A stretch of DNA of 64,000 nt from Daucus carota subsp. sativus (taxonomy: Eukaryota > Streptophyta > Magnoliopsida > Apiales > Apiaceae): assembly GCF_001625215.2 (NCBI RefSeq), contig NC_030386.2:17640545-17704544 (forward strand). Reading direction: 5' to 3'. The notes under the pieces were generated by a model that saw nothing but the letters and a program-made list of their open reading frames with translations, did no database searches and had not been told where the DNA came from. Shown piece after piece: positions 1 to 64,000 of this stretch (position 1 is its first letter; each line of letters begins with the position of its first letter). The translations under genes were made by a program, and so were the position numbers.

Positions 1-276
1 ATTGGCATCGCCTCTTGGTTCTGTAACATTGCAACAGATAAACACAACATAGAAATAGAAAAACGGACGGACACAAACATAAACACAGAATATAGATGAA
101 TCCAGAATAAAAGACATGATAGATTCACAATTCAGGACAGCAGAGAAATACAATAAAGGTCTCTGACCTAATTCTATTCCTTGCTCCCTTTACAGGAGGT
201 TGAGTCTAAGGCAATATGGCTGCATGAGTTTGTTTAATAGCACGAATAATATATGTACATGATCTGAAGATGGCTC
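1..276. other. 3' flank of the leftmost B3 gene
   Basis: No coding feature is seen. The stretch follows the stop codon of the minus-strand B3 gene that ends at 277, so it probably holds its 3' UTR and intergenic sequence. The B3 array may continue to the left of the window. Confidence 0.4.
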
Positions 277-1817
277 TTAATTAGTGCATTTAAAAATTGT
301 AACTCTGATCCGAGCATCTTTTTTCTTGATTAGCTCCAATACACAAGCATCACCAATTTGCAGAGAGTTCTCCCTTACAAATTTAGTCCACCCACGATTT
401 AGTTTGCTAGCAGTACCATAAATACTGAGGACAGCATCCCACTCTTTGCCCCGACAATGAAGTTTCACCTTGTTAGCAGTTGATGTCGCATTCATTTGCT
501 TTACAAAAGTTGCAGGAACATACTGCAGATTTCATCAAAATCTCAGAGCCAGACTCTTTAATCATCTTAAGCTATCACATTGCGATTACATATATTACAT
601 GTCATCAGGTTTTGTCAGATAAGACTATTATCAGGTCCAAATTTTTGTTCTGGGGTTCAATACATAAAAACTATAAACCTTATATTTGATACCCAAATCA
701 TGTCCCCATTTTTTTACCAAAATGATGTGGTACACAGATGGCTAGTTTTAATTGGGGGTCTCATTAAGATTTGTGTGAGTGGAACCAATCATACTGATTA
801 AGGTTTGGGAACATTTTTTGGGTACCTAGCATTTTTCTATTTGATATATCCCAAAAATTTTAAACAAGCAAATCAAAATTTCCTCTCTGTATTTAAGGAT
901 CTGACCACATATATTACTATATGATCTTACCAGAAACTTTTGTCGCACATAAGAATACTGCATAACACATGAATAGGAAGGATACTTTGACAGTGATGAA
1001 AATTTGTAGGCTGTTTCACGAGCCTGGTTAACACGTGCTTCAAATTCCTCGTTAGATTTTGCTTCCAGGGCCTGGCTAGAGTGTGTTTCCAGAGCCTGGC
1101 CAGATCTTGTTTTACTTTGAATATTTTTGTTTTCCCCTACACGAATTTTCAGGAGTGTCTAGCATTAGACTTGGCTAATTCACAACCAAGACTAGAAAAA
1201 TGATGCAATAAATTGGCAAAAATTGGCTGTTAATCCAGTAAATTAGTAATTAATTGCTTGTTTAGAATTTGAGTACATAGGAGTTGGATTGTAAATCTTA
1301 CTGGGCAGTATGAGAGTAGTATCTCTCCTAGACTCAATATCCTGGGAGGTAACAGGATCCTTATGACAGCAAGACTTATCAAAGATGTCCACATGAAACT
1401 CGCAATCTTGAGCATAGCGGAAAACTAACAAGTCACCAAATCCTAACAAATGATGGCGTGCAAACTTTTTCCAACCTTTCTTGAAATACAATAAATTGTT
1501 GATCTGCTTCGTTCTTACACCCCATGAATCTCGTGTACCAGTAGGCCGTATCATATATTTTCTAGGCAAAGTTCCGCAATGAAGCCTAACAAACTTGGAT
1601 GGTATCAACTGCTCAAGAGAATGACAGAATTAATAAGACCAGAAATTGCAAATACTCCTAAATAAGAGATGCATCTGAATGTATAGTCACTGTGTGTGTG
1701 TGTCTGAAATTAAGAAAATAATCGACAGGTGAACATGACATGCACCAGCTTCTTGGAAAAATCTTTAACCAGAATCTGCATGAATGAAGGTTTTCCTGCA
1801 TTTGGCCTTCTTCCCAT
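277..1817 (-). CDS. REM-like B3 domain protein, copy D (two B3 domains)
   Basis: Predicted plant-specific B3 DNA-binding protein of the REM type, acting in the nucleus; the target is unknown. The model has four exons: 1817-1746, 1608-1302, 1136-931 and 522-277, giving 276 residues. Exon 1 encodes a short basic leader beginning MGRRPNAGKPSF. Exon 2 is the first B3 domain, with the GWKKFARHH and GFGDLLVFRY signatures. The third exon is a repetitive linker in which SxQALE-type units recur. The last exon is a second B3 domain containing RGKEWDAVL, GWTKFV and LQIGDACVLELI. Exon 2 begins TTG where paralogues have ATG, so translation must start in exon 1. Intron phases are 1, 1 and 0 overall (exon 1/2 phase 0, exon 2/linker phase 1, linker/last phase 0). 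It lacks the middle B3 module found in copies A and B. Splice sites were chosen by frame continuity and conservation among copies. Confidence 0.75.
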
Positions 1818-2003
1818 ACTTAAATTTGCAAGAGAAATTTGTTTGAATAACCATGTAATCTGTAGAAGCAAGTACTCATAGTGCATGCCTTTGAGTTCTT
1901 GATACACGTAGTTTGACTTTTGACACGTAACTCAAAGTGCTTGACTGCATAGTGGTTATATTTTGCACATACTTCATAATATTTTACTCCTAATTATATA
2001 GTA

Positions 2004-2279
2004 TTCCCGCCATTCCAAAATTATAGTAGTTGTATTGATTTTTTACACTTAATTTGAGGTGTAAGAAAAACGTATTTCTACATACACTCTTTTTCAAATT
2101 TTCTTTTTATGAATAAAATTTATAGATGTTAAACTTTTATTTAGAAGAAAATTAATTTAAAAATAATATATAAAAGTATGTTTTTTTTACACCTCAGCAG
2201 AAAGTCAAAGTGACTACTACTCCTAAATAATACTCCTAAATAACTTTTATTTAGGAGTATTATTTTGGAACTGGGGAAG
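2004..2279. mobile_element. Stowaway-like MITE between B3 copies D and B
   Basis: A non-coding element of about 276 bp flanked by TA on both sides (2002-2003 and 2280-2281). The left end reads TTCCCGCCATTCCAAAAT and the right end is its approximate reverse complement, with TTCCAAAATAAT facing outward. TA target duplication and AT-rich palindromic content fit a Tc1/mariner-derived MITE. The ends are diverged. Confidence 0.5.
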
Positions 2280-2839
2280 TAGTCATTTGGCTCTCTGATA
2301 TGTTGTCTGATGCTTCAATACAACACTTTTGTGTATATTTAAAATTGTATTAATTAGTTTGTCATGTTCAGATAAAAGCTGTTAACTTGATGGTGAAAAC
2401 GAACCGGAAAAACCCATGTATGGATTATATTCTATCACAGTTAAAACTTGATAAATGAATATGCTCATCAAATGAGTAATTTGTCCGGTCTCAACATAAC
2501 AGAGACAGTGAATTTTAAACCTTCATGAATGAATAAAATTTTTCAGAGTGAATTCATTTGTCGAGGTTTTACTTGTATCAGGAAGAGAGCACTAAATATC
2601 TCTTCTTGGCCCTTGAAGCCTCTCTCGGATGGCCAGTAATGTGAGAATTAAGTTTATCATCTCTTCGACTTCTAAATTATTTATCTTTGGTGACGATTCC
2701 AGAGGATTGACAAACTATGAACTTGATATTAGACCTGATTTTAGATTGCGGTTTCAACTTAGGCATAATAATTTACATGTCAAAGGCTAATATGTAGGTG
2801 ATCATGTTCTATTACTTGTACATGATCTGCATATGGCTC

Positions 2840-4551
2840 TTAATTAGTGCATTTGAAAACTGTAACTTTGATCAGAGCAGCTTCTCTATCGATCAGCTCC
2901 AGGACACAAGCGTCGCCAATTTGCAGAGAGTTCTCCTCCACAAAAGTAGACCAGCCATTATGCATCCACCAAAGCGTTTCATAAGTACTCAGTAGAGCAT
3001 CCCACTCTTTGCCCCTGCACTGAAGTTTCACCTTGACAGAACCTGCTGCTTCGTTTACTTGCTTAACAAAAGTCGAAGGAACATACTGCACAATTCATCA
3101 AAATCTCAGAGTAGCCAACTTTTTAGTTAACTTTATGTTCAAGAATCTGACAACATAAAATGATCTTACCAGATTACCCCTTCGGATGTAATTGAAAGAC
3201 ATAACACACGGATAGGAAGGATGCTTTGACTGTGAAGCAAATTCGTACGCTGCTTCAATAACCTGGCTAGAATCTTCTTCAAGTGCCTGGCTAGAACGTG
3301 CTTCAAGAGCCTTACCAGACCTTGCTTTAGTCTGGCAATTTTCGCGATCCTCTACACATTCAACAGAGCCTGTAAAACTAGGGCTGTTATCCGAGTGAAG
3401 TAGTATACTAGAGCCATGCACTACCAAATGAAATATAATCAAAACCTTGAGGTAACAATCATAATACTTAACTGGTGCTGCTGAAAATTGTAAGCTTGAG
3501 GGTAAAATCTTCAATATTGGTAAGTTGGAAAACACATGCATCACCCGCTTTAAGAGCGTGTTCCTTTGCCAAGGAGCTCCAACATCTACTCAATCTCCCT
3601 GAAGAGCCGTGTTCTATTACCCCAACAGTCCATATCTTACCTGACACATCAATCTTCACATCTCTTATGCTGTCTTCCAAATACCATCTTCCAAAATTTG
3701 GATCAATAGGCTGCATTTATGTACATTTCATTGTTATATTCAAATCTCAAGCAGAATCTGATCAATCTAATATACCTCAATTGTTATAATTCAAAAAAAA
3801 CTGGTGTAAAGTATTAGCTGATGGTGCAAGCCTTACCATATATCCGTTAGCTTTCAGGTAAGCTGGTCTGACAATCCTGTTGAATGCAGGAAACTCTGAG
3901 CCTGCCATGAACTCTTCCGCATCAAGAGCTGCATCAAGAGCTGATGTTTCAAGATCGACTTTGGCTTCTTGGCCTGCGTCAGATCAAAATGCTTATGCTC
4001 AATTATCATAATTTTATGATATTTTTTCATAATCAGAGTACAGATTAATAATCTTACCAGGAAGTATGGGAGTAGTGTCCCTCTGAGACCCCACATTTTG
4101 CGAGTTAACAGGTTCCTTAAAACAGCAAGACTTATCAAACATGTCAACATAAAACTTGCAGTCTTTAGCATACCGGAAAATCAACAAGTCACCGTAGCCT
4201 AGTGAATGATGTCGGGCAAACTTTTTCCAGCCTTTCTTGAAATACAATGAATCTTTGATCCACTTTGTCCTTACACACCATGAATCTCGCGTACCAGTAG
4301 GCCTTAGTATACATTTTCTAGCCAAGGTTTCGCGATAAAGCCTCACAAACTGGGGTGGTATCATCTGTTTTTGAGTGAAAATGGATGAACAACAAAAGAA
4401 AATATAATTACTAAAAAGGAAATGCATCATGCATGCACATATATATATAAAATATTTGAAAGGTGAGAAAGACATGCACCAGCTTCTTGGAGAAATCTGT
4501 AACTAGAATCTTCATGAATGAAGGTTTTCGTGGCGGTGGGCTTCTTCCCAT
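2840..4551 (-). CDS. REM-like B3 domain protein, copy B (three B3 domains)
   Basis: Predicted REM-type B3 protein of 393 residues from six exons: 4551-4480, 4364-4058, 3973-3837, 3710-3473, 3351-3170 and 3085-2840. The order is: leader MGRSPPPRKPSF; B3-1 with GWKKFARHHSLGYGDLLIFR; acidic linker; B3-2 starting after QPIDPNFGRWYL and containing KAGDACVFQL; Ser/Gln/Glu-rich linker; B3-3 with RGKEWDALL and LQIGDACVLELI. Intron phases in order are 0, 1, 0, 1, 0. The B3-2 exon can either stop at TAA (3468) or splice at GTTAAG just before that stop. I prefer splicing, because the downstream linker and B3-3 exons lack their own start and match in phase. It is closest to copy D in B3-1 (shared TGTRDSW and RDTT). 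Whether the full three-domain transcript is made needs RNA data. Confidence 0.72.
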
Positions 4552-5503
4552 TCTTTTATACTCCTGCAAGAGAAATTTGTTGCAGTAGCTTATACTTATA
4601 AAACTGCAGCCTGTAGAAGCAAGAACCAAAAAAAGCTGCAGCCAAACCTGTTTGGTTTCTAATTTCTATCCTAGTTTTTACAGTATTTGGCTACATTAAG
4701 ATTGTCTGATTACTTGTACTGATGGACGAATCTCATTTAATGTTTTTCTGGTGCAAGGATGAGAGTGTGGGGGGCAGCTTGAATGATAATAAATGCCTGG
4801 GGCATCTTACATGCTCTTGATCTTCGGTTATATGATAAACTTTATTAAATGAAAGAAACTTCACAAAATATAGCCCCTTTGGATATTGAATTACTAGCAT
4901 ACTTTATTTACAGAAATGTAACTCCTGACAAATCAAATCGATTTAGATTGAGAACGAGACTTGTGCTTTTCGGAATCCAATCATTTTAATGCAACTTTAC
5001 TTCAGGCATACAGCTACTATACATTGTGGAAGGGTGTTGACATAAATGAAGCGCTGCCCAAGATATTTATAGCTCGGTTCTTTCTTCTGGTGAAGGAAGA
5101 GATTGACTGAACTGTCTTGAATGATCATTTAAATTTTGACAATCATTTCTCTGGCTAGATAAACTAAAAAAGAGGGCTACAGAACTATATGTTCATGCAA
5201 AACAGTGAAATAGTATAGTACATGGCTCTTAATTTTTGTTAGGTAGGAGAAATTTGAATCTTACTGTGAAACAAAATAAGACAGTTATATAAATTAACAC
5301 GAACACGCGTATACTTAAGGCAGTAAACAATATACAGTAGCATATAAGTGACTGAAATTATCCAGAAAAGGAGTACTTGAATACAAGTCCATCTACAAAT
5401 GTCAGATGAGATTAAAGCAAAAGTAGAACTAAAAGATATCTCTCGAAAGACAAAACGGATGTGGGAGTACTTCCGATCACATACATATCTCTGCTTACGG
5501 CTC
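4552..5503. other. Intergenic between B3 copies B and C
   Basis: No gene is seen. The right part (about 5240-5460) is the 3' flank of copy C. It recurs in diverged form at about 10,890-11,060 next to the broken fifth copy, so it was part of the duplicated unit. Confidence 0.4.
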
Positions 5504-6591
5504 TTAATTAGTGCATTCAAAAATCGTAACTCTGATGAGAGCATCTTCTCTATCAATGAGCTCCAGGACACAAGTGTCGCCAATTTGCAGAGCGTTCTCC
5601 TTTACAAAAGCAGACCAGCCACCATTTATCATGCTACTACCTTTTTTACGATAAGTACTGAGGACAGCATCCCAATGTTTGCCCCGGCACTCAAGTTTCA
5701 CCTTGTTGGCACCCTCTTTCAATTTCATTTGCTTAGCAAAACTTGGAGGAACATGCTGCACAATTCATTAAAATCTTTCAATCAATACTTCAATTATCAG
5801 TTGATCACATTATTCCTGTCCACAAAAAATTTCAAAATTTGTTGGATCAAACTATTACTAAGGCCTAAATCATTCTATGATCTTACCAGATATCGTCCGT
5901 GCAAGTAAGAGGTATTCATAACACACGGGCAGGAAGGATACTTTGCTTCCAAAGCCTTGCCGGGCCTTGCTTTAGTCTGCAATTTTTTCTTCTTCCCTAT
6001 TTTCCAAAAGTGACTTGCATTAAAATTTGTTTTTTTTAAAGAAAATTTCAAGCTTCCTATGATCATAATGCATATTGTGCTTGTGCATATTCATTTATCA
6101 TACAAGTATGCTCATAAATTGATAATCTTACTGGGAAATTTTGAGGTAGTGTCCATCTGAGACCCAACATGTGGGGATTTAACAGCTAGTTCCTTAAGAC
6201 AACAAGACTTATCGAACACGTCCACATGAAACTCACAATCTTTTTTGTATCGAAAAACTAGCAAGTCCCCGAAGCCTAATGAATAATGTTGTGCAAACTT
6301 CTTCCAACCTCTCTTGAAATACAAAGAGTCATTGATCTGTTTGGTTCTGACGAGCCATGCATCTTGCGTACCAGTAGGCCTCAGTATACATTTTCTAGCC
6401 AAGGTTCCGAGATGAAGCCTCGCAAACTTGGGTGGTATTATCTGCTCAATGGAAACAAAGTTAACCAGATATCATGTTATCACAATAAGGAGTAATAAAA
6501 AAGTAAAACAGATATGCACCAGCATTTTCGGGAAATCTGTAACTATGATCTTCATGAACAAAGGATTTCTCTCTGGTGGCCTTCTTCCCAT
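5504..6591 (-). CDS. REM-like B3 domain protein, copy C (two B3 domains)
   Basis: Predicted REM-type B3 protein of 247 residues from four exons: 6591-6520, 6441-6132, 5996-5887 and 5755-5504. The leader is MGRRPPERNPLF. B3-1 carries GWKKFAQHYSLGFGDLLVFR. The linker is the shortest of the family at 37 codons, and the last exon holds the C-terminal B3 with RGKHWDAVL and LQIGDTCVLELI. Exon 2 opens with ATA instead of ATG, again showing that it is an internal exon. No trace of the middle linker plus B3-2 exons is seen between 5996 and 6132. The phase-1 end of exon 2 joins the phase-1 start of the linker exon without a frame break. B3-1 is closest to copy A (shared TGTQDAW and CCLKELAV), not to the other two-domain copy D. 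Confidence 0.75.
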
Positions 6592-6669
6592 CCTGAGAGA
6601 AATTTGCACAACTATATAAACTCTTCCCTTTTCACAAGAATAACACAAGCTTTAGCAGAGAGATTTATA

Positions 6670-6904
6670 CTCCCTCCGTTTCGAAATGCATGACGCTTTG
6701 ACTTTTTGCATGTTGTTTGAAGACCTTTGACCATGTACTTATATTTGTTATTTTTAAAAGTTTATTTTTTTAATTAAAAGTATTTAGTCAAAATTTTAAA
6801 GTATAATTGATTTTTTTTGAAAATGATGATTTTAAATGCTTAGTCAAAACAATTTGAAATGTGTGTAAAAAGTCAAAGCGTCATTCATTTTGAAACGGAG
6901 GGAG
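6670..6904. mobile_element. Stowaway MITE
   Basis: A 235-bp element bounded by TA on both sides (6668-6669, 6905-6906). The terminal inverted repeat starts CTCCCTCCGTTTCGAAATG and is mirrored at the right end. The subterminal GACGCTTTGACTTTTT block is also mirrored. The CTCCCTCCGT terminus and TA duplication define Stowaway MITEs. It sits just upstream of B3 copy C. Confidence 0.85.
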
Positions 6905-6977
6905 TACTACTCAGCTGACTGATTTAATTACGGCTCTACACATTCTCCAATGCTGTTTATGCAGTTAATCGGTACTA

Positions 6978-7082
6978 CTCCGTTCGTCCCCTTTTAAATG
7001 TCTCTTTTGGAGAAAATGCTTAATTTTTTCTTATAATATGTAATTTTTTTAAAAGAAGACATGTAAAAGGGGACGGAAGGAG
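6978..7082. mobile_element. Short Stowaway-like MITE
   Basis: A 105-bp element flanked by TA (6976-6977, 7083-7084). Its ends CTCCGTTCGTCCCCTTTTA and the mirrored right end form an inverted repeat. A half-related end with GACGGAGGCAG lies at about 7411-7432, suggesting nested or chimeric MITE copies out to about 7440. Confidence 0.65.
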
Positions 7083-7089
7083 TATTAAA

Positions 7090-8160
7090 TACACTCTCCA
7101 TCCCATATTACAAATTGATTGTGAACAAATTACACAAGAACTCTAACATTTCATAGTTTTCATTGTTATCCACATTAATTCTCTTTTAAAAAAATTACGC
7201 ATCTTAACAAAAAACTAGTTGAGTATTTGGTTTACATGTCTGCCCCTAATAAATGTATTGAAAGTAGTAGATTGATTTATGTGTATATGTGTGTGGTAGT
7301 CAAACATTGAAACTTGTATTTAAAGAGTATTTCTTGAAAAACATTCAAAAAATTGCTTTGAAAAGAGAAATGAGACAAGTATTTTGGGACAATTTTTTTC
7401 TCCAAAAGAGACATGTAGAAGGACGGAGGCAGTATCTTATATTATTTGTCTTCTGCACAGCTAGTACAATTTATACTTACATTTTTATTATTCGAATATT
7501 GACTAACACTGATTCATACAACACCAATCAATACTCATACTCATGTTTGATATTGTAAGGCCGTTAAACATGTGTATGTACTCTGTTCGTAATTAAAATT
7601 TTAATCCACAAAAAAATTTAATTAAAAATAGTGATTTTTACTATCCGGTCAACCCATCTAAAGATACGTGCCCAAGTCAAAAGTGACATATAAAGAAAAC
7701 GGTGGGAGTAGTACTTTGCAAGTGCTTTGTTTATCTCTTCCGAGTCACATAATTCAAATATAGGAAACCTCATATTTTTCTCATATTCTAGAGATGCAAG
7801 AAAATATGCTATTTTCTTCAAATCACTTAAAATCTAAACTACTTCAAACATGAAATGAGTTTAAAGAAATAATTTGCATTTCTGTTTAACTCTTCATTTA
7901 CCCGGGCCATATTGTTATGAACTACTTTGTTAGTTCAAAATTCCAATGAGAACAAATGGCCATAGTTCATAAACTATTTGCATTTCATCATATAAGAAAT
8001 ATTCAGTAAGACTCAGGTTAACTTTACTTTTGGTACAATTCCTAGTGAAATCTTTTTCAAAACATTACATATACTCTAAATTTTATATATAATATCACGA
8101 GTGGCAGATTTAGATTCCGAATGAACTTTAAAATTCATCTAGTTTTAAGGCGGGTAAGAC
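7090..8160. other. Intergenic stretch with MITE remnants
   Basis: A left MITE-like end (ACTCTCCATCCC) lies at about 7091 and a right end at about 7430. The rest to 8160 is AT-rich. The last 80 bases resemble the 3' flanks of the other B3 copies. I see no gene. Confidence 0.4.
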
Positions 8161-8218
8161 AAAATGGGTGCGGGAGTGTTTTTGTTCTCATACGTATACT
8201 CCGATCTGCATAAGGCGC

Positions 8219-10035
8219 TTAGCTGGTGCATTCAAAAATAGTAACTCTGATCACAGCAGCTTCTCTATCAATCAGCTCCAGGACACAAGCGTCGCCAATT
8301 TGCAGAGAGTTCTCCTCTACAAAAGCAGACCAGCCACTAACAATCCTGCTCTCATCACGATGAGGAAAACGATAAGTATGGAGGACAACATCCCACTCTT
8401 TGCCCCGGCACTGCAGTTTCACCTTGTTAGCACCCAAGCTCACATTCATTTGCTTAACAAAAGCTGCAGGAACATGCTGCACAATTCATCCAAATCTTTA
8501 AGTCCATAACACATCACCAAAATTTGGCTGATCAACACTTCTGAACTAATACATATCATTACTGGCCAAAATTTTTCACAAATTCAGAATTCAAGAATTT
8601 GACAGTACATATCATTATATGATCTTACCAGATATCTTGCGCGCAAGTAAGTGTGACGCATAACATACGGGCTGGAAGGATACTTTGAAAGTGATGAAAA
8701 TCTGTTTGCTGCTTTAATTGCCTTTCTAGATTGTGCTTCAAGTGCATGGCTAGAACGTTTCTTAGGTGCCTGGCAAGAGCGTGCTTCGAATGAGCTGAAA
8801 GGCCTGGCTTTAGTTTTACATATTTTGTTCTTCCCTACAATTTTGACAAAAGTGGCACATAATCACCACCAAGATTAAAAAAACTAATACACAAAGCACA
8901 TGGAAGAGCCCCTGCAAAACTAGGGCTGTCAATCGAGCCCTAGTCGTGCAGTACTAAATTAAACATATTCAAAACCTTATGGCGAACCATCAAAATACTT
9001 AACTGGTACTGCTGAAAATTGTAAGCTTGAGTGTATAATCTTCGGTATTGATAAGTTCAAAAGCGCATACATCACCAACTTTAAGAGCTTGTTCTGTTAC
9101 CAAGTAACTCCAGCATCTCGTCAACCTATATGTAGCGCAATCTTTCCTTACCCCAGCTGTCCATGTCTTGCCTGATACCTCAATCTTCACTTCCCTTGTG
9201 CTGTCCTTAAAATACTTTCTAGCAAAATCTGTTGTCAGAGGCTGCATGAACAGAGTACCAAAGCTGTTACAAATGTACTTAAACAGAGTACCATAAACTG
9301 TAAAGTGGTAATCCACTATTTCTCTTTCAATCAACATGGTTAGCTGAGGTGCAGGCCTTACCAAATATCCGCCAGGCCTCACGTAAGCCCACTGCATAAT
9401 CTTTAGGAATGCAGGGAACTTTGAGCTTGACATCAACTTTTCCGCTTTGTCAAGAGCTTCTTTTTCTCCAGGATTTGCTTCCTCCAAGTGGCCTGCATCA
9501 GATCAAAATGCAAATAATTTGCTTATACGCACACGATGAATTATGTAACACACATCCAAAATAAAGCTCTTACTGTGCTTCCTTGACTTGACATTGTGGG
9601 AAGTAACAGCTAGTTCCTTAAGACAGCAAGATTGATCAAACATGTCCACATAAAACTCGCAATCTTGAGCATACCGAAAAACCAACAAGTCACCAAAGCC
9701 TAAGGAGTAATGTCGTGCAAACTTCTTCCAGCCTTTCTTGAAATACAAAGAATCATTGATCTGTTTGGTTTTCACACGCCACGCATCTTGCGTACCGGTA
9801 GGCCTTAGCACGCATTTTCTAGCCAAAGTTCCGCGATGAAGGCTCACAAACTTGGACGGTATCATCTGCTCAAGTGAAACAAAGTTAACGAGACGTCAGA
9901 AATTGCAATGACACTAGTATTTTACTTAGTTAAAGATAATGGTAAGGTGAAAGTGAAGTGCACCAGCTTCTTGGAGAAATCTTTGACAAGAATCTTCGAG
10001 AACGCAGGCTTTCTTTCTGGTGGCCTTCTTCCCAT
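8219..10035 (-). CDS. REM-like B3 domain protein, copy A (three B3 domains)
   Basis: Predicted REM-type B3 protein of 398 residues from six exons: 10035-9964, 9865-9574, 9492-9362, 9241-9004, 8834-8629 and 8476-8219. The order is: leader MGRRPPERKPAFSK; B3-1 with GWKKFARHYSLGFGDLLVF; linker; B3-2 with TRCWSYLV and KVGDVCAFEL; basic Ser/Ala/Arg-rich linker; B3-3 with RGKEWDVVL, GWSAFVEENSL and LQIGDACVLELI. Phases at successive introns are 0, 1, 0, 1, 0, as in copy B. As in copy B, the B3-2 exon could end at an in-frame TAA (8999) or use the GTTAAG donor just before it, giving a possible two-domain short form. The upstream region (about 10,110-10,160) is shared with the other copies. B3 proteins bind DNA, but the target sites cannot be read from here. 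Confidence 0.75.
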
Positions 10036-10375
10036 GCTGAGAGAAGTTTTCACAAAAATAACTCAAGTTCTACAAGCAGAGAGATTTGATGTGCATTTAT
10101 ACTCATGATGAGGCCTGAGCTGACTTTTTTTGATGGCTCTGCATATTCTCAAATGCTGTTGTTGCTAAACAATTTAAGAGAGTTGCAGAGAAATTAATTA
10201 AGGTAGATGTTATTCGCTGTTAAAGTAAATACGCTATGAAATAAAAATAACTGTAATCTCTTTGAGTGATGTTATTCGCAGTTAAAGTAAGTTTTTACAA
10301 CTTGTACTGCTCATGAACGTTGAATGTTTGATGGTAAAATCTTCGGTATCAATAAGCTTAAAAACGCATATTTAG

Positions 10376-10889
10376 GTTCGTTCGAGATTTTGATTAATTC
10401 TAAGTTTTTTTATGTGACGTTCTGACCTTTTGGCACAAAGGTAGTATGGTAAGATAATAAAAATTATTATTTTTGATTATTTTTGTATGAATTAAAATTT
10501 TGATTATATATTTTTATTCAAGAAAATAAAATTAAAAAAATTAATATTTTTAATTATCCGATTAAAACAGTTGAAAGTGTGTGACAAAAATTAGAGTGAC
10601 AATTTTGGAAAAAACAGAGGGAGTAGCGTTTAGACCGATTTTTCCTATTCTGATAGTATTTTTTTAAATTTTGTTGTGCAAATTTTGGTATCAGATTACT
10701 CCTATTTAACATGCAGACGCAATAGTAGTTGAAAAAATCACTGAAAATTTATGGAATTATGCTGGCTTGCATTTTCAAGGGAATTGCAGACAGTCTCATT
10801 TAACACAGGTGGCTCTTTTGGTTGAGCTCTCTTAATTACTGTCAGTATCTCAGGCGGCTTAAGGTATTTTTGTGTAATTATCTGTTGTA
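10376..10889. other. Repeat remnant and featureless spacer inside pseudogene E
   Basis: About 10,376-10,625 has a MITE-like right end (ACAGAGGGAGTAG) and AT-rich inner sequence, but the left end is not a clear match. 10,626-10,889 shows nothing I recognise. Confidence 0.35.
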
Positions 10890-11314
10890 TGTCATTATAA
10901 AGAAATTTGAATCTTAAGATGAGACAGATAGACGTAGATACATAATGGCACAGGTCGCAAAATTAGATTTCGGATGAGTTCTCAAGTTCATCAACAAATG
11001 TATGATGAGACTAAATGAAAACAGTCGTATGAAAGATATCTCTCTCGTATGAAATGTATGGTGTTTTGAAATAGGTTTCCTAATTATCTTGCCCTGCATT
11101 GGACCAAAATACATATTGTGCATGTTTGCATATTCATTTATCGTGCTCGTATCGTATGATCACTGATCAGTTATCCAAAGCAGAGGAGTATACATGACTA
11201 ATCTGACTAGGAAACATGGGAGTAGTGTCCATCTGCGACCCAACATTCTGGGAGGTTTATCAAACATGTCCACCTGAAACACACAATCTTTTGCATGTTG
11301 AAAAACTAATTAAC

Positions 11315-11448
11315 AAGTCACCGAAGCCTGCCAACAAAGTGTTGGTGCGGTGGTTGAGCTCTTGTACCATCTTGCGGGAGGTCATGAGTTCGACTGTCGG
11401 GTGTGCGTGCGTATCAATTAGCAGAAGAAAAAAAAGTCACCGAAGCCT
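11315..11448 (+). mobile_element. tRNA-derived SINE with 15-bp target duplication
   Basis: The direct repeat AAGTCACCGAAGCCT occurs at 11,315-11,329 and 11,434-11,448. It brackets a 104-bp insert ending in an A-rich tail. The insert has an A-box-like TGGTGCGGTGGT near its start and a B-box-like GAGTTCGACTG about 45 bp later, as in Pol III-transcribed tRNA-derived SINEs. The four intact B3 paralogues have the uninterrupted sequence once at the same exon-2 position, so this is an insertion with known empty sites. It is shorter than typical plant SINEs. Confidence 0.85.
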
Positions 11449-11699
11449 AAGGAATAATGTCGTGCAAACTTCTTCCGGCCACTTAAAAAACAATGAATCA
11501 TTGATCATTTGATCTGCTTCGTATGAGGCGTCAGAAATTGCACCGGCACAAGTGTTATCACAGTAAAGAGTAATTAAAGGTTAACCAGAAGTGCAACAGC
11601 GAAGTTTTTTCTGGTGGCCTTTTTCCAATTCTAAGAGGAATTTGTGCAACTCTATAAACTCTCCTTTTTCACAAGAATTGACACAACTTGCTTGATTTA

Positions 11700-13286
11700 G
11701 TGCCTGTTTGGCGTTGCGGTTGCCAACCACAACAGCAGCTTTTTGATAAAAAGCTGGTACAAACATGTTTGGTAAAATTTAAAACAGCTTTTTGCAACTG
11801 TGCTTTTTGTCCAAAAGCTGCTTTTACAGAAAGCTGGTGTACCCCTGCTTTTTACAAAAGCTACTGTTGCGCGCAGTTGTTACAGTCCTGAGCATCGAAC
11901 CCCCACGGATACAATCTTTTTATATATAACTATACCCTAGCTGCAACACTTTAAACAAAACAACAAAACAAAACTATATTTATAAAACATTTTTTTATTA
12001 TAATTTAGACTATTGGTAGGTGAAATTTTTGGGAATTAATTTAAAAGGAAAAACTCAAAATAAATTATTAAAATATATTTGGTTGTTGTTTATTTAAAGT
12101 TATATTTTTTTGTTTCATTAAATTTGTTGTAAAAAAATCTAATTATAATATTGTGGTAAAAATTAAATTCGCTGAGTAATATACATTAAACGAAGAAGAA
12201 AATTATATCTTTATATAAATAATAAGTTAAAAAGCATATTTTGGTAAATCATATGTATTTATATATAATTTTTAAATAAATATAAAAATTAGATTTTCTA
12301 AATCGAATAGAAATAAATGATATTGAAAAAATATTGTATAATAAATAAAATTATATAAATATATTAGTACAAACTATATATATTAATACACCACATTTGA
12401 ATTTTCCATCTCCACCACAGAGTAAGTTTTATCAATACACACGTGTGCACACACATAAAATTGTTTGTTAGATTGATCATCATTTTATTTTTATATGTAG
12501 ATAAATATTATTTGGTAGATGCTGGATACCCTCAAACATTAGGATATCTTGGTCCATACAAAGGAGTTAGATATCTTCTTCCTGATTTTCGTCGTGGACA
12601 AGCACCGGAGGGTTACCAAGAAATATTTAATAAAGCGCATTCATCTCTTCGAAGTTGTATTGAAAGGACATTTGGAGTTTGGAAGAAAAGATGGAAGATT
12701 TTGGCATACATGCCACAATATTCATTTAGATCTCAAAGAGATATAGTTGTGGCATCCATGGCATTGCATAATTACATCAGGTTGAGCTCCATTAAAGATA
12801 CTATTTTTCATGAAGTTGATATGCATCCAGAATTTGTGCCAAGAGATATATTTCCGGATCGTCGACCACAAATTTTAGAGCAAAGTCAAAAAAGTGATAG
12901 GGCAAGTGAGATGAACATTATCCGCAATCAAATAGCTCATAGTTTAATGATGTAAAACTTATAAATTATATATTTTGGCTTAGTATATAATTATACTACT
13001 CAATTTATTAGAGTTTGCAATTATATTTATCACAGTTTAAACAATTATATTTGTTGTTAATATTTGTCTATGAAATAATGAATAAAAGATTATTTTATTT
13101 CTAATTATAATTCTAAACAGCACTTTAACAAAAAATTTACCAAACAGTTTGTTTTCAGCTTTTACTCAAACAGCACATTTGAAATCAAGTTTACCAAACA
13201 GTCTCAGCTTTTACAGACATCACTTTTTTGAACAGCACTTTTACTCACAGCAACAGCAATTTTTAACAGCAATCCCAGACAGACCC
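11700..13286 (+). mobile_element. PIF/Harbinger element, internally deleted
   Basis: A 1,587-bp element with a TTA duplication at 11,697-11,699 and 13,287-13,289. The imperfect terminal inverted repeats begin GTGCCTGTTTGGCGTTGC (left) and, read inward from the right, GGGTCTGTCTGGGATTGC. Subterminal AGCTGCTTTTACAG-type repeats lie on both sides. The 3-bp TWA duplication plus a DDE_Tnp_4-type transposase fragment identify the superfamily. Copy C of the B3 array keeps the unoccupied TTA site at 6652-6654, in the same upstream context. The left 800 bp of the element is AT-rich and carries no N-terminal transposase, so it is non-autonomous. Confidence 0.85.
12494..12955 (+). pseudogene. Harbinger (HARBI1/ALP1-like) transposase, C-terminal fragment
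   Basis: The frame ending at 12,955 encodes the C-terminal part of a PIF/Harbinger nuclease. It keeps the second catalytic Asp in YYLVDAGYP, the GPYKGVRYLLPDF stretch, the catalytic Glu in IERTFGVWKKRWKIL and the MALHNYIR block. The first Asp of the DDE triad and the N-terminal helix-turn-helix are absent. The sequence TTTTATATGTAG before the first conserved codon looks like an intron acceptor, suggesting that the upstream exon was lost. The stop is intact and there are no internal stops, so decay is recent or the loss was by one deletion. Confidence 0.8.
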
Positions 13287-13418
13287 TTAGCAAAGAGATT
13301 TAGTTTGTTCATGCATAGCTGACTTGTTCATTCACGGCTCTAAACATTCTCGAATGCTGTTTATCATGTGCTTAATCGCTCTTACGGCTTTTATACAATT
13401 AATCACTCTCACTTACAG

Positions 13419-13892
13419 GTGTAATCGAGCCGAGCCGAGTCAAACACTGTCAGGCTCGGCTCGAGTTCGATCGAAAAGTTAGGAGCTCAAGCTCGAGTTC
13501 TAGTTCGATCGAGTCTTTAATTTCAAGTTCGAAACTCGGTTCGTAAACAGTTCGAGTTCGGCTCTAAAAGTCGAATCGAGTCACCAAATATTGACAAAAA
13601 CTCGAAATATGATCGGTTTGGCTGGAGTTTGATTCGAATAAATATATAAATAAAATATTTAATATATTTGTTAAAATTATATTTATAATAAAAAAATTAA
13701 AAAATAGTAGAAACTCGATAAAGCTCGCGAACCTTACGAGTCGCGTAATTTAAAGTACGAGCTCGGCTCGGTAAAACCTCAAAATAGCTCGAGCTCGAGC
13801 TCGGCTCGGTTATTACCAAATCAAATTCGAATATTTTACGAGCCGAGCTCAAATAGCTCACCAACAGTTTGATTCGTTTATACCCCTCTCAG
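13419..13892. repeat. CGAGCCGAG-rich interspersed repeat
   Basis: A repeat of about 470 bp built from alternating GAGCTCGGCTCG-like words. The outer ends AGGTGTAATCGAGCCGAG and, at the right, TTCGTTTATACCCCTC form approximate inverted termini. It is non-coding. This looks like a common plant MITE-type repeat, but I cannot assign its superfamily. Confidence 0.5.
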
Positions 13893-15763
13893 TCGATGGG
13901 CCGCTCATTTATTTATGTGGTTCATTCACCAACACAAAACTCTCCTTGATATAGATTACATTTTATTGTCTCTTTAATTAATAAGTTATATATCCGAGTT
14001 TTGTATATTAAATTGAGTAAAATTTAGAATTATGGCTCCATTGATTTTGAATTCGAATCTAAAATCATATTCCCTCTATCCTATTCGGTTGTCATTTTGA
14101 CCTTTTGCACGTAATTTAAAATGATTGAAAAATATATTTCCACTCGTTATTTTTAAAATTTTCTTTTTACGAATTAAAATTTATAATTTATATTTTTATT
14201 TATAAAAAATTTAAATATAATAAATGAAAATATATTTTTTAACCATCTTAAATCACGTACAAAAAATTAAATCATGTTCAAAAAATTAAAATCACAACTA
14301 AAAAGGTACCGAGTACTATTTTAACAAACTCGAGGTCAAGTTCAACTACAAACCCAAATAATTTAGTCGGTCCTGCAGATGAAAACTCAGGCAATTAGGC
14401 GGGGAAAAGATTCGAGCCGGCAGCATATTATATTTTTGTCCATCTTTGTTGGAATAAAATGTTCCCCTTTCTTACAAATTATGACAACATGACAACCTCT
14501 CCCGATTATTTTTTTTATTGATTTCAATTATTATGATGACACCACCTCCCCATAATTTACCCGTGAACGTGATCGGAAACAGAGGTGGTGTTTGGCCACC
14601 GTTTTTAAGCCGACTTCTGGGCTTATAAGTTAGAAGCACTTATTTCGTACTGTTTGTGTAATAAGTAAAGAAGCACTTATAAAAAGCTGAGAATGCTAGC
14701 TTTTGTTTCATGGCTTCTGCTTATTTACCAAACACTTTAATCACTTATAAGTCTCAACTTGCTTCTAACTTCTATTTCACTTATTTATTTTAAACAAAAA
14801 GCACTTATTTTAAGTTTAGCCAAACGGCCTCAGAATCTTGATTCGTGAGGGTATTGCAATATGAATGTATCTATACTATATCCTACGAGGTACCAACCAT
14901 CAAATGTCGAGATTACTCGGACGTGTTGTCCAGTTTTGTCAAATACAGACCACAATTGTAACCTAACATCTTATATTTCCTGCTAAACTCACCTACCTAA
15001 CAGTCCTGGAATATCAAATTTCGTCCATTATTTCGGGAAAATATTTAACTACTTATTTATAAGAACAATAGCTAAACTGTCCAAACAAAAGTGACCGCGT
15101 ATTAATTAATTTTTATAAATAAGTAAAAATGAAAAGGTCAAATAATAAACATATAATAAAATTAAATGATCGAAATATCGTGATTGAAAAATTAGTAACT
15201 TAATTATTTATTGAAAATGCTAAGAATCTCAAAATTTGTTCCTAAATTATTTTTCCAAAATCTATGTGGCAATGTGCGATACTCATACTAATAAATAATG
15301 AGACCTCATATGTGCGCATAAACCATCTAACTAAAATCTGCCACATGTATATCATGTCATTTGAAAAAAAAAATCTGTAAATTTTGGGTTCCTAACCTCT
15401 TAGCTTTAACATGAAACTAAAATTATATTTTTAATTTTAAATCTTTAAAAATAATTATATCGTTTATCTTTGACACGTTCGGCTTCAAACTTCTGATGCT
15501 ACCGAGCTTTTCGTAAGATCAGCAACGAAGCCTACAGTTGTATATAATTGAATAAATTCTTTTTATAACATAGAGAAAAGACCTCTGCAAAAATTTACTG
15601 TAAATTCACCGAATATAAAATTTTGACAAAATCATCATGCCATTTCAATCTTTCAACCAATACATCACCAACCAAAATAAAACGACTAACAACTCGCAAA
15701 TAAATTATTTGTAACACAATATAAAATATTCCATAAACACGAATTCAACTCATAATCAAACCA
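13893..15763. other. Repeat-rich intergenic region
   Basis: A degraded Stowaway-like copy lies at about 14,069-14,317 (TCCCTCTATCCTATTCGG at its left). A 250-bp MITE with palindromic AGAAGCACTTAT words lies at about 14,582-14,831. The rest to 15,763 is AT-rich with no gene that I can support. Confidence 0.4.
14582..14831. mobile_element. MITE with GTTTGGC termini
   Basis: The ends GAGGTGGTGTTTGGCCA (left) and its approximate mirror GCCAAACGGCCTC (right) enclose inverted words including CTTATAAGT and AAGCACTTAT. A clear target duplication was not found. The termini resemble those of hAT or Harbinger MITEs. Confidence 0.5.
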
Positions 15764-16006
15764 TCACCCAACAACCGTGTACAGAACGACATGAGCTGCA
15801 TCCATGTTCATGCAACCCTTAGACCCGCCATGCCGTCCAACCTGCCCCGAAACTTCTCCCGTTCCGCCAACGACACCGCCATGCAGGTGGCGGTCGTGAG
15901 TGTCCGCCGGAGGGTGGTAGTACATACGCGCCGTCTGAGGGCAGTGAGAGAATGATCTTGCAACTATTCTAGCACCTACATCTAATAACTCAATATATTT
16001 CGACAT
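15764..16006 (-). CDS. Candidate small protein, 80 residues, unrecognised
   Basis: A single open frame runs from ATG at 16,006 to TGA at 15,764. It encodes a compact protein with the segment [19 protein letters not shown] followed by a YYHPP motif, then a Gly/His-rich tail and a second Cys. GC content is clearly higher than in the surrounding AT-rich DNA, which favours real coding. The upstream minus-strand sequence contains a CT-rich run typical of plant 5' leaders. There is no signal peptide or membrane helix. I do not recognise the family with certainty and give no function. The CPQTxRxYYHPP core looks like a conserved plant motif rather than random sequence. Confidence 0.5.
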
Positions 16007-16076
16007 AATTTAATTTTGTTATACCGGTGTCCGGACCAGCGTACTCGAATATCGTAGGTTTATGTACAAGACTTTC

Positions 16077-16115
16077 TCTCTCTAGGTTTGAGAGAGAGAG
16101 TTGAGTAGAGAGAAG
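16077..16115. repeat. CT/GA microsatellite
   Basis: An imperfect (CT)n then (GA)n run lies about 75-110 bases upstream of the small minus-strand ORF. It may be part of that gene's leader or promoter. Confidence 0.5.
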
Positions 16116-16761
16116 AAGGTGTTGCTAGAAAACAGCCCAAATGTAGCCCATGAAAGATGGAGGGAGAAGGTTTGCTTGAGTGGAGATGCTTGTGCTACGT
16201 ACCTTTTATTTATATGGTTAGGTTTGTTTTCGATTGATATTTTAAGATTTTTGTTTAATGCCCTATTGTTTGTGGTTATTTACAATGTGCACCCTAGCTT
16301 TTCTTGTGTACCTTAGACTTTTAATTAGCACGTGATTAATTTTTCTAACAATAAAATCAATTTGAATAGAAATTTAGTGAAAAATAATATATATTTATAT
16401 CCCATAGAACAAAACTAATGGAAGTAGTGTATATTTAATATTATTGGGCTAATAAATATTTTTAATATTGATTTGAGTCAATTAATTTAACGAAATTTAA
16501 ATATGTTTAGAAATTAAGAATTGCATACTAAATACGAATATTATATGCTCATGCATGATTGCGCACTGAATCTTGATTATATAAAATCAAATAATTGACC
16601 GTTTATTAAATAATTTTTGTTCTACAAAATAGATAATTTTAAAGTTTTTATGTACACAAGATACCGGATACTATTGAATTAAAAGTTACTACCAAATATC
16701 CAGCACAAGATTTTTGGACCGGTTGCTGGCATGCATTTAGTAGTTTAATCGTATAAACAAA

Positions 16762-16795
16762 CTAGTTGAGAAGCCGCGCGTTGCGTCGGCCTATA
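16762..16795 (-). mobile_element. Possible Helitron 3' terminus (inverted)
   Basis: Read on the minus strand, a GC-rich hairpin (GCCGACGCAACGCGCGGC) is followed by CTTCTCAA and CTAG, then T. That is the layout of a Helitron 3' end. The 5' TC end was not located, so only the terminus is annotated. Confidence 0.45.
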
Positions 16796-18427
16796 AAAAT
16801 TATATTAATAATTTAATATTAATATGTGTAGAATGTAATAATTTTATGACTGTCTATAAAAAAATATTAATGATTCAAAAGTAATATTTGTAGAATAAAA
16901 TAAATTTTATATTATAAAAATCTTGATGTAATACCAATACTAATATATAAAATTGCAAAATTGGATTACAATTCATGGTGAAAAAATGTAAATAAATTTC
17001 TACACGCAATTAACAATTTAAAGCACGACGAATCTTAATTTTATTTGTGTTTTTTTTAAAAAGTAATTATGTTCCTACATTGTCACCTTCCTCCAATTTT
17101 TTTGGATTGATTGTGCACAAAAATATCTAACTTAAATCCGTGAGATAGCGGTTTATAACTACCCTTACTTGTAATAAACTTTATTTTCTAATATTGTATA
17201 AACAGCCTTCACTTAAAAGTTGGTTGAACGGAGCAAACAGATAATGCATGAATGATATTTTCCTGTATACAAAGTAAATTATATAAAAATTAATAACAAC
17301 AAACATGTCCGATGAACAATACAAATATTATAAAAGAATAACCAACAAACATACATCACTAATAGTTAATTTATTGATATCATCCATCAATATCATGTCA
17401 AGACTATAACCTTCTCCCGTATTTGGATTTGTCGACTCCCACGTAGCGGTCTATAACTAATTTTGCTTGCAACAACCTTTGATTTTTTAATACCGTATAA
17501 ACAGCCATCACTTATCGTATCACTTATCGTTGCAGAAGAACGACACCACCAAGTTAGAAATCGAGCAAGATAACTATCAACAGAGAGAGGTAGGGTTGTG
17601 GTATTGAGAAAGAAGAGGTAGAGAGAGGTAGGGTTGTTGTATTGAGAGAGAGGAGGTTGTGTTTAGATGATCCAAAACCCTACAACCTATAAGGGTATTT
17701 ATAGGTGCAGAGAGACTTGTGTGCTACTCTTTCCCATAATTAAATAATCTGAAACAAAATCAGATTAAAACTTTCAAGCTACTATATTCCATAAATATTC
17801 TGAAACAAAATCAGATTCCGAAACTTGCTTCTAATATATCCAAAACTAAAAAAGGAAATTCTAATTTTTGATATTTTTCATCCGAAAATTCCAGAAAATT
17901 AGAAAAATAGAACGGAGCGATGTGAGAGGCGCCACCTACACGCCCCTCGCTTCTCCTTTATATAAGTATATTGATTGCGAACAACTGCACATGAAAATAC
18001 ATACCCGGCGGCATCAAGCCGGTGTGATTTGTACTTTATTATATAAATCTTTATTTTATTGTCTTGCAGAAATGCATATATCGTGTGTGTATGTATTTCT
18101 TTGTTTTGTGTTTTCTGCTTCCGAAGGGCTGTTAAGACTTTTTCTTCATATAGATGAGCCACACTAAAAGACGGTATAAATAAATTACGATTTATAGATG
18201 GAGGCAAAGCAATTGCATATTCCATAGACATTGGGACTTCAGAGATTTGAGCCTTAGGATCTCAGGATACGAGACAGCGAATTAACAAATTTAATAACAT
18301 GTACGGCATCTAACTATCTAAGTGATGCATGAATATGATTAGGTCTAAATTACATGATGTCTAATTAAGAGTTAAACACAATATCCACGCATTGTACAAC
18401 TTGGAGTGATTATGTATTTATGTGCAT

Positions 18428-18656
18428 GTTTGGATGCTTCTTTTTTAGGAAGACTTCTACATTTTTTTTTATCCGTTTGTATAAAAGATTCGGAATACTT
18501 ATAAGAAAGTGAGAATTCTATCTTTTATGTTAAGGACTCTATTTTTTTCTAAACACTTTAATTACTTATAACTTATAAGTATTCCTACTTCTCACTTTTT
18601 GTCCACTTTTTTAATTTTAAATAAAAATTCATTTTGTTAAACTTACTCAAACAGCC
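18428..18656. mobile_element. hAT-like MITE
   Basis: A 229-bp element with palindromic AT-rich content and opposed GTTTGG and CAAACAGCC ends. It is flanked by the direct repeat TGTGCAT (18,421-18,427 and 18,657-18,663), consistent with a decayed 8-bp duplication. A related sequence lies inside the Helitron at about 29,860-30,030. Confidence 0.5.
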
Positions 18657-19395
18657 TGTGCATACGATATACAAGTATATGTATAAAGTCCGCTATGCTA
18701 CGAATCTCCTAAATTAGCTTATAAACTACAAACAAGTACTATAATTAATGTATTCCTTATATGTGATTGATCGGGACAGCAGGGACGGACTCACTATCCT
18801 AAACTTATCGGGATTGAAGTAAAAAAATTTCTCACGTCCAATAAATAGACAAATGAAGAGTATGTATAGCATATAAATGTATGAACAAACATCATTCACC
18901 TACTATACACATTCGACATCACCATATAAGGTGGCAAGAGTATGAACAAACACCAAGAAGAAGGGTTATCAACAAAAATTTAATTAAAAGATAAACTAAA
19001 ACAACATAATTATGTTAACATAGTACAAGAGTACAATTATATTTGATTTCAAACAATATGTATCAAAAGATAATATAAAATTTAAGCTAACAGATAATCA
19101 TCCCGTAGATTCTAACCGGTACATGCTGTCTATTTGACCTACTGATTATGGATTGAGAGGATAATCAAAATTCTATCATCTTCCTCTACCTCGAATTCTC
19201 CATTTAACAAAAAATCATTCTTCATTCGAAAATTTTGAAACTTTAAAAACATTGTCATGCACAATAATAATAAAAAATAGTCAGCAAACAAATACAAGCA
19301 AACCTGTGACAATTTCATAAGTTCAGGATAAATATATAATTGAGCGGCTCACTAAATAATACAATTACAAATAACACGATGACAAAATTGTATAA

Positions 19396-20194
19396 TCTAT
19401 TATATATCTAATAGAACAAACTTGAGTAAATTAATTCAATATGACTAATATACCCTTCGCTTATTACACATATTTTAATATATATGAAGGTTATTATTGA
19501 CTTTTAATACTAACGCATTTATTATACATTAATGTCTAAGCAATGTATTTATTATACATTAATGTCTAAGCATTAATATACATTAATTATAACATGATCA
19601 TTATTTGGAATTATTTTAATATTATACATACAAATAATATATATCTAATCATTTTTAAAATTTTAAATTTTCCCCACAAATTTTGTAAATTTTAATATTT
19701 TACCTGATTTTTGACTGATTAATCCAGTTTTGACCAATTAATCATCGATTTAATCGAATTTTACCAAATCGTATTAAAAATTCGTCTGTTTTCGATTATT
19801 CGATTAATCGGCCGATTTTTAGAATATTTATTTATTGTGATTTAATAAAATTATATATATGATTTTTTAACTATACGACAAAGACTCTGATTCGACAAGA
19901 ATCTTATTTGTTTTTATCAAATTTTCAATAATTTTAGGTGAATGATAATTTAATTATATAATAAATTTTAAATAGTGTATATTTATTATATTTACATTTT
20001 AATAAATATCATTATAGTGAGGATATATGTACATTTAATCAAGATAATAAGACTTAAAATACAAGTAAATATAAATTTAAATTATTTTTATAATACAAAT
20101 AATCTTAATTTTTTTAAAAAAATGAACAAAAATATAACAATATATCAAAAAAAAATTTAAAGCAACCCGTGCTTTGCACGGGTTAAGAAGCTAG
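19396..20194 (+). mobile_element. Non-autonomous Helitron 1
   Basis: A 799-bp element. The 5' end TCTATTATATATCTAATAG follows an A. The 3' end has the perfect hairpin CCCGTGCTTTGCACGGG, then TTAAGAAG and CTAG, followed by a T. Insertion between A and T without target duplication, 5' TC, 3' hairpin and CTRR together define Helitrons. It has no Rep/helicase coding. Inside is a 27-bp-class tandem duplication containing TTATACATTAATGTCTAAGC at 19,514-19,573. Confidence 0.85.
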
Positions 20195-23100
20195 TTCTAT
20201 ATTAAAGTTGATGACTCAGTAAAAATAACCAAACAAAAATAAGCATCATGAAAGTCATTAATTTCAATCGCTTTAATACTTCTGCCAACTCAGAATCGAC
20301 TTCAAAGCAACCGCGAGCAGTTGCTTTTATGCACGGTGGTTTTTAGTTGTTGATTTTTGACCAATTTTCTTGTAGTATTTAAGATTCTTCACGAACCTTT
20401 TGATTTATAAAATGATATGAGGTTAAAATCACGACTCGAATTTGAATTAATTTCAAATATTAATTTGATTAATATTTATATTTATATATATTTATATAAA
20501 CTAAAAAGAAAATAATATGTATTTAAAATCTACCTTATTGTGCTTTTAATGGTTTTATTGTGCCTTTAATGGCTTTTTTGCCGGTTATAGATGCCACTTT
20601 TATGGCTAATTGACCAATTTGATGTTCATTAGATTTAATATATTTAATTATATTCTAACCTTTGTTTTTATTCCTCACTTAAATTTTAATTTTTATGTGT
20701 CTAACCAAAGGATTCTCCTTTGGTTAGAAATTAACTTATATTTCTATATTATTTTATTTTCTATCTATTTTTGATATATATATTTTTTTGTTTTGTTTTT
20801 ATTAGATTTTTTTTTATTTTAATTAAATTTATATGTGTGTGAAATTCTTATATGTTGATTTATGTTTTGTTTGGTTTGTCTTTTCAGGATACTTTGGTGC
20901 TACGGGAATGCTTGCATGACTTTCGGTTAAATGATAAACTTTCTTGAAAGAAAGAAATATCGGATGCGGTTTATTGTATTTCGATAAAATTCATCTACGA
21001 GTACGTAGATTTTAAAAAAAAAATCTACCTTATTTCATATTCATCTTCTTAAATATCAAACACTCATTAATCAGACATGATATATGACTCTTAACTTCTA
21101 TTTTTGTTAAGCAAATACAAGACAGAGGTTTAAAATAAACGAAACTCGTGATTAAATCACCTTTAACGCTCAAACAAAATAGAGGTTCAAATTGTCCTAA
21201 AACAACTTGCACCTTTGATTACCCTCTTAATTAAGTGAAATTATTCAAGCTGGTATATAGTATTTTCTAAATAACATTAGTCTTTTCGGCCTTAATTATG
21301 ACCAAAGCCCGATAGCCTGGAGTTCTCGATATATATAATACGATGACGCTGAAAGGAAAATTGATGGCCCTTGAATAAATATTACTCCAAATAAACTGGG
21401 ATTAATAAAATATTACAAGATGGAGTTGATAGATGCATGACATTAATTAATTTATAACATGCCATCCACCAAAAAGTCCGCCATCATAATTTGCAAATTG
21501 AAAATAAAGATTTACTCTATTTTAATGGACTCACACAATTAAACTATACATTGAACAGGGCCTCGAAGGTAGGAAGAGACATGTTAAGCAAATAGCATGT
21601 CAGCAGCATATCTGAAAATTTTACCGAGTAACAGAATGGAGTATATCTTTTTCACTTAAAATAAATTATTAAGCATAAGTTAATTCATTAAGCCCTGATT
21701 TAATTTATTTTTTCATTTCATATAAGTATTTTCTTTCTAAACATACACGGGTTATATTAGCTTCACGATTTCAAGTGGTTGCGCTTCCAGTCCTCCTGTC
21801 AAACAAACAATTTCGAGAATGTTTGATCGTTATTGAAATGAAAGTTGAGAATGAAAACAAGAATTGAAAATAGAGATTAGTGATAATAGAAACTCTCATG
21901 AGAAAGATAACCAGTAAATCAAATCAAATCAAACAAGTTCAGAACATTCCCTTAACCAGCCGACGTTGATCTTACTAATGAATGAATGCTAATCCTGACT
22001 TCTAAATCTACTTTCTCCGGTCTTTTTATAATTCTCTAATATTTACTCAAATTTTAACAATCACATTGTTTATGAACATTGTCCAAAAGCCTAGCAGGCC
22101 AGGCAAAACTCAAAAGTAGAGCAAAAGAAACAAAAATTAGAAGGTAAGAGGATTGGAGAGGTCTTTTTAATTATCAAGCCTTGAACATGACAGCATGCAG
22201 AAATCACTGTTTGGCCATAAGTTAGTCAACTAAAAATTAACTTATGATCTATACAAGCTTCTAGCCCTAATTTAATTATTTATTTATTTTTGTTATTATC
22301 TGTTTTTGTCCACTTTGCACGAAACATCATATTTTTTTATGTATATACACACACAAACAATTAAACATACTCCTATATAATTGGGCACGAGCATTTGAGT
22401 GGGGAATTTGGTTGCCGTACACAAATTTTTACAGGTAACATGGGCCATTGGTTTTTGGATGTCAACTGTGAAGTGGAAGGAGATATTAAATTATTTATTA
22501 CAGAATAAACTAATTGATATTTTAGCAAATAGTAGTAGTACAAAGGAGCAAGGAAGGTCTCTCCACCTCTCATGGCTTCTGAAAGTTGACGAATTTCTAA
22601 TTTTCACAACAGGAGGAAAGCCAAGAAGAGAAGCATATGAACCCTTTACTGTTAAGCTTTTTTTAAGTAAGAGTCTTGAAATCGAGGAAAAATTTACTCG
22701 ATCAGAGAATGAAATTACACTCTCTCTGTCATACACAATACACAACATAAAATTGGGCAACAAGGGAACCCATAAACTTGCAGAATTGGCTTGTTTGAGA
22801 TAAGGGACGTCATGGTTTAAGCAAATTTAAGGAACATAATCATTGCTAGGATCACCGGAGAAGTGTTTTGGGACAAAACTAATGGGTGGGAGGGAGAGGG
22901 TGTTTCCCGAGTGTGAGAGGATTCGATCGGGAGAGTAAGTGCTAGTGTAAAGGGTGATGGAGTAAACCTACCTGGTGGAAACAAGAAATCTGGATTACAT
23001 GGTACCCAGTAGGCCCGTACACATAAATTACATAAATTTATAGGTTACACATGCAATAAAAAAAACAATGAATTCAGTGCTTCACTACAATCCTTGCAGC

Positions 23101-24097
23101 AACTACTGGGCACACAGAAATACCCAGAGGCCAGCACACATGAATCTTGAGTATAACAGACAGAAAATAAGAGCAAACTCGCAAAATAGCTTCTCTCAGT
23201 ATAATGGAAGATCGTATTCACAGCAATAAAAAAGACAGTCAATCAAAAAAAGAGGTAGACAACAAACGGAAGAGTGATAGACTAAGGCGTCTGTGTGGAG
23301 GGGGGCTTCCTACAGCAAAATTATCTCTCAGTTCTATACGTTTATCCAACAAAATCTGTGGAAAGTGAAAACTGATCATCTAGGTTTCTAACAAGTCCTG
23401 AGAATAGGGCTAATATATAAGTTTAACGCCACCAACTAACTCCAGAAATATTGAACTTGAAAGAGGTCGAGAATCTGTTTATAATAAAGGCTAACATTAA
23501 TAATAAAGTTCTGACAAAGGACTTTGTGATGATGGCCTGGTAAAAGTTTATACCTATATGAACTATGAACATAATGATTGTTGCAATGACCTTCTGTTGT
23601 GTGATAACAAGTGTAACGTGTTCTTTTATGGTATCTACTGCCTACTAGTGTGTTCTATCTTGTACATAGTTAGCTGTCACCTGCCTTCTGCTACCATTTT
23701 TTATTAGAGAGAATCAAACTGGAGTTTGTTATACTATACTGCCAGATATATAACAATATGAGACATATTGTCGGACACGTTATATCTAGTTTTAAATGAA
23801 GTATTGCAATGATTGCACATTTAAATAGAGCAATGCCAAATGCAATATTAGACACCGACTCTTCAAACTTAAGTTTTGATCTTGAATTTTCTGTTTCCCT
23901 ATAGAACTACAAAGCACTAAAATAAATAAAAGCATAAGAAATTCGATTAATATCAGTACTTGGCCAAAATATGGTGGAGAATTCCAACAGAGTGTTCAAC
24001 TTGATCGAATACAATCAAGAAACAGTGAAATTCTATCAGAGATGACGTTCATCAACAAAAATAAAGTAGTAGCATAAAACAACTATCACTCTGGAGA
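20195..24097. other. Long intergenic region
   Basis: It is AT-rich with short open frames that look like chance. The longest (22,399-22,803, plus strand) has no ATG at its reported start and no recognisable motif. The last 1 kb before 24,098 is probably the 3' flank of the ribosomal-L1-domain gene. Nothing else is supported. Confidence 0.4.
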
Positions 24098-25450
24098 CTA
24101 CTTCTTACTGACCTTAACCTTTTTCTCAGAGTTCCTATCTGTTGTCTCCAGGCCACTCTTCTTCTTTGCCTTCTTTCCAGCCGACACTCCCACAGATTTA
24201 ACCGGTATGTAAGCTTTTTCAAGTTCCATATCATCTCCCTTTGTTTTCTTTGCTGCCTTCTCCACATTCTTATCAATAACTGGTCCATTTTTTACATCAC
24301 CCTTCTTTTTCTTGGTCTCAACTTCTTCACTCACCAGATCTTCCTTCTCTGATTCTTTACCCTCATTTACGATTTGAACATCAAATTTTCCTCCTTTGCC
24401 CGTTTTATTACTCTTTTTACCCAACTCATCTACGCCCTCTTCACCACTCACCCGTTCTTTCACTAAAGCCCTATTCTTTCTCTTCTTCCCAACAATTTCA
24501 CTACCATCATTGATCTTCTCACTCTCATTTTTATCCCCATCGACGTCACTTGCATCCATGTACTCAACCTCATGAATCCTCCCTTTCTTCTTTCCCGACT
24601 TCCCGTCTCTCTTTTTAACATCCACGCCACTCTCATCCTCCCCAACACTCTCACCAACCTCCTTACCCCCACCAATCTTCAGCCCTCCATCTGGCACACT
24701 CTGATACAACGGCAACGCCATAGAATCCAATAACCTCAAATGCAATGACCTAACACCCTCCCACCCATTCTCCACAAACCCAACGACCCCCTTAATCCCC
24801 TCCACGACATTCTCCACAACCTCCTCTTCCTCCATCGAAACTCTCCCAACTTTAACCACACTACAAGTCCCCGAACTCACCCTCAACAACCCCGAACAAC
24901 ACCCCCTCTCAATCTGCTCCTTCCAATTACTATGACCCAAATTAACAGCCAAAGGGACCTTCTTTTTCTTAAAAAACACTTTCCCTAGCATCTTAGGCAA
25001 GTAGGTAACAACCCCTTTATCAGCAAAAAACATATCATAAGACTCACACAACTTTCTTTTAGCATCAAGAGACTTATACTCACTCTTCAACTTAGTAAAT
25101 TTCAAAACTTTAGAAACATTAACCCCATCAGATTGTACCTTCTTTTTAGCAGCTTTTTTTGTGAGTTTTGACTTGGGTCTGTCATCAATGATGAGACAAA
25201 TCTGAGAGCCTTGAATCAGAGGATGGGGCAGTGGGATTTTATGTGGGTTTGTTCCAGTACTTTTTTGTGGGATGTTCTTGAGAGTTAGTACCAAGTAAAA
25301 GTACTGTTCTTGAGCTAAAAGCTGGGGTTTTTGTGAGCTTTTTTGGGCTTGTTTCCATTGTAGAAGAGATGTAACAGCCTCTGAGATTGTTTCAGGAGTG
25401 ACCCTTGTTGAGGTTTTGGGTTGCAAGAGAGTCTTGGTTGGTGTAGACAT
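24098..25450 (-). CDS. Ribosomal L1 domain-containing protein (RSL1D1/Utp30-like)
   Basis: An intact single-exon frame of 450 residues. The N-terminal half (about residues 20-250) has the ribosomal L1p fold pattern of the RSL1D1/Cic1/Utp30 family, with blocks such as QEQYFYLVLTLKNIPQKST, KSEYKSLDAKRKLCESYDMF and FFADKGVVTYLPKMLGKVFF. The C-terminal 180 residues are a highly charged Lys/Glu/Ser tail ending SEKKVKVSKK, typical of nucleolar assembly factors. The family binds pre-rRNA or pre-ribosomes in the nucleolus. The ATG at 25,450 is the first in frame and is followed at once by conserved-looking sequence. Telo-box words lie just upstream, in keeping with co-regulation of plant ribosome biogenesis genes. 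The exact orthologue is not assigned. Confidence 0.85.
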   Translation of the reverse strand: MSTPTKTLLQPKTSTRVTPETISEAVTSLLQWKQAQKSSQKPQLLAQEQYFYLVLTLKNIPQKSTGTNPHKIPLPHPLIQGSQICLIIDDRPKSKLTKKAAKKKVQSDGVNVSKVLKFTKLKSEYKSLDAKRKLCESYDMFFADKGVVTYLPKMLGKVFFKKKKVPLAVNLGHSNWKEQIERGCCSGLLRVSSGTCSVVKVGRVSMEEEEVVENVVEGIKGVVGFVENGWEGVRSLHLRLLDSMALPLYQSVPDGGLKIGGGKEVGESVGEDESGVDVKKRDGKSGKKKGRIHEVEYMDASDVDGDKNESEKINDGSEIVGKKRKNRALVKERVSGEEGVDELGKKSNKTGKGGKFDVQIVNEGKESEKEDLVSEEVETKKKKGDVKNGPVIDKNVEKAAKKTKGDDMELEKAYIPVKSVGVSAGKKAKKKSGLETTDRNSEKKVKVSKK

Positions 25451-25460
25451 AGTCGGCTTT

Positions 25461-25486
25461 GAGGGTTTTACAGATCATAGGGTTTT
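25461..25486 (-). promoter_or_regulatory. Telo-box-like elements upstream of the L1-domain gene
   Basis: Read on the minus strand, AAAACCCTA ends at 25,479 and a second AAAACCCTC ends at 25,461, both within 40 bases of the start codon. AAACCCTA is the telo-box core common in promoters or leaders of plant ribosomal and translation genes. Confidence 0.55.
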
Positions 25487-25986
25487 ATAAATGGGTCATT
25501 TATCAAGGTGAGAGAATCAAATCTCGGAACGTGAGTACTTATCTATATATTTTTATTTAGAAATTATTCAGAAATATTTCCATAAATAAATATCGGTCAA
25601 ATCAGTAGAATTTTTGGAATCCTCGATAAATGAATAATTTTTTTTAACAAGAACTCATTTTTTTATAAATAAAATTTATTGTCGTACATGTGTCCGGGGA
25701 TAACAGAGGATAAATTTACGTGTGCCTATCCAAATCTGCTCAGCAAGAACTCACTTTAGTTGCATATCACAAGAGATTTAAACAACCACTTGAGTCAAGT
25801 ATATGGAAATTGGGAAGTACAGTCCATGAAACTTAAATATCCACATGCTATGCGAATGCTGGGGAGCTTACAGCTTCATATCCTATTTCACTCTCATGTC
25901 TGTACTATACCATGCAACAAAAATACTACTCTAATTTATTATTTATGACTAGGCAATTAGTGTACTTACAAAAAGAAAAAGAAAAT

Positions 25987-28804
25987 TCATCTTTCAGTGT
26001 TCTGCTTTAGTTTTGACAGTGCAGTGCCATTTATTTGTCGAATTCTTTCTCTTGAAAGTTTTAACACATTTCCTATCTCCTCGAACGAACGAGGGGCTTT
26101 CCCATCGAGTCCATAGTATAGTCTCACAATGATTGATTCTCTATCAGAAAGCTGATTCAATATCTTCTCTAGTTCTTGTTTTTTATGCTGTTTTATCAGC
26201 ATTGATTCCGGTGTGAGTTCTTCTGGACCTGGCATAATGTCCTGTAAAATGTAGTTAACCACAGAGTGTTAATTTTTATGAACAGGGACCAAGAAACTCG
26301 AAAATAAGACTACCAGTGGTAGTTCAGAAGGCAAACCTGTAAACTCATGCAGCCTTGGCTGGTCATTGCTTGATCAAGGGAAACTGGTTCTTTGCTGCTT
26401 CGATAAATAAGTCTTACAGTTTTGACAGTTGTGCCAACAGACTTCGCAATTTCTTCAAAAGAGGGTGGTCTTCGTAGTCTTACTGCTAGGCTATTGTTGG
26501 CCTCTGCAATTTTTGGGATTACTTCACATACGCTTCCCTGCACATGATAAGCTAACCATGCATTCAAATTATAGGTTTACTTTCCAGCAGACAGTTTACA
26601 TATCAATCTTCAAGAAGATCGTGTTTCTGAAGTATGTGATGACACTGTAAATATTGCACTATAAAATAATCTCACAGAGGCATGTCAACTGGTTTGATTA
26701 AAGTAAATTAAGTCCATAGGGGAATGAGGATATATTTCTTAATGTCGTCAAGAGGATAAATCTGACATGGATCAAAACCACATAATTATCTCGTCTTTTT
26801 AATGTGTGTAACCAGAATATGCACAGGGCAACAGAATTAAGGGACTAGGATTTCATACAAACATATCTTAGAGAGGGCGTATGGATATTAGGTCCTAAGT
26901 TACATGAGACTCGTGATTAGAAGTTATAATCCAATCAAGCAAATTGATTAAGTGGCTGGTATGCATAGATGTCGGTAAACTGATACAGATAATAGCAGTA
27001 GCTAGACAATATTATATCCTTTAAGTAGAATATTAGCATTGTAAGATCGGATAAAAATATTTCTAGCAGAGCAAGGTCTTACCGGTAACCGGATAGTCCT
27101 CGACTTGCTTGCTACAGCTTTTGAGATAGCTTGTCTAATCCACCAGTACACATAAGTTGAGAGCTTAAACCCCTTCTCGGGATTAAACTTCTTCACCCCG
27201 CGCAGAAGTCCAATGCTTCCTTCCTAGCATTGTTGAAAAGGGCTATGCATCAGAATTTATTCAAAATGCTGGACGAGACTACAGATGAGAGTAAAGTAGA
27301 ATGGAACCTGTACTAGGTCTTGCATATTTAGTCCTCTGCCTTGATAACTAGAAGCAATGGAGACTACCAGTCTTTTGTAGCTTTCTGTGATCCTCTGACG
27401 TGATTCTCTTCCTCCACACAATATCTTATCTAGTCTACTTTTCGGCACTCCTACTACATCAGCCAACTGACTCAAGGTGGGATCATGCTTAGTTGTTTCT
27501 AGAATCTTTCTCCTAGCTGCTTCTAGCTTTGCCTCTTCCTGTTTATTTTGCAGGAGAATTTTATGTTATCTTAACATACAAGTAAATAATGCAGACACCT
27601 AAAGAACCTTCCTAAATCCACTGAATAGATAAATTGCCTATGTTCGTTTTCACAATGATCAGTGATCAAATAATTGCCTTTTGGGCTTAGCTTGCAAGTC
27701 GGCAACATTTAGGTAATCATACGCAAAAAAAAGGAAAAACTTGGCATATACAGCCGCTTGTTTCCATGAAGTCAGACTGAGCACCCAGAGGAATGGGGTC
27801 TGAATACTCGGACACTAGCAACACTTTCAACACATATACCCTGTGACTATTGCTATGCACAAAATTAATCTGATTTCTGTGGACTCCTCAGAACATAGCT
27901 ACTACCACTTTTATCACAGTGAACCAGGGAAAACGACCAAAATTGCAGGCGAGGATCCTAAAAAGCACATCTGAATTTTTTGTGTTGTTTCAGGCTTTTA
28001 GCACCCGCAAGTCAGTGCTTAAAGGTGAAACTTTAGTCTGCGCTAAAATGGTGCCAATTTGAAAAGGATCTAATTTGGGCATTTAACCATACAAACTAGC
28101 ACTGCGAAACTGGCACATTTTAAACTCTAAATAATTTTCCTGAACAGGATTATATAAAATTTGCAAGCAAAGGTCGATAAATGGAAGTTCACAGTGAAAC
28201 AAAGTTAAAGGTCAAATTTTGCATTTCATTATCAACAATGGTGACCATTTTCAATCAATATAACTATCCAAATTTTAATTTACATTGTTTAACTTATGTT
28301 ACTAACAAATGCAATGCAATCACAAACACACACAGAGGGGAAAGGGGGGGAGAGAGGGGGGGGGGAGGGGGAGAGATCATAATCATATGCACAAAATAAA
28401 AGCTAATGAACCTTGATCAACAAAATATAATCTGCCTCTTCTTCAGAACTCAAATGCTGCCCAGCCTTTCTTCTACTCCTACTAAACACCTGCTTAACAT
28501 CTCCATACTCATCCTTCTCACCCTCAAAACCCCTCCTTTTCCTCCTCTTCTTTCTTCTCACTCCTACCCCATCTCTCCAATCTCTCTCCAGCTCAACCTC
28601 ACACAAATTCTTTTCCAGCAACTCAATATCAGGACTAGAAAATGGCATGGTTTCAGCCAGTAAAACAACATCGTTATCAGAAGATATATTAAAACATATC
28701 TTTGAAGATGTAGAATGGTTTGGTTTTACAGGAGACTTGGAGTGTAAAGATGAAACATATATGGTGTGAGAATGGCTTGCAGATGAACACATGTTTATGG
28801 CCAT
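25987..28804 (-). CDS. Plastid RNA polymerase sigma factor (SIG4/SigD-sized)
   Basis: A sigma-70 family factor expected to direct the plastid-encoded RNA polymerase to promoters. Five exons (28804-28412, 27538-27308, 27223-27083, 26537-26337, 26241-25987) give about 406 residues, all joined in phase 0. Exon 1 starts with a Ser-rich, weakly charged stretch ([20 protein letters not shown]) that looks like a chloroplast transit peptide, then an Arg/Lys cluster. Residues 190-250 carry region 2 ([37 protein letters not shown]). Exon 4 is region 3. Exon 5 is region 4 with [17 protein letters not shown] and the helix-turn-helix [17 protein letters not shown]. After RQI most homologues have Glu, and here it is Asn. 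The first donor (AAG|GTTCAT) is weak. Assignment to SIG4 rests mainly on length; another SIG class is possible. Confidence 0.82.
28333..28375. repeat. G-rich simple repeat in sigma-factor intron 1
   Basis: A purine-only run of G tracts broken by A or AGA lies close to the first splice donor. On the coding strand it is a C/T tract. G tracts of 4-11 bases could form a quadruplex on the plus strand; this is inference only. Confidence 0.6.
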
Positions 28805-29359
28805 TAAAGCTAGGCTTCTGGATATTAAAGCTCCTCTCTCTTGGACTCATTTTTATAGCACCCAATTTCTTGCAAGATATTTTATTTTTGGCCACCATAA
28901 TATCAACATTTTTTTAAATATATTTATGAATTGCGTTATTGATGTTTAATTCTTGACAATTTTTTAAAGATTTAATATTAGATTATTATTTTTTAAGTTT
29001 TTATAAATTTAATATTTCTGTTCTAGAAAAATAATAATTTTTTTAAAGGAAGGAAAATAATAATTTTACTTATAACATTCATATTGCTTATCAAATTAAA
29101 AAAATTCGAACTTGAATTATTTATAAAAAAAGGCGATATTCTGTAAAATATAAAATTCATAACAAAAACATTTCCTTAGAAAAAATTAAAGACACTGTTA
29201 ATATATATTTTTAATTTAAAATACATATTTTATTTGGGATATGTGATTTAAAAATAAAATTTATATTAAATCAACTCAAAATTTTATTTTTTCATTTATT
29301 TCAAAATTAATCAAAACACTTGCAAATAATAATGAGGTTGCAAGATCTTTAAAAAATAT
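28805..29359. other. Upstream region of the sigma-factor gene
   Basis: Very AT-rich, with no gene seen. It should contain the minus-strand promoter of the sigma factor. I could not fix a TATA box or start site. Confidence 0.4.
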
Positions 29360-29639
29360 GGATTTTGGTCCCTGACAACTAATTGTCAGGAAGATTTTAT
29401 CTCTATTACCATAAGATCTGTATTTTTAAAGTGTGAATTGTAATTTATTTTTTTAAGTATCCGTTATAATTTCTCGCGGATAGGAACATTTCCTATATGT
29501 GGAAACCTATCCGCGGAAAATTATAGCGGATATTTAAAAAAATAAAGTTTTAATCTGAACCTTGAAATATAGAGCTGAGACCTTTGGAAACGTGTGTTAA
29601 ATAACTTGTCCCGGACAGTTGTAACAGTAACCAGGACCC
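29360..29639. mobile_element. Foldback MITE with 9-bp duplication
   Basis: A 280-bp palindromic element. A strong central hairpin has arms containing ATCCGTTATAATTTCTCGCGG and CCGCGGAAAATTATAGCGGAT (about 29,457-29,535). The outer ends GGTCCCTGACAAC and GTTGTAACAGTAACCAGGACC are opposed. AAAAAATAT flanks it at 29,351-29,359 and 29,640-29,648. A 9-bp duplication suggests a Mutator-type origin, but the duplicated word is low-complexity. Confidence 0.55.
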
Positions 29640-29697
29640 AAAAAATATACGCAAAAATTAGATAAAATATCAATATTAACTCATTCTTTTTGCTAAA

Positions 29698-30572
29698 CTA
29701 GCTTTTTAACCCGTGCAAAGCACGGGGTGTTTTAAATTAATTTTTTAATATATTTCATATCTTTTTGTTTATCTTTTCTAAATTAAGATTATTTGTGTTA
29801 TAAATGTAATATTTGTTTGTATTTGAAATCATATCATGTGTATGTTAGGATGCCCTGCTTCCGGCTTCCTTTTATAAGCAAGTCAGTTTCTACTTTCCTT
29901 AACCCGTTTGTATAAAAAGTCAGAAGAACATATAAGAAGCCGAAAATTCCATTTTTTTTTATCAAAACTTTTACTTTCTTTCAAACACTTTAATAAACTT
30001 ATAAGTCTAGACCTACTTCTCACTAATAGTCCACTTTTTTTATTTTATTATATATTATATTTATAATCATTCAAAACTTATGGTAAAATCGGCCGAATTA
30101 ACGGATTAATCGATAATCGGACGGATTTTGATCTGATTTGGTAAAATCCAATTAAATCGATGCCTAATTGGTAAGACATTTGATTAATAGCTCGAAAATC
30201 AGCCAGAATATAAAAATTTACAAAAATTATGGAGGAAAATTGTAGTTTGAAAAATGATTATATATTATTTTAATATTAAACTAATTTCAAATAATGATCA
30301 TGTTAATTATTCTCATTAATCGCCGCTTTTTACACCAGTAGATATTTATTTTTTATTAAATCATAATTATAAATACTATATACTTATATGTATTGAAATT
30401 TTAATTATAAAGTAATTAATATATATTAATGAAGAGACATTAATGTCTAATTATGTTAGTATAAAAAGTCAGAATTAGCCTCACTAGTTATGAATATACA
30501 TGTATAGTGCCAAGGTAGTTTAGTCTCAATGAATTAAATTACTCACCCTTGCTCTATTAGATATATAATAGA
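29698..30572 (-). mobile_element. Non-autonomous Helitron 2 (inverted)
   Basis: An 875-bp element on the minus strand. Its 5' end (at 30,572) reads TCTATTATATATCTAATAG, identical to Helitron 1. Its 3' end (at 29,698) has the CCCGTGCTTTGCACGGG hairpin, TTAAAAAG and CTAG, flanked by A/T. It therefore belongs to the same family as Helitron 1. It contains MITE-like sequence at about 29,860-30,030 and no helicase. Its 5' end lies 94 bp before the F-box gene start codon. Confidence 0.85.
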
Positions 30573-30665
30573 TGTATATTTAAAGCGTATGTCGTAGAAT
30601 TTAATAAAAATAATAATATCATTAGAAGCATAAGCGACAACTTTACCTTGTTTTGGGCTTTGGGT

Positions 30666-33600
30666 ATGAAGGGGTTGGAAGCTTCAAGCTCCGGCGTCCG
30701 GCCGCCGGCGAAAAAGAGAATCTTGGAATCTCCGGCGAGTGCAGAAGCCTTAACTCATGATATCCTTTTAATCATCTTCTCTTTTCTTGACTTTCTTGAT
30801 CTTCTTCACTGCTCTGCTGTCTGCAAATCTTGGTAATAATTTCTCCTTTTCAACAAGGTTTTATATTTGGGTGTTTATTTTTATTGGTTTTCTTTGTTGG
30901 TATTTATAAACATCCTGCCTTTGATTGTGTGTGTGTGTGTTTGTAGGAACTGGGTGATTAGTACATCAAAATTGTATCAAAGTTTGTACTACAAGAAGAA
31001 GTGTCAATCTAGAGGGGTTTTAGAGGAATCTGGAAACCTGGAGAAATTGTCGAAAATGTTTTTAAAGGAGCTTGCTTTGGATAGTCACAGAGCATCTTTG
31101 GAGGAAGGGTCTGTTGATGTATATCAGTGGAAAGGTCATTCGACTAGGTAATCTTTTTATTTATGCGCACACGAACACGCATTGGTACTGGCTTGTATAG
31201 ATAGTAGTAAGTTGGTGTTGAATGTTTATGACTCATTTAGTGGCTTAGAGGAGAGATATCTAGTTGGATCGGAACGTTCCTTCCCCTAATTATTCTGAAT
31301 TATGCACATCTTCGTTTGTTGATCTTGTAGCCCTAGCCTTTAGTGGCATTGTGGTTCTTAGTGGGATGGATAAGGTGGTTGACTCCTGCGAGTGAGATGG
31401 AGTCTTAAATTTTTAATATTTATTTAGTGACTTTTACTAACACTTTGCCATTTTATGATTGCACAAGTAAAAGAATGATATAACTTAAATTCTTAAAGAG
31501 ACAATAACTTTAATTTTTAAAAGAATGATATAACTTCAATTATAAAGATTATGAATATAAGTTGTTGCAATGTGGATATTAAATAGTATGAGTTTATTCA
31601 TGCTGTTATTGCTCATTTTAAGTTTACAACTTCTGTTGATTATACGGTTCCTAGAAACTTTCTCACAAGGCACATGACTTGAAATTTGGTTTTTATTTTA
31701 ACTTCTTTAATCTGGAATGGAACTCAATAAGCAAGAACAAAGAAAATTTGAAATAACATTTTTCTGGAAGTTGGAGCATTGGGGAAAACTGGACTGTGTT
31801 TTGTACTTATGATTCTGGAATTCGGTTCATCTGTGTTCTTAGCTAGTCTTATTTTTGCAGTCAATCCGTATGCCTAGAGATAAAATATCCGGTAGTATCT
31901 CTTGAGATGTTCGCTACATTCTTGGAAGAATATATGTGATGCTTTGTTAAATAGAGCGTCAAACATTCTAACATATCATTATGTTTACGTTCTTGTGTTC
32001 TTGATCACAAAGTATGTGCTTATATGGCTTGGTCTTTGTATGTTCTCTTCAACAGTTTTAACGGAATTGTATCTATCTGTGGATAGTTCTAATATCCATG
32101 CTCTCATTTAGGGTAAATCAGTGTCGGATGAAGATGGGATTGGTCCTAACTGGTGGAGATGATAAGGTAAGGTTGCTTTAAGTAACATTGTACTCCCTCC
32201 TTCCCACAAAAATAGTTGACATAAGTTCCACACACATGCTCATCAAAACTTCTTTTTTTTTTTTTACCTTATATATTGGACTGCATATACTTAAATTTAT
32301 TGCCTCATCAAGTGAAAGCATGAAAGCATGTGCACTTACGTTTGTGTCCAATTATATATCCCTTGCTTCTGATGTATGATATGTTGCTTCTTTCTATTGA
32401 CAATTGGAGATCCAATTATGTTAGGTGATGCGTTTATGGTCGGTAAATAGTTACAAATGTTTGGAGGAATACTCTGTTCCAGATAGAGCCCGTGTAATTG
32501 ATTTTGACTTTGATGAAAGCAAGGTAAATGCATACTTTCTCTGTATTATTTTTAAAGACGTTTTATTTGTTATTTCCATCAACTTAACCCCGATTTAGGT
32601 TTATATATTGCCCTCATCCTTTGCTTGAGCATGATTAGGCCTGGTGGTTGTCTGTGTATGTGTTTCGTTTTCCCCCGAAATTACTTGTGGGATCACATTT
32701 AATTCTGAAATCATCAAGCTAATTGATTATGTTCATCACTTTCTATTGGACAGTTGTCCCATTAGTAAGATCTTGATATTAGAATATCACTTAGTGGTTA
32801 CTTAACTACTCTTGTAAAAAAATACTGTAACTTAAACTGTGTCCTCTTTACAGATTGTCAGTTTGGTAGGGACTAGTGTGGGCATATGGAGGCGGCATGG
32901 GAAAAAAAGTATATTCTTATCTCGTAAAGGAGAGATTCCTAAAGCTTCTTGTATGTGGTATGTTATGATCTCACGATAAAAACTACCTGATGCAATATTG
33001 CTGATATTATCATAATCAATATGCCAGTATCCAAAGATTTTGCTACAATCATGAGTATTTTTAATAAATAAAAATACTGTTAGCACCACCATTTATTAAG
33101 TAAAGACTTCAACATTTGCTTCTTTACTTTGATATTGCAATTTAATAAGTTCCATCTGTCTCCCTTTGGGCATACTGTTCTACATACGCCATTACTTTCT
33201 GAAATTAATAAATATATATAGGGCTTATAAAAGATTTTTGCTAGCCTATGTTTATTTCTGTGTATGGAACTTATCAATAATCTGATGTAATCTATCTGTA
33301 GAAAGCTGAAACTTTCTTAATTATACAAAAGTTACCAAAATAGCATGTTTTTCCTTAGAATTATAATTTCTCCTACCTACCAAATTCCTGTAGCCAGCAA
33401 TTTGCTTTTGCATCGAACAAATCTTTAATTTTACTTTGGTTGCAGTTATGTTGATCCGGAGGCTGTGGTAGGATGTGAAGACGGGAGAGCACGGTTTTTG
33501 GATATGTACAGTAGAAAATGGTCTAAAATTGTCAAGTATGTGAATACTAAAAGTTTTTTTATATTTAAACTTGCATTTTAATATCCTTTCCTTGAACATA

Positions 33601-36600
33601 ATCTTTTGAGTTTTGATAGTAATGGAAAAGAAAAAGAATGGACAGAGAAATTTACATCTCTGATGATTTCTTCTATTTGCGAGTTTCTTAAAAGATGAGC
33701 TGTAAATCTGTCCCAAAAAAAAAAAGATGAGCTGTAAAGAAAGATAAGTAGACTCACCCCACTTCTATAGTTTCCATGTTAACTGATATGCACAAGCATA
33801 CATCCATGTCAGCTTCTCTGCGATACCCATGTCCTTTTCAATGATGTAGATATTCCACCAGTTTGGCCGTATTATTGTTTTTGGCACAGTGCAACCTTTT
33901 TTTTCCCCAGTACTATATTTTATTTAATAATGTATAAAGCATGTTAAAAAATCAATTGAAGTTGTAGATATTAGAGTCTTTTCCCAAAAAAAGTAAGCTA
34001 TGTTTTCTTTGTTTTCAGGATACAGGATGGGCCTGTCACTTGCATTTCGTTAAGTGATAGTCAAATGATTGTCGGGGGTTCCTCCACCGGAAGTATCACT
34101 GTATCGGATCTTTCATCGGCTCAGCGAGTAGCTACACTGAAGTCATATGGTTCTGCAGGTTATGTACTTGCATCGGATCTTTCATCAGCTCAGCGAGTAG
34201 CTACACTGAAGTCATATGATTCTGCAGGTTATGTACTTGCATCAGATCTTTCATCAGCTGAGCGAGTAGCTACACTGAAGTCATATGATATGACTTCAGT
34301 GTAGCATATGACTTCAGTGTAGCATATGACTTCGGTGTAGCTACTCGCTGAGCCCATATGGTTCTGCAGGTTATGTACTTGCATCATTACATTATTCTCA
34401 CTATAAGTTTGATGTCATTAGTATATCTCTTTATCAGATGGAAATTACCATCTCTCTCTTGCGTTCTCAAGGTAGATATGCTAAGCCCATTGGGTCTGTA
34501 GGTTTTGTCTTATCACGTTTTTACCAAAAAATCTTGGCTGTCCCTGAACATTGGGTTCCCAGCTGTTCACGACTCCGGACTCTGATCAGTATTTTTAATT
34601 GAATATCTGTAATTTTTGTGTTCTCACTTTCCTATGATGATATCTTGGTTGTCTATAAAAGAAGGGGTTCCCAGATGTCCATGATTATGGACTCTGATTA
34701 ATATTTTTAATGAAATTCTTCAAATCTATACTATACTGCATAAGCCAACATGGGTATAAATTGTCGTCGTACAAAATTTTGGTTTGGTCATGTTTGTTTG
34801 GTGATTCACTTTATAAATAAAAGTTTGCTACACGTAGAGTTCTCATAGTTTTACATCTCTAAACAGTTTGATATACTACAAGATAAAAACTCCATCATTA
34901 TTTTTTTAAATATAATTTATAATTAGTTAAAACATAAAAAAAGTAAATTTACCATCATCAATATATATTAAATTTAAATTATATATAATAAATTTAAAAA
35001 TATATAGCCGCCCGTGCTTTGCACGGGTTTAAGGCTAGTGTATAATAACAAAAAGAGGAAATATTAATTTAAAAGAGGTTTTTATAAATTGGCCAAGCTA
35101 AAAGAGCATCTAGAGGCCATCACTCTTACAGGGTAATTAGGCTTCTAGTAGGGCTTTCTCGTAGCTTCGACAAATTTATCCTCAGTAAGCACCTGTATTT
35201 GACCCGCAAGGCATGGCCTAGTAGATACCCCTGACATCATAGTAATAAGCAGTCAAGGATTAAAGCTTCGGTGAATGCATGAGTATTAAAGTTTTGTAAT
35301 TGACCATAACAAAAAGGGAAAAAAGGTAATAATCTAGCAACAAACCAATACTGTAACCCCAAATTGCTGATGCAAAAGTCAGGATCACAAGCTCATAATT
35401 AGAAATCCTATGATTTAATTCTTAAACTTGGAGAACCAATACTCGAATCCTTGAATCCTTAACATTGCTAATGTAAAAATTAGGATCACAAGCTCATAAA
35501 TAGAAGTTCTGCAGTTTAATCCTTAAACACAAAAAAGCTCATTAATATCTACTATAAGAAGAAAACTAAACCAGTGCTTTATCAATCTATCTCTTGGTTG
35601 GAATTGGGCTTCCAGAGCTTCTTTGTTTTGGTCCAGCCGATATTTTTTAGATCACGTTGAGGTCTGTCTTGCTAAAGGGCACTGTCTTCTTTCCTTAGTT
35701 ATTTATCATTACTTCTATTTTCTTGCTGTGTATATGCCTGATTAGTGGCAGGCACTTGGCATAAACACATAATTCTCACATTTATATTCTATCATATCAT
35801 TTTCTGGGGGAAGATTTCTCTCTATTTTTGACTGTGCCTTGAGATTCCTGATATTGAAAGCAGTCTTTTAGTAGTGGCAGTTTTTGTCTTTTGTTCTATC
35901 TGATTAAAAATTATGGACAGGCATTAGCACCTTGTGTGTCAACCCTAGTTCTCCGTTGATATTTTCTGGATCAACAGCAGGCCAAGCATTTTGTTGGGAC
36001 CTCAGGTATGTTAACTGACTATTATATGGAAATAAATTTCAATAACATCATTCTCTTTGGGTGAAGCTTTCGATGTGGCTAGCTTTATTGTCTGGAAAAC
36101 TGTTACTTGTTTTTATTTTCCTCAATCTAGATAAAATACACACACACACATATTGCAAAGAAAACGTACAGGTAGGGAAAAGCAAGTTGGTCCGCAGAAA
36201 AAGAAATATCTTATCCAGTAATAAACAGAAAGATGACCTGAAGTCCTAAAATGGACCAAATAATATACTGATTGTAATAAATTAACTGAATAGAAAAATA
36301 CTTGGGCCTCTTCAAGAGTTTGTGGTGTTTCAATGGAAAATTTGATTATATTCTATTATTCTGTATGTAACAAGTCATCAATGTTTGTAACTAACTGTCT
36401 GGTTGTGTTTTTTGGCAGGACAATGAGATGTTTGTGGCGGACAAGGGCGAGTCCGAATGTAATATACTCTATGCATCACCTGCGAGATCACACATCAACA
36501 TTAGTCATGGGTGGAATAGATGGTGTATTGCGCATAGTAGATGAAATCAGTGGCAAGGTCCTTTCAGGCTGTATCCTCGATCAGAATACTAGTGGATCGG

Positions 36601-36782
36601 TAAGTACTGAAGCATCAAATAAGCTCTCCAGGAAAAAAGGAAGAAGAATCGCAGAAGATACCAAGCTAGATCTTATGCCCAAGACTTCAAGACCTTCTAT
36701 CAACTGTTTAGCTGTTGGATTCCAGAAGGTTGTTACTACACATGATGACAACTACATTAGAGTATGGAAGTTCAAGATTTAA
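30666..36782 (+). CDS. F-box/WD40 repeat protein (At3g52030-like)
   Basis: A likely substrate-recognition subunit of an SCF ubiquitin ligase: the N-terminal F-box would bind a SKP1/ASK protein and the WD40 part would bind the target. Nine exons (30666-30832, 30947-31147, 32112-32166, 32425-32523, 32854-32957, 33446-33535, 34019-34158, 35921-36005, 36419-36782) give 434 residues with consistent phases. The F-box is LTHDILLIIFSFLDFLDLLH plus CSAVCKSWNWVIS. WD blades include LVLTGGDDKVMRLWSV, IVSLVGTSVGIWRR, GGSSTGSITVSDLSS, FSGSTAGQAFCWDLRT and VTTHDDNYIRVWKF at the very end. A GSVSTEASNKLSRKKGRRI insert interrupts the last blades. Exon 7 ends in a tandemly repeated region with alternative donors. 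The upstream TTG at 30,648 was rejected as start in favour of ATG at 30,666. Similarity to At3g52030 is from memory of that protein's layout. Confidence 0.85.
34103..34385 (+). repeat. 69-bp tandem triplication plus inverted 18-bp repeats at an exon-intron junction
   Basis: A 69-bp unit starting ATCGGATCTTTCATC repeats at 34,103, 34,172 and 34,241. It covers the end of F-box exon 7, the splice donor (GCAG|GTTATG) and the first intron bases. After the third partial unit come three inverted 18-bp copies of ATATGACTTCAGTGTAGC, then an original-like donor at 34,369/34,370. A perfect 17-bp stem with a TGA loop spans 34,269-34,305. Donors at 34,158 and 34,227 both keep the frame; reading on past 34,227 meets TAG at about 34,302. 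Confidence 0.9.
34725..35038 (+). mobile_element. Non-autonomous Helitron 3 in F-box intron 7
   Basis: A 314-bp element with 5' end TCTATACTATACTGCATAAG after an A and 3' end CCCGTGCTTTGCACGGG, then TTTAAGG and CTAG before T. The hairpin equals that of Helitrons 1 and 2, but the 5' end is a different subtype. It is non-coding and lies in the 1.76-kb intron 34,159-35,920 in the sense orientation. Confidence 0.8.
35364..35528 (+). repeat. Imperfect 64-bp direct repeat in F-box intron 7
   Basis: Segments 35,364-35,427 and 35,465-35,528 share AGGATCACAAGCTCATAA and the flanking words TTGCT and CTTAAAC. They are about 80 percent alike by eye. The origin is unknown. Confidence 0.65.
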
Positions 36783-37714
36783 CTAGCTCTGTTCAAGATT
36801 TAACTAGCTCTTTTGTATATAGACTTTTATATTTAGAATTCTCTGTTTTCATTTTTCAAATAGCAAACTAGTTTTTTTTACTTGGAATTTTTTATCTTCC
36901 CTTCAGGGTCGGTGTGATGCTCGCCGGAATTTTTTATTTTTTAATGATAGAGAAATATTTCAAATGAGAATTTGATGCCTGAGTGCAGCAAAATATTTTC
37001 CGCAAGTGATTTGACTATATATGCAATTTTGTCTAACGAAAAGACTAGTTTATGATGTCTTGACTTAGGTAAAAGCAGATTTTTTTCTCGAAAAGTATGA
37101 GAATTTCGACTTTATGTCAAGTGCAGCAAAATATGAGGATTTCAAGTTTATGGCAAGTGCAGCAAAATAATTTCCGCAAGCGATTTGACTATATATATGC
37201 AATTATGTCTCACGAGTAGACCCAGGGCTGTAAAAAGCGGGAATCGGACTAAATCGGTGTAGTCACGGAACATGAAACGGAACATGAAACGGAACATGAA
37301 TTAATCGGTGATTAATTGAATTGATCGGGGATTAATCAGTGATTAATCGGAAATTTAATCAGTTCGGCGAGCTACGGAACAGGGATTAATCGGTGACTAA
37401 TCGTGATTAATCACCGACTTTTAGAACAGAAAATAGACCAGTGATATATCTTCTTAACTTGGTATTGTTTTTGAGCTTTTCAATTTTGCTCAAAGTAATT
37501 ATAAATTTCACTATCAAATCTCATAAAAAATAAATTTTCATATGATAACTCAAAAATCAAAATATATAAATATCAAAAAATATATATATAAAACAGCAAA
37601 CTGATTTCTACACCAGCAATTTTTTTAAAGTACTCCAAAACAGACTCTTAGCAGGTAGAGCTGGCGGCCTAAGATTAGTCAATAAAACAGCATCTAACTC
37701 AAGCTTGTAAAAAC
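36783..37714. other. Intergenic region after the F-box gene
   Basis: It contains a 63-bp direct repeat (36,983-37,045 and 37,157-37,221, both with GTGCAGCAAAATA then CCGCAAG). A block of GATTAATCGG-rich interspersed repeat lies at about 37,230-37,430. The last 60 bases are the duplicated flank shared with the intact NAA10 copy. Confidence 0.5.
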
Positions 37715-38163
37715 ATGGTGTGCATACGATGAGCCACCATCAACGACCTCTTAGCCATGCAAGCATGCAATCTATTCTGTTTGCCGGGGAATTACCAGCT
37801 TCAAATCTACTTGTACCACATCATTTCTTGGCGGCAGCTCCTCTATGTTGCAGAAGACTACAACGGCAAGATAGTGGGATATGTCTCAGCCGAAATGGAA
37901 GAAGAAGCAACATCCGAGTGTCACGGTCATATCACTTCTTTAGCTTTTCTCAGAAGTCATCGAAAACTTCGTCTTCCTACTAAGCTGATGATGGCTGCTC
38001 ATAGCGCGATGGAACATGTGTTTGGCACGGAGTATGTTTCGTTGCATGTCCTGGAGAGCAATCAGCCTGCGTTTAATCTGTACACGGAGTTTATGATTCG
38101 GAGGGCAAGTATTATGCGGATGGGGAGGATGCTTATGTTATGAGGAAGATTTTCAAGGAGTAG
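37715..38163 (+). pseudogene. NAA10-like acetyltransferase pseudogene
   Basis: A single-exon copy closely similar to the gene at 41,455. The sixth codon is TGA (37,730-37,732) where the intact copy has AGA. The catalytic-signature LPENY is changed to LPGNY. The cofactor loop RKLGLATK is RKLRLPTK. A deletion of about 16 bases after the TYTE-equivalent (about 38,090) shifts the frame and removes GYK. The original end (AAG GAG TAG at 38,163) is still visible. Homology continues about 60 bases upstream of the ATG, so the locus was duplicated as DNA rather than copied from mRNA at this step. Confidence 0.88.
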
Positions 38164-38578
38164 ATAGAAATATTTATCTGCATGGACTTGAGGTGTAATC
38201 AAGAATTTTTCTTGTCAATGCATCTCAAATGATTCTGCCATCGGTTCCCAACTAGGTGAATTTCAAGTCCAGTGGAAACACCCTAATAAATTAATAATAA
38301 GAAAAGCTCTTGTTAGGGTCCCCTTGATCTTGAATGGGAATAGAAATAAGTAATATATGTCCAATCTCGATTATCTAAACAAAGGTGTAATAGATACACA
38401 AAATAGTGGAGAGAAAACATACACAAAATAGTGGAGAGAAAACATACCGAGGGAAATTTAGAGTGGCTAGCTGCACAACCACAAAATGCTAGAAGCTGAT
38501 AAAGTGCACTGCACTTTGGAATGCTGGTATGTTTTACTATTTTCTGAAATTTTTTTTGTTCTAGTAGACTCTGAGGCA
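38164..38578. other. Short intergenic region
   Basis: It contains a tandem duplication of ACACAAAATAGTGGAGAGAA at about 38,396-38,444. It is otherwise the 3' flank of the PPR gene. Confidence 0.5.
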
Positions 38579-40666
38579 TCACCATAGGTCCTTGCAAGAG
38601 CAGTGTCCTCCAACAAAATGATGAAATCGATTGGAATCCCTCAAAATGATTGGTCGTTCAATAATGTTAGACACAAACTTCATAAAGGCATGGCAGTCGC
38701 TGCAAACACGTATATTCTTCAATATCCTTATGGGTAGTTTTCCTTGGGGATTTTTAATCAATCCAAATGCAAGAGCTAATTTCTCACTGTGGTAGCATAT
38801 TGCTTCGAATTTCTCATCTTCGCCGACATTGTGCAGAACCAAGCTTTTATCAGGAATAAAGCCAGATTCTTGTAGCTTGCGTACCAGTTCGTTCAACTGT
38901 AGATAAATGGCTTTTGATTCAGGATGACTTCGATCTTCTGATACAAACTTATAAAACTTACCACCACTCTCAATCCAACTGTAGGCTGCAAACTTTTTAA
39001 CTTTCTTGTTTTTCATTAGCGATCTAATCGCTGCAACATCCTTCCATCTTCCATCAGTGGCATACATGTTGGAGAGCATTACATATGGTTCAGCATTAAA
39101 TGGGTCTAATTCAATGAGATGTTTTGCTGCTATCTCCCCATTTTTAATATCACCACACATCTTACAAACAGATAAAAGGGTAGACCAAATGAGGCTGTTT
39201 GGGGTATGTTCCATGTCTTCAATTAGAGCAACGGCTTTGTCAATACGACCTGATCGACCAAGGAGATTGATTATGCATGCATAGTGATCCAAAGTTGGTG
39301 TCATTCCATGCAATCCTCTGATGGAATTGAAGTACCTCTGGCCTTCCTCTGTTAACCCTGCATGCATACATGCAGACAGAACACCAACAAAAGTAACATA
39401 ATCTGGCTTCAGATTCTGGTGCATCATTTCTTCATAGAGGTCTAGGGCTGTTATATCCATTCCATTGTGCGCATACCCTATTATCATGGAATTCCAAGAG
39501 ATAACATTTTTACACGGCATTGCTGTAAAAATAGTCCAAGCATCTGTAGTCTCTCCACATTTAGAATACATATCAACGAGAGTGCTGGAGACTAGCAAAT
39601 CTTTATCAACCCCCATATGAACAGCTTTTCCATGAACTGCCTGACCATGATACAAAGAGGCCAGTCTAGCACAACAGCTTACAATAATAGAGATAGTAAA
39701 CTTATCAGCTTTTATATTCTCTGATAGCATCTGACCAAACAATATTAGAGCATCTTCTTCCATATTATTTTGCACATAACCAGCAATCATTGTTGTCCAG
39801 GAGACCTTGTCCTTCTCCTTAATCTCCGCAAAAAGTTTCTCTGCTTCATCCATATTTCCAATTCGCAAGAAAGCTCCTAGAATATTTGAAATCGTAACCT
39901 GATCAGGCCTTAAACCAGACACCTTCATATCCCGAAATAAACCAATACATTCATCAGGTTTTCCATGTTTCATATAACCCGAAATCATCAAATTCCAAGA
40001 AACTACATTCTTATTCACCATTCGATTAAACAACCACCGAGCCTGATCAATATGACCACACTTAGCATACATATCAACCAAAGTATTCCACACAAACACA
40101 TTCCCTCCAAAACCATCAACCAAAATCCTCCCGTGAATTTCTTTCCCACGCCTCAAATCCATCACCATTGAACACACGTTCAACACACTCACAAGCGTAT
40201 AATCCGTAAACTCAAACCCTTCTTTCTGCATTCTAACAAAAACCTTCAAGGCCTCGTTGCAACAACCACTCGAAGCTAACCCCGAAATAACCGTATTATA
40301 AGAAACCGAATCACGACAAGGCATTCCATCAAAAAACGCTTTTAACTCGTCAACAGAACCCAACTTACAATACCCAGAAAGCATAGCATTGTAAGTGAAG
40401 ATGTCTCTATGGGACATTCTATCAAACAGGTTGCGTGCATCTGACAGATACCCAGATTTCGCATAAAACTGAAGAAGACGATTATGTACAAAAGTGGTCG
40501 TGGGTTGCTCCAAGTGAATGTCCATGTGAGATTGTAATCTCTTAGCTTGTTGAATGTCATTTTGTCGAACACAGTCAAGCACGAGACGAGTGTATGTTTC
40601 CGTGGTTGCTCGGCCGTGTTTGTATAGTGAGTCGATGGCTTCGCGCAACGTGTTCCTAGCATTCAT
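38579..40666 (-). CDS. DYW-class pentatricopeptide repeat protein
   Basis: An intact single-exon frame of 695 residues. Successive PPR motifs of the P/L/S types run from about residue 55 (VHNRLLQFYAKSGYLSDARN) to about 520, with typical repeats such as VFVWNTLVDMYAKCG and VSWNLMISGYMKHGKPDE. E/E+ motifs follow, then a DYW cytidine-deaminase domain. The predicted zinc and catalytic residues are H626 and E628 (HSE) with C655 and C658 (CSDC). HCSC near the end also matches. The last three residues are DLW rather than the canonical DYW. The family performs C-to-U editing of organelle transcripts; the PPR array sets the RNA site. The N terminus could be a weak organelle targeting signal. The target transcript cannot be deduced by eye here. 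Confidence 0.93.
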   Translation of the reverse strand: MNARNTLREAIDSLYKHGRATTETYTRLVLDCVRQNDIQQAKRLQSHMDIHLEQPTTTFVHNRLLQFYAKSGYLSDARNLFDRMSHRDIFTYNAMLSGYCKLGSVDELKAFFDGMPCRDSVSYNTVISGLASSGCCNEALKVFVRMQKEGFEFTDYTLVSVLNVCSMVMDLRRGKEIHGRILVDGFGGNVFVWNTLVDMYAKCGHIDQARWLFNRMVNKNVVSWNLMISGYMKHGKPDECIGLFRDMKVSGLRPDQVTISNILGAFLRIGNMDEAEKLFAEIKEKDKVSWTTMIAGYVQNNMEEDALILFGQMLSENIKADKFTISIIVSCCARLASLYHGQAVHGKAVHMGVDKDLLVSSTLVDMYSKCGETTDAWTIFTAMPCKNVISWNSMIIGYAHNGMDITALDLYEEMMHQNLKPDYVTFVGVLSACMHAGLTEEGQRYFNSIRGLHGMTPTLDHYACIINLLGRSGRIDKAVALIEDMEHTPNSLIWSTLLSVCKMCGDIKNGEIAAKHLIELDPFNAEPYVMLSNMYATDGRWKDVAAIRSLMKNKKVKKFAAYSWIESGGKFYKFVSEDRSHPESKAIYLQLNELVRKLQESGFIPDKSLVLHNVGEDEKFEAICYHSEKLALAFGLIKNPQGKLPIRILKNIRVCSDCHAFMKFVSNIIERPIILRDSNRFHHFVGGHCSCKDLW

Positions 40667-41454
40667 CTAATATGATTTTGTCATCATATTTTGTGATTTG
40701 ACTATTACGGTAGAAATCTCATGTACCAACTAGTACCAAGAAATTTATCATTTTAAAAGAGTTATATATAAATGAGGTTTATATATTCATAATAAAAAAA
40801 ATTATATATTAACTTTTAATATATTAAAACTGTCATACACTTCATTTTTAAGTGATGTACCAATATTTTAACACTTTTTGGGGTAAAAATAACCAATATA
40901 ATCTGAGAACATTAACTAATTAGATGAAAGTTTTGTCATTAACATTAAATTAAATAATATATTTAATAAAGATGAGTTAATGATAATACATGATCCGAAA
41001 GTCATTGAACAACTGCACAAACAAGTGTTAAAAAATATTATTTACCGAGACTTTTTATCATAGCGAGAGGGCTTCTACCTAATGCAATTCTGTCTCGCGA
41101 GGAGATCATGAAGGGTTTGATGAGCTTAAAATAAATGTTTTTTTATTTAAAATGAAGAAGTGAAGTAAAACTTAAAAATAAGTAAAAATTTGTGATGATT
41201 AAAATATTTGAGATAGAAATAGAAGCATGAAACAAAAACAAAAACTAACTTTCTCAATTTTTTATAAATTTTTCTTAATTTATTATACATGAATAAATGT
41301 TTCTAACATATAAATGAGGAAGTCCGGGCCAAACAGCCGATGATGTCTTTGACTTGGTAGGTAGAGCTGGCGGGGCAAGACAAGTCAATAAAACAACGCC
41401 ATCTACCTCGACCTCGAGCTTGTAAAAACAAAACAGAACTCTCTTCCAAAAACC
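40667..41454. other. Intergenic region between PPR gene and NAA10 copy
   Basis: AT-rich; it should contain both divergent promoters. The final 98 bases (41,357-41,454) match the flank of the NAA10 pseudogene. No other feature is seen. Confidence 0.45.
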
Positions 41455-41919
41455 ATGGTGTGCATCCGAAGAGCCACCATCAATGACCTCTTAGCCATGC
41501 AAGCATGCAATCTATTCTGTTTGCCGGAGAATTACCAGCTCCAAATCTACTTGTACCACATCATTTCCTGGCCGCAGCTCCTCTATGTCGCAGAAGACTA
41601 CAACGGCAAGATTGTGGGATACGTCTTAGCCAAAATGGAAGAAGAGGCAACACCCGAGTGTCACGGCCATATCACTTCTTTAGCTGTTCTCAGAAGTCAC
41701 CGAAAACTTGGCCTTGCTACGAAGCTAATGATGGCTGCTCATAGCGCGATGGAACATGTGTTTGGCGCGGAGCATGTGTCGTTGCATGTCCGGGAGAGTA
41801 ATCGGGCTGCGTTTAATCTGTACACGGAGACGTTGGGGTACAAGGTTCATGATTTGGAGGGAAAGTATTATGCGGATGGGGAGGATGCTTATGTTATGAG
41901 GAAGATTTTCAAGGGGTAG
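41455..41919 (+). CDS. NAA10: N-alpha-acetyltransferase 10 (NAA10/ARD1-like), intronless
   Basis: A GNAT-fold catalytic subunit of the NatA complex, which acetylates the N termini of nascent proteins at the ribosome with NAA15. The 154-residue frame starts [20 protein letters not shown]. It has the LPENY substrate-site signature (residues 23-27), [10 protein letters not shown], and the acetyl-CoA loop R83-KLGLATK in the R-x-x-G-x-A form. [20 protein letters not shown] follows, and it ends [17 protein letters not shown]. Plant NAA10 proteins usually carry a further C-terminal tail of a few dozen residues; here the protein stops just after the GNAT fold. Lack of introns suggests a retrocopy, with the parent elsewhere. 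The pseudogene at 37,715 ends at the same codon, so the short C terminus predates their duplication. Confidence 0.88.
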
Positions 41920-42379
41920 ATATAGATATTTTCTGCATGTTCATCGATAAGTGGCCTGTTAATTAGGAAAAAACAGGAAAGAAATATTTTAAATTGTCCA
42001 GGTCTTTGAAATTCTCTAATTGATTCTGTTTGGAAAGCTGGATTTCATTTGAAATCCTCAATCAGATATGATATCTGACATCTCTTTAAATTTTATATCT
42101 GGGGAAAATAATAAAAAATTTGGACTATAACTACGTTATTCATTTCAAGATGTACACGACTATAATCCTATAATCTTAGTAACTCAATTATTGTCAAAGA
42201 ATTATAATATTAGGTGAATAAATCATAAAACTAAATAAAAAAATAATTATAGTATTTAGATATATAAAATAATACAATATCTTGAAATTATAATGATTTC
42301 GAATATAGCGCTCAATTTTATTTTGGCTTAAATATGTTTTTACCATCGAAATTTAACCGATATACACTGACCATCAAAA
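41920..42379. other. 3' flank of NAA10 copy
   Basis: AT-rich sequence without any feature that I can support. Confidence 0.4.
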
Positions 42380-43045
42380 TATCAAAAAAATAGGGTCAGA
42401 ATACCTAACCCGAACCCGACCCGCACTACCCGCGGGTAACCCGAACCCGACCCGAAAATTAATATTTATTAATAATTTTTTTTAAAATAATAAATAAATA
42501 TTATTTTAATCCAAATAAATTAATTTTTATTAAATTAAATAATTTTATATTAAATTTAACTAATAAATTTTATAAAAATAATATAAATAATATAAATAAA
42601 TATAATATTTATATTATATATTAATTTTCGGGTAATTTCGGGTAACCCGAAAATAACTCGTTTTTTCTGGGTTGATTTTGGGTCAACCCGAACCCGAAAA
42701 ACTTCAACCCGAATTAGTATTTTGCGGGTCGAATTCGTGTCAGCAAAACAAATTAAAATACTGAAATACAATCAAATGAAACATAAAGATGATGTGACGG
42801 AAACTAACTTATTCGTTTCATATATGAACAGGTTGGGTTGGTTGAGGGTTATAATATGTTAAATCCTGACCCAACCCAATTTATTCGGGTTTTTTGAAAA
42901 TGAACCTATTCAACTATCGGTTTTGAACGGTTCTGTTTGATCGGTTCAAAAGAGGGTTGATTTGGATCGGGTTTCGCGGGTTGGGTCGGTTATGTTCACC
43001 CCTAGTTGTCGGGTCGGGTCCAATATTGCCACCCCTAGCTTGTAG
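42380..43045. repeat. CCCGAACCCGACCC-type interspersed repeats
   Basis: Two adjacent non-coding repeat blocks rich in AACCCGAACCCGACCCG words and their complements, followed by a GGGTTGGGTCGG block ending in CACCCCTAG. They resemble widespread plant MITE-type repeats. The termini were not resolved. Confidence 0.45.
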
Positions 43046-43069
43046 CCATGGCAAATATTTCTCTTGTAC

Positions 43070-43560
43070 TTTCGTGTTTTTATGTACTGCACCCTAAACC
43101 CGAATCCGAATTGTTTCGATTTCGTGTCTGGAACACGTACACGAACCGTATTATTTCGTGTCAACACGAACCGTACACGTTAGGTACATGAAAAATTTCG
43201 TGCACCTTCCGTGTACCACGAACGGTCCAGATGAATTGTACACGAAATAAACACTTGTACACGAAAGTTCATGAATTTCACAATAAATCTATTTTTTTTT
43301 ACAATTTTTCTGTGCCAAACAATAAATTAGACATATAATAAATTCATAAAATACCATAAATGAAATAACAGAATTGAAATTAATTAAAAAATATATAAAA
43401 ATAAGTATAATATATAGTGTACTTTCATGTCGTTCGTGTACTTGTATTAAAAACTGAACCCGACACTAAATATAACTGTATTTTTCGTATTCGTGTACTT
43501 TTGGTGTTCGTGTACCGAATATTGAAAATCAAACCCAACTTTTCGCGTCTGGTTGCTTGG
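43070..43560. repeat. ACACGAACCGTACACG-type interspersed repeat
   Basis: A non-coding repeat with many ACACGAA and TTCGTGT words in opposite orientation at its two ends, giving foldback potential. The superfamily is unknown. Confidence 0.45.
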
Positions 43561-43688
43561 CTGCATTCTGCAGGTGCTGTACGTCCCTTCTCGTTCTTCG
43601 TGCCAATCGCTATTTACTTTGTTTATTTTGGAGAAATATTTATTATTTTTTAAATTAAAGTTTTGATTTTACAAATAATTTATAGTTA

Positions 43689-44008
43689 CTCTCTCCGTCC
43701 CAATGAATAATATACATTGAGATTGGACACGGAGACCAAGAAAAAGTGTAAGAAATGAGTAAAGCTAGATCATAGATGGAAAGTGGGTGAAGTGGTGGGA
43801 CCCACTTATTTTTAATAGATGTGAGATAGTGGAGGAAAGTAGTGGGTGTAATAGTATTTTTATTATTATCGAATGAAGATAGTGGAAGAAAGCAGTGGGT
43901 GGGTGTAACAGTGTTTTATTTTATAAAAAGTTGCTATTTTGAGAATGTATAAAAATGATGGGATATCCAAAAAAAAAAACTGCATGGAATTGACCGAGAC
44001 GGAGGGAG
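43689..44008. mobile_element. Stowaway-like MITE
   Basis: The left terminus CTCTCTCCGTCCCAATGAAT and right terminus GACCGAGACGGAGGGAG are inverted. TA precedes the left end; the right flank is CA, so one duplication copy has decayed. It contains a local duplication of the GTGGAAGAAAGCAGTGGGTG type. Confidence 0.65.
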
Positions 44009-44826
44009 CACAAAAGAATTGGGCCTCAATTTTAATAAAAAGTTATTTCAACGTGAAGTTAAATCTAGGGTCCAAATATCTATTTTAAAATTAAAAATAC
44101 ATTTTTAAAATTTCTGAAAATTCTGAATGTGTAAAATTTACAAAAATAATAGTTTTAAATCATTTCTCTATTTTTATAAATAATGGCTCATAATTATTTT
44201 CAAATTACAGTAATTAAAATAATCATATTTAACTTTTTATATACTTTAAAATTTTTAAGAATATATAAAACTACCAAAATTTCAATAATTTGGTAATTTA
44301 AATCTAATATGATCTTGTGGCACAAAAAAATACAAATTTTAATGGTGACAAATTTAAAATTTTAAAATAATAAAATAACCCGCTCATACAGAAAATAAAC
44401 AACTAAAAATGCACAATTAACATGTTCAGGAGTTAATCAAATAATTGCACTGAATTCAAATGATGTTATAAATGATATAACCGTTTATAATATTATATCA
44501 TTAATAAAATTTCTCAAATATATGAAAATTCATTTTCTATGCAAATAAATAAAATAATCATTTGCAAAATTATTTAACATATTTAAATAATTACAAAACA
44601 TAAAAAATTATCACCACTAAAAAATTAGAAATATGATTCAACATTTTTCTTTTTGCAAGTTTTACATATTTGAACTTTTAAGAAATTTTAAAATTTTAAT
44701 TTTAAAATATTTTTGATGCTTTAAATTCAAATTCCACTTGAAATAATTAATTGGGTTTCGCTCAGAGGTAGTTTGGTTATGCAGTTTAAAATTTTCAAGC
44801 TTTCCTTAAAAAAGCTTCGGTACATA
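44009..44826. other. AT-rich intergenic region
   Basis: No gene or clear repeat is seen. Confidence 0.4.
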
Positions 44827-45020
44827 CTCCCTCTGTTCTAAAATAAATGTCGTTTTGATTTTTTACACGTAATTTGAAGTGTAAAAAAATATCTTTCCAC
44901 ATGTTATTTTTCAATTTTTTTAAAATTAAAATATAAATGTTAAATTGTATTCAGGAAAAAAAATTTAAAAAATAAAATATAAAAATATGTTTTTTATACG
45001 CATCAAATTACGTGTGAAAT
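44827..45020. mobile_element. Truncated Stowaway-like MITE end
   Basis: TA followed by CTCCCTCTGTTCTAAAATAAA and a GTCGTTTTGATTTTTTACACG subterminal block. The mirrored terminus is missing, so this is a partial copy; the right limit is approximate. Confidence 0.5.
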
Positions 45021-45357
45021 GATGTGGCACAGGGATAGTATCATGTAAGGCTTTGCCCAGTAGTAAAAAAAGGCAAGCTTGTTGGGAATGCCGTCAAGCT
45101 GTTTGATAGTATTATTATTAATAAAAAATATAGCTTTTAACATAAAATTGGGCCGCACTTCCTTTGTAATTATAAGTAGTTTCAAAAATCAAAATTTTTA
45201 TTACAAAACCAGAAAACACAGTTTATCTCTAGAACAAACAAAGCAGCTAGCGAATTGGGGTAAAAGAAGGGAAATTAGAATTTGTGAGGACTTGCCAGAA
45301 AATCATAGAAATCAATCGAGTTAGATAATTTGTTTATGGCTATTTACATTTTGTGTA

Positions 45358-45638
45358 CTCCCTCCGTCCCACCCATTTCTTTATACTTTCTTTTTTGGGG
45401 TGTACCATCCAATTCTTTACATTTCAAAACTTACCAAAAATAGTCAATGGGTCCCAACACTTCTCCACTTTTCTTTCCTTTTCACACTACTTTTACTCCA
45501 CCATCTTCTTTTTATACATTAAAAATCAATGGGTCCCACCACTTTACCCACTTTTCTTCATCTTTTCCACTACTTTATACATATTTCTTAACCTCCGTGC
45601 CCAACCCATTCGATAAGAAATGGGTGGGACGGAGGGAG
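45358..45638. mobile_element. Stowaway MITE
   Basis: A 281-bp element with TA on both sides (45,356-45,357, 45,639-45,640). The matching termini are CTCCCTCCGTCCCACCCATT and its mirror. It lies about 390 bp upstream of the NRPC2 start codon. Confidence 0.85.
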
Positions 45639-45640
45639 TA

Positions 45641-46027
45641 TATAACTATATATGCAGGGGTGTATGTGTTTATACATACATTTTCTGAGCCTACATAGGC
45701 ATAGCTACGCAGTACACAGCCTACACTCCTTACCTATTCACTCTCTTTCATAGCAATTATAACGCACTCTCGGTCGGTTTTTTTCACATTTTTTGATTAT
45801 GGTTCGGTTGAACCGTGGTTGAAGGGTACAAACCACAAAGTGTCGGCCTTTTATTTTATTTTAGCGAGGATATAAAATAAACCCAGGCCTTGTAATTTGG
45901 ACAAGCCCTGTTACTAAACCCCAAGACTTCATCACTCTGTAAACGATAAACCCTTGTTAAACCCCGTCGCGATTCGCCGGACGATCTATACACACTCCTC
46001 CATCTCATCACAATCTATAATCACACC
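45641..46027 (+). promoter_or_regulatory. Presumed promoter and 5' leader of NRPC2
   Basis: A non-coding stretch just upstream of the Pol III subunit start. AAACCCTTGTTAAACCCC-type words at about 45,948-45,966 are near-matches to the telo-box. I could not place a TATA box or start site. Confidence 0.4.
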
Positions 46028-49000
46028 ATGGGCGTCAACGAGATTCAACGCGAGTACGTTTTCTTTTATTCTCATCATTCTTTTGTTTCTTCATTGTTTT
46101 TACATGTTAAATTATTACTGTATTGTTTAAACTAGGGTTTATTTGTGATTTTATGCTTATAGTTTGTTGATAGCACGAGCGATTTTATGTTTGATACGCG
46201 TTGGTGAGATGTCCGGATGATTATCTATGCGTATTTACGAGAGAGAGAGAGAGAGAGGGAGGGAGGGAGGGAGAGGGGGAGAGAGAGAGAGGGGGAGAGA
46301 GAGAGGGGGGGGGGAGGGAGAGGATTATTAGCCAGGGAAGTCTCCCTAATGTTGCCTTGCTGGATGTGTGTGAGAGACATTGTTCTAAAAATTGGTGATT
46401 AATTAATGACCGATTAATTGACCGCTTATTGAATACCTATTAAATACCCGATTATTTAATTAAGCATCCTATTGATTCTGATTAAGTCCAATTCGCGCTT
46501 TTTACAAAGCGAGGAAAGGAGGGAGGGAGAGGATGATTATTAGCTAGGGAAGCCTCCTTAATGTTTCCTTGCTGTATTATAAAAAATGAACTCATGTGCC
46601 TATGAACTGTTTTTATCTGAGACCTTATTGTGCTAATAATTCGTTGTTTTTTATTACGTGATATTTGAGGTCTATAAGAGTTATCTGTATGAAGTAATTT
46701 GACTTGTTTATAGTTGCAGATAGATTGATATCTCGGGGGATTGTCGGGTCCATTTTAACTAATTAACCTTGTAACTAATACCAGAATAGAACTAATATCA
46801 GTTAAATCCAAGCAATAAGAAGGTATGGAAGCCTCCTTAGTGCTGCCTTGCTGGATTATATATTTTTTTAGTTGGGGACTCTTTACTATTGTCTTTCCTT
46901 TTTATATTGCCATTTATTGGAGTTGCAGTTTGATCATATAGACATTACCATTGTTGTTCTGCCTTGATATTGTATAGAACCATCTGCTGACAATAACGTG
47001 ATCCAGTAAATTTAATTTGCTTGACAATGCTCGACCAATTGTTAGACCGGAGGAGTTCTTTGCGTTTTGTATATCTTTCGCTTTATGCTATAAAACATCA
47101 TTTACTTGCATCTTCAGAAACAATTTTCTTTTTCGCAGTGCTGAAATCGACAAGCAATTTCTTGCTGCTCCGGTAAAATCAACTGTTGATAAGTTCCAGC
47201 TTCTTCCGGAATTTTTGAAGGTAATTTTAAAAAAAAACTTACGCTTTGATGGATTTTTAGGGGATATGTTCCAATGTTTAGTCTGATTTCGTCTTGTTTT
47301 GTTTATTATTTGTTATGTGTCAAGTTGTTTAGCTCGGATCATCTCATCATTCCATGTTTCTGAATTAGTAAGTTATATCATTGTTTGTTATTGTTCCATT
47401 TTGATTCTGAAGGAGAATGATAAAGGGCTGCAGCTCGTACACTTCAAGATACAAGAAGCATGAAGCTCTGTTGCTTGTCTTCTTGTAGACTTAATCATAT
47501 AATTGAAAACTATTTGGAGGACAGTGAAAAACATTTAATGAATAAAACTATAAAGTGCCTTGTAGCTTCGGGGTTTAATGACATTGTTATTATGTTTTTA
47601 AAATTTTCTTTCCAGTTTCACCCACACATCTGCCAGAACTTGGAAGTGAGAATGTGTCAGTGTGGTTGTTGGATGATGAGATTATTAGGTTTTGAGATCT
47701 AATATGCTCCATTTAGAGTGTCACTTGGCAACAGCATGATGTGTGTTATGTTTTAAGTTGTAGATAGCCAAGTTGCAGATAGCCAAATATGATGTCCACT
47801 AATGATAGTTCTGTCTTCTTCTTTTGGAGCTGTAGGTGAGAGGCTTAGTGAAGCAACATCTTGACTCTTTCAATTACTTCGTCAGGACAGGAATGAAAAA
47901 TATTGTGCGAGCCAATAAAGAGATAAGATCCACTGTTGATAAAAATGTTTATCTCAGGTAACACTTAATTTTCTGCTCCACCAAGCTTAAATTATTTTAC
48001 AATGTGTTTGTACTGAATTTGCTATGAGATTCAGAGTAAAAGTTTGCCTGTTCCGTCTGCCTTATGCATGCTTACAGATATAAAAGTGTTCGTATTGGTG
48101 AACCTTCAGTGGTAGTCAATAGTGTCATGGATCAGCTCAATCCTCACAGATGTCGTTTATCTGACATCACGTAAGTGTCCTTCCCTATTTTTATTTTGTG
48201 AGGACTTTTTGGGATAAGAAATGTGCTATATTTGGCAATTCATTGTAGTCAACAAGTATTAGTATTGAATTACAGTTTTTTCATAAGAACTGAATTGTTC
48301 CCAAAAACATAATGTTCCCTTCTGGTGTCCATTTTCAAAATTTTGTATCATAAAATTTTGCTGGCATCTTCACATGTTATTTACTGATTCAATCAGACGT
48401 TAGTGTCCCAAACTACTCTTGCATATCTTGTCACAGTCATTCTCATACGAACCCCAAGCAATATTTTTTTACTTTGCGAACTCTAGCGTTTCATGGCTTC
48501 ATGGTGAAATCCACTATCAAACAAAGCGGATCCTAAAAGTGTCTATGTATATGACTGTATGAGTAAAGTAAGGTTGTTATTTTGTCTCTCCGACAGATCA
48601 ATAGCCATTTTAAGTTTCATCGATCTGTGTTCTTAACTTTTAATAAACTCACTTTTCCCTGCCCAATATATGTTCTAGGTATGCTGCTCCAATATATGTT
48701 GACATTGAATATGTTACAGAAGCTAATGGTAAAAAAAGCATAGCGATGAAGGTATTTTTCTTTTTACCATTTCAATGTTATACTTTCAGTCATATATATA
48801 CTCTAGCAAAAGTTCTTACCATTTGTGTTCTCAGAATGACGTAATCATTGGGAAAATGCCTATAATGTTAAGAAGCTGCTGCTGTCTCTTATATGGGAAA
48901 GATGAAGAAGAACTGGCGAGATTGGGTTAGTCAACTGAAATTTTTTGATGTAAACATAAATATTATATGATTTAAATATATATATAGTTTACAGAGGGTG

Positions 49001-52000
49001 CACTTTTGGTAATTATAAGAATTTCAAGAATGATTTGTGCCTTGTAACTTTGTATACCCAACCATAACATAGGCAATTAGGCTTCCAATAGGATTCACGG
49101 ATCGAGGTCTAGGTACTATGTGTAAGCAGACAAGATAATAAAGTATTTTCTTTACGCATTAGGTAAGCATATAAAAGTTATAATGGCGATCAATCTTTCA
49201 GCAATATTTATACAGACACACACACACACACACACACACACTACACACACACACACGTCCCTTTGATGCTCAATTGAGTATCTGGGACAGTTCATTGTAA
49301 CATATGTATATATTATCTGTAGTCTTCTGTTATTTCATTTACTGTTTGATGCTAATCTTTCTTTTTTCTTTATTAGGTGAGTGCCCACTTGATCCCGGAG
49401 GATATTTTATCGTCAAAGGAACAGAAAAGGTAATTTCTTTTCAAGTGATTCTAGAATTTGAATAAAACATTACTTGAGTCATAAAATTTATAGATAGAAG
49501 GCTGTTAGTAACTATAAATTATAAATTACTTCCTTTGCATGACTGCTGTGTTTTCTTAGTTGTTTCCAGTTTTCACTGAGGTTTTAGAATTAGATATCCT
49601 ACCATCTATTGATTTTGTTGTTTAGGAGTTCCTTTTTTATTCTAACATAATTGTGTAAGTACAGAGTTTCATGGTTTAGTGATTGTCTTTTAAATTCTCA
49701 ATCGATATGTGGGTGTGTGTGTGTGTGTGTGTATAAAGCGTTGGTCAAATAAGTTGAAAGTGCGCCTAAGCTCTCGTGGACTCTTGTATTCATTACATCA
49801 ATGCTTGTTTCAATTATTTCCCCATATAATTAATGCTCTAGTTTGCTTTTTTAAATAATGCATCTGACAATATTCATCTTGATTTTATCAACATTTTGCT
49901 AGGTGATTTTGATTCAAGAACAACTTTCCAAGAACAGAATTATTATTGACACCGATAAGAAAGGATGGTAAGCAGATTCAGATAATTGTTTCTTGTTATT
50001 GTAAACATGTTTCGTTACTATATATTATTTTTTTAATTTTTTTTAATAAGACCAACCTTAGAGAAAGAATCTTGGGATTGGGTACCGGAAATTGAGAGGA
50101 TAAACATTAGAGTGATCAACTGGGGTGCATATATGTTAAAAATATAGGTGCTCCAATTTTAGAATAGAGGGTAAGTGTTGATTACAGGCATTAGTAAAAA
50201 GTGTATATTAATTATAAAAATTATCTTCTATCAAATTATCAATATTTTTCAGGCTTGATACTCTGGTTTTCTTGTGGAATGGGAAAAAAATATCTTAAAA
50301 ATGAATAGATATTACTAGTTAATTGGTAGATATTTTCTAGGGTTTCATTTGTTGTCAGTACTTGGTAGTTTTTGGAACGGAAACATTATACATATGCTGT
50401 TAATAGAACTTATTAAATCATTCTGCAGCCTCTGCACTCTGTGTATCCCATCATAGCAAGCCAACAGTAAACAAAATGTTGATATTGTGTATAATTTGTG
50501 TGGGCCAGAATTAGATTGAAGAAATTAGCTTTAGAATATATGATGCCAGAACTAGATGCAACAAACTAGTTATAGAATAGATGACGATAAGTGCTCACTC
50601 AAACTTTGTGAAAAAATAGAAACCAAATTAAGTGATAGCCAAACACTGTTTTCCTTTATCTTTTGGATTGTACTCCTTATGATCAGGATAGTTACTTACA
50701 TGACCTGTTAGAATGTATAGTTTTACTTGAACTGAAAAGAGGAAGAATTTTGATACAGGAACTCAAATGCTGCTGATGTTTTTAACTTCACTACTTATGT
50801 GAATTGTACATGAATATATAACTTGCTGCATACTTTTTGGAGTTGTTAGAATGAACCGCAACAGAACCAACTATACATACTGAGTTTATCGAGCAGGGTT
50901 CCTGGAGGGTAAAATGTATAAGACCTTACCCCCATACACAGAAGAGTAGAAAGTCTGTTTCCACAAAGACCCCCCCGCTTGAAGAATATAGAATACAATA
51001 ATAAGAGTATTTTATAGGAAAACGAGAGACGAACATAAGAAGGACACGGTATAAAAGACAAGTGACAGCAAACAAAAATTCTACAACATCTGGACATAAA
51101 ATAAAACAAGAAAAGAATAATAAAATAAACATCTATTCAAATAATATTAGAAAGTATTTTTTCCAATCAATTGATAATATGGCTTTTGTATGCAGCAATT
51201 ATTGTTTTATTCGGTGGCTGCTGATCTCTGCTATAGCTTTCTATGAATTCCATTCTTTAAGATGGCATCATTTTGTACTTCTTGCAGATTAGACCATATA
51301 TTGAGAATATGATGATTTATTTAAATGCACCAATCTTGTAAATTCATTTTTATCACCACACTATCAGTAAATTAAATTATGTTTCTCCTTTTAATACCTC
51401 TTTAGTGTCCAAGCCTCTGTTATGAGCAGTACTGAAGCACGAAAAAGTAAAACAGTTATAGTAATGGAGAAAGAGAAGATTTATTTGAGTCTGAACCAAT
51501 TTGAAAAGAAGGTAAGCCTCTTGCTAGTTACAAATCAGTTTTCTTCAATACCTTGTGTGTGACAGTTGATATTTCCAGATTTATTCTGTTGTTAATTTAA
51601 AGAGTTATAAAATTTCTTTGCGATTTTGTAGGTGCCAATTATGGCAGTTATGAAGGCTATGGGTATGGAGAGTGACCAAGAGGTTGTGCAAATGCTTGGA
51701 AGGGATCCTCGATATGGCGCATTACTTTTGCCTTCGATTGAGGTAAATTTATTTTGGTTTTGATTTTCATATTCCCTTGAAATAAGTAAGGCAATTAAAT
51801 GAGCGAACACTTATAAAATTGTTAGTTTCTTCTAAAAAACTCCAATAGAATTGTTTTACGTGGAGTTCTAATATATGTAGTGAATCTGTAAAATGTCTCT
51901 CAAACAGTAGTACTGTCGGCTATTGCCCTATCTCATTCATTATTTGCAATTTTATTAGGTTTGTTGCAACTGACAGTATTTTATTTTCATTAGGAAATGG

Positions 52001-55000
52001 ATTTTTTTTATTACATTTCTGTTTATTTTTTTGTAGAATAATTTCGTGTGGTTCTAATTTCAGGAATGTGCACTACAGCACGTTTACACACAACAGGAGG
52101 CCCTGGAATTCCTTGAAGGAAAGGTTGGCTTACTTGGTGTAAATCGATTAAAATTTGATAGTTTTGTTTTAGTTAAACCTCATTCTTTTCCTTCTTAGTG
52201 AAAAGATCCTTGTTATCAACTTGGATCAGAGAACTTCTTAAATGCAACAGGTGATGCATTTTTTTTTTAAATTAAAACAAATAGGTTACTTTGCTGCTAG
52301 CATAAATTGGCTGCTTGTTAGAATGTCATATTATTGTAGTTTTTTTATTTAACTCTTCTTAATGATGTAATAATTTGTTTTGTATTTGCAATTTTCAGTT
52401 AGCAAAGTCACGTTTTTATAGTGCTTCGGTTGAAAAGGTCTCCTCTTCTGTACTTGCCTTTTATTTTTTGGAATTTACTTTCTTTCTCGTAATATATCAG
52501 TTAACACTTTCATTGTGGTGAGCAGGAAGGTCGAGCTTTCGTTATCCTTCGTGATGTATTTGTTGCTAACATTCCAGTAAGTGACAGTTTTTATACATGA
52601 ATAAAGACATTTTATGTTGCATTCTCCTCTGTAATCTTCTTCTTTATGCAATGTGTGCATGAAATTTATATGCAGGTCCGAGAAAACAATTTTCGATTGA
52701 AGTGTATGTATGTGGCTGTAATGATGCGACGCATGATGGAAGCAATTATTAACAAAGACGCAATGGATGACAAGGTAATTTCAAGAATCTTGTTAGTATA
52801 TCTTTTTTACCTTCAGTTGACGGATTACTTAAGGAATTGGTCTACTATAAATAATGCTCTCAAGCAAAATTACTGATTATTGATCTTTAGTTATCTTCAG
52901 TATGTAAGGATCTCTTTTTAGAGAGCATTAAGAAGTTCCCTTTGTTTACCTATTGCCATACCCAGAGATGTTTGAGAGTGAGAATTAAAAGTCTACTGTG
53001 TGACTACAACTCAATATTTCGGTTCCTCTGTTTCATTCTAATGATTCACATTTAACTTGAAGATCTGAACTATATACTGAAGAGCTCGTGCTAATTGATA
53101 GGATAATAAATTTTGTGTCAAATCTTGTTACTTGTACCAACTTTATTTTAATATTAAATGTTTTTAATTTTTGTAAGTTAGTTACATGGTTTACACCAAT
53201 TGAATAATATAAATTTCTACTTGAGTACATTAAATCACATGGTGTACTAACCATGTATCTCTGGTGATCACTTGAGCATTTGTGAGTACACCTTAATTTC
53301 AGTTAAAAAGGCCTTGTACACTTGGTACATATTAGTGAACATTGTTGTGCAACTATAAATTTGTGTATCCTTGTATGACAGGAATTAACACTGTTTCAAG
53401 TGTTGTAATATCTGTAGATTGATTATTAATTACAAATAAGGTCTCTGAATATGTTTCTTGGAACTTTAATATTAGCCAATTTTTTTATCTTGCTAACCGA
53501 GTATTGTATGTATAGCTGGAAAAAGTTATTGAACTTTGATACAATTATGATTATTCTATGGGTTTGCATTTTGCTTGCTTGATGTTAGGCTTATTATATA
53601 TACTTTGTAAAACATTAATCGAGTGCCATCATAGTTTGGCATGTTTGTCGAAGGCTTTACAATGGCTATGATATGTGCTACTGACCATGGTCTCTGCCAG
53701 TTTCACATTTGTGTTGTTAAGTTTTTACATTTTTGTTCATCATGATTCCCTCGTGTTATAGGATTATGTGGGGAACAAAAGATTGGAGCTTTCAGGGCAA
53801 TTATTATCTCTACTCTTTGAGGTAAATATTTTATATTGCTTACTTTCTATTATAAAAAAAATGCAAGGGAAGAAGTATAGTTTCTGTATTATATAATGGA
53901 ACATGTATGACAGGATTTGTTCAAGACTTTGAATGAAGACGCTGTGAAGGAAGTGGATGCTGTCCTCAACAAGCCAAGTAGATCTCGTTTTGATTTTTCT
54001 ACTGTAAGTTAGCAAGAGATACATATTTGGAATCTTCCATTATATTATTGTCTGCCATATTTATCATCTGACTTGATTTTGGGCTTCTACAGTATATTAC
54101 TAAAGGTAGAATCACAGTTGGTCTAGAGAGAGCCCTTTCTACAGGTAACTGGGATGTAAAAAGGTTTAGGATGCACCGGAAAGGCATGACACAGGTGTCT
54201 TACTTCTTCCTTCTTCCTTTATTATTCATTAAATTATATCTTAGGAGCCATGTAGGTTAAGCATGCATATCTTTGCAGGTTGTTGCTAGACTTTCCTTCA
54301 TAGGAACATTAGGTATGATGACAAGAATCCAACCACAATTTGAGAAGTCGAGGAAAGTTAGTGGACCTAGAGCCTTGCAACCTAGCCAGGTAATGCTAAT
54401 ATAGTGGCTTTAGAAATTTCTGCAGCTGGGTTATTTCCTTGCACTTATGTTTGATAATGCTGTATTAATGACTTCCGCATGCAATGATACTGGTATACCG
54501 TATATGTATTAAATCTTTTCTCTTGTAGTGGGGAATGCTTTGCCCTTGTGACACTCCGGAAGGTGAAGCATGTGGTTTAGTAAAGAACTTAGCTCTGATG
54601 ACTCATGTTACAACTGATCAAGAGGAAGGCCCTTTAATTTCTCTGGTAATTGTTCTGTCTTTTAATTATAATCCAGGGTTGTACTAGAAGCTGGCGAGTT
54701 GCTAACTGTTATGATGTGGGTCGCATTTAACTGAAGTTGATTGTACCAAGTATATTGCAATTATAAGTCTTATGACTCATTTTCTAATCTTATGATACAT
54801 GCAGAAAGTTTAAGGGAACGACATTTGTCTAAGTGTTGTGGTGGATTTGCACTAATTTTCTTTCTAAAATAAACATAAGCTTACTTATAGTTGAGTCCAA
54901 GGACAAATTCTATTTGTAGGACCTCGTTCACAAAAATAAATACTCCAAATCCTGTAATTTATGAAGTAAAATAATGACACTGATGTTATGTTTGTTTACC

Positions 55001-58000
55001 AGAGTTAGAACTATCATAGACCATAGTTCGTTACTATTGTTAGTCGAACTATCCATCCTCCAAGAATGTTAACTTTTTTAATTGTTTAATAGGATACCTG
55101 TAGTAATTCTATAATTATCAGAACTATATTGGCATTTAGGTATTGCTTGTTTCTCTCGAACTAGATTTTTATCACCCCTTCTTTTAAGTTGATTGTTTGT
55201 CAACATTTGAGTGTCTATATTACATCGGATTGTTTGTTTTTAATCTGTATAAATATTGCACTGGATCACTGCCCAGTTGTATCATTCCATGTTCTAAAGT
55301 TTTCGTTCTGTCCATTACATTTTCTGAAAGTTACTTCTATTTTTTGTCTAGTTAAGTACATAAAAGGAATGATTTTTTTCTATATGCTGATTGAGTTGTC
55401 GTTTATTGCTTTAGTTACCAATAATTTTTTAAAGTGGTTGTTATGTTCTTTATCCTTTTTTTATTGATTTCTGCCAATAACTGCCGCAAAACATTGATAA
55501 TATTTAATTGCTCTGAGTTTTATATTAATAATTGTCTATAAAACATTGATCCTTTAAGCTCATGTGCTTTACATTAATGTTCATACTTTATATGCTTGAA
55601 TTGTGTTAGTGCTACTGTTTGGGTGTTGAAGATCTGGAATTACTGTCCGCAGAAGAACTTCATGCACCAAACTCATACCTGATTATATTAAATGGGCTTA
55701 TTCTTGGCAAGCATCGGCGACCAAAGGTATTTTGGTTTTCTTATAACTGATCCAAAACTCTTCTGTATTTTATAGCGGATCTTTATATTAGTATCATTCT
55801 TTTTGCATTAGTAATAAAGAGAATGTATATAAAAATGCATCATTATGTCTTTCTTTTATTGTCCAGCAATTTGCACAAGCAATGAGAAAGTTGCGAAGAG
55901 CTGGTAAAATTGGGGAGTTCATTAGCATTTTTGTGAATGAGAAGCAGGTAACTATCATTGTCTCAGAATGTAGTACAATTTTTGAATACATAGTATGATC
56001 CAGGTAATTCCTTTAAACACTTTCACATTTTAGCATGCATCCTAAAATGGTATTCTAGCGTCAAACCCACCTTGCCATAATATTGTCAATTATTTTGGTT
56101 GGTCCGAAGGTCGATTGTTGCCCCAAAGAAAGATAGGTCCAACCTAGAAATGGGACTGAAGTGAGGATGAGTGATAAACACATACTAGCTCACTACTCGT
56201 CCGATGCACAGATCTTCTTCAGTACTCGCTCCGTCCCTCTCATTTCTTTACAATATTCTTTCACTGCTTGGCATGCATTTTAAGTTGTATGTAAAGTATA
56301 GTTTCAATTTTTTTTTTTAATTTTTTTAATCTTTTTAAAAAATCTGAACATCAAACTTTTATTCAGAAGAAAAAGTTCAAAATAATTTAAAACTTTACTT
56401 TATAGGAGCATTGAAATGCGTGCAGAGACCTTTGTCCCCAACAGGGGGATAGAGCGAGTAATTATTAGAATATTTAATAATAATTTAATAATTATATAAT
56501 CATAGAATGATTTTACAGTTAATTTATATAATCATAGAATAATTGTATAATTCTAATTTACTTTAATACAGTGTTGCATGGTTTACTAGTCGTTTGGGTA
56601 TGTGGTACGAGATCGGGTACATAAAACGTTAGTTTTTATGAATCAGGTACGATGACCAGTGAATCTGATTCGCGGGTCGATATGAGGATCCCTTTTAAGT
56701 GATTTTCAATAAACAATATTTAGTCTAGATATTGTTTTTATGATTAAAATATTTTTTTGAGGTAATTGCATATCGCACCCCCTAAGTATCGTTCAAAAAC
56801 GATAGAGTACCGATACTTTAAGAAACTCAACTCGCACCCCTTATCTTTACTTCTCAAAACCGATATGCACCCCCTGCCGTTAACTTCCGTTAATTCAGTG
56901 TACTCCGTTAAGTCTGTATATATATAATTGCAATTCGGACCCCCTAACTTACGTTCAAAAACGATATTGTATCCATATTTTTGAAAACTCGAATCGCACC
57001 ACCTATTTTTACATCTCAGGAACGATACACAACCCCTCCGTTAAATTCCGCTACCTTCCGTTAAAATTCTCCCCGTCTCAATTTACATGGCCCTTTTGTT
57101 TTTTTGGGAGTTAAATTGACTAATTTTTTACCAACTATTTGAATATATGTATTTAAAATAGAAATTTACATATTAAAATAGACTAGATACCTCTATTAAA
57201 ACAGGCTAGAAAGTATATTTTTAATGTGTAACTTTCTATTTCCTAAAATAATAAATAAATATTTTTTAATAGTTGGTCAAAAATTAGTCAATTTGACAAG
57301 GGACATGTAAATTGAGACGGAGGAGTATTTTAACGGAAGGTAACGGAATTCAACGGAGGAGGTGCGTATCGTTGTAAAGATAGGTGGTGAGATTTGGGTT
57401 TCCAAAAGTACAGGTATAATATCGTTTTTGAACGTAAGTTAGGTATAATGTGCTTTTTTTATAAGCCTCTTGTCGTTTAATCAAAAAGTAAATCTAGCCT
57501 ATTTTAATAGAGGTAAATAGTAGGGGGGTCCGAATTGCAATTATCTCTATTATTTGTGAAATTCGGACCCTCTATTATTTGCGAAAACAAATAGACTAGA
57601 TTTACTTTTTGATGATATTTTTTTTTAAATTTTTGTTTAATTAAGTTATCCCCAAGTCAAAATGATTTTACATATTGAATTATTTTAAATTTTTAGTGAC
57701 ATGTGTATTAGGTATTTAATATACACTATTTTAAATATAAAAAATAAATATCATGTGATATTTATTATAAATATTACATAAATTTATCTATTGATTAAAA
57801 TATATAAATTTTAATTATTTTGTTTGGAAAAATTGATCAAAAAAATATCATCAAAAATTAAATCTAGTCTATTTTAATATGTAACTTTCTATTTTCTAAA
57901 ATAATAAATACATATTTTCAAATAGTTAGTAAAAAATTAGTCAATTTAACTCCTCAAAAAGCAAAAGGGACATGTGAATTGAGACGGGGAGAATTTTAAC

Positions 58001-61000
58001 GAAGGTAGCGGAATTTAACGGAGGGGGTGCGTATCGTTCCTGAGATGTAAAAATAGGTGGTGCGATTCGAGTTTTCAAAAATATGGATACCATATCGTTT
58101 TTGAACGTAAGTTAGGGGGTCCGAATTGCAATTATATATATACCGACTTAACGGAGTGCACTGAGTTAACGGAAGTTAACGGCAGGGGGTGCATCTCGGT
58201 TTTGAGAAGTAAAGATAAGGGGTGCGAGTTGAGTTTCTTAAAGTATCGGTACTCTATCGTTTTTGAACGATACTTAGGGGGTGCGATATGCAATTACCTC
58301 TATTTTTTTTAATCTAAAAATATAGAAGTTAATGAGAAAATGAAATTTAAGGTTATTGAGGACTTTCAATACATATTTATAAGGGGATTTATATTGTTTT
58401 TTAACCGAGGCATGTCTTGTGTATCTTCTTATCATCTTCCCAACACCTTCCTTTTCTTATTTCTTTTACTAAAGTACGTTTTCAAAAATAATTTTAATCA
58501 AGATAGTGTCAAGTTATTTTCCTTTCTTATTTCACCTAAGTTAAAGGTGGATAAGTCCGCGAACTGGAGCGTGATCCCTAGTGATCCGGGTCGAAGAGAA
58601 ATTGTATTCTGGAACGAGGGAACTGGTTCCCGGTTACATAGGCTGACCCATGAACCATGCAATACTGCTTTAATATATTAGAAAAAAGAATTAGTACTGC
58701 ACAACTGTAACTTAATCATATATCTGCGCACTAGGAATTTTTTGTTTTATGTTATGCACAATTAAAACAAAATAATGGAATATCATACTATGCCCTGTTT
58801 TTTATTGGTAATTAAGACCCAGGTGGTAAGGATAAATTTTTTATTTTTCGTCCAGTTGATTTATCTTTTCACTATCTTGATATTTTTAAATGCTAAAAGT
58901 TGTTAAAAGTTAAATTAATGATAATAACAAATAAAAATTTGGCAGCATTGCCTCTACATTGCTTCAGATGGTGGCCGGGTATGTCGACCTCTTGTAATTG
59001 CTGACAAGGGTGTATCAAGAATTAAGGAACATCACATGAAAGAGTTAAAGGTAAGTTGCTGTTTATGTCTATCTTTCCATTATATCCTTGTGTGTTATGT
59101 GATAGACATTTATTACTTTGTAGGACGGAATGCGCAATTTTGACAGTTTTCTACGGGAGGGGTTGATAGAGTATCTTGATGTTAATGAGGAGAACAATGC
59201 ATTGGTATGTTTAACTGTAGTGTATATCATATTTTTGTTTTGGGCACTGCCTAAAGTCATTTTTATTCTATATTCAATGCATATAGATTGCTCTCTATGA
59301 AGGAGAGGCTACAATAGATACAACGCACATTGAAATTGAACCTTTTACTATACTGGGTGTTTGCGCTGGATTAATTCCATTTCCTCATCACAATCAGTCA
59401 CCCCGAAACACATATCAGGTTCCAGTTCGTTCTTTATATTTTGGACATCCGCATTAATTTGGATTAAAGTGTTTATTGAAGTGATCTTTTTGTTGGCATT
59501 ATCCCCTCAGTGTGCAATGGGAAAGCAAGCAATGGGAAATATTGCTTATAACCAGGCAAGTTGTTATTTAAAATCCTTACATTGACTTTACTTTTTCCTA
59601 CTGAGTTGCATGGAGCCTCTCCCCACATATTCAACACATGTAGTTGACTTTTGTATTTTCATACACACATATATGTACACTTTTTTCCTTGTAATATCAT
59701 TTCAATTTTGATTTTTGCTCCATTGGAAAGTCATTTTCACTTGTTTATACCCGCTGTTTGTAGTAAATGAAAACCCCTTGCACAAACACACAATTGTGCA
59801 CGTGTTTTTGTAAGATCTACTGATGTGGAGATTTTATGCGAGAAAAAGCCATTGTGTATGGGGTGGTAGGAAACTAAATCAAGTAAGAATAAATAGATGC
59901 ACTCAAAGAGCAAATCTAATAGTCATATTATAAGAATTAAATGGACGGACTTCAGGAAGTAATTAAGTAATATGCTATCTTTAAGATTCTTTGTTTTGTC
60001 TCTTATATTCTTAGTATCATCTATAAGAGAGTATATATAAGCATCTAAATGAACACAATCAATAATTTCATATGAGAGTCTCCCAATGAGAGGAACATAA
60101 ATGAATCCCTACCATAACCGGAGTAAAAAAAACAAGTCGAAGATGCCCAATGGGGACTAATATTAATGTTAAACTTGAAGACAAGAAGTCGCCTGTGAAA
60201 GAAATATGAAGAACTCTATTTATCACGCTATCCTTGTGTCAACTGTCGGGGAAACACCTTTCTTACATGAGAGAAGTACTATTTATAAGGATGAACTCTG
60301 GTTCTCGATTACTATGATGTTGTATCTAGCTTTAAGTTCTGGCATTTATTTTGTTGGTTAGTTCTCTTTTTTGCCACTTTGGCTCAGTTAGAGTTCTCTG
60401 ATATATGGATTGACCTCAGTCTGGCGAGGGAAGAAATTAAATATGTCTTCTTAGTAACATCCTTATCTTCTTATACTTGCAATTCGCAAACACTTAAATG
60501 ATACCATTGTTTTCTAACAATACCAATTGATAAACAAATTTCATGAATAGACTAAGAAAATTATGTATGTGAACGGGGAAGTAGTATTAGCAATATAATG
60601 CTGAATTTATTGTATGTATAGAATTAGTCATAGCAGATCTCGCTATTGGCTAGCTGTGGTCAAATATCTGCAAAAAAGTGGATTGCGAAGGTTCAAAAAA
60701 TGCTGAACAACAGCCACAATTGAAGCTCTATGTAAATAGGATTAGTTAGACACCCAGGTATAGATTGTACTTGTAGTACAATATTGAAATAGGGTCTTTC
60801 CAGTGAATGAAGTCTTTCTAACTCAATAACTTTATCTGCATATTTTAAGATTTCAATAATTTTGATTGTTAAACAAGACACCTTAGGTGATATCTTCTCT
60901 TTTCTCACTTCTTTTTGGGTAGCTGATACATTGCTTGCCTGATGATAGTTTTTTGACTTTATCTTTGCCATTTGCTTTACTTTCTCTGTAAGAAGCTTAG

Positions 61001-63786
61001 TTAAGGTGATCCTGTTTGCTCAACTGTAAAAGCTTTCTTTCCCTTCAATGATCTCTCTGAAATGGGCGATACTGTTAGTAAAATTTTAAACTCTTATTGA
61101 TTGGCGGGGCTTAGATGCATTGACATCGAATTTCATATTTGTGCAGGCTGTGCTGTAGTTCGGTATCATATTATTAGTTTTAAAGTCTTCTTCATAGTAC
61201 TGACATACTATTTTTGGTGCTGCAACTTTCTGTCTGAAATGATATTTACCTTGTGAATATCTTTTTTTGTTCTGCAGTTATGTCGCATGGACACACTAAT
61301 CTACCTATTAGTGTATCCACAACGGCCATTGCTGACAACACGGACTATCGAGCTGGTTAGTGTATTGTAATTTGTGCTACTTTACCTATTTGTGTACTGT
61401 AATTTTTGTATTTTTGGTTCGTGTATTGTAGTTATTTTATTTTGGCATTTTTAGGTTGGATATGACAAGCTTGGAGCCGGTCAAAATGCAACTGTTGCGG
61501 TTATGAGTTATAGTGGCTATGACATTGAGGATGCAATAGTTATGAATAAATCCTCACTTGATCGTGGTTTTGGCCGTTGTATTGTAATGAAAAAGTATGA
61601 AACTGAATACCTTTTGTTTTGAGGTCTAATCTTTTAGTGACACTGGGCACTCTCAGTTCTTTTGTACTTGGGTTGGTATCAATAGATTCTGTTTGACATG
61701 TATGTGTTTTTATTATAGGTTGTCTGCTGTACACCAAAAATATGCGAACAACATGTCGGACAGAATAATTAGACCACAAAGAGATGGACGAAATGCAGAA
61801 AGAATGCAGGTAGTCGCCATCATCTGATATTACAACCAAAGCAATTTCTGTCTGAGTGTAACTTTATATTGATGTGTTTTTAGCTAATAAATATATTGCA
61901 TTAATATTATATGGAGTTCACTTCCTCAATTCTTTTATTCATTTGATCTTCAACACACTGTTGGAATATTTTACTGTATTGGGAGTAGGGCAGATGACGA
62001 GCTTTCTTCTACAAATATTATATACCACAGTGACTATGCTGTGTACACAAAAATGTATTTAATGGAATGTTGGGTTCCTCATATGTGGTAGATCCAGGAA
62101 CAAGATAATGTTCTTGCAATTTCAGCCATTATTAAAGCGTGAAGTGCATCGAGAAGCAGACTCCTCCTTGTAGTCTAGGCATTAAGCGCAAGTATTCACC
62201 TCACTTATATTACAAGAACTTGTACGTGTATGCAAACTCTGTTTGTGGGTGTCTGCACAAATATCTATCATGTGGTGTCTCTTTTTTATTTCCCACCTCT
62301 TTTTAATCAAATTACTTTCAGTCTCTTCAGCTTTTCCTTTTTGTTATATAAAAGTACACTTGAATGCAACGATGTATAGACAGCTTACAAGTTCATAAAT
62401 AAATTCAAAATTTACCTTAAATAAGGTCTTTCTACTTGTGGAAATATCTGCCTTGGTAACTTACAGTGTTTGTGGAAATTGGTACTAGGCTTTTGTGATT
62501 ATTGACATTCTCTACCTCTGCAAGGACTTTAATATCATTAAAGTGATATTTAATATTATATATTTATTATATTTGGCCACCGCTTTATCCTTATTTTAGA
62601 TTTTGGATGATGATGGACTTGCTGCCCCTGGAGAAATCATTAGGCCGCATGATGTCTATATTTATAAGCAGTCGCCAAGTGATACGAAGAATACAGTTAA
62701 TGAGCCAGTACCAGATAGGTATATATATATTTCCTGCTAAATGTGTAGGCCATGTGTTTATATGGATTATAGGTCTTACCTTAATTACCATGTGCAGTTT
62801 TTATAAAGATAGTTGGCAAACATATAAGGGTCCTGAAGGGGAAACTGCTGTGGTGGATAGAGTAGCTCTTTCAACAGATAGGAATGCCAACTTAAGTATC
62901 ACATTTATGATACGGCATACTCGTAGGCCTGAGGTAACTGATTTCTCTCTCAGTTTTGTTATATTAATAATACACTCTCAACGTAACATGGTGTTGTAAG
63001 TATATTTATATATTATATCTGTCAGGTTGGTGACAAATTTAGTAGCCGACATGGCCAGAAAGGTGTTTGTGGTACCATTGTTCAACAGGAAGATTTTCCT
63101 TTCTCTGAACGTGGGATCTGCCCTGATTTGATCATGAACCCTCATGGATTTCCAAGGTAGATTTTATATGAATGAATCATCAAAAGGGGTTTCTTATGAT
63201 CTTTTATTTCTGAGGTAGATTTTATATGAATGAATCATGAAAAGTGGTTTCTTATGATCTTTGGTTTCTGAATTTGTTTCGTTTATATCTATATTACTTG
63301 CACGCAGGTCACCATCAAGGTGATGACTTGACAGCTCACTTTTTAGTGGTAGTATTAGGCAATAGATACACAATAATGAATAATCGTAGCGACACATTAT
63401 ATTACAGGCCGGCCTTGCAATTCTTTTAAGAAAATATTGTTATTATTTTTTGGTATATTTTAATGGCTAGTTTTTCTGTTAATACTGGTGTAATCTTTCA
63501 CTGATTTTCCTTATCAAAATGGTCTGTATGTATTAGTCGGATGACTGTTGGTAAGATGATAGAGCTTCTTGGGGGCAAAGCGGGAGTTTCATGTGGCAGG
63601 TTTCATTATGGCAGTGCATTTGGGGAACCTAGTGGTCATGCAGACAAAGTTGAAACAATAAGGTGCGTTTTTCAAAATGGATTAATTTGTTTCACATATT
63701 TATGTTTCTAATTGATCTTGTTTATGGCAGTGAAACCCTTGTAAAGCATGGCTTCAGCTATACTGGCAAAGATTTCATTTATTCAG
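46028..63786 (+). CDS. NRPC2: DNA-directed RNA polymerase III second-largest subunit (NRPC2/RPC2), 3' end outside window
   Basis: Catalytic-core beta-like subunit of nuclear Pol III, which makes tRNA and 5S rRNA. The 33 visible exons encode about 996 residues of a protein usually near 1,160, so the C-terminal zinc region lies beyond the window. Exons: 46028-46053, 47139-47220, 47836-47957, 48078-48170, 48679-48751, 48835-48925, 49377-49429, 49903-49967, 51406-51511, 51632-51742, 52064-52123, 52399-52437, 52526-52576, 52676-52774, 53762-53821, 53914-54003, 54093-54194, 54279-54389, 54529-54645, 55610-55726, 55867-55947, 58946-59050, 59124-59204, 59287-59418, 59511-59555, 61278-61355, 61455-61594, 61719-61809, 62600-62718, 62798-62933, 63026-63156, 63537-63662, 63731-63786. 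Key motifs are [14 protein letters not shown] (about 482-495), the active-site [19 protein letters not shown] with E755/D756, and [12 protein letters not shown] with K904. [14 protein letters not shown] and [12 protein letters not shown] fit Pol III rather than Pol II or IV. The frame is unbroken through all junctions. Confidence 0.95.
46239..46322 (+). repeat. (GA)n/(GGGA)n microsatellite in NRPC2 intron 1
   Basis: A purine-only tract of GA repeats passing into GGGA and G-rich runs. Open frames through it are low-complexity artefacts. Confidence 0.9.
49215..49256 (+). repeat. (AC)n microsatellite in NRPC2 intron 6
   Basis: A run of AC dinucleotides broken once by CT. An independent (GT)n run lies one intron later, at 49,712-49,733. 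Confidence 0.9.
49712..49733 (+). repeat. (GT)n microsatellite in NRPC2 intron 7
   Basis: A short GT dinucleotide run. Confidence 0.9.
50865..50988 (-). mobile_element. Au-SINE-like 3' portion in NRPC2 intron 8
   Basis: Read on the minus strand, the sequence has GGGGGTCTTTGTGGAAACAG, then TTTCTACTC, then GGGGGTAAGGTCTTATACAT and TTTACCCTCC, in the order and spacing of the body of the plant Au SINE. The tRNA-like A and B boxes are not visible, so it is probably 5'-truncated or diverged. Confidence 0.6.
56225..56458. mobile_element. Stowaway-like MITE in NRPC2 intron 21
   Basis: A 234-bp element flanked by TA (56,223-56,224, 56,459-56,460). The left end is CTCGCTCCGTCCCTCTCATT and the right end carries GGGATAGAGCGAG as a rough mirror. 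Confidence 0.65.
56759..58300. mobile_element. Mutator-like foldback element in NRPC2 intron 21
   Basis: A 1,542-bp non-coding element with very long inverted termini. Starting GAGGTAATTGCATATCGCAC, the left arm of about 400 bp is mirrored at the right end, including GTATCGTTCAAAAACGAT and CCGTTAACTTCCGTTAA. The 9-bp direct repeat TATTTTTTT lies at 56,750-56,758 and 58,301-58,309, fitting a Mutator-like element, although the word is low-complexity. Inside, CTCCCCGTCTCAATTTACAT near 57,068 and its mirrors at about 57,300-57,330 and 57,960-57,990 indicate a nested Stowaway-like unit and a third partial arm. No transposase is seen. Confidence 0.75.
59556..61277 (+). other. GC-AG intron 25 of NRPC2
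   Basis: The exon ends in AACCAG and is followed by GCAAGT instead of GTAAGT; the acceptor is TTCTGCAG. The protein reads [14 protein letters not shown] across it, which fits the conserved Pol III sequence. No GT donor nearby preserves the frame as well. The match of the rest of the donor to consensus is typical of GC donors. Confidence 0.85.
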
Positions 63787-64000
63787 GTTTTTACTTCAAT
63801 TTATGAATCTTAATACATTACCTTGATGAACTTACTTAATTTGGTTCTTTAGTTTTTTAATTAAACTTTGCTAAGTTGAATTAGATTACAGGAAACCGAA
63901 GGATGCTAGTTTTTTTCTATTATTTTTGAGTTGATGTTTCTGAATTTTCGTCATCGAGTCAAATTTGGTTCTGAGTTATATTTATCAAGTACCATGCTGT
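63787..64000 (+). other. Start of NRPC2 intron 33
   Basis: The donor GTTTTTAC follows TAT TCA G. No exon is recognised before the window ends, so the gene is cut off here. Confidence 0.7.

Follow-up and report, generated by a model that had tools for sequence, protein, structure and literature searches.

The carrot gene at positions 30666–36782 (plus strand) of the window, the 64,000-nt stretch of Daucus carota subsp. sativus DNA that was analysed, carries three splice donors with identical cores at the end of its seventh exon, set within an array of direct and inverted copies of the exon 7/intron 7 boundary. How was this array formed, and which of its donors gives the gene its product? The initial annotation read the array as a source of alternative in-frame WD40 lengths.

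The gene was rebuilt from splice sites and reading frame, and has nine exons (30666–30832, 30947–31147, 32112–32166, 32425–32523, 32854–32957, 33446–33535, 34019–34158, 35921–36005 and 36419–36782), with GT..AG at all introns. All nine exons are open, and the spliced frame is open over 434 codons. The translated sequence displays an F-box (Pfam PF12937, 39.4 bits, cut-off 24.3; PF00646, 31.3 bits, cut-off 20.5; residues 29–71 together), and C-terminal to it there are WD40 repeats (PF00400, 39.9 bits, cut-off 27, best stretch at residues 275–312). Residues 118–354 match Tako8, a solved WD40 protein that we take to be a designed propeller. FBXW7, FBXW11 and FBXW1A likewise have an F-box followed by a WD40 propeller, but their resemblance to the carrot protein (E = 6.4e-14 for FBXW7 and 1.9e-14 for FBXW11) is a general WD40 likeness; since Tako8 scores better, orthology to the FBXW proteins is not established. 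We take Arabidopsis At3g52030 to be the likely counterpart of the carrot gene. At3g52030 is among the F-box proteins listed as interacting with the SKP1-like protein ASK13 (PMC6054272).

The window, judged to be plant nuclear DNA by its genes and introns, occupies positions 17640545–17704544 of contig NC_030386.2. The carrot assembly comprises 441,086,747 bases in 11 contigs, and match counts from searches of it are lower bounds. A search with the protein sequence gave at least 12 matches: nine are the exons of this gene and three are weak matches elsewhere (26%–34% identity). With 59 of 59 candidate places scored, this search reported no second copy of the gene. A scan of viral contigs with the same protein showed one stretch matched by pattern and no confirmed relative. 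Two other repeats are present in the gene: an exact 21-bp unit occurs twice in tandem at 36770–36811 and holds the last codons and the stop codon, and intron 7 displays a 52-bp direct repeat at 34553–34716 (112-bp spacing, 81% identity).

Several other features are found in the window. Two copies of a GNAT acetyltransferase sequence (37733–38143 and 41392–41919; 89% DNA identity) flank a PPR-DYW gene (38579–40666, minus strand); the frame of the first copy departs from that of the second near the C-terminus and looks damaged. Positions 254–10055 hold a cluster of related segments (76%–85% identity), with B3-domain frames at 4014–4502, 8999–9502 and 9503–9895 (minus strand) and 24-bp tandem repeats near 1054–1112 and 3250–3327. 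An inverted pair of about 440 bp (56759–57188 and 57862–58300; 94% identity), with related pieces nearby, is possibly a foldback element. The fragment at 12401–12955 matches a DDE_Tnp_4 transposase, presumably of the PIF/Harbinger type, and a frame at 24098–25474 (minus strand) combines a ribosomal protein L1 domain with a tail at the C-terminus that is long and charged.

The array is built from one 69-bp unit that spans the exon/intron boundary, with 56 bp from the end of exon 7 and 13 bp from the start of intron 7. The first copy (34103–34171) is taken as the template of the added sequence. It is followed, with a period of 69, by a second full direct copy with two differences (34172–34240) and by a partial third direct copy (34241 to about 34287), all on the plus strand, the last of which runs into a palindrome. 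At 34287/34288 the sequence turns back on itself, and three pieces in inverted orientation follow: 17 bp at 34288–34304, matching positions 34148–34132 of the first copy; 18 bp at 34305–34322, matching 34149–34132; and 32 bp at 34323–34354, matching 34149–34118 with one mismatch (34334). Forward sequence resumes at 34355. This final piece (34355–34382) is the last 28 bp of the unit, is identical to the first copy, carries the third donor, and leads into the native intron. Repeat detection marks the inverted part as 18-bp tandem units at 34288–34305, 34306–34323 and 34324–34341. Thus the mixture of 69-bp direct and 18-bp inverted repeats described in the initial annotation is present, as are the 23-codon length of the unit and the three donors; the sequence CAG/GTTATG is found three times, with the GT at 34159, 34228 and 34370.

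The palindrome is a perfect hairpin at 34269–34305, which can be drawn as 17 bp with a TGA loop or equally as 18 bp around a single G. The stop codon that had been placed in it is a TAG at 34302–34304. The partial third copy and the inverted pieces together form a longer hairpin (34257–34353), whose arms at 34257–34290 and 34320–34353 are 91% complementary. The region 34250–34360 folds at −59.2 kcal/mol, compared with −28.27 (sd 3.29) for shuffled sequences (z = −9.4; 0 of 200 as stable), and the whole 442-nt region gives z = −12.96 (0 of 100 shuffles as stable). This stability is a result of the inverted copies. On a smaller scale, each donor lies within a short self-pairing stretch (TGCAGGT-TATGT-ACTTGCA, at 34154–34172), which is part of the unit and repeated along with it; for a 26-nt piece containing this stretch, the folding energy is −8.0 kcal/mol.

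A 19-mer of the unit, with three or fewer mismatches allowed, occurs six times in the window, in every case within the array, where 0.03 occurrences are expected and none of 100 shuffles reaches six. Exact direct repeats reach 31 bp, whereas none in 200 shuffles exceeds 14. The longest exact inverted repeat, 20 bp as against 18 or less in shuffles, by itself only just exceeds chance; it is the long imperfect inverted arms (31–35 nt, 91%–97% match), together with their repetition, that constitute strong evidence.

Relative to an assumed one-copy form, the array represents a net gain of 211 bp, all of which is templated by the 69-bp segment except for five single-base differences. The one-copy ancestor is an assumption made from the array alone. 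A parser that copies from either strand of this one-copy sequence, with the first copy as the original (switch cost 4, mismatch cost 1), resolves the region into seven segments with six switches and five mismatches, at a cost of 29; switch costs of 3 and 6 yield the same segments. None of 200 shuffled inserts is parsed for less than 115, and none of 199 other stretches of the window for less than 112. The three minus-strand segments total 67 bp with one mismatch and are reverse-complement copies of adjacent sequence. Overlaps at the six junctions are 3, 0, 0, 1, 1 and 0 bp. The junction before 34245 has no overlap in the best parse, but by eye one extra substitution moves it to 34241 with an ATC overlap, like that of the first junction.

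Tandem duplication with template switching is thus a well-supported explanation of the array, template switching having been proposed earlier from the look of the repeats, and the 399 control inserts, at 112 or more against 29, bear this out. That the array is a mutation, a copying accident at the exon 7/intron 7 boundary, can be held with near certainty. In the proposed course of events, DNA replication would first have slipped back by 69 bp and later have moved onto the nascent or opposite strand, where it stuttered at 18-bp intervals before returning; two or more separate steps are probable. Two other accounts are rejected. Tandem duplication of 69 bp, taken by itself, offers no source for the 67 bp in inverted orientation. 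A mobile-element insertion is not required, as the adjacent 69 bp accounts for the insert; a 438-bp stretch compared with the carrot assembly gave at least four matches, all within the array (one candidate place scored), and no other matching place was reported there. Both types of mutation are already known, and template switching has been reported to alter coding sequences in yeast (PMC8604942); the carrot array is a clean and well-preserved example.

The differences between the copies give some indication of the history. There are 2 differences in 69 sites between copies 1 and 2, 3 in 47 between copies 1 and 3, and 2 in 47 between copies 2 and 3, with both 47-site counts including an A at 34244 that may be a junction base (native flank in the best parse). 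At 34187/34256, A is found in copies 2 and 3 in place of the G of copy 1. On the simplest account, copy 3 derives from a copy 2 that already carried the change, and the array would have grown in at least two steps; the shared A makes a single event less likely. The same pattern would arise from a single event if copy 1 had changed later; against this, the third inverted piece offers just one base in support of G, its last, and that base lies at a junction. The closing forward piece has the sequence of copy 1 throughout and one difference from copy 2. Very roughly, two to three differences and a plant substitution rate of 7e-9 would place the array at 2–5 Myr, which is an order of magnitude at best. 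The description of the change as recent is loose wording, in view of the 2 of 69 sites at which copies 1 and 2 differ.

The three donors have identical bases from −8 to +16, and the products predicted from them differ greatly. Donor 1 (GT at 34159–34160) gives an exon 7 of 140 nt (34019–34158) and the predicted 434-aa protein. Donor 2 (34228–34229) adds 69 nt, encoding YVLASDLSSAQRVATLKSYDSAG, and the resulting 457-aa reading has no stop; the claim that the second donor adds 23 residues without a break in the frame is exact. Donor 3 (34370–34371) adds 211 nt, with both a stop and a frameshift. Use of donor 3, or retention of the intron, runs into the TAG, which is in frame and lies in the palindrome's 3′ arm, for a predicted product of 333 aa. 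Retention was correctly said to run into this stop, to which it should be added that donor 3 is also out of frame. In the donor 3 form the TAG is 65 nt upstream of the exon 7/8 junction, a position that would be a usual one for nonsense-mediated decay.

The 434-aa product aligns to Tako8 across the exon 7/8 junction with a one-residue gap. The extra 23 residues of the donor 2 form repeat the sequence immediately preceding them and, with strand positions taken from general WD40 anatomy, fall between the final strand of one blade and the initial strand of the following one. They would thus lengthen an inter-blade loop; the earlier placement inside a WD blade is not borne out, as the alignment to Tako8 puts them at a blade boundary. 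The four best Pfam propeller models score the 434- and 457-aa forms at 66.6/62.1, 65.6/59.3, 58.3/57.2 and 54.5/50.2 bits, all below their own cut-offs; the longer form loses 1.1–6.3 bits on these and 0.3 on the WD40 model. Three weaker models gain 0.4–2.0 bits with the addition (EIF3I 30.4/31.9, MABP1-WDR62 21.5/23.5 and the second TEP1 propeller 21.1/21.5). On the leading models, the predicted 434-aa product is the one that fits the WD40 pattern best.

The strength of the donor core cannot decide which donor is chosen, since all three cores are identical: the pairing energy with U1 snRNA is −5.6 kcal/mol for each, within the range of the other seven donors of the gene (−1.6 to −10.0). Nor does modelled folding clearly separate them (mean unpaired values for donors 1, 2 and 3 of 0.45, 0.59 and 0.40 in the 442-nt fold, and 0.45 each in 81-nt folds). 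The base composition downstream does differ. At positions +7 to +56, A+U amounts to 54% for donor 1 and 56% for donor 2, but to 74% for donor 3, and to 62%–80% for the seven other donors. The G+C content of the array is 43%, which is also that of all exons, compared with 33% for the rest of intron 7.

The best explanation combines the copying accident with a competition of the three identical donor cores in which the donor 1 protein is kept; taken jointly, these two parts are given an even chance. Enough of the 434-aa protein would be made through donor 1, either by joining to exon 8 directly or after AG/GT pieces have left as mini-introns. Use of donor 2 would yield a minor form with 23 additional residues, and transcripts from donor 3 would have a premature stop and probably be degraded. 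This splicing outcome, judged by itself as a prediction from sequence, is a matter on which the scales are level. The array would then be a tolerated and mildly costly scar, and not an evolved switch.

The alternative that survives best is that donor 3, at the edge of AU-rich sequence, is the main donor, and most transcripts then stop at codon 334. We consider this possible, though doubtful, and hold the same of its consequence, that the transcripts are degraded or yield a truncated propeller, making the allele a partial or full knock-down. A leading role of AU- or U-rich intron sequence in the recognition of plant introns and donors is described in a review of plant introns (PMC2682935) and in a study of donor choice in Arabidopsis (PMC9813592). 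Plant intron definition may accordingly favour donor 3, the destructive one: G+C falls from 0.47 (34320–34379) to 0.27 (34380–34439) right at this donor. The 65-nt distance from stop to junction fits a decay rule of more than 50 nt, given for mammals (PMC2423196). This AU context is the strongest evidence against both the best explanation and the two-length proposal, and because of it the outcome that the initial annotation named as refuting its reading, use of the last donor with its stop, stays live.

Other observations weigh against a dominant donor 3. G+C rises again to 0.53 further into the intron (34530–34589), the AGs upstream of donor 3 could take out the array in a second step, and donors 2 and 3 are separated by the −59 kcal/mol hairpin, which could affect splicing either way. 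With no second gene copy reported from the assembly, total loss of the product would be a null, which weakly favours continued use of donor 1 or 2. The nine open exons are a weak point in this argument: if the gene were unconstrained, 0.4–1.2 nonsense changes would be expected in 1–3 Myr at a general plant rate, and so few that open exons barely argue against loss of function.

The reading of the initial annotation itself, with donors 1 and 2 both substantially used and stable proteins of 434 and 457 aa that differ in a loop, is unlikely. The exact frame of donor 2, the open 457-aa reading and the small loss (1.1–6.3 bits) on the four best propeller models are in its favour, as is the location of the added residues, which repeat the last two strands of a blade and would sit in the loop between blades. 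However, donors 1 and 2 share their core and differ little in context, with no sign of regulation in the sequence. Copies 1 and 2 of the unit have only two differences, one of which changes a residue (G to D), and these are too few to test for selection. The alternative lengths thus stand as a formally correct donor 2 form, possible as a prediction.

The best explanation allows for removal of parts of the array as mini-introns. Each donor is a duplicated AG/GT, and GT..AG mini-introns of 69 nt (34159–34227), 142 nt (34228–34369) and 211 nt (34159–34369) are possible on the plus strand, as read from the sequence. Their removal and subsequent joining to exon 8 could restore the donor 1 reading. 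The 16 nt before the two array AGs contain 8 and 9 pyrimidines, compared with 6–13 for the eight acceptors of the gene and 6 for that of exon 8. A stronger form, a splicing ratchet in which each CAG/GT would act both as acceptor and as donor, so that any first choice ends as the donor 1 mRNA, is distinctly improbable. If it were true, the array would be a newborn set of mini-introns at a native donor, sheltered by decay of its stop-bearing by-products. A tandem-duplication route to new introns has been described (PMC3443670) and, as a variant, shown for a potato gene (PMC4974935). From work in Drosophila it has been argued that decay shelters weak new introns that contain stops (PMC2809761).

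It is very unlikely that the long hairpin is a newborn microRNA-like element, with a stem complementary to exon 7 of the gene itself. Its folding energy (z = −9.4) would suit such an element, template switching has been published as a source of perfect RNA stems, and proposed as one of microRNA stems (PMC8794818), and inverted duplication is an origin model for plant microRNAs (PMC3237417); but there is no Rfam match at gathering score in the 64,000 bases of the window, a search from which young microRNAs would be absent, and the exon in or beside which the hairpin is placed belongs to the very gene that it would target. An assembly or sequencing artefact can be put equally low: nested short repeats, direct and inverted, are a place where such errors could plausibly arise, but the copies bear different single-base changes (34187/34256, 34219, 34260 and 34334) and the rearrangement parses coherently.

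With a copying accident and competing donors as the preferred reading, the array is a compact record of an exon-end mutation that created several equal donors at once. Three outcomes are predicted at a single exon end: one silent, one in-frame and one destructive. Identical cores in differing surroundings constitute a natural experiment on plant donor choice, in which distance, AU-rich context or RNA structure could be decisive. The array may also represent raw material for new introns.

Comparable elements are known in other systems. In the potato RdRp gene, as described in PMC4974935, a short tandem duplication also crosses a plant intron-exon boundary and offers new splice sites. That duplication, however, is on the 3′ side of the intron, a cryptic site gave rise to its new donor, and RNA reads show the new intron, whereas the carrot array is on the 5′ donor side, has three donor copies together with inverted pieces, and is known from sequence alone. 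The competing tandem donors described in PMC2423196 resemble the array in that a single exon end has several donors, whose use leads to in-frame products or premature stops. What is described there centres on human and mouse sites a few nt apart, while the carrot donors are 69 and 142 nt apart and identical by duplication. The hairpins described by Monttinen and Loytynoja in 2022 (PMC8794818) are, like the carrot palindrome, reverse-complement copies of neighbouring sequence that form a perfect stem. In contrast to what is described for them, the carrot array has three tandem inverted pieces placed after direct repeats, and its direction of change is assumed from the array.
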